Assembly: GCA_038049695.1 (NCBI GenBank)
Contig: CP142456.1
Coordinates: 19,558,501-19,622,500 of the forward strand
Source: Cinnamomum chago
Lineage: Eukaryota > Streptophyta > Magnoliopsida > Laurales > Lauraceae
DNA length: 64,000 nt
Direction: 5' to 3'
A program made the translations under genes and the position numbers. Shown piece by piece: positions 1 through 64,000 of this stretch. How positions within the stretch are numbered: position 1 is the first letter of the stretch; every line of letters starts with the position of its first letter. The notes under the pieces were generated by a model, which was not told the origin of the DNA, did not search any database, and worked only from the letters and a program-made list of their open reading frames with translations.

Positions 1-674
1 GTTCCAGAACATCTGAAAATGTTAGTGTAGATATCAATACTAATTTTTGTTTTTAATCCATTTGTATTCTGCATTATAAGGCTAAGTTTGATTGAGTTTG
101 ATTGCTTTAGATTCAAGATTGATACGCTCATATTTATCATCTTTGTCATAGTTGATGCTGTTGATTTCATGCTTCGATTGACCTGTTCATCACAAATTTT
201 CAAATGATTCCTCTTTTTTAAAATCACACCATGTATTTTGGTATGTTCTTCATTCCACATATGTAGCCTCATGTGTTTTGTGTAGTTGTTGTGTGGATTG
301 CAACTGTAGTTTATTTGTCAATTTTCATGTATGGCTCAAAATGGGTTTGATTTCATGAATTTGATGGGTCATAATTGAATTTGATAAGAATGTTAAGGTA
401 CTGAATCTGAGCTTATTTACTAAAGTTAGGATATAAAACCAAATCTAATTATTTTATGAGTTCACATCTGTATTTCAAATGGATTTAGTTCTTTTTTAAA
501 TTAGCCTGATTTAGAGCTTACAAGTATTCATAAGAACATCACGTAATCAGTACATGGTTAGATATGTGCAAGCTAATTGATTATTTGAAAGAATAAGAGA
601 AAAAAAAAGCATACATTTACTTATAAATATGGATAAGTACTCATATTTGTTCTTCTTGTGGTAGGGAGTTAAAT

Positions 675-3495
675 ATGGATAAAAGTTGGATGCAGCTTCG
701 GGGTAGACATTTACCTGCTTACATGAAAGGAATTAAAGACTTTATTGAGTATGCGCGTGATTATGCGGATAAAAGCAATAGGATAAAATGTCCATGTAAC
801 AAGTGCAACAATAGATATTTCAAACCCATTAATATGGTTAAATCACATTTGGAGGAAAATGGAATAGATAAGACTTATACCCGGTGGGTATTTCATGGCG
901 AAGATTTTGAGGAGATGAGTGAGGCTGAAGACGATGATGGTGATGGTGGTGTAGAGCAACGTTGTGATGGGTTGCAGGAAATGTTAGCAGACGTATGTGA
1001 GGGAAGGTATGAGATGAATATTAATGTGGAAAATATACCACAAGGGGAAGCATCTAGTAGTCATGGTCCTAGTGCAGCATATGAGGATCCATAACTGTCT
1101 GATGCGATCTCAAATGACTTAGTTCCACAACCATTTGATACGATGTTAAATGATTTGCACCTTCCACTATATCCAGGGTGTGAGAAGTTTTCAAAATTGG
1201 AATTCCTTGTGAAGTTGATGCATGTAAAAATAATCAACCATTGGAGTAACAAATCATTTGATATGAATCTTCAATTGATTAAAGCGGCATTGCCTACTGG
1301 TGAGACGCTTCCCAAGTCATATTATGAGGCTAAGAAGTATATGCAGGACTTGGGTCTTGGCTATGTTCCTATACATGCATGCAAATATGATTGTGCACTC
1401 TTTCGGAAGGAGCACGAACATAAAACTAATTGTCCAGAATGTGGTGAGCCGAGGTATAAACTTAATGAAGGTAAGGGTAAGAAGATTCCTCAAAAAGTTT
1501 TACGGTATTTTCCATTGAAGCCTAGACTGCAGAGGTTGTTTATATCAAGAAAAACAGCTGAAGATATGAGGTGGCACAAGGAAAAGCGAGTTGGGGAGGA
1601 TAATGTATATAGGCATCCAGCAGATAGTCAAGTTTGGGAGGAATTTGACAAGGTTTATCCGTGGTTTGCGAAAGATCCTCGTAATGTCCGTCTTGGCCTC
1701 GCGAGCGACGGGTTCAATCCTTTAGGGGACATGAGCACTTCCTATAGCATGTGGCCTGTCATGCTTATCCCATATAATTTGCCACCTTGGAAATGTATGA
1801 AAGAACCCTTCCTTTTCATGTCATTACTTATTCCTGGACCAAAAGCACCCGGAAATGACATCGATGTGTACCTGGTACCATTGATAGATGAATTGAAGGA
1901 ACTATGGGAAAATGGCGTAGAGACTTTTGATATAGTGACAAGAAAGAAATTCAATTTGCATGCAGCACTTTTATGGACTATTAATGATTTTCCTGCATAT
2001 GGAAACTTGTCTGGTTGGAGTACGAAGGGGTACATGGCATGTCCAATTTGCAACAAGGATGCATGTTCAATGTATTTGAAGCATGGACGAAAGCTATGTT
2101 TCATGTGCCACCGTCGTTTCTTGCCGCCCAGGCATGCTTGGCGACGCCGTTTTAAGGATCACTTTGATGGTAATATTGAGCGCCGGTCAAAACCTAAGAA
2201 GTTATCTGGGGATGAAGTTTCTGCACAATTAGAACGTGTCCAACCTAACAAATTTGGCAAGGCACCAAACAATAAGAAGAGGAAACGAACTGAGATGGAG
2301 TTGAATTGGACAAAAAAGAGCATATTTTTTGAACTATCGTATTGGCGAGCACTAAAACTTCGACATAATCTGGATGTGATGCACATAGAAAAGAACATTT
2401 GTGATAATGTGTTAGGAACATTGTTGAATCTAGATGGGAAAACAAAAGACATCGTGAAAGCTCGCATGGATTTAGAGGCAATGGGTATACGAAAGGAATT
2501 ACACTTAATCCCGAACGGTGATAAAGTAATGGTGCCACCTGCATGCTATACACTTTCTGGAGCAGAGAAAAAGAGCTTTTGTGAATGGTTTAAATCGGTT
2601 AAGTTCCCAGACGGATATGCATCTAATATATCTCGATGTGTGAATATTACAGATGGTAAAATATCAGGATTGAAAAGTCATGATTGTCACGTCCTTTTAC
2701 AACGGCTTCTACCGGTTGTAATACGTGGATATTTGAATGATGATGTTTGTATCCCATTGATTGAATTGGGTATTTTCTTTAACGAGTTGTGCAGCAAGAC
2801 ATTAAAGTTGCAGGCGTTAGAGAAGATGGAAAGGGACATTGCCATTATACTTTGTAAGCTAGAACGAATATTTCCACCGGCATTCTTTGATGTCATGGTT
2901 CACTTAGCAGTTCATTTGCCATATGAGGCGAAAATTGGTGGACCTGTGCAATACCGATGGATGTATCCTATTGAAAGGTGATTTGTATAAGTTATTAATT
3001 TTTATATGATGTCTTTATGAATGTAATTTATTACTTTTTTATTTAGTAACTATAAAATTATAAACAGATTCTTGCACACTCTAAAGCAATACGTGCGCAA
3101 CAAAGCATGTCCAGAAGGCTCAATTGCAGAATCATATATTTACGGTGAATGCCTCTCATTTTGTTCTATGTATTTTGAAGGCATAGAAACAAAATTCAAC
3201 CGTGAAGAACGGAGTTATGATGGAGGTCAGGGGCAATCATATGAAGGGCTTCATGTTTTTGGACAAATTGTCCGACATTAGGGTCTCGATCATATGAGAT
3301 ATTGGATATAGTGGAGTATAACAAAATTCGATATTACGTGCTAAATAATTCCGAGGAAATTGCATCATATCATGAGTAAGTGAACTATGTACCTATAATA
3401 TAATTGCATATGAGGTATTTGTATATTAAATTTTGCATTCGTATTATATTGGTATATACTTCTTATATAGGGAGCACAAGTCAGAGCTTCAAAGG
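675..3495 (+). pseudogene. CACTA transposase (TNPD/tnp2-like), interrupted by stops
   Basis: The frame opens at ATG 675 with a transposase-associated N-terminal domain: a basic start, then Cys-rich KCPCNKCNN and the ending RWVFHGE. An in-frame TAA at 1092-1094 interrupts it. The same frame resumes at once and runs to 2977 through the tnp2 domain (LHLPLYPGC, KTNCPECG, LASDGFNP, NLDVMHIEKNICDN) and into a DUF4218-type domain. An intron at 2978-3067 (GT-AG) restores YPIER-FLHTLKQYVRN, the conserved DUF4218 continuation. Further stops begin at 3279. A last recognisable piece (VEYNKIRYYVLNN, then EEHKSELQR across a splice at 3376-3470) ends at 3495. The usual long DUF4216 region is missing. It would excise and integrate CACTA elements if intact; as read it is not translatable in one piece. 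The 1092 stop could also be a sequencing error. Confidence 0.85.
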
Positions 3496-3842
3496 GTAAG
3501 CGTACACAATGTCGATCATGCGTAAGAAAACAGATGATTTACTCTACCATCCAAAAAAGAAAAAGAAAAAAAAAACAAAACAGATAATATACTCAAGTTG
3601 ACATGTGATAATACTCTATTCAAGGTTGTAGTTTCTTTGAGATTTTCAGTGCTCTGAATTATTTGTTGCATTCATTGTAAAGATTTCAGCACTGTCTAGT
3701 TTATAGGATTTTCTTCATCGCATGTCAATATTGTTCATGTTTGTCATGTTAAATTATAAAAGAAAGAAACTCATAATCTTTCAAAAGTTGGGGCTGTTGC
3801 TATTTTTATTGGAAATATTTCTATATACTTTTGTTTCTAGTT

Positions 3843-5535
3843 ATGAGAACAGGAAGGATGCAAACGAGTGCACAAGAACGGGATGCTTCAATATTTGATT
3901 CGACGATTGAGCCAGAGGCAAATAGCGTTGGTAAGATCAATACTATTAGTTATATATTTTTATAAAATTATTAAGTTTCATGTATTTTTTTATTAACTAT
4001 TTTCTTTTTCCTTTTAGCTTCGACCTACCATGTCACCTCCACTAGAAGAGGACGTGGTAGCTCAAAAAATATCTCCCTTACCAGGCTTATTAAGGATACG
4101 GGTCAAAAGCTAAAGATTGAAATCCCTGAAGGGCTGTCTAGACCAGTTGGCAAGTATGCAAAACAATTTAAGACTGAAGTTGGCATAATTTGTCGAACGT
4201 ATGCTCCTCTTGCATGTTCCACTTGGCCAACGGTTAAACAAGAACATAGGCAAGTTTTTTATGATCGCATTTTGGTAATTCAGTCCTCAAAATTTTATTT
4301 TTTGCCTTTATTTTGCATACTATGTTATTTGAAAGTTGGATACAAAATTAAGTAATCTCTTTCCTGTAAAATATATCTAACAAACTTATTATGAATGCAT
4401 CTTATTTGTAGGACAAATTTGATATAGATCTTCATGATCCACGTTTGAAAAAAGCTGTTAACAGTTATTTAGCATCAACATTCAAAAACTATAGCAACAT
4501 AATGCACTCCCATTATAAGAGGGCTGGCAATCACAAGGTGGCATGCCAGAAACCTTATGAAGGTGTGTCACAAGAAGATTGGGAGTTGTGCTGCAATAGG
4601 TTTTGTTCAGAAGAGTTTCAGGTGAAATTTATTTTTAACTGTATTACCTACATAGAAATGATTTTTTTTTAGAAAATCTTGACGGCATTTCTAATCGTTA
4701 ACTTGAATGCAAAAAGTTAGTAAAAAGAATTCCGAAAACCGACAGCTGCTTAAAGTGAACCATTGTGCGGGTTCAAAATCATTTGTCGAATATCTTCATG
4801 AGACGGTATTAGTAATTCTAATATTTTAATAAGTATTGATTTATTAGCTTTTTTTTTAATTTAATATTGTGTTCAAATTATACAGCGTGATGCTCCAATT
4901 GGTAGGATAGAATTGTGGCACAAGACACATTATAGTCAAGAGAAGGGTTGGTCTACTCCCGAGTGTCAGCTGCTCTATGTAAGGACACTTTTTTTAAAGT
5001 TTCATCTAATTAATTATTTCTTTTGTTCTTCAGTTTTTCTATACATTTCTAAATATTTATGTGAATTTTTTTTCTATTTTAGGATAAAATGATTACACTC
5101 CAGTCGCAGCCCACAGAAGAGGATTCTCCCCCATTGACAGATAATGAGATATGCAAACGAGTGTTGGGTACAAGGCATGGATATGTCTGAGGTCTTGGGC
5201 ATGGCGTTGTGGCCCCTCCATCCTCTTCAACGGGCCTTCAAAATAATCAGCGGGTGGAAGAGCTTACTAAGAAGGTCGTGACAGCTGAAAGACAAGCTCA
5301 AGAGTTGGCTGAGCAGTTACAGTGGATGGAAGCTCAGATGGAGGCTCAAAGGCAACAAATGGAGGCTCAGATGGAGGTTCAGATGGCGGGTCAAAAACAA
5401 CAGATGGAGGCTCAGATGGAGGGTCAAAAACAACAGATGGAGGCTCAGATAAATGAAATGAGGTCCTGGCAAAAGAATATGGAGGCTATGATGCAATCTA
5501 TAATGGCGCAAAAGATGGGCACTCGTCCATGGTAA
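3843..5535 (+). pseudogene. CACTA TNPA-like protein (plant transposase, Ptta/En/Spm family), multi-exon with one stop
   Basis: Exons read from frame and GT-AG borders are about 3843-3930, 4018-4274, 4412-4621, ~4710-4805, 4886-4980 and 5083-5535. Encoded landmarks fit the plant Ptta/En/Spm family: TRRGRGSSKN near the start, then PVGKYAKQFKTEVG, WELCCNRFCSEEFQ, GRIELWHKTHYS and a C-terminal coiled coil. The coiled coil is built from repeated MEAQ units (5320-5480) and ends at 5535. In the last exon the usual GYVRGLGHG is GYV-stop-GLGHG: a TGA at 5188-5190 sits where CGA is expected. This protein class binds subterminal repeats, and the GCGACGC cluster downstream is the likely target. Start choice is tentative. 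Confidence 0.8.
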
Positions 5536-6445
5536 AATATTTATTCTTTGCTTTTATACATCATCAGGTGCATGTTCAGTTCAAATAGAAGGAAAATAAA
5601 AATGGATAAAATTTCATCTTAAATTATTAGATATCAGGTGCTTCATTTTCTTAGTTGCAGTTTCCATGTTGAATCTCTTCACAAATGTCACATACCCAAA
5701 AGGCATATATAGTGAAGGAATGTTTAAAATGAGAAATAAGTAGCCGTATCATCAAGTCAATTTGATTTCTTCCATGCCCCCATATACATCAAGGGCCATG
5801 ATTTGAATGATATGGATTGATGTACATGTGGTGACTTTGTGTATAGGCTACAATCAACATGAATAGATAAGATTTCAACTTGATATCTCAAGTTTTAGTT
5901 TTAACATCTATCTTGTTTTATAGATTTCAACATCTATCTTGTTTTATTTATTACAGATCGAAATGGGAGATGAAGAGAAAATTAGAACAAGCAACATTTT
6001 TTGGACCCGTTTGGATGGCGCAGATCAATTTGAGGATGCTATATTTTATCGTGGAAATTGTTCGTTGTCTCCGTGTGATACATGTCGAAGACTGCTTTTC
6101 AGTTATTGTTTCTATGTTTTTTTGAGACTAGCTATTATATAGATTTATGATTAACAGAATTTTAGCAATTTCTTCAGCAATAATTTGTGATAAGGACAAC
6201 TGTTTCATTGCATTCAAATTCAATGAATTAATTTAGTTTATGTTTTTACTTCGGTGGAGTGTTATTTTCATACCTGAATTGCAACTTAGAGATATATGAT
6301 TGTGAAGACCTAAGGATGACTTTGCATTAAAGATTTGTGAATGGATGACTTGTGAAAGGATGATGAGATTATATTAGTATTGATTGGGTATAAAATCAGG
6401 AAAAATATATCTATTTTAAAATTATTAAAAAATATTTTATTGAGA

Positions 6446-6867
6446 AATTATTATTTGCGACGCTTTTATTTTATTGCAAATAATCAAATGTAACAAGATA
6501 AATATTATTTACCACACCACATAAGCGTCGCAAAAAAAAAATATTTGCAACTTTATATGAGCGTCGCCTTTAATAATTTATTAACGACCTTTTAGAATCG
6601 TCGCAAATATAAATTATTGGTGACGCAATTTTACCGTTGCAAATAAATCATTATTTGCGACGTTTATAATACGTCGCAATTTATACGTAATTAGCAACGC
6701 TTTGAAACCGTTGCAAATACTCTCTTATTGCCACGCTGCAGTCTTTAGCGTAGCTAATCTTTTTGCGACCCCATTATTTGCGACCCCTCTGCGACGCTTA
6801 GTTTTTTGCGTCGCAATTACTTATTGCGACGCTTTTTATATTATTTGTGACGCAAATTGTTGTAGTG
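6446..6867. repeat. CACTA subterminal repeat array and 3' terminus
   Basis: About a dozen copies of a GCGACGC/GCGTCGC-type motif and variants (GCGACG, CGTCGCAA, CCGTTGCAAAT) occur in both orientations in 420 bp, set in AT-rich spacers. The block ends with TTGTTGTAGTG at 6857-6867. This matches the subterminal binding-site arrays of CACTA elements. The boundary at 6446 is approximate. Confidence 0.85.
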
Positions 6868-6870
6868 GAT

Positions 6871-8040
6871 CTCTAAAGGCCTACCCCAATTCAACACAAG
6901 TGACAAGCACAACCTAGCATGGTGAGGCGGCGTCCCCAAGGTTGATGACTTACGTCGGACTTGCAGGGTGACAGTTTGGGCGCCAATTAAGGATCCAAGC
7001 CATTGTGATTGTTAGACGCTCAAATGCATATGATGAAAGGAGGGTCATGGTACAATACAGAGCTCCACGGTATATGTTCATGGACGCATTCTATACTCAT
7101 CGGGAGGGGTTGTCTAGCAAATAGAAAGTCGCCCCACTGATGATCCGAAGGATTTTGGCTACTCCCTGAAGGAAACGTCTAAGCCTGGGGCTGGGAGACC
7201 ACCGAACACACATCGTACAGACGAGCTCGCAGGCACGACGCTGGAAAACGAAACACTCACTTTAGAAGAGCGGGAGAAAACACTCTTCGAAAGTCAGTGA
7301 CATCCACAACAATCAGCTACGTTACTTAGAAGTTCCAAGAAGTCACTTACTCCCTTCGGTTATGCTGTGAAGTAGTATTTTTTTATCATTAATCTAATTT
7401 TGTTTCCAAAGTATTGGCCACGACAAATACGTTTTTGAGAAACAAAACTAACTCGACAAAACTAAAGATAGTTCACCTAATGAATAAGTATACAAAAACT
7501 ACATTGTGAAGGCCCATGTGTCTGGCAGGTTACCTAAGTAGTAACATGGGCAAACAGTGGTGATCCCACCTTCCCTTCAGACTTCCCTTGCTTTTGCCTA
7601 GTTGTCTATTGAGTCAACTACATCGGGTAGGAAGTGAATATTCGATTTTTTTTATTCTGGTTTCGACCCTTGATCCTATCGAGCGACCCCTCCCGACAAT
7701 TCCTCATTTATCAATTTTATACCATCTGGTATATTCAGTAAGAACGTCTCCAAAACAAAATCTTCATCGTCCTCTGCATCATCTAGGACACTTCAAAACC
7801 TGAAAATGATCACGGGTAGGAGTGAAGTGATAAGAGGCAAAGAATTTGGTCGAAAGTCGAAACCAATCAAGTCTCGACTTAATAAAGTACCATCAAACAA
7901 GTGATGCTATCCACGACATATACATAAAGATAGCAGTAACAAGACTTTCATGATCTTTTCCCTGATGAGAGGACACTATGATATCTTCTCAATCCCACAT
8001 GAAGTAAAAAAAAAAACTTAAAAGAAAGAAGAGAAATTTG
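6871..8040. other. Unassigned stretch between CACTA end and mitochondrial insert
   Basis: No convincing coding frame, repeat terminus or RNA gene is visible in this 1.2 kb. It is less AT-rich than its surroundings, with several GC-rich phrases near 6930-7000 and 7180-7240. It could be more of the organellar insert or a decayed LTR element; I cannot decide from sequence alone. Confidence 0.4.
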
Positions 8041-9718
8041 TCCATGTTTCCAGAGAGAGGCCGCTTTCTCTCGGGCCAGCAGTCTTCTACTTCTAGTCAA
8101 CTACTCTATGACGGGCTTCCCTGTTTCCTGGGCTCTACTCGCTCGTCTACGCTCCAACCAAGCAAGTTATAATTGAAAAATAATGTTTCCTTCTATAAAA
8201 AAGGCAAACAATCGGGTCAAAATATATAAAAGATTTTATCAAAATCTAGATGGATCCCTATCTTTATCTCTATCCACAAACATACCTATCTATATGGAGA
8301 GAGATCTATCTATAAATCGATCTAGACTATCCTCTATCCGGATAGATATATCCCTATGAGCGACTATGCCAATCTTTTCTTATATGTTTTGGCCACGTCC
8401 GTTTCTGCTCCGAAGAGGAAGGTTTGGATCTTTCAATCTTATTTTGTGAGGGATGTGACCTATGTTAGGTCCATAAGATACCACAGCTTTTGGTGTTCTA
8501 TGATTCACCTCTGAATAATGAGTAAGTAGTTCAATCCTTTTGATTCTTCTCTTCCTAAGAAACTGATGGGGGGATCCGGAGCAATAAGTGGAATTACTAT
8601 ATAAAGAAGAGTTTTTAACTAAAGGACTCATTGTTCAAGTGGGAAGATTTTGATGTTTCTCGTTCCTTTTCTTCAATAAGAATTCGAATTTGAAATGATA
8701 CAAATTCTTCTTCATTCAGTTGTGCTCAGCGAATGAACTGACTAAGCATACTATTTCGGATCCAAACTTCTTTGTTCTTTTGAAGTCTTCTTCTTGCATA
8801 GAAGAATGCAACTGTTACAAAAATGGGGATTTGAGTAGTAGGCAGCAACCCCTCTTAGTTTTGAGTAGGCGGAACCATTCTGTTTTGGTTTTTCTTCAAA
8901 TTCTTACTAGGTGATGCAGGAATTTGCCTATGATTTTTTCAACTGATATGTCGATATAGGGGGATCTCCTTATTTCTTCACCGCAGGTTCTCGTGTCATT
9001 TTCTTGAAAAGATATTAGATCACCGTGGGACACTTTCAAATGAGTAATGCTTACCATTCCATTATTCACACAAACTCTTCGGTGACTTATCGGCTGGCTT
9101 GCTTGAGGAATAGTTTCGCTAAAATGAAGATGAATCGGAATAACGTCTGATCTTGTTTCTGGATTGAGTGGAAAAGGGATATATGAAGTTCGTTCTATTC
9201 CTCTATGCATCTCTATGATGGGTAAATCCCCATGAAAAAGGGGCAACTTTGGTGTAGTTTGTGATTTGATGTAACTGTTTAGATTTTCCCTCGGATAAAT
9301 ATTTCTCTTAATAGATCTCTTCTAATTCCTTAAACTTCAGCGTTGTATTGTAGTAAGTTCTCTATTCCGAACATTTCCCGGAAGTGGACAACAAGTTTTA
9401 AATCTTAATGCAGGTAAGGTATATCTCGTTGAATCTGTCTTTTTCGCCACATCGCATATAATAGGAATCGAACCCCCTCTGCTGCTGTCGGGTGCATGTG
9501 CCGCTTAAGGTTGACAATGCCTCTTACCACCCCTATCTCTGAAGGGGCTTACGTGACTGATCTCGCTACTTAACCGTTGATAGGCTTTCATTCTCATATA
9601 GATCTCAAACTCATGCATTTTTCGTAAGGATGGATGATAATTGGTTTCGCCATCCTCATAGCCAGAAACTAGATCTACTCTCTCCAGCCTTTGCCTCAGT
9701 CAACTTCGAGGTGAAGCC
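8040..9718. other. Nuclear insert of mitochondrial DNA (NUMT) around rps4
   Basis: The core (8380-9452) is a recognisable plant mitochondrial rps4 on the minus strand. Flanking sequence on both sides has the even base composition of plant mitochondrial spacers and none of the repeats seen elsewhere here. On the right, GGAATCGAACC at 9464-9474 is, on the minus strand, a GGTTCGATTCC phrase like a tRNA T-arm, but I cannot fold a whole tRNA around it. Outer limits are estimates: the left is set where the composition changes, the right where copia reverse-transcriptase homology begins near 9719. Confidence 0.65.
8380..9452 (-). pseudogene. rps4: Mitochondrial ribosomal protein S4 (rps4) pseudogene in nuclear DNA
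   Basis: Read on the minus strand from ATG at 9452, the pieces follow plant mitochondrial rps4 in order. They are MWRKRQIQRDI; then, after a frame change, LPGNVRNRELTTIQR followed by a stop; then KIYPRENLN-like NIYPRENLNSY, LPLFHGDLPIIEMHRG, HRRVCVNNGMVSITHLK, EEIRRS and VEKIIGK. A frameshifted middle (MQEEDL-like remnant near 8790-8830) follows, and the C-terminus LRSRNGRGQNI ends at 8380. The span, 1073 bp, is close to a full mitochondrial rps4. At least two stops and several frameshifts show it is non-functional in the nucleus. In mitochondria the protein is a small-subunit ribosomal protein. Identification rests on many conserved phrases recalled from the family. Confidence 0.9.
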
Positions 9719-11500
9719 TTAGTTTCTGTTAACACTGATATATTATTACTAGTTAATAAGATATCATCTATATATGGTTCCAAAATAATAAACTGGCTCC
9801 CACTAATATTTAGATATATACATTAATCAACAGGCGGTGATGGTGTCATCAAACTTTAAGTACAATTGCCTTGAAACATGTTGAAGTCCATATATAGACT
9901 TCTTTAATTTGCAAACTAGTCATTTGTTACCTTTCAAGATATGGCCTAACCTTTTATCCCATAACTTAAATGAGTTCTTATTTATGACTCCTCTTATAAT
10001 TCCTATGTTCATATTTAAATCTATATTTAACATTGAGCAAAAACAGGGTCCAAATTCAACTTATATGAGCCATCACATCCATAATCATTACCAATATAAA
10101 TCTCATTTCTATAAATCTTTAACATTCCATGTCCAAAAATAAAGACAAAAACTTTACTGTCTAAACATGACAAAGAAGTTAAGTTTCTAGAAATTGAAGA
10201 AACATAAAAATGTATATGGAGGCTCAATTGGAATCCCATGTTTCAAGTCAATTGCAGCATCACAATGGTTTCGACCTTAGATTCTTACTGATTCCCCATA
10301 ATAATAGACGAGTGTCCATCACTTGGATTCCAGCTTGAAAGAAAGCCCTACAAACAATTACAAACATGAACCGTGGTTGTTGTATATATCCACCAAGTTG
10401 TAAGGTACATATATAAGGTTTGTTTCACAAATTACAAGAGATATGTTAGAGATCTTACCCTTCTTTTTTAGCCAGTTCTTGCGTTTTAAACAATCATTCT
10501 TAAGATGTCCTTTCTTGTTGCAAAAGAAGCATTTCAGATCCCCACCCTTCTTCTTGCCTTTTCTTTTCATTCTCTTTCTCTTTTCTTAGTCATCTTGCTT
10601 ATTTTTACCCTTAGGGCCCGTTTGGTAATTTACTTTGAAAATAAAGTGGAGTGAAGTGAAAAGAAAAGAATGAATAAAATATAAGTGAGTTATGATGATA
10701 TTTTGTTTTTAGTTGTTTGGAATGGAATATTTTTTACTTTTTGTATGGCGAAATGTAGATTTTTTGTCTTTTAGTGAGTAAATGTAGTTGCTTTTTGACT
10801 TTTTTTGGAAAAGATGGAGGGAATTTTTGTAAAAAGTATTTTTGATGGGATGTTTAACTTAACTTGACTTTATTAGTAAAATTACCAAACGGGCCCTTAA
10901 GGTTTTACTAAGATTTGTGAGAGACATGATTAACAACCAAACTCCTTTCCTTTCTCATCCTCCTCTCCTCTTGGTTGCATGTAGCGATTATTTCATTCAT
11001 AGACCACTTCTCTTCCCTTTGGTTATAGTTATAATGAAGGGGTCAAATGAGGATGGAAGTGTATTTAGGACTACTTGGCTCAAAATTTCATCTGACATGA
11101 TCATTTCAGCCTCCTTTAAGTTTTTCTGCTAGGTTAACCGTTTTTACAATATGTTTACTCACACGTTTGGAACCATCATGCCTTAAGTTAACAAGTCGAC
11201 TCCACATAGATGCTGTCAATGATTTCTCAAACACCTTAAATTGTTGTTCCAAAGCATCCATGCAACTTTTTGCATCTTCATAATATGTTAGAGTTGCCTT
11301 AAACTGCTTGGCAATTGTCGTCTTTATCAACTGCAGGCATAAATCATTAGATCTTTCTCACTTCTCAAATTCTGCTTGTTTGGCAACAGTAGAAGCATCA
11401 GTAGGCTTGGGTGGTTTAGGCTTCTTCAATGCAAGATCTATATTTAAAAGGCTTATGACAAATGTCCATGAATCTTTCTAATCGAAAACGTCGGAACCAG
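9719..11500 (-). mobile_element. Degraded Ty1-copia retrotransposon fragment
   Basis: On the minus strand, from high to low coordinates, the pieces keep copia gene order. A gag (UBN2-type) fragment at 11106-11330 reads LEQQFKVFEKS...LVNLRHDGS. A CCHC zinc knuckle at about 10480-10540 reads CFFCNKKGHLKNDC. A gag-pre-integrase fragment at 10027-10239 reads GHGMLKIYRNEIYIGN and YKLNLDPVF. Reverse-transcriptase remnants at about 9750-9930 read VCKLKKSIYGL and a decayed YVDD region. Integrase is missing and there are many stops. A MITE at 10614-10896 splits the gag part. No LTRs are visible, so both ends are approximate. Confidence 0.8.
10614..10896. mobile_element. PIF/Harbinger (Tourist-like) MITE
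   Basis: A 283-bp sequence is bounded by terminal inverted repeats that begin GGGCCCGTTTGGTAATTT on both sides, about 20 bp and nearly perfect. It is flanked by TTA at 10611-10613 and 10897-10899, the 3-bp target duplication of the PIF/Harbinger superfamily. It has no coding capacity. It lies inside the decayed copia fragment, so it inserted after that element. Confidence 0.88.
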
Positions 11501-11589
11501 TCAGAGTACGGATTTAAGAGGGCAAAGATAGATTATTGACAACTGAAATAAACACATATTCACAGGTAAAAGAGCAATTTATGATCTAC

Positions 11590-12910
11590 GCATGGGCACT
11601 GATATCAGGGTTAGTAGATTTCTTCATGATGGATGGCACCTTCCAAACCCAAGATCGACTGCTTTGATGGATATCTTTTAGAAAATCCCCAGTGAGATTT
11701 TTCCTTGGCATATGTTTGATGATGAAATTGTTTGGACACTAAAAGAGCAGGGTCAATTTTCTTTGAAATCTTCCTACAAGTTAATATGTAATATCCCTAA
11801 CCAACAAATTCAATGGACTTCAGCAATATGGTTCAAAGGGTGTATTAAAAAGCATTCAATGTGTGTTTGGATGCTTTTACGCAGAAGACTAAAAACAAAG
11901 GATTTCCTTATTCAGAAAAATGTTGACCGTGACTCTTGCTGTGTTCTTTGTGATAGCACGTGGGAGACAGCCTCACATCTCATGATTCATTGTCCCTATT
12001 CTTAAGAGATTTGACAAAGAATTCTTCTTAAATTGGACTTGGTACCGATCAGCTGTATTGACACTCAAGAACTTCTTCTTTCAGTCATATCTCGTTTAGA
12101 CCAGCAAAGTGATGGCACCATAACACTTGGTAAGCTTCTCTTTAATGCTTTTGTCTGGCATGTGTGGGGCAGAAAGGAATGCAAGGATTTTTCGAATGAC
12201 TGCAAAATCAAGTAGTTCGTGGTACAACAAATTACTCAAGGGGTAACTACTAAAGCTCTCTACCTTAGTATCACCTTACCAAATTGTATTCAATGTCATT
12301 GGAACATTCCTTCTATTGACCAAGTGCATATTCCAAGACCGGTAGCTAAGAGAATTCATGGCTGGCGTCTTTCTATTGTGCCCACTAGTCATACCTTAAT
12401 TGGAATTATGTGGAGGGACCTACACCAACCTTTGCAAGGTCGTATAGTGCTGGTGCTGAATTATTATGACGGGGTATTTCAAATTTTGAATCTCATTCCA
12501 ATAATGGTTTCGTCACTCACTATTGAGGCTAATTCTTCTCTACAGCAAATTCTTCTTCATCCAGACCAATTTGAATGGACTATGCGGTTTCAAACTCGAA
12601 GAATTCATGCATTGATTACAAATTATGAGAAAGTGCACTTCTTTTTTCTTCATCCTGAGACTGCGTATTAGTAAACTCATCAATAGAAGTTTGGGCACTC
12701 CACTACTGAATATTGATTATATTGATATTTTGTATAACTCTATAAGGCATGGAGTTTCTAGATGATAGTACTTTTTATATTTTCGTTTCATATTGTATTG
12801 AAGGGGTACGCCCTTTTTGGAATTATACTCAATCTTTCGGATGGTATACTCCCATTTCTGTAGATTATCATTGAGAAAATGAAGACCTAACTTACTCTTC
12901 AAAAAAAATC
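11590..12910 (+). mobile_element. 5'-truncated LINE (non-LTR retrotransposon) 3' end
   Basis: The frame 11712-12005 encodes the zinc-binding (zf-RVT) domain that follows reverse transcriptase in plant LINEs: VWTLKEQGQFSLKSSYKL, then WMLLRRRLKTKDFL and CVLCDSTWETASHL..HC. A shifted frame continues (12033-12215, with AFVWHVWGRKE). Frame 12219-12671 is probably the RNase H-like tail, though I see no clear catalytic motif. The 3' UTR ends in an A-rich run at 12899-12907. The upstream reverse transcriptase is missing, so it is a 5'-truncated copy. It abuts the copia remnant; the exact 5' junction is uncertain. Confidence 0.78.
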
Positions 12911-14588
12911 ATAAATACTTTGAATTTAAACTGCGCAATTATAAATTCAGCATAATTTAGACATAGATGGGACGAAAATTAAACTAGAGTAATTTAGTAA
13001 CCATGTATCATCGCTCAACTCCTTTGGGTCAAAAAGGGACACACACTTGGTTACTTTGGATGAACCGATCATCACTATAAGGCCATCTCACTAAGTACAT
13101 GTAAAGGCAGGGTGACATCTGTGGGCAAGACAACTATAATCTAATTAGTAAGTGCATGTAAAGACACCTTATCCGGGGCTCCAAATGATTGGAAGACGAT
13201 CGTACCTTTGGGCCGATCCTTGATCCCCTAAATGGATCCCGCTACTCTGATGTTACTGTTCATTCTACAATTAACAATAGTAATGACCTTAATTCAATTC
13301 AGAAATTGACAATTCATCATGACTAGGCAACTTTGGCGGCTACACAGCGAAAAAAATTGTAGATTTTAACTTGATAAATATAGTAACACCAGGTGTGATC
13401 TACATTGTTGGCAATATGATTGTTAGGTGTGTTCTATATAATATCCTTAAGTTCATCATCAATGATGACCCATCACATTATAATGTGTATTGGTTACTTT
13501 AATTGGGCTTCATTATAATTCAAACTCCTTCATTTGACATCAATTGATATGCAACCTAATTAGATCACACAATTATCAAACATACATTCATATGTGCACC
13601 ATATGGTCAAATTGAATTTTGGCAAAATGCATGTTATTCAATGAAACATGATTTAGACTTACATGATCATCAAGTTAATCTTAAATTCATCAATTGGTTC
13701 TTATTATTAGGGTATTAACATAAATATTAATTAACATGTGATTAGTAAAAGGATAACAATTTGAAAGAAATTAAATTGATGAGCAGAAGGGCCCACATAA
13801 GTTAATTAAGCTTCATAAAACATTCCCTAAAATCTGAACCATTGAATGGTCCTAATAACCCAATCATAAGGTAGATCTATCCATCAAGAGCACATAGGAG
13901 AAAACTGATCGAAAATTTGAGTTCGGATGTGTCTGTGATTGTCGAAATGCTATTTCAATGATTGATCTAGACAATTAAGATTAACTGCTGAAAATACTAT
14001 GAGTGCAGCAACTCTTATATCCCAAATCAGACCTTTGATGGTTTGGATTGATTGGGTAATGACCTATGCCTTATACCTTATTAAAACTTTAATACAAATA
14101 AAATATGCACATTCATGACAAATGGGCACGGGCCTTAAATAGGCCAGGTCAGTCAATGGGTCAGGCCCAACCTAAATGAATTGAGCCCACTCCAAACCAA
14201 TAGAATTTTAGTTCCATCAATAGAATCAGTAAATGCAATAATCAAAATCATGCCGAGACACACACAAAAAAAATATATATATATTTTATGCCTTGTATCT
14301 AGACAAACGGGTTGCGTCTTTAATTGGGTCAAATCGATCCATGGGTCAAACATGCACTCATCTAGTACAACCCAAACTAAAGGCGGCATGGATTTGTATT
14401 CTCTCTCTCTCTCTTATATACTCATACGCCTGACACAGGCTATGTGCTAAAAAATGACAGCAACATGCATTTTAACAAATAACTCATTAGCTTTACTTGT
14501 GTGCAAAAAAATCGCATGAAAAAAAAAAAGGAAAATTTAATTGTCATTAGTGCAAGAGGGGGAATGGAAGAAAGCAAAACAGAAACAT
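12911..14588. other. Intergenic stretch without recognisable features
   Basis: I see no supported gene or element here. A short CT run occurs at about 14399-14415. A phrase near 13140-13260 (GATCCTTGATCCCC...GGATCCC) is slightly GC-richer than its surroundings but is not identifiable. Confidence 0.5.
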
Positions 14589-14596
14589 GTGATGGC

Positions 14597-14908
14597 CATA
14601 GTTTTCAATTCCATTTCGTTAAGCTAGAGTGGCCTAAATTTTTCGTTTCCAGAATGTGCCAAAAAAAATCGGTTTGAATTCCGGTCATTTCGGTTGTCCA
14701 TTTCAATTGTCCATTTTGATTTATAGCACAAATTCCACTCTTTTTTTTTTTTTAATTTCTCAATATTCATATCAAGAAACATGCATAATTTATATATTTT
14801 ATTTTTCATTATTATTCTAAAAAGTTACTCTGGAAATTTTTGCCGAATTTCCGAAATACCAAAATATTCCATCTTAGATGCTAGACCGAAACAAAATTGA
14901 CAACTATG
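14597..14908. mobile_element. hAT-type MITE
   Basis: A 312-bp AT-rich sequence has ends CATAGTTTTCAATTCCATTT (left) and, inverted from the right, CATAGTTGTCAATTTTGTTT: about 21 bp with few mismatches. The flanks GTGATGGC (14589-14596) and GTGATGAC (14909-14916) form an 8-bp target duplication with one mismatch, the length typical of hAT. It has no coding potential. It ends 62 bp before the left end of the Mutator-like element. Confidence 0.8.
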
Positions 14909-14970
14909 GTGATGACACATCTCATGACTATGTACATTTTAAAGGAAAATGGGCTTTACAATAAGCCAAA

Positions 14971-15969
14971 CAAAAAGTCTATATGGACCGATCCCAGAGA
15001 CCGAAGTTGGGACCGATCCCACGTTGAGGTCCACGTGGTGCTGATGTGGGATGCACAGTGATTTTAACTTTTGTATGGGCGGGAGAAAGGAAAAAAAAAA
15101 AAAAAAGAAGGGAAAATGGGTCTCTTCCGTCAAAATGGCCAAATCAAGTCTCTGCTTCTTCATCGCTTTCTACGTTTGGTTTTTTTGCTTATTCTCTCAC
15201 TCTGACCTCCCTGTATCTGATCTCTCTCGCTCTGTCACAAACGAATGGAAATCATTGTGTCTGCTTCTTCTTCCTCCCAAACGGTCTATGCCCACCTCCC
15301 TAGATCGCATCTCTCCCTCTCGCCCGGAGACAAACGAAGGGAAATCGTTGCGTCTGGTTCTTCTCCTTCCCAAACAGTCTCTGCCCACCTCCCTGGATCT
15401 CATCTCTTTCTCTTGTCCCGGAGAAAAACGAAAGGAAATCATTGCGTCTAGTTCATATCACAGCCAATAGGTCTCTGCCCGACCAAAACGAAGAGGAGTA
15501 GCCCTCTGGTTTGATACACCCAGGTATTTTTTTTAAATCGTGCAAATGATATTCAGTATTCATATGGGGATCTATGTTGTTGTTCTCTTTCCATAGATTT
15601 GGGGCACTTTTCTTTTCTCTGTCTGCTTTCTCCTTTTCTCTCTCCCTATTGGTCCACCTCCTTAGAAAGTACACAGGCTCTGTTTTAGAAAGCACCCTGT
15701 TCAGTGAGGATTTTCTGGAGCAGCAGAAGCATGGTGTAGTGAATGATAATGGGTAAAAAGATAGCCAGTATGTAATCTCTTGTGTATCCAGTAATACAAA
15801 GGCTATGAGACTCCCATGTGGAGAATCAATGCATAGATACACCCTTTCCAATTCCAAAGAGGAAGAGTTGTGAAGAATGGCAAAGTGTAACTTGCCATTA
15901 CTGCCATCAAACCATGAAGAGAAGATAATGTCTTGTATTGTAGCTAATAGACCAATGGCTATTTTTAGA
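14971..15969 (+). repeat. Left terminal inverted repeat of the MULE
   Basis: This is inverted relative to 19334-20328. It contains an A-rich tract (15089-15105), three ~93-bp imperfect tandem units starting at 15238, 15331 and about 15425, and a stretch that reads open on the minus strand (15453-15857). The matching stretch in the other arm is also open (19444-19767). This frame is preserved mainly because the arms are near-identical; I do not claim a protein. Confidence 0.9.
15238..15480 (+). repeat. ~93-bp tandem repeat units inside MULE TIR
   Basis: Three imperfect units start CAAACGA(A/G).GGAAATC and carry CCCAAAC(G/A)GTCT and GCCCACCTCCCT. The third is diverged and truncated, and a decayed part of another precedes 15238. 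The same array is present inverted in the right TIR at about 19810-20060. Confidence 0.8.
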
Positions 15970-17199
15970 GTACAATGAAGGTGTGTTAAATACGCCTGGC
16001 AGTATTCAGTTTGTTTATTTCCTTTATATGGTAGGTTTTACATGCATTGCTACAAAAATTTGCATGTAATGGCATGCAAATTAGATACTGGAGATCAAGA
16101 TATTTAATTATATATTTATGATTTGTTGGCAAACTCGATTTGGGTTCTAATTCAATGCCTTCCCTTGTTTCCAATGTTATTGAATCTCAAAGTGATGAGA
16201 AAACTACACATAATACTATAGTAGAAGTATCCATGACTACTACTTTAATGTTCCTAAATTGATATAAATTTCTTCTATAGAGTTATGAAATTACCAACAC
16301 AGAGCTTTCCATATGTATAAGAGATTTTTAGATTTACAAGGCCTCTTGCTAATCTGCATAGTCTGGATGTGGCTTTGTATTTGATGGAACAATGTTATCT
16401 TTGTGACTGTTAAGTCAATATATTTCTGATTATATGTGTTCTAAAGTCTTCATCTACAAATCCCTTCTTTTGTTTGTAAAGATCTTGAAGTAAATGGCTT
16501 CATATGCCTTTTCTGGAAATAGAATTGGCCTCAACGTTTATGTCAATGTGGTGTTGGAAACTGTGTAGTCAAGGTTTCGCGATCATCAAATAATTATGGT
16601 AGACAATATTATTCCTATCCACGACCATTAATAAGAGTGCAATAAACTTTGGCCTTTTCCTTATTTTCAATTCTTATTTATTTTTGCATATAAACAAATA
16701 TGTACCAACTAACGACATATATTTGCCATCATTTGCGAGAGGAAAAAACAAGCTTGCAACAACTTCATTAGTTGATGTGATGAATATGTGAGATCGACAA
16801 TCAATCACCCATACCCTTGCCAAAGTACTCCGCACTATGCCCCCCTGAAGTTGAGACCCGTGTTGCAAATGTTGTTACAAGATTGGAGAAGCTTGAACAA
16901 ATTTGTCAAGTCTTCACGGTTGTTCTGATTGTTTACGCTGTCCTGCTTGTGATATTATTGTGTCGAATGTAGCATCCAAGCTTTACTCTTCTAGATTGGA
17001 AGCTACTATTATGTAAGTGGTTGGTTGATAGGTGAAATGATAGACTGCAAATGTTTTTTTTTTTTTTTTTTAACTTTGATTAATGGAAGTTGCTGTAGAG
17101 AACCAATTGTATCTAGGGTAAATGAATGAAGAACTTATTTTTGTATCTGTATATTCTCATTTTGTCGTCTCATCTTTTGAGCACCTAATAGAGTTTGAT
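15970..17199. other. MULE interior, left part, no recognised gene
   Basis: No coding frame here resembles a known protein. A T-rich run lies at about 17057-17070. The stretch is AT-rich and may be spacer or eroded transposase. Confidence 0.5.
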
Positions 17200-17820
17200 T
17201 TGGCACACTTTTTAGCCCACTTCCCGAAGGGTTTTTTTTGCTGAGATTTGGGGATTCCAAAGACCATATTATGAACCTTAAATCTGCTAATTTTTACTTA
17301 ATTAGAAGCACGTTTGCCTGTGTTTCAAACCGTGCACTTTTGCAAGTCGGTTAAGAAAATCTGCAGGAACCCAGTTGGGTACCCTTGTTTGGCACACTTT
17401 TTTGCCTGCCTCCCGAGGGATTTTTTTGCTGAGATTTGGGGATTACCAAGACCATATTATGAACCTAAGATCTACTAATTTACACTTAATTAGAATCACG
17501 TTTGCCTGCGTTTCAAACGGCGCACTTTTGCAACTCGATTAAGAAAATCTGCAGGAACCACAAGCTGGGTACCCCTGTTTGGCACACTTTTTAGCCCACT
17601 TCCCGAAGGTTTTTTTTGCCAAGATTTGGTGATTGCAAAGACCATATTATGAACCTAATATCTGCTAATTTTCACTTAATAAGAAGCACGTTTGCCTGCG
17701 TTTCAAACAGCGCACTTTTGCAACTCCGTTAAGAAAATCTGCAGGAACCACAAGCTAGGTACCCTTGTTTGGCACACTTTTTCGCTCACTTCCCAAAGGT
17801 TTTTTTGCCTCGGCATCCCC
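17200..17820. repeat. 190-bp tandem repeat, three full copies plus a partial
   Basis: The phrase TGGCACACTTTTT recurs at 17200, 17390, 17580 and 17770, giving a 190-bp period. Each full unit continues with a CCCGAAGG-like motif, GACCATATTATGAACCT, CACGTTTGCCTG and GCAGGAACC. Units differ at scattered bases. The array abuts the 3' break of the FAR1-type fragment, so it marks where the transposase coding region was lost. Confidence 0.9.
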
Positions 17821-18412
17821 TTCCTTGAGTTCTAAGCGTCTAAGTTTATCCATGTAATTTCGTGCATCCTTTGCTAACCATGTTAGATTCACATGCCTGC
17901 TGCCTCTAACACACATGAGCTAACAGTCTTGTTCAATCTAATACCCACTTTGTCATTCAATTCAAGCTGCCTCTTCACATGTGGTGGGATTTTCCGATTA
18001 CTCTTGTGATATCGAGCTTTGTTTGGACTCATATCATGGTTATGCCCAAGCACAAATGAGTTTAGAAGCCACTTCCCGTCAAATTGCAAAGAAAGATTCA
18101 ACGCTGCTTTGCAATTTGTTCTTGATTGTGGATGGGGTTTAACTGGGTTGCTTGCACTTGGGTTTGGCTTTTTACCCTTAGTACAAGCAATTGTAATAAA
18201 CCTCTTCTTTCCATCCGATCCTTTTTTGAGGTTCTTTGGGTGACAACAAACTCGATTCGCCTAGCATATCTTGCACAATATTCATGTACTTCTTCAATTG
18301 AACCAAATGTCATTCCCCTCTGAGGTTCCATTACTACCTCTTCTAAGTTTTCACCTTCCTCCAAGGGCTTCTCCATCTCAGTGTTGTTTAATTCCTGCCC
18401 AACCGTCCCCAT
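17812..18412 (-). pseudogene. FAR1/MULE transposase N-terminal DNA-binding domain, truncated and frameshifted
   Basis: On the minus strand, from 18412 downward, an acidic N-terminus leads into the FAR1 DNA-binding domain: GMTFGSIEEVHEYCARYARR, then FVVTQRTSKK. After a one-base frame change near 18215 the domain continues with ITIACTKGKKPNPSA, then SRTNCKAALNL, FDGKWLLNSFVLGHNHDMS and RLNKTVSSCVLEAAG to about 17889. A second frame change keeps a last conserved phrase, AKDARNYMDKLRRL, to about 17812. The catalytic DDE domain and SWIM finger are absent because the 190-bp array begins there. Related full-length proteins are MULE transposases and FHY3/FAR1-type regulators. This copy cannot encode either. 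Confidence 0.88.
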
Positions 18413-19333
18413 TTCAATTTCATTGTCGTCTCCATCAAATTCACATGATAATCCATCTTCATTTAAAAAACAAATAAAGCATTCACCTAATTAGAATAAC
18501 TCGATAAAAGTAATGCAGGTGTTGAGAAAAATGAAGCATCATTTTGTAAATCTAAGTTATACCATTTACTTTTAATTCTTTTTCATTAGCAACATAACTT
18601 GAGCCTACATATCATTCATACCCAACCACCAACGCACATGTACGCACACCGTGAGTATGTGTGAGAGAGAGCCAATAAACTCGTCAAACAAATTTGAGAA
18701 AACATCATCTTATTTCATTTCCAACAACATAAGCAAACATGATAATGTAGAAAAGAAATGGAATAACATGTAAGGGTATTCACAAATTCATCGGGGAAAA
18801 GAAAAGTCCAAAAACATGAATTTTTAGTAAAAAGATATAATAAAGGGAATTGATTGTGGTTTATTTTATTTATATATATATATATATGTGGTTTAATTTT
18901 AACTGATGCTTGATGTACGGTTGCCTAGTTAGATTTGGGCTAATCTTTTTTTTGGGGGGGCGGGGGGGGCGGGGGGGCGGCACTAATCCTATCTATTTTG
19001 AAAAATCATAGTGGGGTTGTGAGGTTCTCAATTTGGGTAAAGGGGTAGAACAGAAAAAGAAGTTCTTTTTTTATAGCCAATGCGGCATCTCTTTTCAATG
19101 TTCTCATCCTTCCATTTTGATTCATAGCTTACTAAATGCAATGAAATAATCGGAGGTAAAAATAAATTATCATGACTTGTGGAAGTTTGTATCATTTCCT
19201 CCGATATCAGTTCCTTTCAATGTTCGGCACTTTTGCATATATTCATGGCTTACTGGATGCAATGGTGTTTTTATATTGACTCCGTTGATGCATTGGAGTA
19301 AAAATTTATTATGACTTATAGGAAGTTCTTTCC
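18413..19333. other. MULE interior, right part, with TA repeat and G-rich tract
   Basis: No gene is recognised. A (TA)n run occurs at about 18868-18887. At 18954-18980 there are G-runs of 7, 8, 7 and 2 separated by single C bases after a T-run, a strong G-quadruplex candidate. Confidence 0.55.
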
Positions 19334-20328
19334 TAAAAATAATCATTGGTCTATTAGCTGCAATACAAGACATCCTCTTCTCTTCATGGTTTGATGGCAG
19401 TAATGGCAAGTTACACTTTGCCATTCTTCACAACTCTTCCTCTTTGGAATTGGAAAGGGTGTATCTATGTATTGATTCTCCACATGGGAGTCTCATAGCC
19501 TTTGTATTACTGGATACACAAGAGATTACATACCGGCTATCTTTTTACCCATTATCATTCACCGCACCATGCTTCTGCTGCTCCAGAAAATCCTCACTGA
19601 ACAGGGTGCTTTCTAAAACAGAGCCTGTGTGCTTTCTAAGGAGGTGGACCAATAGGGAGAGAGAAAAGGAGAAAGCAGACAGAGAAAAGAAAAGTGCCCC
19701 AAATCTATGGAAAGAGAACAACAACATAGATCCCCATATGAATACTGAATATCATTTGCACGATTAAAAAAAAAAATACATGGGCGTATCAAACCAGCGG
19801 GCTGCTCCTCTTCGTTTTGGTCGGGCAGAGACATATTGGCTGTTATATGAACCAGACGCAATGATTTCCCTTCGTTTTTCTTCGGGACGAGAGAGAGATG
19901 AGATCCAGGGAGGTGGGCAGAGACTGTTTGGGAGGGAGAAGAACCAGACGCAACGATTTCCCTTCGTTTGTCTCTGGGCAAGAGAGAGAGAGATGCGATC
20001 CAGAGAGGTGGGCATAGACCGTTTGGAAGGGAGAAGAAGCAGACACAGTGATTTCCATTCGTTTGTGACAGAGCGAGAGAGATCAGATACAGGGAGGTCA
20101 GAGCGAGAGAAGAAGCAGAAAAACCAAACGTAGAGAGCGATGAAGAAGCAGAGACTTGATTTGGCCATTTCGACGGAAGAGACCCATTTTCCCTTCTTCT
20201 TTTTTTTTCCTTTCTCCAGCCCATACAAAAGTTAAAATCACTGTGCATCCCACATCAGCGCCACGTGGACCTCCACGTGGGATCGGTCCCAACTTCGGTC
20301 TCTGGGATCGGTCCACATAGACCTTTTG
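19334..20328 (-). repeat. Right terminal inverted repeat of the MULE
   Basis: This is the inverted partner of 14971-15969. It has the same order of features: the end sequence, the A/T-rich tract near 20205, ~93-bp units and the inner boundary. Small indels distinguish it, such as a shorter homopolymer. Confidence 0.9.
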
Positions 20329-20337
20329 TAAGCCAAA

Positions 20338-21075
20338 ACCAAACTATGGGTCAAGCCCAACCTACAAGACCCAAAAGCCATGACAGGTCTATAACTTGGA
20401 GTGCCCGACAAAAACTCACGTGGTCTTGTTTTTTCATTTTTTTACCGTGCGCAACATGCACTCACACTTTTAGTGAGGCACACCTTGATAAGAACACATT
20501 CATCAAGATGCAGGTCCCACAGATGTGATCATCTGTAAACGCACACAAAAAAAAAAAAAAATGCCCTGTTGGAAAAACTCAGAGATTTTGCAAAATTGAT
20601 TGAATAAGTGCCATTGATCCCATCTTGATCAAGTTAAAGAAGGGGCCACGATTCTTCACTTGAGACACATCAAGGCGGTTCACAGTTTCGGTCATGATAG
20701 AGATTGATCAAATTAAAAGAAAAAAAAAAGGTTCTTAATGCAGAAACAACCTAAAAAAAATACTGTGGGTTCCGTCATTCCCGGTCAATCCTCGCACTCA
20801 TAGCATAGGCTTTTCCGATTTGTTGAGGTAAAACCCTACGCTCGTTGTCACCGTATGTAGGATCCCAACTCGTGATGCCCTCGCAGCACTGATTAAAGAA
20901 AAGGAATCATTCAAGTGTTTCTGGCTTTAATATTTGCACATAAACAAGAACACAATTTCCAAGAATGGTGCCAGCACGTGTTCCACTGTTCCTATCTGAG
21001 GATGGCAGATTTGAATGACTCAACCTAAGACATGATTAGTTCGAGATCGATCATATATTATATGCATAAATCAAA
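20338..21075. other. Intergenic stretch without recognisable features
   Basis: No supported coding frame or element. Short A-runs occur at about 20548-20562 and 20718-20730. Confidence 0.5.
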
Positions 21076-21088
21076 GTTGTTAATCATG

Positions 21089-21280
21089 CTATGAAGCAGG
21101 AAGCATCCAAACCTTATCAACTCATACTGGTGGTCTTTTGGCGCTGGGCGCAGGTTGGGTTTACCATATTTCTTTTCTGTTGTAGTTTCGTACTTTCCTA
21201 CCAGCGTCCCTCATGCTCCTCCAAGCCAGTTCCGTATCTCAATATAAATCACTCTTTACAAGCCAAAAAAAAAAAAAAAA
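21089..21280 (+). mobile_element. Short 5'-truncated retroposon (LINE-like 3' end) with poly-A and TSD
   Basis: A 192-bp insert ends in a 16-base poly-A (21265-21280). It is flanked by an exact 13-bp direct repeat, GTTGTTAATCATG, at 21076-21088 and 21281-21293. The body has no coding capacity of its own; a pyrimidine-rich 3' UTR-like sequence precedes the tail. This is the structure of target-primed reverse transcription. Confidence 0.85.
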
Positions 21281-21293
21281 GTTGTTAATCATG

Positions 21294-22593
21294 TGAATAA
21301 ATTAATTGGTCATTCAAATCTGAAATTCTAAAGCCTGTGCTTTGATACTACATGTTAGTTTTAATCGAATCACACGATCATTTTTAACGATTAAAATCTG
21401 AAATAACACAATATAAAATGCGTACTTGAATTCATTGGCCCCGAGTAAAACATTTACTTGTTGGGGATTTCTAAAACTCTTTCGCTACTCCTCAACCGTA
21501 ATTCTCTCGGTGGGAAAATCTCTTTAATTGGCTAGTGGAGAGATGTAACTCCAAAAAACCCTTATATAGATTTTATTCCAACAAAATCCCTTCCCATCAT
21601 GAAATTCTACTTTAATTAGGATTCTATTAAATCCCTCTTCTTTTAGCAATAGGAGTCCTGATTTTTAGAAGGATAATGCGCATCTTACATAAGTGGGCCC
21701 CATAATATTGGATAGTGGCCACATTCGGAAATCCCAACAGAAATTGCTCTTGAAATTGTAGAGCAGGTCCTTCCTATTGCAAATATGAATCGTTCAAATG
21801 ATTATCCTCTTCTTTTAAGGGATGAGGCCAATTTTACTCCAATATGAGTTGGTCCCAATGTAAGATTGAACTTATATAAAAATATGACTAAAATATCAAA
21901 AATATTCATGTATTTTACACAATGGAGCACACTTCATAAATGGAGTATGATTTGTTTCAATCCAAACAAAAAAAAAATTATAATCACAGAACCCAAATTT
22001 TTAAACATTGAAAAGGCACTTCCAAGTAAAATATATATATATATATTTTAAGAAAAATTGTCTTTTATACTTATTTATTTTGCTGAAAGGCAAAGGTATG
22101 TCATGTATTAAAATATAAATAGAGCCAAAAAATTGAAAAGAGGTAAGGAATTATACAAAGATAAGTTAGAGGACCAAATTCTTAAAAAAAAAAAAAAATC
22201 AGCAATGGGTCTTGACATGGTTTTTGGACATCACTAGCAAGAGACAATTGAGACAAGGGCGGAACCACGATCCAAGCTATAAGGGGGCCATTGTGGAAAA
22301 AGAAATTCTTGGGGTGGCTATGTATAAAACCTGCTTTAAATTTTAAAACAACTAAGGTGCCTTATTGTAATTTAGGGGGGACCCTGGCCCCAGCCTCCTT
22401 CTGCCCACAGATAAAGTCGACCAAAGGGAAGAAGTAGAAAGAGGCAGAGACATCATAGAGTTCACTGCCGAGAGAAGCCTTGTCCAGTATCCATAGTTTT
22501 GTTGCAAATGGACAAGTGAAAAAGCTTTTACACTTTGATTTGATCTAAAATATGAAGATTCTCTCTTATGATGAATGCAAATCAGCTTGTGAC
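21294..22593. other. AT-rich intergenic stretch, no supported feature
   Basis: I see no supported gene. A (TA)n run at about 22030-22046 and A-runs near 21968 and 22182 are present. Confidence 0.5.
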
Positions 22594-22980
22594 TCAACCT
22601 AACCTCATATTTGTTTTTAATCAAATCCAAGTAAAGTTATATTCAAATGCAAACTTGATTTTTATTTATATCACTTAAATTAAAACAGGTTTTGCATTGG
22701 ACACAAATCTAATTTTCTCTATCTAAGTTTTATTTAGGTTGATGCACGGCTCCAAAACGAGCCTTATACTCAAACTTGGTTTTTAATTAGAGTCAAGTCT
22801 GATTTTTGTTGAGTCATATAACCTAAATTAAAATGGGTTAAGATATTGGATATAAATATAATTTTATCAATTTTTCTAATCTCACTTATTTAGAATCAGC
22901 AAATGATTATTCTTCTTTCTACATGTGATTCCTGATTTACTAGATAATAAGTGGTCTGATTTTTGTAAGCATATACTTGT

Positions 22981-23015
<35 letters not shown>

Positions 23016-23272
23016 ATACATGCATTAGCTTATATAGATAAATGATCATTTATCAATCTTAAATAAATGGAATTAATAAAATTAATAAAATTAATAAAAT
23101 CAAATTTGTGCCCAATACTCGACACAATTTGATTTGTGTGATGTGATTTGAACAAAAAAATATTTTGTGTTTTAATTCGAGTTATATGATTTGTATAAAA
23201 ATCAAGTTTGCATTTGAATATAATTAGGCTTGAATTTGAGTAAAATTCGGATTTGAATATGAGGTTAGATTG
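22594..23272. repeat. Fold-back (inverted-repeat) element with central (AT)n
   Basis: The left arm begins CAACCTAACCTCATATT. The right arm read in reverse begins CAATCTAACCTCATATT, and both continue through ATTCAAATGCAAACTTGATTTTTAT. Arms are about 110-150 bp and imperfect. A 30-bp (AT)n tract lies between them at 22983-23012. No target duplication is evident, so superfamily is not assigned. Confidence 0.65.
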
Positions 23273-25491
23273 ATCCTAGAGTGCAATCACATTTATGCAT
23301 TTATAGAAAATGAAAATGAACACATTTAGACAAAATTTCCACACCTTAATTATGCATGTGAGTGCAGCGACATGTGACCATGCATAAATGTTACGCATGT
23401 GGAACATCAACGTATGTAAATAAGTGCAAACAGATAACCCCTAAGGACGAGCACACAAAACTTGTTATATCACTCTACTTGAATTCATTGGGCTTAATTA
23501 CAACATAACATAATATGATGGTCCATAATATTGTTGACCATTTTAATAATGGCATCGTAATATGATGGTCCATATTCATCTGTGCACACCACCCAGACCA
23601 TCGCGAAAGGCAGGATCCCTCTGAATTTCACCAGGTCTGGTGCGAAGAACGCCATCAATTCACAGTGCACAAATAATGCATAAGAAAATCGTCATTGTCT
23701 ATTGGGGTTGTTTGTTTGCACTCATTCACCTGTATAAATGCTACTTAAATTTTGTTTGTGGTTCAGCGCACGTGCGTAAATAAGGTTATTTTCACATGAA
23801 ATTTTTTAATTACACACCTGTTAAGAATGCACCAGGAATGAATTCGGATCCTCTGACTTTGAGAAATCCTTAGTTAACTCAGTGGAACTCCACCATGGGC
23901 TCAACCCACTGAAAATCCGAGCAAAAAGGCCCACACAAAATTTCGGTTGACTTGTTCATAAGTAGTCAGGTGGCCCACAAAATTGGATATACGACTCCAC
24001 AAGAATTTTGTGGACAGTTATCACAAATATTCTAAGATCTAATTCAGCCCATCTCAACAAATATTTGAAATCAAATCTTATAAATTTTGAAGTAGTTAGT
24101 TGGTTGTATCCTCTCACTGAAATTCTCTGACATTTCTTGTGGGCATTCACGTGAAGGAGTATCTTTTATTTTCAATGGTTTTATCAGGGGCTGACAGTAG
24201 TATCCATATACTCGGATCTGGCTCATACCTGATCCTAAAAAATTGGGTTTGGATATTTATTTTGAAGTTTGAACCCTTTAATTTTTTAAGTGAACTGAAT
24301 GGGACACAGTAATATTTAGGTCTGAATCTAGGTCCATGTAGTTCCAAACCCACAGACCCTGATGCAAAATAGACGTCTATTATATGTTTCCTTATATGTA
24401 TATAGAATCAGAAATTTCCTGATGGGACCCCTTTTTTGCATGGTTCTTTTTTGCTGTCCATCCAATGCCTGCAACCTTGGATTTGACACTGATTCAACCA
24501 TTAATCATCATTAGATGAAGATTTAGAATTGTGATGCCTTTTTTGAGGATCATATATTAAGGGGTGGAATGATCCAGCACATTTGATATTTTGCACACCA
24601 TTAGGCCTCTCTTATCATTGAGATGGGCCAAGTGAGCCTCATAGGTGATAACCTATTTTGCATAGCATTATGCACGAACAGTTCTCACCAAAATAAAATT
24701 TTGCAGTAGCAGGCTTGTCTGTTTCATATAATTGCATTCATAGGAATGATTTTTTATAAATCATTAAAAACAAAGAATGGAAGGTGTATACCCAAAAATA
24801 CTGCCAAATAACCTACGCTTTATTGAAATAGAAGAATTAAGGAAAATGAGATATGATTACCTAGCGAGCACCCTAGTAATCCCAAGAAAGTCATAGTCTC
24901 ATCTACTTCACTACATTATGTCTTTCGATCCCTCTTCAATAGTCTTATGGTGGTCATTTGACCATGATTTTTTTTTATGTATACAATTTATGTGTATTTT
25001 ATGGAAACAAATGCGCCCATAGCGTACTAGGGAAAACCCTTGATGAGCATTGGCTCTCCTAAACTCTTGGTTTGACCATGTTATAATCAATCTGAGTGGA
25101 CTATAAAATAGAGAGCCCCCCTGAAGGTCATGGGTTCTGGCGTTGGCACCCATATTTTGAATGGACTTGACCATTGAGTTGACTGTCCACTCATTTTTTA
25201 CGGTGAAAATTTATTTGTTGCCGATTAAGTACTTAGGATGATGATCTAACCCTCCGTCACCATACATAAGACTGCCTTTTCTTGTAGGAGGGGGGTGGCA
25301 ATCCCTAGGTGGGCCCACATGAGCCGGTGCTTAGCATAAGGTGAGCAATGATACTTAGCAAGGGGGTCCTAGCGTACTAACATGTTTTATGTATTCAAAT
25401 ACATCGCATACATATATCCAGATTTTTGTGATTTAATACATCATTTTTCACTTAAAAAAAGAAAGAATTTAAACTAATATTCTAAGAATCC

Positions 25492-25528
<37 letters not shown>

Positions 25529-25621
25529 GTTTCTAATGGCATTTGGTAGGCAGGGAAAAAAACACTTTTTGGCGGCCGATTATCACAAAGTCACAATGTT
25601 GTACGAACAAGTGATAAACAA
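23273..25621. other. Intergenic stretch without supported genes
   Basis: No frame here resembles a known protein. A phrase TAATATGATGGTCCATA occurs twice (about 23511 and 23559). A 27-30-base A-run lies at about 25496-25524. Some AT-rich parts may be decayed transposon ends. Confidence 0.45.
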
Positions 25622-25631
25622 CTGAAATACT

Positions 25632-25905
25632 GTGGTTCCATGTATATCAATGTTGGGGATTTTCAAGGCTCATCAATGACATTTGGAACATTGCCAAGCC
25701 CTTTAAATGTATTAAGTTCTATTTTATTCATAGAGAATTTAATAGGGTGGCCATTTTATAACTTAGTTGAGCTCCTCGGCAAGTATCGGTTGTTTTGGGC
25801 CGGTTTTTTCCTACTTTGGCTCTTATCCAGTATGTATGGGATGTAGTTGTTTTGTTGTTCTCTTTAATGGAATTTTTCTTTACCAGAAAAAAAAAAAAAA
25901 AAAAA
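25632..25905 (+). mobile_element. Short A-tailed retroposon (LINE-like 3' end)
   Basis: A 274-bp insert ends in a ~19-base poly-A (25887-25905). The 10-bp sequence CTGAAATACT occurs just before it (25622-25631) and just after it (25908-25917), consistent with a target-site duplication. The 3' part has the pyrimidine-rich, TGTATGGGATG-type character of plant LINE 3' ends. No coding frame is assigned. Confidence 0.72.
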
Positions 25906-26254
25906 CCCTGAAATACTATGCATTTTTCCTTTAAATCCCAACAGTTAGACAGGCATTGTCATAAATAGATTTTGCTAGCAACAAGCATGGTCAGCATCTT
26001 TTACTTATCAACGGTCGTCATTGTCAACGTCGCTAGTGTTACCATGACTTATGAAGTGCCCTTTTTTTTAAGTAGGATGTGATTGGGACTGCAGTTTTAG
26101 ACTAATGGCTCTTTATAGTGCTTTGTTCTGGAAGCTCCTCCTGCCTCCTTGCTTTGGTTTACAGAAACAAATGCAAACGCCGGAGAGTCAAAAGGAGTGA
26201 GAACTAGGCTTACAAATATCAGCAATTAATATATATATATATATATATTTAGGT

Positions 26255-26697
26255 GAGGATTTTATGGATAAAAGCCACATAGGACCTCATACAACTGATG
26301 AGGTCCCAGTAGCACAGTATAAAAGGGAGAGGTCCTCTTGGTGTATTTTTATCTCTCTCTCCTCTCCCTCCATGACGATCCTCTCTCCTCCTCCGACGAA
26401 TACGACCCCATGCTCGCCGCCCTCCATTCCTTCGTATTCTCCTTCTCTTTACTTCCCCTGGCCCCATCCACTGCTCTGGAGCAGCACCAGCAACGAAGAG
26501 AGAAAAACCCACTTTCTATTTGAGTTTTGCAAACAAATAGCAACCACTACAGAATGGTTGATATCGATCATATTGCCAAATGATAAAAAAGGAGAAGATA
26601 AAAACACACCTAGAGGACCCCTCCCATCTATACCGTGCTACTGGGACCTTATCAGTGGTATGGGATCCTATGGGGCTTTTACTCGTAAAATCCTTTT
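26255..26697. mobile_element. Non-autonomous TIR element with ~100-bp inverted ends
   Basis: The left arm 26255-26353 and right arm 26597-26697 are inverted copies. Shared phrases include GGATTTTA, TAAAAGCC.CATAGGA, GAGGTCCCAGTAGCAC/AAGGTCCCAGTAGCAC and GAGGTCCTCT.GGTGT. The ~240-bp interior is GC-richer (26360-26490) than anything nearby and reads open in two frames. It could be a captured gene fragment, but I do not recognise a protein. A TATAAAA motif lies in the left arm at about 26317. I could not find a clean target duplication. Best guess: a small Mutator-like element. Confidence 0.65.
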
Positions 26698-27830
26698 TTC
26701 AAATTTAATGGAAAAGGAATTAAGAAGAAGTGGAGCATGAATACCCAACTATCACCTAATTAATCAAATGCTGGGAAAGTCAGGTTATAATCTCCATCTA
26801 TGATCTCTACCCTGTATCATTCTTCATTCACCTCTTTAATATTTCTTTTTTGAAATCTATTTACCTTGAATACGTAGGAATTAAATTACATGCAAGCATA
26901 CTTAGGTCCACAGTGTTTTTTGAGGGATTTTTTTTTATGGGAAATACACTAAACTTTTTAGTCAATGAAATAGAAAGCATAAATCTATATATTATTTGAT
27001 GATTATTTATAATTTTTCATTTGATCTTTTCTTTATATTTACAAGAATTCTGGATTCATGGAGCCTCGTATTCTACACCATGTCCCTAGCGTATGGAGCA
27101 CTTTTAAAATACATTTGTCATAAATGCTAGGAATTCAAATACATGTAAACAAATGGGCCTTAGAATTCCTATAAACTTAATTCCACAAAGGCAAACGGGT
27201 TCTATAAGAAAAGTCCGAGTATGATCGCATAGCCAAGATTTTCCTAAGACAATAAAAAAATTTATTATCTTGTCAAAGGCCACCACTCTCAGGCCCAACT
27301 TAAAGCATCATATCAGGGGATGTTCCATGCTGAGATTCACAAATGAGCCCACAGTAGTGTCCCTCATGTCATAAAAACAATCAAAGATTTTACCAAAAAA
27401 GCTTTTAAATTCTAAAAAAGAGTGACGGATGGCTCAGACACTTCATAACAAGGCAGAGGCCCCTATTTCAACGATATATCATGGAATAACTCAACATTTT
27501 ATGATATTAAGAAAACCCGATAAGCAATTTTCACAAAAAAAAAAAAAAAAAAACCCATAATATCATGGAATAACTAAATATTTTATAATATCGTGGAATT
27601 GAGGAAAATTTGTGAAAGCCTCCTGCGGTCATTATAATCATTTTCCTCAACTTTGATAAGAGCTTTTAACCATATAAATCTCAAAAAGAAAAAAAAAAGA
27701 GCCAGGCTAATTAAGAATTATGATAAATGCCAATTTATGAGAGTGTGTGAATAAATTAGTTTAATTACACATGTGCCCAATCACAACAACTCAAAAGGAG
27801 GTGCTTTTAAGTTAGGTTAGATTCCGGTCA

Positions 27831-27842
27831 TATAAATAAATA
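27831..27842 (+). promoter_or_regulatory. Putative TATA box of the GAUT gene
   Basis: TATAAATAAATA lies about 300 bp upstream of the start codon, with no other comparable TATA motif between here and the ATG. The leader that would follow is CT- and GA-rich with no long ORF. The transcription start is inferred to be about 27860; there is no direct evidence. Confidence 0.5.
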
Positions 27843-27924
27843 TTCATCATTCATTCATTTTCAATAAAACATCAACATCTCCATCATCCTAACATTTGAA
27901 AAACTCTCTCGTTATCAGCTCCCA

Positions 27925-27936
27925 ATGAGAAACTGA
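27925..27936 (+). promoter_or_regulatory. uORF 1 in GAUT leader
   Basis: ATG AGA AAC TGA is a three-residue upstream ORF in the predicted 5' UTR. The context CCCAATGA is weak for initiation at +4. It would lie about 200 bases before the main ATG and may tune translation if transcribed. Confidence 0.45.
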
Positions 27937-28076
27937 GGACCGAGAGAGACACGGACACAATCACAAAGTGACAAACAAACACCACCTCTTTCAAAACTCG
28001 AATTTTTCCAATCGGCAAGAGTCAAGCAACCCCAAAAGAAGAGAGAGAAGACAGAGAGGATTTTTTTTTCTTCCAA

Positions 28077-28082
28077 ATGTGA
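28077..28082 (+). promoter_or_regulatory. Start-stop uORF (ATGTGA) in GAUT leader
   Basis: ATG is followed directly by TGA, 57 bases upstream of the main start and with A at -3. Start-stop elements are known to stall or divert scanning ribosomes in plant mRNAs. Its relevance here depends on the true transcription start. Confidence 0.45.
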
Positions 28083-28139
28083 TCTCTTCTGCAGAGAAGA
28101 GGGTGAGAAGGAATAAAACCTATAAAAAGCGATTCTTGG

Positions 28140-28254
28140 ATGAAGATGGTTGCAAGAGGCGAGAGGATTCTCATAATCTTGTTGCTCTCTCTTACTGTCT
28201 TCACTCCTGTTCTCTTTCTCTCGCGGAGGATCGCAAATTCCACATCTTCTATTG
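28140..28254 (+). CDS. GAUT exon 1: start codon and membrane anchor
   Basis: It encodes 38 codons plus one base, opening [15 protein letters not shown] 28140 is preferred over ATG 28146 because the family starts MK followed by a basic stretch. The donor is ATTG|GTGATT. Confidence 0.88.
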
Positions 28255-31200
28255 GTGATTCAAATATTTTTTTTTTTTTAATTTCTTTGTCTGCCTCTGA
28301 TTTCTACATGGGTTTCTCTGCTTGATTCTTGATTTTGATTTTTTTTTGCGCAGCGGATAAGGAATTCGTTGAGGACCTCAACAGCATTGTAAGATTTTCC
28401 TTTTTTGTCTGAGATGTTGTTGTTGTTGTTCTTGCTTGTTTGATTTGATTGGTTTTTGGGTTGATTATGGTTTTTTAGGAGATATTGATGGTGGGTTTTG
28501 TTTTTTAATGCAGAAACACACACCGGATCCTGTGAAACTAGAGGCAGTTGGACAGGTTTTTTTTTATTTTATTTTATTTTTGTTTATGCATTTTTTTTTT
28601 TTTATATGTTGAAAAATTTTATCATTCGAAGTTCGTATTTCCATTTGCCTCTACCGTGATCGATGATATGGGGGATTATATTTACTTATAGTTTTGATTT
28701 TATTTTTATTTTTATTTTTATTTTAGATGTGAAGGAAGAAAGAGAAAACTTTAAAATAATGTGTAATGGGATAATTTGTTTATGTAAAGATATATTTAAC
28801 ACTTATTTGATATAAAGATAGAAATGAACAAAGATGGAATGGTGGTCTGGTATTCTAGTGCGAAATGAATGAGAAGGATGACCGCTGATTATGGTTTCAC
28901 CACTATGCACTTGGTGAAGTAAGATAGGACTGTGTTATTTTGGATTAAGATTGAATGGCATGGAAATACTCTGACCGATGTGATATTCACTGTTGAATTA
29001 GGTTCAGTTGCTAAATTTCTTGGGCCATTTAATAGATTTTTTTTAATGGCAACAGGAACTAGGTTATATTGATAGAAGCAGTACAAAGCTATACAGTACA
29101 AGATAAATACGCGAATTACAAAACAATATACTGATATACTCTTTACATGTTCTGGCCTACCAACCTATACATACATGATACATGAGCTGCTCTAATGAGT
29201 TATAATTGAGTCCAAATCAACTCCTTGTCTCGCCATGGTATTTGCCTCTTGATTATTCTCTATACATGTCCAGGATACCACATTCATATTTGTGCACAAA
29301 TCCCATATCTTCCTTAAGGTGTTAGCCATCTGCATGGCTCTCCCCCTTTCTTCTAGCCAATTGAATTGCATTTTTCAATTCTCTAGGTGGCATGGTAACC
29401 TTGATAAAAGTTTGCTTGTCTGATCTTCTGGTGTACTATATGTCTCTTTTTGTGGTGCCTGTAGCAGTCAGAGAGAGGTTGGATCGTTTGAGAAGGGAAT
29501 TTTTATGGCAAGGCAGTGGCAACATGAAAAAATTACAACTTATGCAGTGGGAAAATGTGATCAAATCCAAAGCGGTGGGAGGTTTGGGGCTAGGCAAATT
29601 GTATTGGAAAAATTTGGTCCTTGTTGGCAAAGAGGTAGTGGGGGTTTGGGGTAGAGTGGGAGGCTCTGTGGGCGTCTAGCAGAGAGGAGTTCAATAGCCT
29701 TAGGGTTGACAGCATTACACATACTTGGGAGGCCTCTCTTCACTGCGTGTTCTAGAAAGAAAGCATTCCTGTGTCTTGGTCCCCTCCTTCCAATACTTAG
29801 AGATGAGAAATTGGTTGTGTTTGGTTATTATGGGATTCTCTTGGTTGTTTAACCAAGGGTTTTTAACTACTTATCCCTGAGTACATGTTGAAATCTCTTC
29901 TTGGTTCTCACACATCATGGTAAATTTACCTTTCAATATGCATTATGCAGCTCTCCCCCAAAAGTCCTCTTTCCTAACTTTTGTTAGGTTGGGTAGGCAT
30001 TGGTCATTGTTAGGTTGGTTAAACTTGGAAACAAAATGACTTTAGGCAGATAACTCCGCTGACGGTATCCACCTTCAAATCTTAACATATTGATTCTCTC
30101 TACATATAGATACACTGTATTTGTGACTCAGATGACCAACTGAGTCTCATACAAGTTCTTCTCAAGAGGAATACTCCACATCAATATTTTCCCCCGATAC
30201 ACTCATATAACATTAACTAATTAAAACTCCCCTGTGAAGAGCGACTTTATATGATTATCCATACTTGATGAATGATGATAGCGAACTCATCCCCTTCCCA
30301 CACATCATCCCCAAATCTTATTGGACTCCCTTTTTCCCACCAAATAACTAACAATCCTTGAAAAGAATATTTCAAACTTAGAATCAAACACCCCTACCTT
30401 GAGAAACCATTTCACACCTTTAATCCCTTTGACTGGGGTACTCTAGCTGGCTCCCACTCCCTTTGATTCTTATTCTTCTTCCTAACCCTAAACCTCCCTG
30501 CGTCTTTGATTTTGACACCTCCCAATTAACTATATGAACTTACCTTTTTCTTTATTCCCTTCTTGCGAAAGTCTTTGTATTTGCTTTTGAAATTGAAATT
30601 CTGGATAGTGATAAACAGTAAATTGGGAGATTTACCATTGTTGCTTAAGTAAGGGTTATTCATTACCTCAATTAGAGATCTCCTTTTCCATGCTTGTTGC
30701 TACTTACCTTCCAATCCTCTGGACTACCATATTGCACGTTGCTGCTGATCTTGGATTTGCTTTTAATGGAATCCAAAATATTTCTTGAGGGCTACTTTGC
30801 ATTAATATTATTTAGTGAAGCAAGATCTATCACTTTTATACTTCTATCCCCACTCCTACCATGATGTTCTTTCTTAAAGTTATTTTCTGGCTTGAAACTG
30901 TTTCAAATCATCTGAGCATTCCTTTCACATTTTCTACCTCTAGCATAGAAGTGTCACAGACGTGTCATCCACAGATTGAAGATGAATGATATGTGTACCT
31001 ATTTTGTCTATTTCAAATCCTTTTTACGTGCTTTTCACTATAAGCCCTTTCCGTTTCCATAGCCTTCCGCCATGATTGTGAACAAGAAAAGTGAAAGCAG
31101 CTCTCCTTGTCTAGTACCCATTTTGCCTTTGAAAGGAGAACCCTTCACTGACAATGAAAAGAAAAGGATACACAATCATTCCTTTATCTGTCCCTCCACT

Positions 31201-34200
31201 TTTGTACAGAACCCATTCTATGAAGCATGTAGCACTAAAGTCCCATTCCACAAGATCTTAAGCCTTTCTTCCATATTAACTACAAATTTGGTCCCTTCCT
31301 TCTTAACTTACTCCCAATAATGAATTGCCTCATTTGCTATCAGCACCCCATCCAAAGTCTGTGTACCTTTGACAAATGACCCTGGAGTTAAGCTAATATA
31401 TGATGCATATCTACATGAATCCTATTAGATAGGATCTTCACCAATAATTTGTAATTGCACCCCACTAAACTGTCTGTACTCCCTGAGTTCAATTGGGTTT
31501 TCTCCTTCCATATCAAGGCTATAAATGTAGAATTCAACCTCTTGTTAAGTTCTCCTTTATCATTTCTAGAGTTCCCCTTCAAGGATTTCCAGCTTGCCTT
31601 TGTAAAGGAAGAACTAAAGCCATCGAGACCCAGATATTTGTCTTGGTCAATGTTTTAAAAACTTCATATGAAGGTCTCTCTCCAACCAATCTGCTTTGTC
31701 TACTGTAAATGCCTAATCAATGCCATCTAAAGTTGCATGTACATATTCTTCCTCCACGAATAGTCTTAAGAAATGCTTCTTTATACCCTCCTTTATTTCA
31801 ATAGGATGCATTTTTCTTTCTGATGGGAATATTATTATTGGCAGTGAATCATTCTCTCCTTGCATTAGCCATGCTGTGGAGGAATTTATGTTCATCCTTC
31901 TTCTTTAAGCCATTTAATCTACGACTTCTGCCTCCACAAGCTTTCATCATTTCTTGTACTTATCCCTAATTCCTTTTTTAACGAGCCTCTCTAATTCTAT
32001 GTTTTTTTTTTTAGCAAACCTCTCTACTCGTGAATTTACCGTCAGCACATCTTCACATTTCCTTTAATCTTTCATGCTCTTCTTTGTACCATTTAGGTTC
32101 TCTTTTAGCTTTTAAGACTTTTTTTTTACAAGTTTGAAGCCTACCTACCTTTCGACGTTGGAATTGGGACCACCAGTTGTGTGATATCAAGCATGACTAG
32201 TGCATAATCCAAAATTTTCTTGCGTATCATAATTATACTTGACCCCCGTTGAAACGCTCCTTCCAATCTTTAGAGATGAGAAATTGGTTGAGTTTGGTCA
32301 TCATGGGTTTCTCTTGGTTGTCACGTGGGCTACACAATAACAACGGGATCGGAACCCGCTCCAATACCATGTAATGAACCATATACCAACTCAAAAGCTT
32401 AAGCTCAAAGGTGGAAGGCCCAAACAGGTATATATGAAGCCTTGCCAAGGTCATTACTTAGGCGATTACTTTACCACCACTCACACACCATGGTAAATTT
32501 ACCTTTCAATATGCATTATGCAGCTCTCCCCAAAAAGTTCTCTTTCTGAACCTTTGTTAGGTTGGGTAGGCATTGGTCATTACCCATATGAAACCATCTT
32601 CTTCACATACGTTGATATAGAGAACTACAATATGTTTGGTTCAATCATCACCTCTTCTTCATTGCACATGATATCAAGCTCTTTGGACACCCCTTGTGAA
32701 GAGCTGTCAACATATGCATCCGCACCCTATCGAGCCACATAGCTCTCTTGCAATTCTTTGGTTCACCTCAGTTAATTCTGAAAATTCACCCACAAAAGCA
32801 ACACCCAACTCCTAATTTAAGCATAACATTACAATAAATTAACAAAGAAGAATGAGAAAAACCCTCTTTTGCCAAAAGATCTGCCTCTGAATTAGCAGTC
32901 CTACATGGGTGAAGGAAATATCCATGTCCTTGGCTAAGTCAAGGACCTTGTTCACTACACCCACAAATGCCAAGGATCTTTGCACACGCCTGAAGCCCAC
33001 ATTATGGATTAAGTCAAGTCTCCTACTACCAAAACATGACACAAATCTAGATGAGAGGCTGCACGTATACTGATCTGCAACACATCCATCTCTGCCCTAT
33101 TGATAGAGCAGTAACCTACACAACCCAAAAAGAGTTAAGAACAGAGCCCAAACTTATCTCGAAGAAGATCAACATCCTTGCTGGCTCCAGATTGCCATCC
33201 ACACTCCCATCAAAATTCCAAATCACATAATAATAGGAAACCTAATCATCATCTAACACTAGCCTAATGTAACTCAAATCTAATATAATCTCATCTAAGA
33301 TTACTCATCCTTTCCATATCCAACCTTTTCACTAATATTCTTTAATACTCCTTTGCAATCAAATGGTCCTTTAAAGAAAGGATCGTGTGATTGGTTACAT
33401 AATTATATTTTCCTTTGATCTCAATTGATGTCTCGCCAAAATGTCCATTGTGTTTTGCTAGTTATTGAAAGTCCGGGATCCAAACCCTAGAGCGGGTGGG
33501 GGGCTCAATATTTAGACCAATTTTAAATTTCTATGTCCAATTATGCTTTGGTGAGGGTCAATTAATTTGAATACATGTGATGTCTCTAAGAAGTACATAA
33601 ACATATGATCTAAACATCAAGCATATAATCAATAACCATACATATCAACCATAAGCATAGATTATGAGCATCAACCATACACAAGTGATCATCCACCTTA
33701 AGACAAAAAATTTATAGTGGTTCGGCAAAACATGCCTACATCCACTCCCGGTTTCCCTACCGGATTTTCCACTATCTCAATTTGACGTTTAGGCTCACCT
33801 CTAACCTTACAATCACTTATGCTTTTTCAAAGGCTTAGCATTAACCTTTACAACCACTTGTGCTTTTCAAGGCTTAGCAATGACCTTTACAACATGATAT
33901 ATATATATTTTTCTCTCAACTCTATGCCTAAGAATGCACTAAGAGAGATGCATTTAAGTACATATTAATGCCTCTTAACATAGGCTGATATAAAAATGAA
34001 ATCTTAATTCAAAGCATATGCATAGTGAGTACAAAGATCTATGAATGATGCATATACTTGAAACCCTCTATCTCTTTTTGAAATTGAATGTTCAAAAATG
34101 ATGCAAAGGTGAAAATCATAAATGAGAGACAGAGAAATTAAATGATGCACACATGTTTAAAATGATGAATAAACTAGTTTTTGAAAATGCAACCTAAGTC

Positions 34201-37200
34201 TACCAAGTTTGTTCAAAACATGAAATTAATAACACGTTTAAATCTAGTCAAATGTTGAAATCATATTACTATGCATGTTTAAAATCTAAGCATGTTATGC
34301 AAACAACATTTGAACAAGTTAAACAACCATTTAATCATGCCATTAAATGAACCAAAGATTTAAAACATAGCATGAATAAATTTTGAGACAAAGGGAGCAA
34401 ACCCATTTGAAGAATCATAGGTTGAAATCCATAGGTTTGCCCTCCTAGCCTTCCTTTAGCCTAGCCTGGATGCCCCACCTTCCTTGGCCCTCAAAAGTCT
34501 CAAAAGTGTTGGCACAAATCCCAAGGAAGGGCTCAAATTTATCGAAAAATAGGTTCTAACGGCTAGTTCACGGTTAGTCATGACATCTCCACGGCTAGCC
34601 GTAGCTCCAACGGTCATATAGAAACGACTAGTTTTTGTACTGAGGTTTTTTTGAAAAATACTCTACGGTTAGCCGTAAATGTTTTACGGTTAGCCATAAG
34701 ATGTTCTAGGTTAGCTCGCGGCTAACCGTGAGGTCACTGAAATGCATAAATTTAAGGTTTTGTGCATTCTGGAAATGTGACCGTGAGGTGAACGAACTCC
34801 ATGGTGGTTAACCGCCATTTCCCAGTATTTTTTTATTTGAAAAGGATTTTCTAAGTGGGAACTTTGGCCATGGAAAACTAGACTCGAATTGTGACTAACA
34901 TGTTTAAAGTGGAGTTTAAAATGTGATACAAAACATGTTAATGCATGAATTTCAAAAATTCATTTTGTAAAACATTTGAAACTAAATTGAAAAGTTTAAA
35001 TCATGCATAAAACTCGAGTCTTAACAACATGATGCCAAACATGAAAACTTAACAAAAATGCATGAAGATTCTATGATGAAATTGAATGCATCCAATCAAA
35101 TTGCAACAAATGAAAACTATCACTGTCTTTCTATAGAGTACATGACTATCGCATTCCACTCTTTTTGTGTCCGTTGGAACCAATGGTCCACTGAATCTAA
35201 TATATCATGATTCTTCGATAAGCATATTCATGAGGCTTTACAAACAAAAAGACATGAAATTGAGGGGCTTGATGAATATGTAAATGTGTGCCAAGAGAAA
35301 CTTCTTGAACCGTTGGGTTGTCTTGATCGTCCTTCTAATGCATAGATCTCATCATCACCAGCATGTAGGCAAAAAAGATTGATGGCCGGAGTCTGCATAT
35401 GTTCAAAATCTCGAAAACAATATTGACTGTCAATTATGATCCAATAGTCTTTTTTTTTTCTTTTGCTAATGTGATTGTTGAGTCGTTGCTAAGGTGATAA
35501 CAATGATGGTGACCTCTTGGCGGAGTGCTCAAGTTAGTGGTCTTGTAGAGCGTCTAAACACTTTCAAGATGACTTTTTTTTTCCCTTTTTTAACACAATG
35601 GGTGCAAAAGGAGATAAAGGACAACGTCCTTTTCTTTTGTCTCTGTGCTATCTCCTCTCTTCTCTTCAATGGAGGTAGGTGCTTAACCCCGCATCATGCT
35701 TTCTCTTACAGAAATGAGAAGCAAAAGGAGTTTCAAGTCCTAGGATGCCAGAGAGGCCAAAATTCTTGGGTTCATAGGCTACGGATTAGCAATGAGTGAG
35801 ATCTCACGGTCAGAGGTGTGACAAAGGAATAAGTAAGGGCCTGATGGTGGGGATTGAAGGGTGTTGGGGTTCATTGTCAGAGGAGAGGAGGTGGTGAATG
35901 GGTTATAGATGGAGAAGAAGAAGTTTGTCGAGAGAGGTTAAATGGGTTAGAGATGGAGGATGATGGAGGGTGCTGATTGGACTGATATGGGAGAGGGCTT
36001 GGTGGAGATGTGATAAGCAGAAGCACAAAGGACCATGGTCAAACAAATTGCAGCCGATCCTTGGCTCTGATACCATTCAAGATTAGGGACTACATCTTGG
36101 TAAATTCATTGATGTAATTTTATTAATTAAGAATAGCCATGGCTATTTATATGAATACAATCCAAGATACTGACTCAAAATAGGAACTGTAATCTGACTC
36201 AAAACTAGGAAACCTAATCGCATTCCTAATAGGATACCGAATCACATAATAATAGGAAACCTAATCATGATATAACACTAGTGTAAAATAACCCAAATTT
36301 AAAATAGTCTAATCTAAGATGAACTCATCCTTTCCATATCGAACCTTCTATAATATTCTCTAATATTCTCAACGTGTCTAAATGCTAGCTTACTTCTCTT
36401 GGTTCCTTGCACTTGCAGCACTTCAATTCTTCTTGCTGTATGGGTCAAAATATCGGACATCGGTAACCACAAAAAATGTATCATGATAAAATAAAGATAC
36501 TATATATCATTTTCAGATTGGAAGTGTCTGTTATTTATTTTTCCCATTATCCTTTTGCTTTAGAGATTTGGGTTTGCATTTTTCTGAAATTGTCTGTGTT
36601 TTTTGTAATTCAGGAAGTAGAGGAGTTCTTGAAAGAGCCAGATTTTTTTGTTTATGAAGACAGGGATCATAATTCTATAGTTACTAGGAAGTCTTTTGAT
36701 AATAATTTGGTCAAAAGTGCTGGTGATGGTGATGGGAAATTGAAAAGAAATGGTTGGTATTTTTTATGTGGGATTTTTTTATATTTGTCTATAATATATT
36801 TGAATGATGCAGTCAATCTCTTTTCCCCCTATTTTCTCGTTCTTGTATTTGAATTTTGGAGGCTCAGAAACTGTAGGTTCAGAAACTGTTGGTGTTAATG
36901 GTGTAAAGAATAAGCAAAATCCTACAGCAGTTCCTTTTGCAGCAAAGGTATGGTCTTAGGGAACCAGGTTTTATTTATTTATTATCTTTTACTGTCTTAT
37001 GCAACTGGAATTTCAGTTTTATCTATATAACTGCTAAAAGCAACAGTTTTTTTATGTCTCCAAAGGTCGTATGCGTTCCTCAATTTTGAAAATTATAATG
37101 GTCCTTCCAACCCATAACAAAATTTCAAGGACCTTATGCCATATACATGCTTTAAAGGAACAAATTCCTTAACAAATTCTTGCTCAAGTTAAATATGCCT

Positions 37201-40200
37201 TCAAACCGGCTGCTCAACCATCCATGGGAATACGAAATATTATGTAAAATTGAAAAGCAGGCCATTACCTCTTTGTGGCCTTCATCAATCCTAAGACAGA
37301 GACACCAGACATGTGGGCCCACTTTTCAACATGTCAAAATGCTAGCTTGCTTATCTTGGTTCCCTGCGCTTGCATCACTTCAATTCTTCTGACTGTATAG
37401 GTCAAAATATCGGATGATGGTAGCCACAATGAATATATCATGATAAAATGAAGACACTATATATCATTTTGAAATTGGCAGTGTTACACGCACGCACGCA
37501 TGCGTTCTTCATGTGATCATAGTCTTATTTTGTCTGCTATAGGTGAAAATGGATAAATTGCGAATAATTACTTTCTTTTCCTTTTTTTAATATTTTATTA
37601 TTTATTCACAATGATTCACATTTTGATTTGATCCCTTCAACAATTCACGATAAGATTTTTGTTTTCAGAACAATGTCCACAGACACATTTTTGCTTTCAA
37701 ATTATTTATTTGGCATGTAAAAATAATGTATTCCAGTGTTGATATAGTAGACTCAATTAAATAAATAGTATATATATTAATTTCATGTTTTCATATTTTT
37801 CTAATTATATATGTTTTTATTTTTTTAAGATTTTACTGAATTGTAACTCCAAAATGAAGAACACTAGACCTGCCTCAACACTTCAGTCTGGGGTCAAACC
37901 GAAATAGGGTGTAAAATGAAATTGACAACTATGAAATATGTAAGTGGAGAATCAAATGAAGAAGTGGTTGGCTGGAGTGGGAATTGAAAAGAAAAGTGAC
38001 TTGTTTGCATGTGGCATAATTTCTTGGCTATAGATGTGGGTATCATTGGATGTAAAAACATATCAGGTCATTTCATCTGCTTGATGGGGTCCTGGTTTTT
38101 CTAATATCTTCTTTGTAAAAGTCTAGTTAATTGTCCCAAACACAACCACACAGAGTGCTTGCTAACTTGCCCCTCGGACTATGATAGTACTGTTAGTAAT
38201 ATGTAACCATAGTATCCAATTTCAAATTTCAGCCTACAATTACTATACCATATACTTGTCATGGGATGCATCAAACATTTGATCATTATTATATGATGGA
38301 TTGAGATTGGAGATTGCATAAAAAAACCATTAATCACATCTTGAAAAGTTCTAATATTGGTGAAAGGTAGAATGATGAGAGAGAGATCTCGGGTTCATTT
38401 ATTACATAAGGGGCTAATGTCCTAAAAATATATTCTGTCTGTCTCTTAATAGAGTTTCTTTTGTTACTTGGACATTGATAATGGAAACTTAAAGAAGTAC
38501 AATACACTGACGCACCCATGTCCAGGCATCAAAATATTTATGACCAATAGCATCATTATTGCCATTATTGAAACCTTATATGATAGTTTTAGATTAGCTG
38601 TGTGTTATACTTTCCACTTGACTCCATTAAAGCCATGTTCTCTGTAACTCCACAACGGAGAATGTCCTTTCCCACTACCTCATTCCAAGTTATTTGGCCC
38701 TCCCCTTTCCCCTAGTTCTTTGAAGTTTTCACACTTTCATACTTAGTACAGATGTTTCCAATCTTTTGTATGTGTATAAAGCATAGCATGCAGAATACCT
38801 TTATTAACTCTTTTAGTGGGGCCACCGGTTTCCTCTTCCGTACTTTCCTTTACGGGGCTACCAGTTTCCTCTTACGTACTCATTCCTGGTATGTTCTTGT
38901 AACTCTGTCATCATTACCATGATCGAAACCTTGTCCCAACTATGTTGCGGTCAGCTCTGTAAATTCTGTTTTGCCGTGCCAGTCCATCTTGGACCAAATC
39001 CTCACATATTCAGATCTATCCTGTGGCCTACCCTTAAGCCCTGGAGCCATCAACTTGTATAGAGACTTTTCCTCAGTGTCCCAGAATTCATAATGCAAAT
39101 GTAACAAAAGCTTTACTCTTGCTTTTAACTCGACGCAGCTACCCTCCTTTATCGGGCTTAGGAACAGTTAACTAGTGAGTTATCCTTATAATTGTTAAGA
39201 GTTAGAAAGGAGGATTATTTGTACTTGAATTAGTTGAAATTTTCTAACATTCATTGGAAAAACCCTAGATATCTTGGCATTGGGGATTTTAACTTAGTAT
39301 CAGAGCATCCCAGGAGGAAGGAGACCAATCATTGAAGAAGTCTACTGGCGAGGATTGAAGAAAAAAATGGAAGACTTCAAGGGATTCGAAGCTTTTGATT
39401 CCTTGATTGAGTTTATCATTCATTAACTCAGTTTGACAACCCTGAAAATTCAGGTCAGTTAACCATTCAAAATATAAATAAATCAAGGGCATATTTTTTG
39501 CAGTTCTTTATTTAGTAAATAGGGATCCAGTGTTTCTTAGAATCAAATCTGAGTGTTAACCTGATTTGACTGAAGAAAAATTGAAGACTTAAAAAAGGAT
39601 TTTTGAAGCTGCAGAATCCTTTGTCGAGTTCAGCATTCATTATCTGGGTTCGACAACCTTGAAAAATCAGGTCAGGAAAAGTAAGCAACAAGTAGTTATT
39701 GCAAAATCAAGCTCTGACGCTAAGTATTGGGCTATGGCCCATGGATGGTATGAGACTATGAGTTGTTATAGCTGAGGATACTATTAGAAGAATGGTTTCA
39801 AGCAAATGAAGAGCTATGGTTCTGCATTGGGGTGGTGATTTAACAGTTAAACTAGCCAATAATCTAGTATATTATGAGAACACAAAACATGTGGGAGTTG
39901 ACCGTCACCTCATCAATGAAAAAATTGAAGGAAAAGACCTGGTTCTGGCATATAAAAGTACAGTTGATCAAATTGCAGATTTTCTCAGGAAACAGTTAAA
40001 TGACTTTTTGTCCAAGCTGCTTATAACTCATAGTGAATATATATGCACCAGCTTGCAGGGGGAGTGTTAAGAGTTAGAAAGTAGGGTTTATTTATTAGTT
40101 CAAGGAGTTCTTATGTTATTAATAGGAGTTTTTTGTAACTTTCCAAAATTGAGATATTAATAATAGAGATGGTAGTCCCACCTGATGGTGCGACCTCTTC

Positions 40201-43200
40201 TTCCTCTTGTTTTTCTCTTTTCTTCTAGTCTAGGGATTTTTGACATTCTCATGAAAAACACTAGATATCTAGCATTGCGGATTTTAACTGTAACTCCATA
40301 CATCCATAATTGTTCCTTCATTGTCTAACAGTCAGCATCATATACCAGAGTAGGTCTAATTGTCTCCTTGGAAATGTGTTGTTCAGTTTAGGTAGCACCA
40401 CAGGCTTGTTTGACAATTTGACAATGCACCATAGGCTTGTTTCATCTACCCACCTCTCTAATCCTATTTGTGAGTGGAACAACTCAACTCTCTGTTTTGG
40501 TCTATCATAGGCCAAATCCTCGGATAAGTTGCACTTATTCAAATGCAACCTTACTACTTCCATCTATGTCCTCTTTGGCCTACACCTTTTCCTTTGCGGG
40601 CCATCGAGTTGCATAGAATGAATATAAATATATTAATCATGCACACACGCATATTTATTTTAGAAATTATCCTATGCGCATTGTGTGCATTGTGCGCACC
40701 TATAATGGGGCCCACTTGATGGTCTACCGACTGGATTACACACCCACACACACACACACCCCTAAACACAAGGATGCACCTCTTTGAGGGAGGAAAACCC
40801 ATGATTTTATTCTAATGATAAGTCTCTGAGAAAATTCCTTTTCTACAATGCCATATAAATGGGAAAAGCAAACTTAGCGGCTAAGAAAACCTAATCCAAC
40901 AATGGAAACTATCCTAATTACAACTCTTTCAATGAAATTAGAAACTTACTATCAAATAATTAGAAAAATAAAGGAAATAAAAAATATTCCTAAACTATCT
41001 TGGGTGGGATCGCTTTTGGGCCCATCCATTCTGTGACATTCCCCCCAGGTTGAAAGACGGGTTCGAACCCGGGTCTTCTTCATGTTGCCTCTGTAGACAT
41101 GATGTATTTGAAGAGCTTCCTTTGTAACACCGGATCTTGATCCTTTCTTTGGTGGTTCTGGCTTTTTGGATGGAGTGTGACTTGCTTTCCACCATGCATG
41201 AATATGCATGTATTGTTGCACATAACATGAGTTTCATTTTTGTCATACGTCTATGGGCGACTCAACAAAATATCACCGCTATCCATTCGTAGCAGATCGC
41301 ACCAAACTATATCTTTATAATCATCACCAATGGAAAAAGTAACTTGGCATGTATGTCGCACTTGCACTCCATCACTTGTCATTGGCCATTTGTTGAAGTA
41401 TGGGCGATTATGCTTATAAACCTTCGGCTTCAAGTGATCAACAAGATTTTGAGAGATGGTGTTTTCTTAACTTCTGCATCAATTTCAATTGTGCAAATTT
41501 GCCCACGTACTGTACCTGTTGAATGAAAAATATTTTTCCACAACCATTTCTTCTCAACAGTTGATGTAGTCTCCTTGAGGACCATGGCTCCATGAGAGCT
41601 TCTCCATCCTTTTCTGCTTCTATTTCCTCTACATCTTCTATTTCTTTATCATTAGGATCAGTTGTTGTATCCTTCACTTTCACGTTCGATGAGATTTATG
41701 CGTTTTTGGACATTTAAATGATTGATGCCCCGGTTAACGATAGTGGAAGCGTGTCATCTAACTTTGAAATTCAGGCTTGGAGAAAACTTTGTCCGATGAA
41801 CTAGCACTTGGATTAGAATTCGTCTTTGATGAGGTCTTTTGTGTAGCCCAGTTTGACGCACTAAATTTTCGGACTTTGATAATTTGCAATGTCTTTGGCC
41901 TTGATGGCATTTTGGATGATCAAAATTCTTGAATGCAAGGATTTGTTGTATGTACGGCTTACTCTCGGAGGTTGAGGGTTCGAAACTGTACTACCACACT
42001 GGGGCCACAGGGGATTTACCTGGCTCCCCTTGGGCTGGCCGAAAGGATTGGGACACCCTCCGTTATAAAAAAAAGGATATCTTGTATGTATATTCTCAAC
42101 CCATGAAAATATCGGTCACCTAAAACATTGCTAGCCTTATTTAAGCTAGAACAAGCGTGCATTGTCATAAACTATTTAGAATACCCAACAACTAACCTGG
42201 ATTCTTGTTTCAAATCTTGAAAGCTTGAATGCAGGTCTCTTGAGTAATTAACTGAGTGGGGTTTTTCTTTCAAAAGATTCTTCATTTCAATCCACATCTT
42301 AACAGGATCTATGTTTTGGTTCCACCTTTTATTTTGCAACACGGCTCACCATTCAAAGCATAATTGCGAAATCAAGTTGCTACCAGGGTGATTTGATGGC
42401 CCTCCGTCATTGTCTTATGTGCAAAAATATTTTCCACACATACTAAACAATCCATAAATTCACCTTGTTTCAATTTTATATCATATTCGGGAATCATGAG
42501 TTTAATTCGTAAATCTCGATTAGCATTATTTGTTGGTTGATCTCGTTAATTCCGAATATTTCCTCCATCATCTCAATTATCATCCCCACGCCAATTACTT
42601 TCTAAATTTGTTATTCTGGTATCTATCCTTGCAAGAGTTTCTTGGAGTTGAGTGATTATTGTGGATAATTGAGAGACAGTTCCAGATAATTCTGTAGCAG
42701 CTTTAGTCAATTCCTCCACTGACGTGGGTGAAGACTCTACTTCTACCTTCTTCTTTGAGCCATTTTTTTAGTGCAATTTAAGATTTTAACTGACCTGATG
42801 TGTAGATCTACTCTCCACGAAAGTGCAGGTGAAAACGGATCTAAAATTTACTTTAGAGGGCTCTGTAATCTTGAAAATAGGTTTTGGCTATTTGATCTAA
42901 GCTACCCTTTGTCCGATTGATATTCTATTGATGCAATGATGAATTGAGCGTAGAAATGATGATGGGTCCACCTAACTCAAATGCCTGGCTTGACCTGGAC
43001 TTAGCTGCCCTAAGTTGTAAACCAAGCCCAATCACGTGATGCCGAGGCACGTGTGACTGCCTCTCGGCCTCTGTGTCGACAAACCAAGAAGAGGGCTCAC
43101 ATTCCCTTTTGTCTTTTTTTCTCACGAAGAAAGAAATCGAACAGGAGAGGGGCTTCGATCAGAGACATGATGATGATGGTGGTGTTAGTGATGGTGGGCG

Positions 43201-46200
43201 TTGTTGGTGACAAAGCAGATGGTTGGGGTGGTGTAGCAAAGCAGAGCGGTGGTGGCCGGAGTTGGTGGTGGTGATGGGGTGTCGGCGATGGTGCAGTGGC
43301 TAGGTGGGCGAAGATGAGGACTAGGTATGCCTTCTTCCTTTGTGTCTCTTCTTCTTCCTTTGTGCTAGTCGGCATCACATTCTTTCTCGTTCTCCATCTC
43401 CACCTCCCATCACCGCTTCGAGTTTTCTCTCCATTCTCCACTAGCAGAAAGACGAGCTTTCTGTCTCGACCGCAATAGAAACAAGTAGAAATAAAGGAGT
43501 GACTCTTTTATTACACATCTCTTGGCACTAGAGTTGAGACTGCTAGACACGTGCTACAAGTTCTCTGCACTTGACATAGAGCAGGTCTAGGTAAGATTCG
43601 AGTCAATTCGACCTGACCCATTTCGAAGGCTCAGTCAATATCCAGCCAACACTACTGTTGATATCAGCAGTGACATCAGAAGACGAATCAGCGGCCAAAT
43701 TTCTTCTGCAATTGTTGGTTACTCTGAAGATGAAGGGGTCTAGGGGTTCGGTTTCAGAGAAGGGCTTGGAGACAACGGTTGGATTCGGGTTTAGGGAGGT
43801 AATGGTTGGATTCGGATTTAGGGAGAATGGCCATAGGCTATGACTAGGGTAGGGATTTTGAACGGAGTTGTTGGTGGGGAATGGATGGTGGAATGGGGAA
43901 CGGATAATGGATGGATAGATGGATCACGCAGATCGATCACGAGGATTGTTTGACTCTGATACCTACTGTTGCAGGCCTTAGGGTTAGGGCTTATGTGGGT
44001 ACCGAAGCACACGTCCACAAACACTTCAAACACGTCTTCGTAGAGACTTCAACACGAGGGATGCACCTCTCCGAGGAAAGAAAACCCATGACGATTTTAT
44101 TCTCATAATCAAGTCTTTGAGATTTCCTTCTCTACAATGCCATATAAATACGAAATGCAAACTTAGGGGCTAAGAGAATCTAATCCAACAATAGAAACTA
44201 TCCTAATTACAACTCTTTCAATAAATTAGAAACCTTTTTAAATGGTTACTTTCATTAGAAAAGAAAAAAAAACCAAACGGTACAAGAGATGACTACTGAC
44301 AGGCTAAGACACGAAACAAGGAAACAAAAGAAGAAAAAGGCCCAAATACAACCCAACTATTACTTCTTGCTAGAGAAAGCCAACTCATTCCAATGGGATA
44401 TTATTTGATTTGTGGTATAATCTCCAAAAGATGGGTTAATGGTGTTAAATGGGTCACAACCCATGTCAAATAAAGCCCAACTTCTGGTTCAAAACAACTC
44501 ACGTGTGTACAGCTAGGTAAACAGATATGTAACTTTATTCTTTGCCTTTTTAGGAGATATGATTAGATTAGAATGGTTGTAATCAAGGTGATGGCTACAA
44601 TCACTGTAACTTGTATGGCAACAATATATCTATATAAAGGAGGATCGAGACCCTCAAAGGAATCATCGAATTAACAACATAATTCATCTTTCTTCTTGCT
44701 GTCTTTGACATGGTATCAGAGCTTTGTGTAAACTAAACTCTATATAGAGTTTCTGAGTGAATATTCTCCATCTTCCAAGCATTGGAAGTCATTAGTATCT
44801 TATCTGCTCAAGAATCTTCCATCCGTTGGTCTGATCAAGGTGTGATCATATGCGTCCCACCCCATATCAGCATCATTGTAACTGGAGATTGCAACCACTC
44901 TGGTTGCCTGATTATTCTGGTATTTGTGGACATTTTTTGAGAATTTTTGGCATCTCAGGCGTACGCTTTTTACCCTTTCTCAAGAAAATCCCATTTTATC
45001 AATATATTTTCATCACAGCCGTCCAAGTTTCTAGATCTGGATCTTTTTGGTGAGCTATCTAGTTTGTTTAGTACGCATTTTGATCCTTCATCTATCTATG
45101 ATGTCTGATTGATCATTCGTTGCAGCATTTTTCTGCTGCATTCCATCCTCTTTGGAAAATCAAGCTCGCCTGGCACCAATTTTTTGTAAAAAAATTGCGT
45201 CTTGACAGTTCTGTCATCTCTGATTGCTTAGTTGGAAGTCTTCTCGTCTCTGATTAGCATTCTTTATCAGTTTGGTTTTGTACAGTTGGAATTTCTTACA
45301 AATTGTAATAGATCCACTGAAATGGAAAAGACTGAAATTGCCTTGATCAAATTTAATGGCAAGAATTGCACTTCCTGGTCATATCAATTTCAAGTATATC
45401 TTGAAGGAAAGGAAATGTGGGGACTTGTTTCAGAATGGGATCCACGACCTAAGTAAGATGAGAAAAAAATATTATCTTGGAATACAAAAGATGCCAATAT
45501 CAAAACCTGGATTCTTGGTTCTGTTGAACCACAATATATCCTGAATCTCAAAACCTTCAAGACTTCTAAGGAGATGTGAGAATATCTGAAATAAGTATAT
45601 CACCAAGGGAACTCTGCCCGACAATACCAACTTGAACTAGAGATTGCTCGGCATTCTTAGGGCACCTCCTCAATCTAGGGCTATTATACATGTTTTCTCA
45701 ATTTATGGGCAGAATATGACGAAATCAAATACGTCAATGTATCTGAGGCAACTCTTTCTGAGATTCAAAAATTACAAGTTTCTCATGAAATTGAGACTTG
45801 AATGAGATCGTTCGTTCCAACCTGATGAGTAGGGTTCCATCTCCATCCCTTAATGAATGCCTTAATGAACTCTTGCGCGAAGAACAAAGTCAGATCACTC
45901 AACATGTTCTGAAACAACAGTCTTCAAGAAACTCTCCTGATGTAGCATATGCTGCCAATGCCAATTACACCCCTGGTATTTCTCAAGGTCCAAGAGGGAT
46001 GGTCCATCATAACACTTCAGCTGCTAAAAGACAATCTGTTGCAAGAGATCTTAGTAAAATCCAATGTTTTGGTTGCAAGAATTATGGACACTATGCCTCA
46101 CAGTAAGACCAAGTTCTGTAATTATTGCAAATCAAATGGTCATGTCCTTACCGACTGCAGAAGGCGCCCACAAAATCGCACTCCTCGGGCTTATCATGTC

Positions 46201-49200
46201 AACACTGCAGCTGCTACTACTTCTAGCGATATCCCTTAAGCTTCGGTCATGTCTTCACCACCTCTTGCCTCCAACTCTGCCCCTCTAATCACCCCTGAAC
46301 TCGTTCAACAAATGATCATGAATGCCTTCTCTGTACTTGGCATTTCAGGTAACCACCAATCATCTTCATCATTATAGTTTCTTGATTTTGGAGCTCCAAA
46401 TCACATGCCCTCCTCCTCCACTCATCTCTCTAATCTGCAACCATACAATGGAAATTTGCAAGTTCATACTGTTGATGGTCAAAAGCTTCCCATTACAGCT
46501 CTTGGTGATGTTATTCATTCATTATTTCTAAAAAATGTTTTTCTATCTCCTCATCTAACTACAAATCTTTTGTCTGTCGGACAACTGATTGATGATAATT
46601 GTAATGTATCTTTTTTTCGGTCTGGTTGTGTTGTGTAGGATCAAGTGTCGGGGACGGTGATCGTGAAGGGGCTTAAGTGTGGACGCCTGTTTCCTCTTCT
46701 TATGCCTCTCCCTCTCTCTCTCAAAATAAGCAGCCCTCTGCGTTCTCTTGTTTTTCTTCTCAAGATATTTGGAGGCTCTGGCATAATAGATTAGGCCATC
46801 CTCATTCAAAATTGTTATCTTTGATGTTGAACAATGGTAGCATTAATGAAAATAAAACTTCTTTTAGTCACATTTCTAATGAGTGTTCTGTTTGCAAACT
46901 TGGAAAAAGCAAAGTTCTTCCTTTTACTTCTAAAACTATTATGGCTTCAAATTGCTTTGACATTATTCATAGTGACGTCTAGGGGATTACTCCTGTAATT
47001 TTTCATACAAATTTCAAATATTTTGTCACATTTATTGATGATCATAGTATTTTCACATGGGTATATTTCTTGCATTCTAAATCTGAAGTCTTTGATGCTT
47101 TCCAAAAATTTATGGTTTATGTTGAAAATCAGTTTTCCACTCTCACAAAAGTTTTCCGATATGATTTAGGGGGAAATATATGTCCCATCAGTTTCAAAGT
47201 TTTCTGCACACACTGGATTTTATCACAAAGATCATGCCCTTATACTCCTCAACAGAATGGAGTTGCTGAACGGAAAAACAAGCATATCCTAGATATTGTT
47301 CGCTCTCCTCTTGGAATCCTCAGTTCCTGCTAAATTTTGGCCCGAAGCTTAAGCCACTGCGGTTCACTTAATTAATCACTTACCATCCCCTCGTCTCACT
47401 AATCAAACACCATACTTTCGTCTCTTTCATACAGATCCTACTTATACCCACTTGCGTATTTTTGGATGTGTGTGTTTTGTTCATCTTCCTCCTTCCGAAC
47501 GTACAAAATTAACCGCTCAATCAGCTCAATGTGCGTTCCTTGGCTATGTTTCCCACCAAAAAAGGTATATTTGCTATGATCTTGTGCTCAACCGCATTCA
47601 CATCTCTCGAAATGTCATTTTTTTCGAAAAACACGTTTCTTTTCTCACAATCCTCAGCCTTTACCTTTTTTTTCTCATTTACTAGATTTTACTGACGTAA
47701 TTTCTTCCCCAGTCGATGTTTATGAACAACCCCGTCATAAGGATGTTCCACTACTGCCTCCCCCTCCAGATCCGTCGCCGGCACCTGATCTTGCCCCTAC
47801 TTCATCACATGATGCTCCTATTGCTTCATCTCCAATTCAGCTTCGACGTTCTGCTCGTCTCTCCAAGCCTCCAAAGAAATATGGTTTCACTCACACATAT
47901 TTGCTTGCAACTCTATCTTCCATTGCTATTCCTAACTCTTACTCACAGGTGGTGAAGCATGATTGTTGGCAAAAGGCTATGCAAGAAGAATTAGCTGCAC
48001 TGCAGGATAATCATACCTGGGATCTAGTTCCATGTTCATCTTCTGCAAAACCTATCGGCTGCAGATGGGTTTTTTCAGTCAAGCTTAAGGCAGATGGCTC
48101 GTCGGATCATTGTAAGGCACGGTTAGTCGCACTGGGCAACTGGCAGGAATATGGTATCGACTATGACAAAACGTTTGCCCCATTTGCAAAAATGATAACA
48201 GTCCGTATTGTTCTTTCCATTGTTGCCTCTTATTCCTGGCCTCTTTACCAATTTGATGTCAAGAATGTGTTTCTTCATGGTGATCTAAAAGAAGAAGTCT
48301 ATATGTGACTTCCTCAAGGAATTACTGGTGCCTCGGCAGGAGATATTGCTCGCTTATGACGAGCTCTATGTGGTCTTAAGCAAGCACCATGCGATTGGTT
48401 TGAAAAACTTCGAGATGCTCTCCTTCATCTTAAATTTTCTCGAAGTGCCTCTGATCCCTCTATGTTCCTGCATCGCTCCTCGAATGGAATTACTGTCCTC
48501 TTGGTTTACGTGGATGACATCATTATATCTGGGACATATTCAGATATGATCAAACATCTACAAGCATCCCTACATGAGTCCTTTCATATGAAAGATTTAG
48601 GGCCACTCACATATTTCTTAGGCCTTGAGGTTCATCAGTCAAAGAAAGGTCTCATCCTCGACAACACAAATATGCTATGGATCTTATTGAGATGGCCGGT
48701 CTTCAACACTCAACTCCTGTAGATACACCTGTTGAGGTTAATATCCAGCTCGCACACAATACTGGTGATCTTATTCCTGATGCCACATTATATTTATGTT
48801 TAGTCGGCAGCTTGATATACTTGACCATCACTTGGTCGGATATCTCATATGCGGTGAATCTGGTTAGTCAATTCATGACATAACCACGCCATCTCCACCT
48901 AGTTGTTGTTCGACGCATTCTTTGATATGTCCCTAGTACAACATCTCGTGGCCTTTTCTTTCCTGTAGGAAATTCGACCTCTCTCATCGCTTACTCAGAT
49001 TCTGACTGGGCTGGTTGTCCTGATAGTCAACGGTCTACCTCGGGTTGGTGCATGTTCTTAGGAAACTCATTGATTTCCTGGAAGTGTAAGAAACAAGATA
49101 AAGTTTCCAAATCATCCACTGAAGCAAAATATTGTGCTATGTCTGCCGCCACCTCTGAAATTGTTTGGCTTCGTGGTCTCCTTTCTAAGCTTGGATTTCC

Positions 49201-50811
49201 ACAATCTGGCTCTACCCCTCTATATGCCGATAATACTAATGCCATACGGATTACTGAAAATCTTGTCATCCATGAACGCACGAAGCTTATTGAGGTGGCT
49301 TGTCATTACATACGTGATGAATTTGTGCGTGAAGCCATTACTCATCCTCATGTTCCTACAGGACTTCAAATTGCAGATCTATTTACCAAGGGCCTTCCTC
49401 TACCACGGCATCAATTCTTATCTAGCAAATTGATGTTGGTTGATTCACCCGCATCAATTTGAGGGGGGTTGTTAAGTGGGTCAATGGGTCACAACCCATG
49501 TCAAATAAAGCCCAACTTCTGGGTCAAAACAACTCGCATGTGTCCAGCTATGTAAACAGATATGTAACTTTATTCTTTGCCTTTTTAGGAGATATGATTA
49601 GATTATGATTAGATTAGAATGGCTGTAATCAAGGTGATGGCCACAATCACTGTAACTTGTATAGCAACAATATATCTATATAAAGGAGGATCGAAACCCT
49701 CAAAGGAATCATCGAATTAGCAACACAATTCATCTTTCTTCTTGCTGTCTTTGACAAATGGATACCCATAGAGCAACTGAAAACTTAGTTCTCTCCACCA
49801 AATATCTATCGCTAGAAGCTTTCCCTTCAAAGCACCTTAAATTCCTTTCCTTCCATATCGTCCAGAGCATTGCCAGAAAAGTCAATCTCCGCAACTCCTT
49901 ACCTCTAGGTGCCCCAATTGGAGCCTTCCAAGCCTGGGAAGAGCTCTCGTCGGGACTTGGGGAAGACCCAACGACAGTCAAACTACCCCATCACCGACCT
50001 CTAGATTGAGTGAGTTGTTTTGCAATTCAGCATGAGGCATGGTTTAAAAATCCGGACTCGGGACCCGACTCCGCTAGGGCCAAGTCTGAGTTGTCTCGCC
50101 CGACTCGGGCGAGTCGCACAGGATTAGCCGAGTCGGGTTCAGTTCCAAAAAATGTTTAAAAACAGAGGAAAAAAAAAAAAACAAGGAGAACCCCATCGTT
50201 TTTGGAAGTCACTCCCAACTCACGGATTCTGGAAATAGAAAAGGGGGAAACCAGAAGGAAGAGGGGGAGGGGAGATGAAGATATGCCGGGAGAGAAGAAG
50301 AAGAACCCAGCTCAGCCCAGCATACAACATATAGCACACAGCAACAGCACAGCAGAGCAGAGCAGAGCAGCTAGACAACCACAGCAAGCAAGGTCTCCTC
50401 TTTTTTTTCTTACTTTCAAAAAGGTGACATGACTCACGAGATAAAGAAGAAAAAAGTGAGTTGGCAGCACTGCATCAAGAAGTGGGTTGGCAAGTCAACA
50501 ACTTTTGACAGCTGCATGCCTACAACTACAACACAGGAATAGGCAGTAACAGTAACTTTTGGCAGGCAGTAACTTTGGCAAGTGGACCTACAGCAGCAGT
50601 TTAGCACAGCTACAACATAGTTGCCACATAGCTACAGACAGCAACTTTTGGCAGGCAGACCACAGCAGCAGTGTAGCACAGCTACAACATAGCTGCACCA
50701 CTGCTACAGAACAGCCCTGCTTTTGGCAGGCAGCTACAACTACCAACAGGTATGCTTCTTTTTCTTTTTTCTTTTTTTTCCAGGGATGCCCTCTTTCTCC
50801 CCGCCCCCTTT

Positions 50812-50874
<63 letters not shown>

Positions 50875-53800
50875 AATGTTTAAAACTGAGTCACTGTGTA
50901 CTCAAGGGCCTCGCCTGAGTCCCACTTCCCTGATACCGAGTTGGTTCAACCTGACTTGATAGGTGCCAAGTTTGAGTCGACTTGGACTTGGCCGATTTTT
51001 AAACCATGGCATGAGATGATCCACTGATTCCTCATCATTCAAGCACATGGGGCAGCCATTAACAATATTTGTCCTCCTTCTCCTTAGGTTATCCATCGTG
51101 AGAATGCTTTTCTTAAGAGCCATCCACCCAAAAATAATCACCCTTAGGGTGCCTTTAACTTCCAAATGCTACTTACTGCACTCCTCTCCCTCGGGTTGTT
51201 GAGGATAGCCGAAAAGAAACAGGAGACTGAGAAGATCCCGTCTCTTGATGTAGTCCACACCCTAACGTCCTCATTGTTATCCGGGACGTACACTCCTTGC
51301 ACGAGATTGAGCAACGATATGAATTGAGATGCTTCATTGTCTCTCAGATTCCTTCTTAAGTTGGGGCTCCAAACCACCTGTCCACCGATTCTTGTCATAG
51401 ATGAATTAACCTTGGCTTCTTTATCCTTTGAAACTTTAGTAAATCTGGAAATTGAGCACCCAAGGACCTATCTCCAGCCCACCGATCTTTCCAAAAGAGA
51501 ATCCTCTCCCCTGATCCAATTTGGTACTATATATTCTCCATGAAAGGCCTTTTAACCGATAAGATTTCTTTCCAAATTGCTGATGCTTTTGTTGGAGCTT
51601 CCTAGACATCCCACCCACATCTTAGAAGGTTATATTTCCTATCTAGAATCTGTTTCCAGAGGCCTTCTATTCCATCTCCTATCCTCCATTGCCACTTGCC
51701 TGGGAGGGCTTGGTTCATTTGCCAGAGAGGCTTGATACCCAAACCTCCTTCTTCCTTAGGTTTGCATAACGAACCCCAATCCACCAAATGAAGTTTCTTT
51801 TGGGTATTATTACCATAACACTGGCAAATTTTAACAAACTGACTTGATCAAGGTGACCCTTCCTCCAATGAACAAGTATTGAGCTTTCCATAATGAGAAC
51901 TTTTTCTCTACCCTTTCCACTACCGAGTTCCACAGAGATTTATAACCCTCCCTGAGCTCAGAGGCAGCCCTAAATACAAACTGGCAGTTCTCACCTTGCA
52001 CCCCAAGATATTAGCATATTTTCGAAGCACCGACTTCTTATTTCTTAACCCAATCAGCTCACTCTTAAAGAAATTCACCTTAAGACCTGAAACCGCTTCA
52101 AAACAGAGGATAGTGGTTTTTACGTTTCTAATGTGATCTTCATTAGCTCCACAAAATATGAGGGTATCATCAGCAAACTGCAAGTGGTTAATAGCAGGGG
52201 TATTTCTAGCCACTTTGAAGCCTTCGAACAAGCCCGCATTCACTGACTCATCAATCATTCTACCCATCGCTTCAACCACTATTAGAAAGAGAAATGGGGA
52301 GATAGGATCCCCTTGTTTTAGCCTCCTTTTGGCTGGAAAGAAGCCCTTTCGAGACCCATTTATCAAAATGGAGAATCAAGCTGACGAGACACATTCCTGG
52401 ATCCACTTTCTCCAGTTTTCCCCCAACTCCATTCTTTTGAGCATGTATTGAAAGAACTTCCCATCTCCTGTCATAAGCCTTTTCCAAATCTAATTTGCAA
52501 ATGAGCCAGCCTCTATGTATATCTTGAGTGCACAAACTCATTGGCCACCAGATGACGTCCATGATCTGTTTCCCCTTCACAAAAGCTCCTTGCTCATTGG
52601 ATATTACTTTTGGCAAGACCTTCTGAATTCTCCTAAGTAATACCTTGGCTAGGATTTTGTAGATACTTCCAAGCAGACTAATAGGCCTGCAGTCCCTTAT
52701 GCCAATCTCTCTTGACTTCTTCGGGATAAGCGCAATAAAAGAAGCTCCCAATCCTTTGGAAAGCTTACTACCCCTTTGGTGAAATTCCTCCATGAATGCT
52801 AATATATCCTTCTTCAGCATCTCCCAAAAGTGTTGAAAGAAAGCCATTGGAAACCCATCTGGGCCTGGAGCTTTGTCACCCCCAAGGTCGATTACTGCCT
52901 GATGAACTTCCTCCTCTTCAAGCTTCCTTTCCAACCATTTAGCCTTTTGTTCTCCAAAAGTATCAAAGACTAAGTTATCTATAGATGGTCTCTCCCAGCC
53001 CTCCTCTGCATAAAGAGAGGAAAACCAGTCTTCTATGTGGGCTATTATCTCCTCTTTCTTCTCCAATCTTTTATGCCCATCCATTATGCAGTAGATCCGA
53101 TTTGCCCTTTTTCTCGAAGCAGCTATCTCATGGAAAAATTTTGTATTTTTGTCTCGTTCAGCCATTTGCATCTTGACCTTTGTCTCCACCTTATTACCTC
53201 CTCTCTTATCTTCCTTTGGAAATCTTCTTTTAGGTCTAATCTAGGAAGCATAGACACCTCTTTGGAGCTTGCGTGTCAGTGTCGGACATGGCACGCCCGG
53301 ATACGTGTTCGACAAGCCAAAAAATGGTGTCTTGCTTATTTTTTAATATTTTATTTCCCGGACACGCTGGGGACTTCTTTTTTGCTTTTTTTATTTTTTA
53401 AATGGAGGGGAAATTGATGATCCTCCCTTTTCTTTGTATGGATTTTATGGAACTATGGATATTTCATGTTTAATGATTATGAATTATGTTTCAGTTTTGT
53501 ATTGCTATTTGATAATTTGATATGTTTGTTAGTTGGTACAGTGGTACACTGATACTTGAATTTTTATTTATTTTATTGCTAAATTGATTATAAAGTTAAA
53601 ATGATATTATCTTTTAGTATATGATTAGATATATTATTATTATCAAATATTATCGTGTCCTCGACATGTCTGTGTCCTACTTTATTGAGAAATGCCATGT
53701 CGGCGTGTCCATGTCGTGTTGTGTCCGTCCTTCTTTGGGTCTAATCTTTTCTTTTCTTCTTTGAGGGTCAAGTGGTCACTCTTCTCCTTCCTGTCTAATG

Positions 53801-56800
53801 CTTGAATCTCTACCATTATGTCTACTTTTTGGATCCTCACCTCCCCAAAATTCTCCTTAGCCCACTCCTTTATTTTATTTTTGAGCAACTTCAATTTTTA
53901 GGGAACCGATTGCCCGCCCAGCACTCAACCTTACTCTCCTCCCACCACCCCTGAATCAGATTCGGAAATTGCTTTTCCTCTAACCACATTGGTTCGAAAC
54001 GAAAGGGAGATGATCCCCATCTGTCTCAGTCCGAGTCAATCAGGATAGGTCAATGATCAAACATAGGCTTTGGTAAAGCAAGCTGGATAACCTTCCGGCC
54101 AATCCGTGGAGACCAAAAATATGTCAAGTCTGTACATGGCAGGTTGACTCTAATTGTTGGACCAGGTAAAAGATGCACCACTAAGCTGTAGGTCCACCAA
54201 GGAATGGGAATTAATCCAGTCCGAGAAACGTCTCATATCAGATGTGATTTTACTTCCACTAAACTTCTCACTTAGGAACCTTATGATGTTCCAATCCCCA
54301 CCAATACACCAAGCTCCATCCCCCCAATCATGGCCAGTTTCTACTAGAATTCTTCTCTCCTCTTACTACTATTTGGAGCATAAACTGACATGAGGAGCCA
54401 TTTTTGTGCTGGTTGTCAAATCCTCTAGCAAGACTGAAACGGAGAAGACGTCCTTCCAACTTTTGACCATCGACACTGAACATGTGTCCCACAACAACAG
54501 TTGTCCACCAGCCGCTCCCACTACATCTACAGCCACCCAATTAACATATCTCCATCCCCAGAGCTCTTTCATGAGCCTATTAGACACTTATTTTAATTTA
54601 GATTCCTGCAACATGACTATCTGAACCTTTTGACTTGTCACCATCTCTTTCACCACTAGCCTTCGAGACGCTCCCCCCACCCAGCCCACAAACATTCCAT
54701 GAAAGAACCTTCATTTAGGACTAGAAGAGCCCCCCCGATCTTTCCTTCCATACTTGCTAAGACCCTTCCCCTCTCCTTCTTTTACCTTGGCTCTGTCATT
54801 AATTGAGCAACTTAGGCCGTTTAATTCTCTCACCCTCTCCTCTGACTTTCTGTTCCTTTTCTCATCCATATTTTGTTTGTCCCTTTTCTAGGCAAACTCC
54901 ACCAGTGGACTCCATCCTCCTCTTGACCCCTCCACTGTCATACCAATTGTCTTGGCTCAGTGGATTACCTTATGAGGCGTCCATTGCATCTCCCCATTCT
55001 TAGATCCCTCAGTGGAGCTGACGCTACCAGAGCAATCCCCCTTCCCCATAACCCTCACTAGAAGGTACATACCTGGGCTTGTTTCATCATCTGCCTCTCT
55101 TTCTGGAGTTGAAATAAGTACCCGTTCCTCTTCCTGGGCATTGTTGGCTGATGGCATCCTGGGATTCTTCCCTTGAGGCGGAGCAAAGTTGGTATGCCTA
55201 TTCGCATGATGTAGTAAACGGTCACTTCGGCACTTCTAGACGGAGATCCAGCTTTTTGAGACCATTAGATGGGGTTTGGCCATGCCTCCGATGTTGCTTC
55301 CTGTTGTTTTTGCTACAGGAGTTGATAGACGAGCATCCTCCTTCTCGTCACTTTCTTCCTCTTGGTTATTCTCTCGGCTCTGCCTCTGTTCCGTAGACAT
55401 TATTCGACTGCACAGTCCTCCCGCCTGAGCACCCCCCCTCCAAGGAACACCTGACGACCTTTGGCATGGCCAACGAACTCTCTCCCATTCTCTTTTTGTC
55501 ATCGCCAACGAGAGGTCAGCCTTTGCTGCTAGTTGACTTTGTTCCCAATGCCATATCCTTTCCCGATGCAAGGGTGTATGGCCTTCTAGGAGGATGGGGG
55601 ACGTCGCTCTCCTCTTCAGAGGTGCCATTTGACTCGTCTTTTGTTTCCCCTTCCTCCCTTCTCACTTCAGCAGCAAAAGGTCCCGATTTGTGCCTTAGCC
55701 CTATCTTATAACCATCGGTCATGTCGGATCTACCCAGCCCAATACAGCCAGATCCATTATTCTTAAGTAAAAGTCGACCCATTAGCCCAGACTAATCCAT
55801 GACACCCGTTAGCCCAAACTGACCCACATTGGTGATGCAGTCCGATCCCTATCCAAGATAGGGACCCGCAAGCATTGATGGAACCAATTGATGGGGTCCA
55901 CATGTGCCTCACGTTTCCTGATTTTCTAGATTAGTTATATTCCTTAGTTTGCTTGCTTTCTAATTCTAGATTAATAATTGTTAAATAAGGTTAGTAGCTT
56001 GTCTTTTTAGCAAACAGTGTGCTCTATATATACGGAAGAGCCCTATTGTTATTTTTCATGCTTTACAATTAGTAACAGATTTCCTTTGAGGTTGCTCACG
56101 TGAGTTTTGGTTGTTTATGGTTTCGTTTGTGCCCTAGTGGTTGGAATCCATCTTTGGATTCGGTAAATCCTTCGGGAGATTGATCTATTCCTCGATCGCT
56201 GCGTCAATTGGCCTGCAGCCCAATTATCTTCCCAGAGAAGGCGGCCGATTTGAATTTTGAATTTTGGGTATTGACATCATCATCTTCCTCCATTGTCATC
56301 CGGTGGTTTCTGCAATTGCGACCTTCACTTTCCTTCTTCTCCCTCATTCTCTTTCCATTCCCCTCCCCTTCCTCTGAGTGCCAAGCATCTTCCTCAGCAT
56401 TCTCCATTGTCACCATGAAGCTTAGATCCTCCACCCAGACAGGCAGTTACAAAAGCAGAGTAACAGAGCTGTTTAGCAGGACCTTTACTCTGCCTGCCTT
56501 GAGGTCCTTCTTCTTCTGGGTTCTTTCATCCACCTCTACTGTCCTGCCCAGACATTCCCCTATGAGCATGAAAATTTCTGCATGCCACGCCTGGAGAGGC
56601 AATCCTTAAACTTTAACTCATGTGGGATTTGGTGGGGAGCCCAGAACTTCCATCCATCTTTCCAGTAGAGAAAGAGGTGATGAACAGTCCCTATATGCTG
56701 CTTTACAGTGGACCTCTTCAACCTCCCTTGATGAGGAAAATTGCATCCAGACCATCTGATCGTCCAATATCTGCATTTTACAAGGCATCTGTCGCCAACA

Positions 56801-59800
56801 GGTTCGCAGCCAGATTTCTACCTGCCTCTAAGCCCTCTGATTTTGATTTCAAGAACCCCACTAGAATCTTATAGAGAAGATTTTTCTGCTCCTTGACCAC
56901 CCAAGGTGCTACCCTGACTCCTCTTCCTGTGCCTTCTTCCACTATCCATCCTGCTGCTACTGACTGCAGTTTTCCTTTCTTGCCTCCTGCAGCTAACGTA
57001 CTCCCCAGGTCTGGGAATCCTCCTCTTTGAGTCTCTCCTGACAGGGAGAACGGCTTAGGGTAGTCTCTCCAGCCCCCTTTTGGCTTCTCTTGTACCCTTT
57101 TCTCACTTCTGTTGGAGTTGAATTGAGCCAGATTGGCCTGGATCTTCCTTCCACCCCAAGATCTGCCTTCTGCTAGTTCAACAGCCTTCTCTGCTTCTCT
57201 TAGGGTAGCAAATCTGACAAATGCAAAACCCCTATGGTTGCTGCTCCTCTTTTCTTTAGGGATGAACATGTCTAGAATTTTCCCTGCTCTCCAGAATATA
57301 GCTTGTAACTCAGCTTAGGAGATCTGCTGGGGGAGATTTGAAACGAAGATTGAGGACTCTTCCCAGATCTTCCTAATCTGCGCTGGGAGTGGATCCTTGA
57401 ATTTCTTGAAGTCCTCTCGCCTTACTTCCATCTTTAGCAGGCTGGTTTTAGTTGTGGGCCGTGGATGAAAGGGTAAGGATGATTAAACAGGGTGGTTTTT
57501 TTGCAAAGAAGAGGGCCCCAGCCAGATCTTCAAAACCCCTGGCCCCATCCCGAAGCGGGCCCACAGGTGGCCCCCACAACACAACATGCATGGAATGCTC
57601 CATCCACACCGCGTGCATATGATCCAGACTTAGTGTCTATTTTATGGGAACTGTTCCTGTACATACTTATGGTGAGAACTTTCTGTGAGCCTACCTTATG
57701 ATTTATCCGAACAGTTCACACACGAGACCCCCTTTGATAGTCCATTGGACCCAAGGATTTGCACCCACCAAATGGATTAGAACATTGGGTCGATGGTCAT
57801 TTTTTTTCTTTAATATAAAGCTATTAAACTTTGTGCAAAGAAACCGAAGGTTAGTTCTGTCTCCACTTTGGACCCTCCCAAAACCCTACTTCAGGGGGGC
57901 CCGCACTGGGTAATGACCTTTATGACTTTATAAATCTTTTAAACTTGTGGGCCACGGATCTTGCTAAAATGTAAGAATTAATATGTTGTTCGCTTTGATA
58001 TACATTGCTACGTCGTACTCTATCAGCTTGAGCTTTCATAATTAGTGGTTGTCAACATGGTATCAAAGTGGGAAGTTGAGTATTCGAGTCCTGGGGTTGT
58101 GTTGTGCCTTGGTGATGTGGATCAATTTCCTTAAATTGACAAGGATAAAGAAAACCAATGATTGCATTCTTATGATCGAACCTACAGGATGCGTACACAA
58201 TTGTAGGCGGGCCAAAGGATCAATTTGGCCTCAATTAGTACCCAAATAATTAAGAAAATCAGTTGCCAAGGGCTGTTTAAATATAACAATAAATATGAGG
58301 GCCTGTTTTGCCATATGCTGAGAATTCATTACAGAAACAGATCATTTACGTTGCTGGATTTTGGGCTGCAGTTTTATGGGTCAAATCCAGCTTAACTCAT
58401 GCGAGGTATGCACCACTAGGGTCGCCTGGGAGTTGTACTTCAGATTGTGGGGTTCTTGAGCGGGCCATGTGGGGTCCACAGCCAATCTACTCCAAAGTAT
58501 CTTTGATGACCAGATCTGATTTGAGCGCTGATTTTCTATATTTTTTTAGATTTGATTCGTTCTTTTGTTTAGAAATTGTATCTAGAGACTTCTATTAGTG
58601 TTGAGACTCTAATTAGTAGGGTTTCGTAGGGTTTTATGAGTGTTTTAAGTCTTATAAATAGATGTTATTTTCGTCATTACTGTGGCAGCTACAGTACAGA
58701 TTTTCAAGAAAGCATTGTTTAGGCTTTATTTTACCTCTCTTATATCATGTGAATGTGAGGAGATTGAGAAGGCTCTTTATGGTCTGATTTTGGGTTTTTG
58801 CAGCGTTGTTCCTTCCCCATTAATTTCTCTATTTCTGTTTTCTTACTGTATTTAGGTGTGGTGTTCGAAAATTTCTGGATTTGATTTATCTGGGCCCTAG
58901 AGAGTCCGATTGCGTAAAATCGAGACTGCGTCACTTGGTGCCCTATATTCTCTCACGGAGGGTGTTGTGTGTATATTCCCGTACGGAGCCCGCGCTTGTA
59001 GGGGGCGTTGTGCCCTACTGCCCTTTGATATGCATTGTTACGTGGTCTCTATCGGCTTAAGCTTTTAGAGTAAGTGGTTGTGACATAGTGGGGGTATCAA
59101 AATGGCAATTATTTATGTTTTCCCTTTTCCCCTCCTGATGTGAAGTGTCTAGATGTTCCCATCTGTCCAAAATGGATGCCAGTATTGTAGAGAGAATGAA
59201 ATATATAGAAACTACCACTTCTGTGAATGGAGAAACTTCTTTGGACATTGACATCTGTGTAGTGATTTATTTTGGTATTTGAAGCAGGGCCCATCTCATC
59301 AAGTTGGTAGTACACAACGAAGTGAACCTTCTCGTTCTCAGAAAGCAACAGATGAGAAAGTGAGAGTGATAAAAGATCAACTGCTCACAGCAAAGTCGTA
59401 CTTGAATTTTGCTCCACCTAACAGCAACTCCCACTTAGTGAAAGTGCTGAGGCTGCGCACAAGAGACTTAGAACGTGCATTTGGTGATGCTAGAAAGGAT
59501 TCAGATCTGTCTCGGAGGTAAACCAATAAATTTAGTGTTATCATCTATCTTGCATTCTTAACTGTTTCTGGAAGAAACTTGATGAAAAAAAATCTTGTTT
59601 ATATATAATTAATGACCACTTCATAATCATTGCAATAAGAACACAAAAGGAAACAGTTTATCCAATGATTTGCGTAGGACATGCTACACTCCTACTGATT
59701 CCGACAAGAAAATTTTTGCAGAGCTTTGCAGAGGATGAGAAATATGGAGATTGTGTTATCCAAAGCTAGCAGGGTTTATTCTGACTGCTCTGAAATGGCA

Positions 59801-61971
59801 ATGAAGCTTCGTGCCATGACTTACAACTCTGAAGAGGAGGTTTTGTCACAGAGGAAGGAGGCCACATATCTTACCCAGCTTGCTACAAGAACATTGCCCA
59901 AAGGGCTTCACTGCTTGTCTATGCAGCTCACTGCTGACTATTTCTCTCTGCAGCCAGAGGAGCGGGAACTTCTCAATAAACAAAGGTTGCAGCAGAAAAA
60001 TCTCTACCATTATGCTCTCTTCTCTAACAATGTCCTTGCATGTGCAGTAGTTGTCAACTCTACAATTTCCACATCTAGGGTGAGAGCCACCCCCTCTTTA
60101 TTTTGCAGTGTGTGAACATTTGTTGCTTAATTGAAAGTGTTGCTTTGTAGAAATGCATTCTGGTTCCTGCATGCATGTGAAGATTGGTTTTAAGTAGCTC
60201 ATGCGACATGCACATTTTGGTAAACCATTCATGTCCTACATTAGTATGTCAATATTTGTAGTTTGACTGAAACAGGTCCTCCTCTTTAATACAATAAAAA
60301 AAAAGGTCCTTTTTTCATGTGCATCCCACTTTCGTGCGAGTCAAAATAGTTCTTACCATATGCAAAGCATGTTAGAATGCCAGACACACAAGCATGGATG
60401 TGCGAAGGATTTCATATATGCATGCAAACATCATGGTGCGTTCTACTGAGTAAATGCTTTGCATTGTGTATACACTTCTACGGAAACATGGTGAAATAGG
60501 AAACTCTTGTGTGTACTGTTCTTAGTGGGGGAACAAATCCCTTAATAGTGGCACTATGATGCACAGATATGGATATGTGGATCGGGGATGAGACTGCACT
60601 TAAATCCAGGAGAGGATACAAATACAGATTTTTTTTTTTTTTTATCAATAACATGAAGTTCCGTATTTTATATTAAGATTTTTATACTCAGTATTGATTT
60701 TCTTTTGTAGAACATTTCTTAACTAATAAAATCATTAGTTACTTGGAAGACATTCACCTACGAGTGGACTGCATATGCACAATATGCTGTCTGTCTTGTG
60801 GGCCACTTGGATGCTTTTCCTATCATTGGGGATGTGATGGATGGAAAGGTCTGTTTATGGATGAGAGTGATGCAAAAAAATAAGCCTCATCCAGACATTC
60901 TAGCCTTTGATTCAACTGTCTTAAAGTTCAATGGTCTTTTAACCATGGAATTTCTTGAGATGCAATCCAACAGTGGGCAAAGTGTTGATGAGCATAAAAC
61001 CGGGCATGGTGCCAGATGGGTGATTTTTTTTTTGTGTGTGTGTGTGTGTGTGTGGTGGTGGGGGGGGGGGGGGGGGGGGGGGGGGGCAGGGGCATAAACA
61101 CATCTTATCATGAAAGTACAAAAACAGTTAAGACTATATGAAATCATGGACTCAGTACCATACTATGATGCTGAGATATGGCATCTATATGGTAGGGACA
61201 ACACTATGGATATGGCAGGGACACGGATCTTGCACATAAAAGGTGGAGTATTGGATTGGATACGATACAACACAATATGTTGCCTAGTTTGGAGTATTCA
61301 GGTATCATAGGTACCATAGGATATGAAAAACTTGTACCCTAGAAGTATCGGTTCTTTATTGAGTACCAGTATTGGTATTTTATCAGTCCAACATGAGTAC
61401 AAAAGCTTCGTATAATTATCAAGATATAATAGCAGTAGCATTTATTTTTCAGGAACCAGAAAAGATTGTGTTTCATATAGTGACTGATGCGCTCAATCAC
61501 CCAGCAATAACGATGTGGTTCTTGCTAAACCCGCCTGGTCATGCAACAATTCAAGTTGAGAGAATGGATGATTTTAAATTTCTTCCTTCTAGTTACTTCT
61601 CAATGTTAAAGCAACCAAACCCCCGGGATCCAAGATTCTCTTCAGCTTTGAACCACCTGCGCTTTTATCTGCCGGAGATCTTTCCCGATCTGAATAAGAT
61701 TGTGCTTCTTGACCATGATGTGGTAGTGCAAAGGGATCTACAGGGATTGTGGCATGCTGATATGAAGGGTAAAGTGAATGGAGCTGTTGAAACATGTGGG
61801 AAAAGTGATTCATCTCTACGAATGGATACGTTCATCAACTTCTCAAATCCAACCATAGCAAGGAGGTTTGATGTGAATGCATGTACATGGGCCTTTGGAA
61901 TGAACGTGTTTAATCTACAAGAGTGGAGGCGGCGAAATTTGACATCCGTCTACCATAAATGGGTGCAACAG
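28140..61971 (+). CDS. GAUT6-like: Galacturonosyltransferase (GAUT5/6 clade, GT8), exons 1-8; 3' end off window
   Basis: Spliced exons are 28140-28254, 28354-28388, 28514-28555, 36614-36752, 36868-36947, 59288-59517, 59722-60079 and 61453-61971: 1518 nt, 506 codons, open throughout, all introns GT-AG. Residues ~8-27 ([20 protein letters not shown]) form a type II Golgi membrane anchor. A variable stem follows, then a conserved [19 protein letters not shown] region, a helical [11 protein letters not shown] segment and [11 protein letters not shown]. The GT8 fold begins [11 protein letters not shown]; the metal-binding motif is D-H-D at 420-422 in [14 protein letters not shown]. The family transfers galacturonic acid from UDP-GalA to homogalacturonan in the Golgi. 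About 100 C-terminal residues, including the HxxGxxKPW region, must lie beyond 64000. The match to Arabidopsis GAUT6 (stem order, DHD instead of DDD) is from memory; GAUT5 is possible. Confidence 0.93.
28354..28388 (+). CDS. GAUT exon 2 (35 nt microexon-like)
   Basis: It follows TTTGCGCAG and encodes [12 protein letters not shown] with the split alanine codon. The donor is ATT|GTAAGA. It corresponds to the REFIEEL region of related proteins. Confidence 0.85.
28514..28555 (+). CDS. GAUT exon 3 (42 nt)
   Basis: It encodes [14 protein letters not shown] between AATGCAG and GTTTTT. The borders keep frame with exons 2 and 4. Confidence 0.82.
29036..29370 (-). mobile_element. LINE 3' fragment in GAUT intron 3 (RNase H-like tail)
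   Basis: A T-run at 29036-29044 (a poly-A on the minus strand) starts the copy. Minus-strand translation near 29215-29260 gives an [13 protein letters not shown] phrase resembling the end of a LINE RNase H domain. Frames are broken. It abuts an opposite-strand LINE fragment. Confidence 0.55.
29375..29700 (+). mobile_element. LINE reverse-transcriptase fragment in GAUT intron 3
   Basis: The + frame encodes the post-RT connecting region: [36 protein letters not shown] and VGGLGL. These phrases are highly characteristic of plant LINE polyproteins. It breaks off at both ends. Confidence 0.8.
29780..32600 (-). mobile_element. Degraded LINE copies (endonuclease and RT pieces) in GAUT intron 3
   Basis: Minus-strand pieces occur in LINE order. 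An endonuclease end at about 32250-32330 reads [18 protein letters not shown]. Reverse transcriptase at 31388-31582 reads [11 protein letters not shown] and [13 protein letters not shown] decayed active-site region at about 30955-30985 reads [11 protein letters not shown] second copy of the endonuclease segment lies at 29788-29856, and another shared block lies at 29908-30010 and 32481-32582, so at least two copies are mixed. The 32320-32480 stretch interrupts the second copy and contains an antisense TGGTATTGGAGC, similar to a retrotransposon primer site. Confidence 0.65.
32839..33225 (-). mobile_element. LINE RNase H domain remnant in GAUT intron 3
   Basis: On the minus strand, [13 protein letters not shown] near 33215 and [10 protein letters not shown] after frame shifts near 33090 are followed by [12 protein letters not shown] and a decayed LAKEG-type tail near 32870. 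This is the order of RNase H-like domains at the end of plant LINEs. Confidence 0.65.
33223..36370 (-). mobile_element. Probable non-coding LTR retroelement in GAUT intron 3
   Basis: A ~120-bp sequence is directly repeated at 33223-33345 and 36240-36365 (shared phrases AATCACATAATAATAGGAAA and CATCCTTTCCATAT). Just left of the right copy's extended block, GGCTCTGATACCAT at about 36062-36075 is the antisense of a tRNA-iMet primer site (TGGTATCAGAGCC). That fits a minus-strand element whose 5' LTR lies to the right. The interior has no recognised gag or pol. A gene-like phrase at 33710-33770 (TTTATAGTGGTTCGGC) is of a kind often seen in plant retroelement spacers. Confidence 0.45.
34558..34810. 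repeat. Cluster of ACGGYTAGCCGT palindromes
   Basis: A perfect 12-bp palindrome, ACGGCTAGCCGT (34591-34602), is accompanied by ACGGTTAGCCGT, ACGGTTAGCCAT and GCGGCTAACCGT, plus half-sites, within about 250 bp. It lies inside the probable LTR element. Function unknown. Confidence 0.6.
36375..36525. repeat. 150-bp direct repeat, copy upstream of exon 4
   Basis: This matches 37335-37485 in the same orientation. Shared phrases include AAATGCTAGCTT, CTTCAATTCTTCT, GGTCAAAATATCGGA and ACTATATATCATTTT. The two copies bracket exons 4 and 5. Confidence 0.8.
36614..36752 (+). CDS. GAUT exon 4, stem region
   Basis: The acceptor is TTTTGTAATTCAG. It encodes [18 protein letters not shown] and an acidic/Gly-rich stretch to KLKRN, ending phase 1 at AAATG|GTTGGT. 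The sequence is poorly conserved, as expected of the stem. Confidence 0.8.
36868..36947 (+). CDS. GAUT exon 5, with two possible acceptors
   Basis: It encodes [20 protein letters not shown] and ends AAAG|GTATGG. A second CAG lies 15 bases downstream (acceptor at 36882, exon start 36883). It gives an in-frame product five residues shorter, because AAACTGTAGGTTCAG and AAACTGTTGG are near-duplicate starts. Confidence 0.78.
37335..37485. repeat. 150-bp direct repeat, copy downstream of exon 5
   Basis: This is the partner of 36375-36525 at roughly 85-90 percent identity by eye. Spacing between copies is about 960 bp. Confidence 0.8.
37486..39192. other. Intron 5 stretch without recognised element
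   Basis: No coding frame is supported. GAAATTGACAACTATG at about 37919-37934 resembles the end of the hAT MITE at 14597-14908, but no partner end is clear. 38820-38885 has a short direct repeat (CCTCTT.CGTACT). Confidence 0.45.
39193..40290 (+). mobile_element. Internally deleted Ty1-copia element in GAUT intron 5
   Basis: A left LTR-like block starts TGTTAAGAGTTAGAAAG at 39193 and ends GGATTTTAACT, directly before TAGTATCAGAGC (a tRNA-iMet-type primer site, about 39297-39308). A matching LTR starts at about 40067 after a purine tract, GGGGGAG, and ends with the same GGATTTTAACT near 40290. Before it, 39700-40070 encodes the end of copia RNase [26 protein letters not shown], then a degenerate [10 protein letters not shown]. 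The left LTR is much shorter than the right, so it carries a deletion. No target duplication was found. Confidence 0.75.
41060..41690 (-). pseudogene. Ty3-gypsy protease-region fragment
   Basis: Minus-strand frames give [16 protein letters not shown], then [19 protein letters not shown] and [11 protein letters not shown], then CNNTYMF..GGKQ. This matches the C-terminal half of gypsy retropepsins, where the motif is usually MD.C.LLLGRPW. The catalytic DTGA end is not recognisable. Confidence 0.68.
41955..42072 (+). mobile_element. SINE-like retroposon with pol III B-box
   Basis: A 118-bp insert has GGTTCGAAACT (41977-41987), a good pol III box B, and ends in an A-run. The flanks AAGGATTTGTTGTATGTA (41937-41954) and AAGGATATCTTGTATGTA (42073-42090) form an 18-bp target duplication with three mismatches. 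The 3' half contains TTTACCTGGCTCCCCTTGGG. Box A is not clear. It sits in the gypsy element and must be younger. Confidence 0.78.
42230..42763 (-). pseudogene. Ty3-gypsy gag fragment
   Basis: From an ATG at 42763 on the minus strand, broken frames give a coiled-coil stretch ([29 protein letters not shown]), then [11 protein letters not shown] and [14 protein letters not shown]. These correspond to the gypsy gag pattern in which a substrate phrase precedes W-rich helices. Multiple stops. Confidence 0.65.
44443..44710 (+). repeat. 5' LTR of copia element
   Basis: 268 bp, TG...CA ends. A CTATATAAAGG TATA motif at about 44630-44640 is the likely promoter; transcription would read rightward through gag-pol, the same direction as the host GAUT gene. 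Confidence 0.93.
45322..49462 (+). pseudogene. Ty1-copia gag-pol polyprotein, multiple stops
   Basis: ATG 45322 opens [19 protein letters not shown], a UBN2-type gag start. A stop near 45455 and many frameshifts follow. Domains in order: CCHC knuckles [13 protein letters not shown] (46063) and [15 protein letters not shown] (46112); protease, where the usual LDSGAS.HM reads LDFGAPNHM (46383); gag-pre-integrase [13 protein letters not shown] (46778) and [11 protein letters not shown]; integrase [13 protein letters not shown] and [12 protein letters not shown] (47240); [43 protein letters not shown] and active site [12 protein letters not shown] (48498); RNase [19 protein letters not shown] (49114) and [10 protein letters not shown]; end at 49462. 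The protease change and stops mean it cannot move by itself. Confidence 0.9.
49470..49756 (+). repeat. 3' LTR of copia element
   Basis: 287 bp, same ends as the 5' LTR. Compared with it, there are an extra TCAATGGG-type 8 bp near the start and a duplicated GATTAGATTAT 11 bp in the middle, plus scattered substitutions. Confidence 0.93.
50546..50740 (+). repeat. Tandem TTTGGCAGGCAG / CACAGCTACAACATAG repeats
   Basis: Two to three imperfect units of roughly 75-85 bp each contain TTTGGCAGGCAG, CAGCAGCAGT.TAGCACAGC and TACAACATAG.TGC. They lie in the middle of the hAT-like element. A CAGAG-type short repeat lies upstream at 50350-50372. Confidence 0.65.
50816..50872 (+). repeat. (CT)n microsatellite
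   Basis: About 28 uninterrupted CT units in the hAT-like element. On either strand it gives low-complexity frames that are not real proteins. Confidence 0.95.
53245..53730. mobile_element. Unclassified insertion in LINE ORF2 with GTGTC-rich inverted ends
   Basis: The LINE frame breaks between endonuclease and RT here. GGTCTAATC occurs on both sides (about 53233-53241 and 53738-53746), which could be a 9-bp target duplication. Inside, the left end has GTCGGACATGGCACGCC and the right end, inverted, has GACATGGACACGCCGACATG. These are related GTGTC/GACAC-rich sequences rather than perfect TIRs. The interior is very AT-rich. Confidence 0.5.
54800..57431 (-). pseudogene. LINE ORF1 with RRM-type RNA-binding domain
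   Basis: ATG at 57431 (minus) opens [20 protein letters not shown] and [14 protein letters not shown]. An in-frame stop near 57316 follows, then the RRM continues as [36 protein letters not shown] and [13 protein letters not shown]1-like RGFAFVRF and RNP2-like IFVSNL are visible. Downstream frames are acidic and low complexity ([25 protein letters not shown]). A solo LTR splits it at 55833-56206; the LINE frame continues on both sides (GKIIGLQ, then VGQFGLTG). ORF1 proteins bind LINE RNA. Confidence 0.78.
55833..56206. mobile_element. Solo LTR with 5-bp TSD inside LINE ORF1
   Basis: A 374-bp sequence starts TGATGCAGTCC and ends CGCTGCGTCA, short inverted ends of an LTR. It is flanked by ATTGG at 55828-55832 and 56207-56211. 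A TATATATAC motif at about 56026 fits an LTR promoter on the + strand. No internal retroelement sequence adjoins it, so it is a solo LTR left by LTR-LTR recombination. LINE ORF1 frame resumes on both sides. Which family it belongs to is not determinable. Confidence 0.9.
57481..59287. other. Rest of GAUT intron 5, with retroelement-end remnants
   Basis: No coding sequence. Two related blocks, 57985-58075 and 59020-59100, share CTTTGATAT.CATTG.TACGT, CTCTATC.GCTT.AGCTTT and AGTGGTTGT. The first is followed by TGGTATCAAAGTGG, like a primer-binding site after an LTR end. They are probably 3' ends of two LTRs of related elements. 58100-58990 is unrecognised. Confidence 0.5.
59288..59517 (+). CDS. 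GAUT exon 6, conserved N-terminal region
   Basis: It encodes [10 protein letters not shown]... through [21 protein letters not shown] and [17 protein letters not shown]. The acceptor is TTTGAAGCAG and the donor AG|GTAAAC, phase 2. This block is well conserved among GAUTs. Confidence 0.92.
59722..60079 (+). CDS. GAUT exon 7
   Basis: The acceptor TTTTTGCAG at 59721 gives [18 protein letters not shown] across the junction. A second AG at 59731 would break frame. It encodes [19 protein letters not shown] and [19 protein letters not shown], ending AGG|GTGAGA. Confidence 0.93.
60080..61452. other. GAUT intron 7 with (GT)n and poly-G tracts
   Basis: 1373-bp GT-AG intron, no gene. A T-run at about 60630-60643, (GT)n at about 61033-61054 and a 27-base G-run at 61060-61086 are the only notable features. 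Confidence 0.7.
61453..61971 (+). CDS. GAUT exon 8, GT8 catalytic core
   Basis: It encodes 173 residues from [12 protein letters not shown] through [16 protein letters not shown], the DHD motif, [22 protein letters not shown] and [17 protein letters not shown] to KWVQQ. The donor is CAG|GTAAGG. The remaining catalytic residues are in the next exon, outside the window. Confidence 0.95.
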
Positions 61972-64000
61972 GTAAGGATTGTTTTGCATTTACTTTATAT
62001 CCATGTGTGTATTTGGACCTGAATGGTCTAATTTGGGACTCTCCAATGCATCTTTACTTTATCTATATGGTTATTAATCTGTATGCACATTACGTAAACA
62101 TTAAAATTGTACTGCCATCCCTCTAAACTGTCTCTTTATCATAGAAACTGTCTGCTAAAGGGAGTTCATTACTTTTTTCATTAAAAAATGGTCAAGGCAA
62201 GATCATAACCGGCACATCCCTTTTTAAGTTGATCCCTGCTGTTCTGCTAGGTGACCATTCAGATCATATGGAGGATTGTTCTAGTGTGAAAGCTTTGCAA
62301 GGTGCTAAGGCCTCGTCAGTGAAGATTGACAGCATTTACCGTACAAGGGTTTGTGGATAGAAAGGGTCTAAGATGCCTAAGCCCACCTCCATCACTTCAT
62401 TCAGATGATCCAAACTGTCTTAGACATGTGAAAGGACAGTTGCCTCTTTGGACTGTTTTTACCTGTAGGTGTTTGAATCAATTTTGTTAGAACCATAGAT
62501 TTTCTTATCTCTCGATGGACATTTAGGAACAGCCGGCCAAAGTGAAAGAGGGAAACCTAGTGGTAATTAGTGGGCCTCTTCTATTAAATGGTCTATCCAA
62601 TTCGTGAATTGGCTCAGTTCATTCTGAAGGCCTTCTTTACCATATTATGAAAATATAGGAGTGTGTTTAGGCGTTTTTATTTTTTGCCCTTTTGCCCCTC
62701 CTTAACTTTCTATGCTCTTTGAGAATTTTAGAGAGCAACAAGGGTATTCTTGTCTTAATAAGGGTATTATTGACCTTTCCTTTTTCTAAAAGATAGGATC
62801 TTATGGTTATCTCTCTCTGCAATGTCGTCATCCTCATCTCATCCATTGCCAATGTCCCATCCCACATCCAACCATGTTTAGAGAGTATTTAATGAAGCTT
62901 TTGAGTGGAGCCCACTTAAAAAAATTAAACAGGCTCGGTATGTGGGTCCTTTTGGGTCGATGCTCTTGAGTGGGGCATATTTTGGAAAAACATAAACCCC
63001 ATAAAATAAATGCTCTAATTCTCTATGAAAAATATAACTCAATATGATCTCTGCCCAAGTCAAATTGATCTATATGAAAAAATTGAACTTGTTTATTAGA
63101 ATTTTATTGGATATATATTTTTTTAATTTAACAATCTTAAGTCGGGTTATTTGAGGAAATCTGATAATCTCTATATACTATATGAGGAGATTGTTTTTAA
63201 CAATTTAGATGTTTTATAAGTGGGCCCATTGTTGTGGAACTCATCTATCATGGTTTTTTTTTCTTCTCTTTTTACCATCTCTACTATGTAGATGGCATCC
63301 AAGGACATTGAAATCATCCTAGCTCTTGATTTAACAACTTTAAAGTCTAATACTATTTTAATAATAATTTATTTTTTTATTATGAGATCCAATCCATTAG
63401 TGGGTAAAGGATCGTTGAGCATCAGAACTTGGCACGGTGCCAAATCAAGGTGGGGATATAAGTATAAAAGGAGCTAAATTGATCAAAGGTTGGTTCAAGT
63501 AGGCCCCATAGAGTTGGACTTTACATGCGATCAACCTGTAACAGAAATTTTTTCTTTAAGAGAATTTTATGTAGATAATAAGGGAAGGGGTCATTTCTTG
63601 ACCGGTTTAGATTTTTCATAAGTGGGCCTGCTAATATTATTGATCAATCAACTTTGCCCCCACTAGAAGAAAATCCTAGCTCCGTTCCTGATATTACAAA
63701 TCTTGTGTTGAATTTTGAGCTTCTGGTTCATTGAATCTTTAAAATATGTGTTTTGGTGTTTCACAAGGCAGGAAAGTCACAGCGGTCGAATGAAATTGGT
63801 TTTAGAGATTGATCACATTTCTTTCGGCACCAAATTTTTGGTGTTGGTCCTACTTTTGCATTTTGTTTCAAAATATGCACTTGCTTTCAGTTCCTTTTTT
63901 TTTTTTGCTTTACACTTGTTTACACCAATAATCTTTTGATTGGCCATGCTTTTTTGTCGGAATACCTCAACTTTGAAAAGAAGGTTATTCTATTTTATTT
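61972..64000. other. GAUT intron 8, partial, no coding exon seen
   Basis: I looked for the conserved C-terminal GAUT exon (GSLPLG, HVLGLG, HYDG..KPW) in all + frames and did not see it, so it lies beyond the window. The stretch is AT-rich without recognised elements. Confidence 0.65.

Follow-up and report, generated by a model that had tools for sequence, protein, structure and literature searches.

The window, i.e. the whole stretch of 64,000 nucleotides that was analysed, carries a MULE of 5,358 bp at positions 14971-20328 (Table 1). Elsewhere in the window, a CACTA-type transposase frame of 628 aa is found at 1095-2978 on the plus strand (Pfam tnp2, E 1.9e-102), reverse transcriptase fragments representing retrotransposon remnants at 47580-48305 (plus strand, RVT_2) and 52275-53240 (minus strand, RVT_1), and a Glycosyl transferase family 8 frame, probably a host gene, at 61363-62019 (plus strand, E 3.4e-40).

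Table 1. Features of the MULE and of its borders, in window coordinates.
Feature	Position	Strand	Basis or remark
Left TSD TAAGCCAAA	14962-14970	+	directly outside left end; single copy in related empty site
Left TIR, 998 bp	14971-15968	+	arm-to-arm alignment
18-bp family terminus CAAAAAGTCTATATGGAC	14971-14988	+	left end of element
~93-bp tandem repeats inside left TIR	15221-15480	+	mirror set at 19797-20078
Interior colinear with L029:1292-2420, 92.2%	16077-17205 (element 1107-2235)	+	alignment to L029
190-bp tandem array, ~3.3 units	17185-17806	+	in L029 beyond 3' end of transposase gene
Deletion junction TTGCC, common to array side and gene side	17805-17809	+	5-bp microhomology
FAR1-region remnant of transposase gene, three frames	17805-18538	-	frame comparison
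Pfam FAR1 PF03101 match, E 2.1e-9, profile 23-89 of 90	18027-18221	-	Pfam search
Short block, 95% to L029:7484-7562	18983-19062 (element 4013-4092)	+	alignment to L029
Right TIR, 996 bp	19333-20328	-	arm-to-arm alignment
Right TSD TAAGCCAAA	20329-20337	+	directly outside right end; single copy in related empty site

The two copies of the target site duplication (TSD), TAAGCCAAA, agree at 9/9 positions with no shift, for which the chance is about 2.25e-5 per random site pair in the window sequence, and their length falls in the range of the Mutator superfamily (8-11 bp). The long TIRs are likewise those of this superfamily, in which TIRs are commonly long. When aligned with each other, the two arms are identical in 952 of 1002 columns (~95%), with 10 gap columns; 40 of the 992 compared sites (4%) carry substitutions, which are spread unevenly (zero in columns 600-699) and of which 31 are transitions. 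By context, these transitions comprise 9 CG, 7 CHG and 15 CHH, and the cytosines available on both strands of the left TIR number 48 CG, 71 CHG and 316 CHH. CG and CHG transitions are in excess, which is consistent with past methylation, although the numbers are small. The right end (20311-20328) shows two departures from CAAAAAGTCTATATGGAC in its 18 bases, a possible sign of decay of the element. A G-rich tract with runs of 7-8 G is present inside the element at 18954-18981.

The insertion site was analysed with a query of 334 bases that joined both flanks around one copy of the TSD (query 163-171), the best 40 of 183 candidates being scored. Two of these 40 rows are the window's own flanks, one crosses the junction and 37 lie elsewhere; the 37 are confined to query 1-123, a dispersed repeat of the left flank that ends about 40 bases before the TSD. 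The row that crosses the junction is a related empty site (G000:C6:19423845-19424170), 149 kb upstream of the insertion (C6:19573471) and 80% identical over query 4-324. It has no insert, and its single TAAGCCAAA lies in a run of 41 bases that agrees fully with the joined flanks; a longer alignment of this locus to the joined flanks gives 629 identical columns out of 822. Because the TSD is present once in the empty site, the insertion, the ends of the element and the duplication are directly demonstrated. The first-pass annotation, which had described a complete MULE with an exact 9-bp TSD and TIRs of about 1 kb, is thus upheld by the 9/9 TSD, the arms of 998 and 996 bp and the empty site; its proviso that the TSD might belong to a longer common repeat is answered by the single copy at the empty site. 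The flank region itself is duplicated locally, in that C6:19423600-19424400 is 76-81% identical to window 14650-14970 and 20329-20682.

The divergence of the TIR pair (K2P 0.0417) would correspond to 1.6-3.2 Myr at the substitution rates of 1.3e-8 and 6.5e-9 used for dating. This date was discarded, since the arms of a TIR pair may already differ at the time of insertion and are therefore unreliable as an insertion clock. The similarity of the arms, from which recent activity had been suggested, amounts to 95%, and the step from similarity to recency does not hold, and recent activity is weakly indicated in view of the 4% TIR divergence, the broken FAR1 frame described below and the lack of a clock in the TIR pair.

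The interior could be interpreted by comparison with a longer relative, L029 (C7:46314498-46323745, 9,248 bp), the best colinear relative among the copies compared, whose TIRs enclose the 190-bp array and, on the minus strand, a gene that includes the FAR1 and catalytic regions. The match to L029 runs on from the colinear segment through the 190-bp array; past the missing part it resumes, at element 2835-3896, with 92.0% identity. About 2.6 kb that separate the array from the FAR1 end in L029 are missing from the window element. The two sequences that meet at the junction, ...TTTTTGCC from the array and TTGCCTCGGCATCC from the gene, both contain TTGCC. When a 502-aa catalytic/C-terminal protein piece from L049 was used as a probe for the lost part, 497 residues were matched in the extra part of L029 and coverage in the window element was 0. 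The MULE transposase domain was likewise not found in the window element, and it is present in its relatives L033, L045 and L049. The loss of the catalytic and SWIM parts and the non-autonomous status claimed at first pass are thereby borne out, and fuller relatives with the same terminus exist.

The claim that the FAR1 N-terminus is kept is correct in part: the domain is recognizable, but it is spread over three frames, covers only profile positions 23-89 and is not intact. The frame breaks at two sites, one within the domain and one directly behind it. At the second site, inspection by eye of 21 copies gave 10 with a -1 shift (the window copy included), one with a +1 shift and 10 in frame. 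The recurrent -1 shift sits in a run of G (L010, L011, L015, L017 and others) and is seen in both main tree clades. With these frame changes, the window copy is unlikely to yield a functional FAR1 protein.

Since L029 matches colinearly at about 92% on either side of what is missing, the window element is very probably a non-autonomous copy derived by internal deletion from a FAR1-type (Jittery-like) MULE, in whichever order deletion and insertion took place, and not a Pack-MULE. In a Pack-MULE, the TIRs would enclose an exon captured from a FAR1-related (FRS) gene of the host, and long FAR1-MULE open frames at 34-52% identity, which may be host FRS genes, are indeed common in the genome. However, the FAR1 stretch is 87.9-93.2% identical to that of each of 20 other family copies, colinearity with L029, at 92%, extends to the interior beyond the array, and 18 of 20 fetched loci keep some catalytic/C-terminal sequence, the two with none being the window and a copy on C2. 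No captured non-transposon host gene sequence, by which Pack-MULEs are defined, was recognised in the window element. Capture, to which hardly any probability can be assigned, was rejected, as the FAR1 part and the interior both match the family's own elements.

Insertion of the element duplicated 9 bp of a site that survives, unoccupied, in a related copy, and the stretch from the array to the FAR1 end, with the catalytic and SWIM parts, is missing from the element. The deletion would have arisen via interrupted gap repair or end joining at TTGCC. This microhomology is short and could be due to chance. Deletion derivatives of maize MuDR are likewise internal deletions of an autonomous MULE and arise by interrupted gap repair; MuDR represents a MULE clade different from that of the window family. 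For the window element, such a mechanism is an inference. Cut-and-paste movement of its ends would have been carried out by a family transposase encoded at another locus, the FAR1 remnant being most likely dead cargo. A deletion that preceded the insertion, i.e. movement in trans, is slightly favoured. Alternatively, a full-length copy may have been inserted here and then deleted in place, a tentative but realistic possibility that differs from the favoured reading in order only. The intact TSD fits both orders and the empty site proves insertion only; no direct counter-evidence to deletion in place was obtained. A second copy with the window junction was not seen among the best 40 of 164 candidates scored, which fits deletion in place and counts against movement after the deletion.

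The other FAR1-only copy, L031 (C2:16757500-16767400, the same place as L011), also has 0 match to the 502-aa query. Its junction from array to gene differs from that of the window, lying further toward the catalytic region, and it keeps FAR1 almost whole (profile 1-89 of 90, E 6e-16) in an open frame of 221 aa; its left end was looked for and not found. The two deletion copies are not placed together in a tree built from 21 rows, L031 grouping with C10:68732678 (99/96, starred) and the window with L029, L035 and L032 (93/97, below the star threshold); two changes are needed, and 0% of 200 bootstrap trees give one. The tree segment measures only about 700 bp, and gene conversion could blur the grouping. 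A deletion common to both copies was ruled out by the differing junctions and by the tree with its two changes; on this basis, the two deletions are of separate origin.

FRF proteins carry a FAR1 domain without transposase core or SWIM, according to the part of PMC6000157 consulted, and are immobile host genes, whereas the window FAR1 is a mobile-element remnant with a broken frame. The same source, as far as excerpted, suggests that FRF competes with FRS. By analogy, FAR1-only derivatives might persist because a FAR1 protein represses the family by occupying transposase sites, an extremely improbable explanation. The nearly full FAR1 in the open frame of L031, with its different junction, and the -1 shift that directly follows FAR1 in 10 of 21 copies would agree with it, but the window frame is broken inside the FAR1 domain and the shift coincides with a run of G, in which slippage is to be expected. 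Moreover, MuDR deletion derivatives were reportedly recorded by Kim and Walbot in 2003 as not being dominant-negative regulators. Two deletion cases do not amount to evidence of selection, and the probability of repression stays low. The broader proposal, that repeated separate loss downstream of FAR1 yields FAR1-only transposon regulators as an early stage toward FRF-type host regulators, is very improbable.

The internal-deletion derivative in the window belongs to a family of many copies. When 401 bases of the left TIR were used as query (best 40 of 104 candidates scored), at least 61 matches were obtained, a number of them in inverted pairs, and the terminus CAAAAAGTCTATATGGAC with at most one mismatch was matched 285 times in the genome, as compared with once for the reversed control. 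The absence of further TIR copies, which had been named as grounds for rejecting the first reading, is therefore not what was found. In 10 elements with both termini, the TSD was exact (9/9) and unshifted in four (window, L030, L040 and L043); L029 gave 8/9 unshifted, L029 and L042 gave 9/9 with shifts of 1 and 3 bases, L039 gave an ambiguous 8/9 with a shift, and no TSD was detected at L032, L041 and L044 (three of the 10 tested). With shifts allowed, the chance is 0.7% for at least 8 and 0.07% for 9 matches. A 16-kb pair, L047/L048, has a TSD of 8/9 by eye. Arm identity amounts to 85% over 965 columns in L029, 92% over 963 in L030, 99.8% over 1650 in L039, 88% over 483 in L040, 86% over 454 in L041 and 92% over 359 in L044; for partial arms it is 92% over 391 columns in L034 and 88% over 265 in L032. 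The window pair, with 95% over 1003 columns, is thus high in the family and not the highest. Pfam searches placed FAR1 together with MULE in a single frame of L033 (MULE E 4e-34) and MULE together with SWIM in a single frame of L045; SWIM was detected also in L030, L032 and L034. As judged from domains pooled across copies, the family consists of FAR1-MULE-SWIM transposons of the Jittery/FAR1 type.

By the domain content of its family, the window element is an ordinary Jittery/FAR1-type MULE, with TIRs that are long for that group. The citrus element CitMule, as described in excerpts of PMC4334395, is similarly Jittery-related, with FAR1, MULE and SWIM domains, a 9-bp TSD and a length of 6.9 kb; it has no long TIRs, its ends matching at 100% over 17 bp and becoming degenerate further in, whereas the window element has TIRs of about 1 kb and has lost the catalytic part. 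The plant Jittery group 36 (Table 1 of PMC6446971, seen in part) is characterized by FAR1 at the N-terminus and SWIM or CCHC at the C-terminus. In the same partial source, TIRs of the Jittery group in dicots and monocots measure 39-292 bp or are lacking, and those of a red-algal sub-group 192 and 500 bp; the 996-998 bp of the window element and the ~960 aligned columns of L029 and L030 exceed the plant values given there. In grapevine, the portion of PMC2528002 consulted describes Jitvine-1 and Jitvine-2 as Jittery-like, multi-copy families of large elements with deleted copies, in which they resemble the window family; its Table 4 is without TIR length for them. Long TIRs as such are not new, as the MuDR-like Mutavine-7 of grapevine has TIRs of 710 bp (same excerpts). 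Judged by these related families, the host is probably a plant. In the literature searched, which was accessible in part, no recognised report of FAR1-only MULE derivatives was found, and the terminus motif CAAAAAGTCTAT had its only match in work on mantis mitogenomes. The locus, for which both an empty site and a longer colinear relative are available, provides a well-bounded example of a FAR1-type MULE family with long TIRs and many copies; the family is suited to study of the origin of FAR1-only derivatives, and current understanding is not overturned.

An autonomous partner with the same TIR had also been predicted. Among the matches listed in a search for transposase frames (101 rows; best 96 of 2546 candidates scored), at least eight copies are 80% or more identical to the query, without an internal stop and with an open frame of 653-785 aa. 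Copies with open FAR1-MULE frames include C9:10614165, C2:102498338 and C7:45241376. As open FAR1-MULE frames of this size exist elsewhere, helpers of the family in the genome are plausible. One end was read at C9:10614165 (769-aa frame): it carries CAATAAGTCTATATGGAC facing inward, 17/18 like the family motif, and is 73% identical to the window TIR over 74 bases. No copy combining an intact transposase with closely similar long TIRs was found, one end of one open-frame copy having been compared. The prediction is therefore supported only in part: fuller relatives with the same terminus exist, but in L029, the closest colinear copy compared, the transposase is broken (388-aa frame, stops) and the outer ~190 bp are only about 80% identical to the window TIR.

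Some copies depart from the simple two-ended structure. Solo copies of the ~1-kb window TIR occur at L036:4822-5858 (C5) and L037:4924-5995 (C7), with 86.6-91.3% identity, and a second end was not found in the ~10 kb fetched around each. Extra terminal motifs facing outward lie about 1.4-1.5 kb inside the ends in L052 (C9:10615700-10619200; position 1907) and L039 (1726 and 3940), and in about ten copies inspection by eye shows an outward motif some 2.1 kb upstream of the match to the transposase. These could possibly be multiple-TIR MULEs or nested elements; MULEs with additional internal TIRs are known (excerpts of PMC3310237). A segment of L049 that appears Ulp1-protease-like by eye (L049:382-777) had no Pfam match. 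L049 and L050 (C5:19731800 and C6:83960300) are FAR1-MULE copies with large inverted-repeat blocks, and exact inward-facing motifs at C5:19727498 and 19743033 suggest an element of 15.5 kb around L049.
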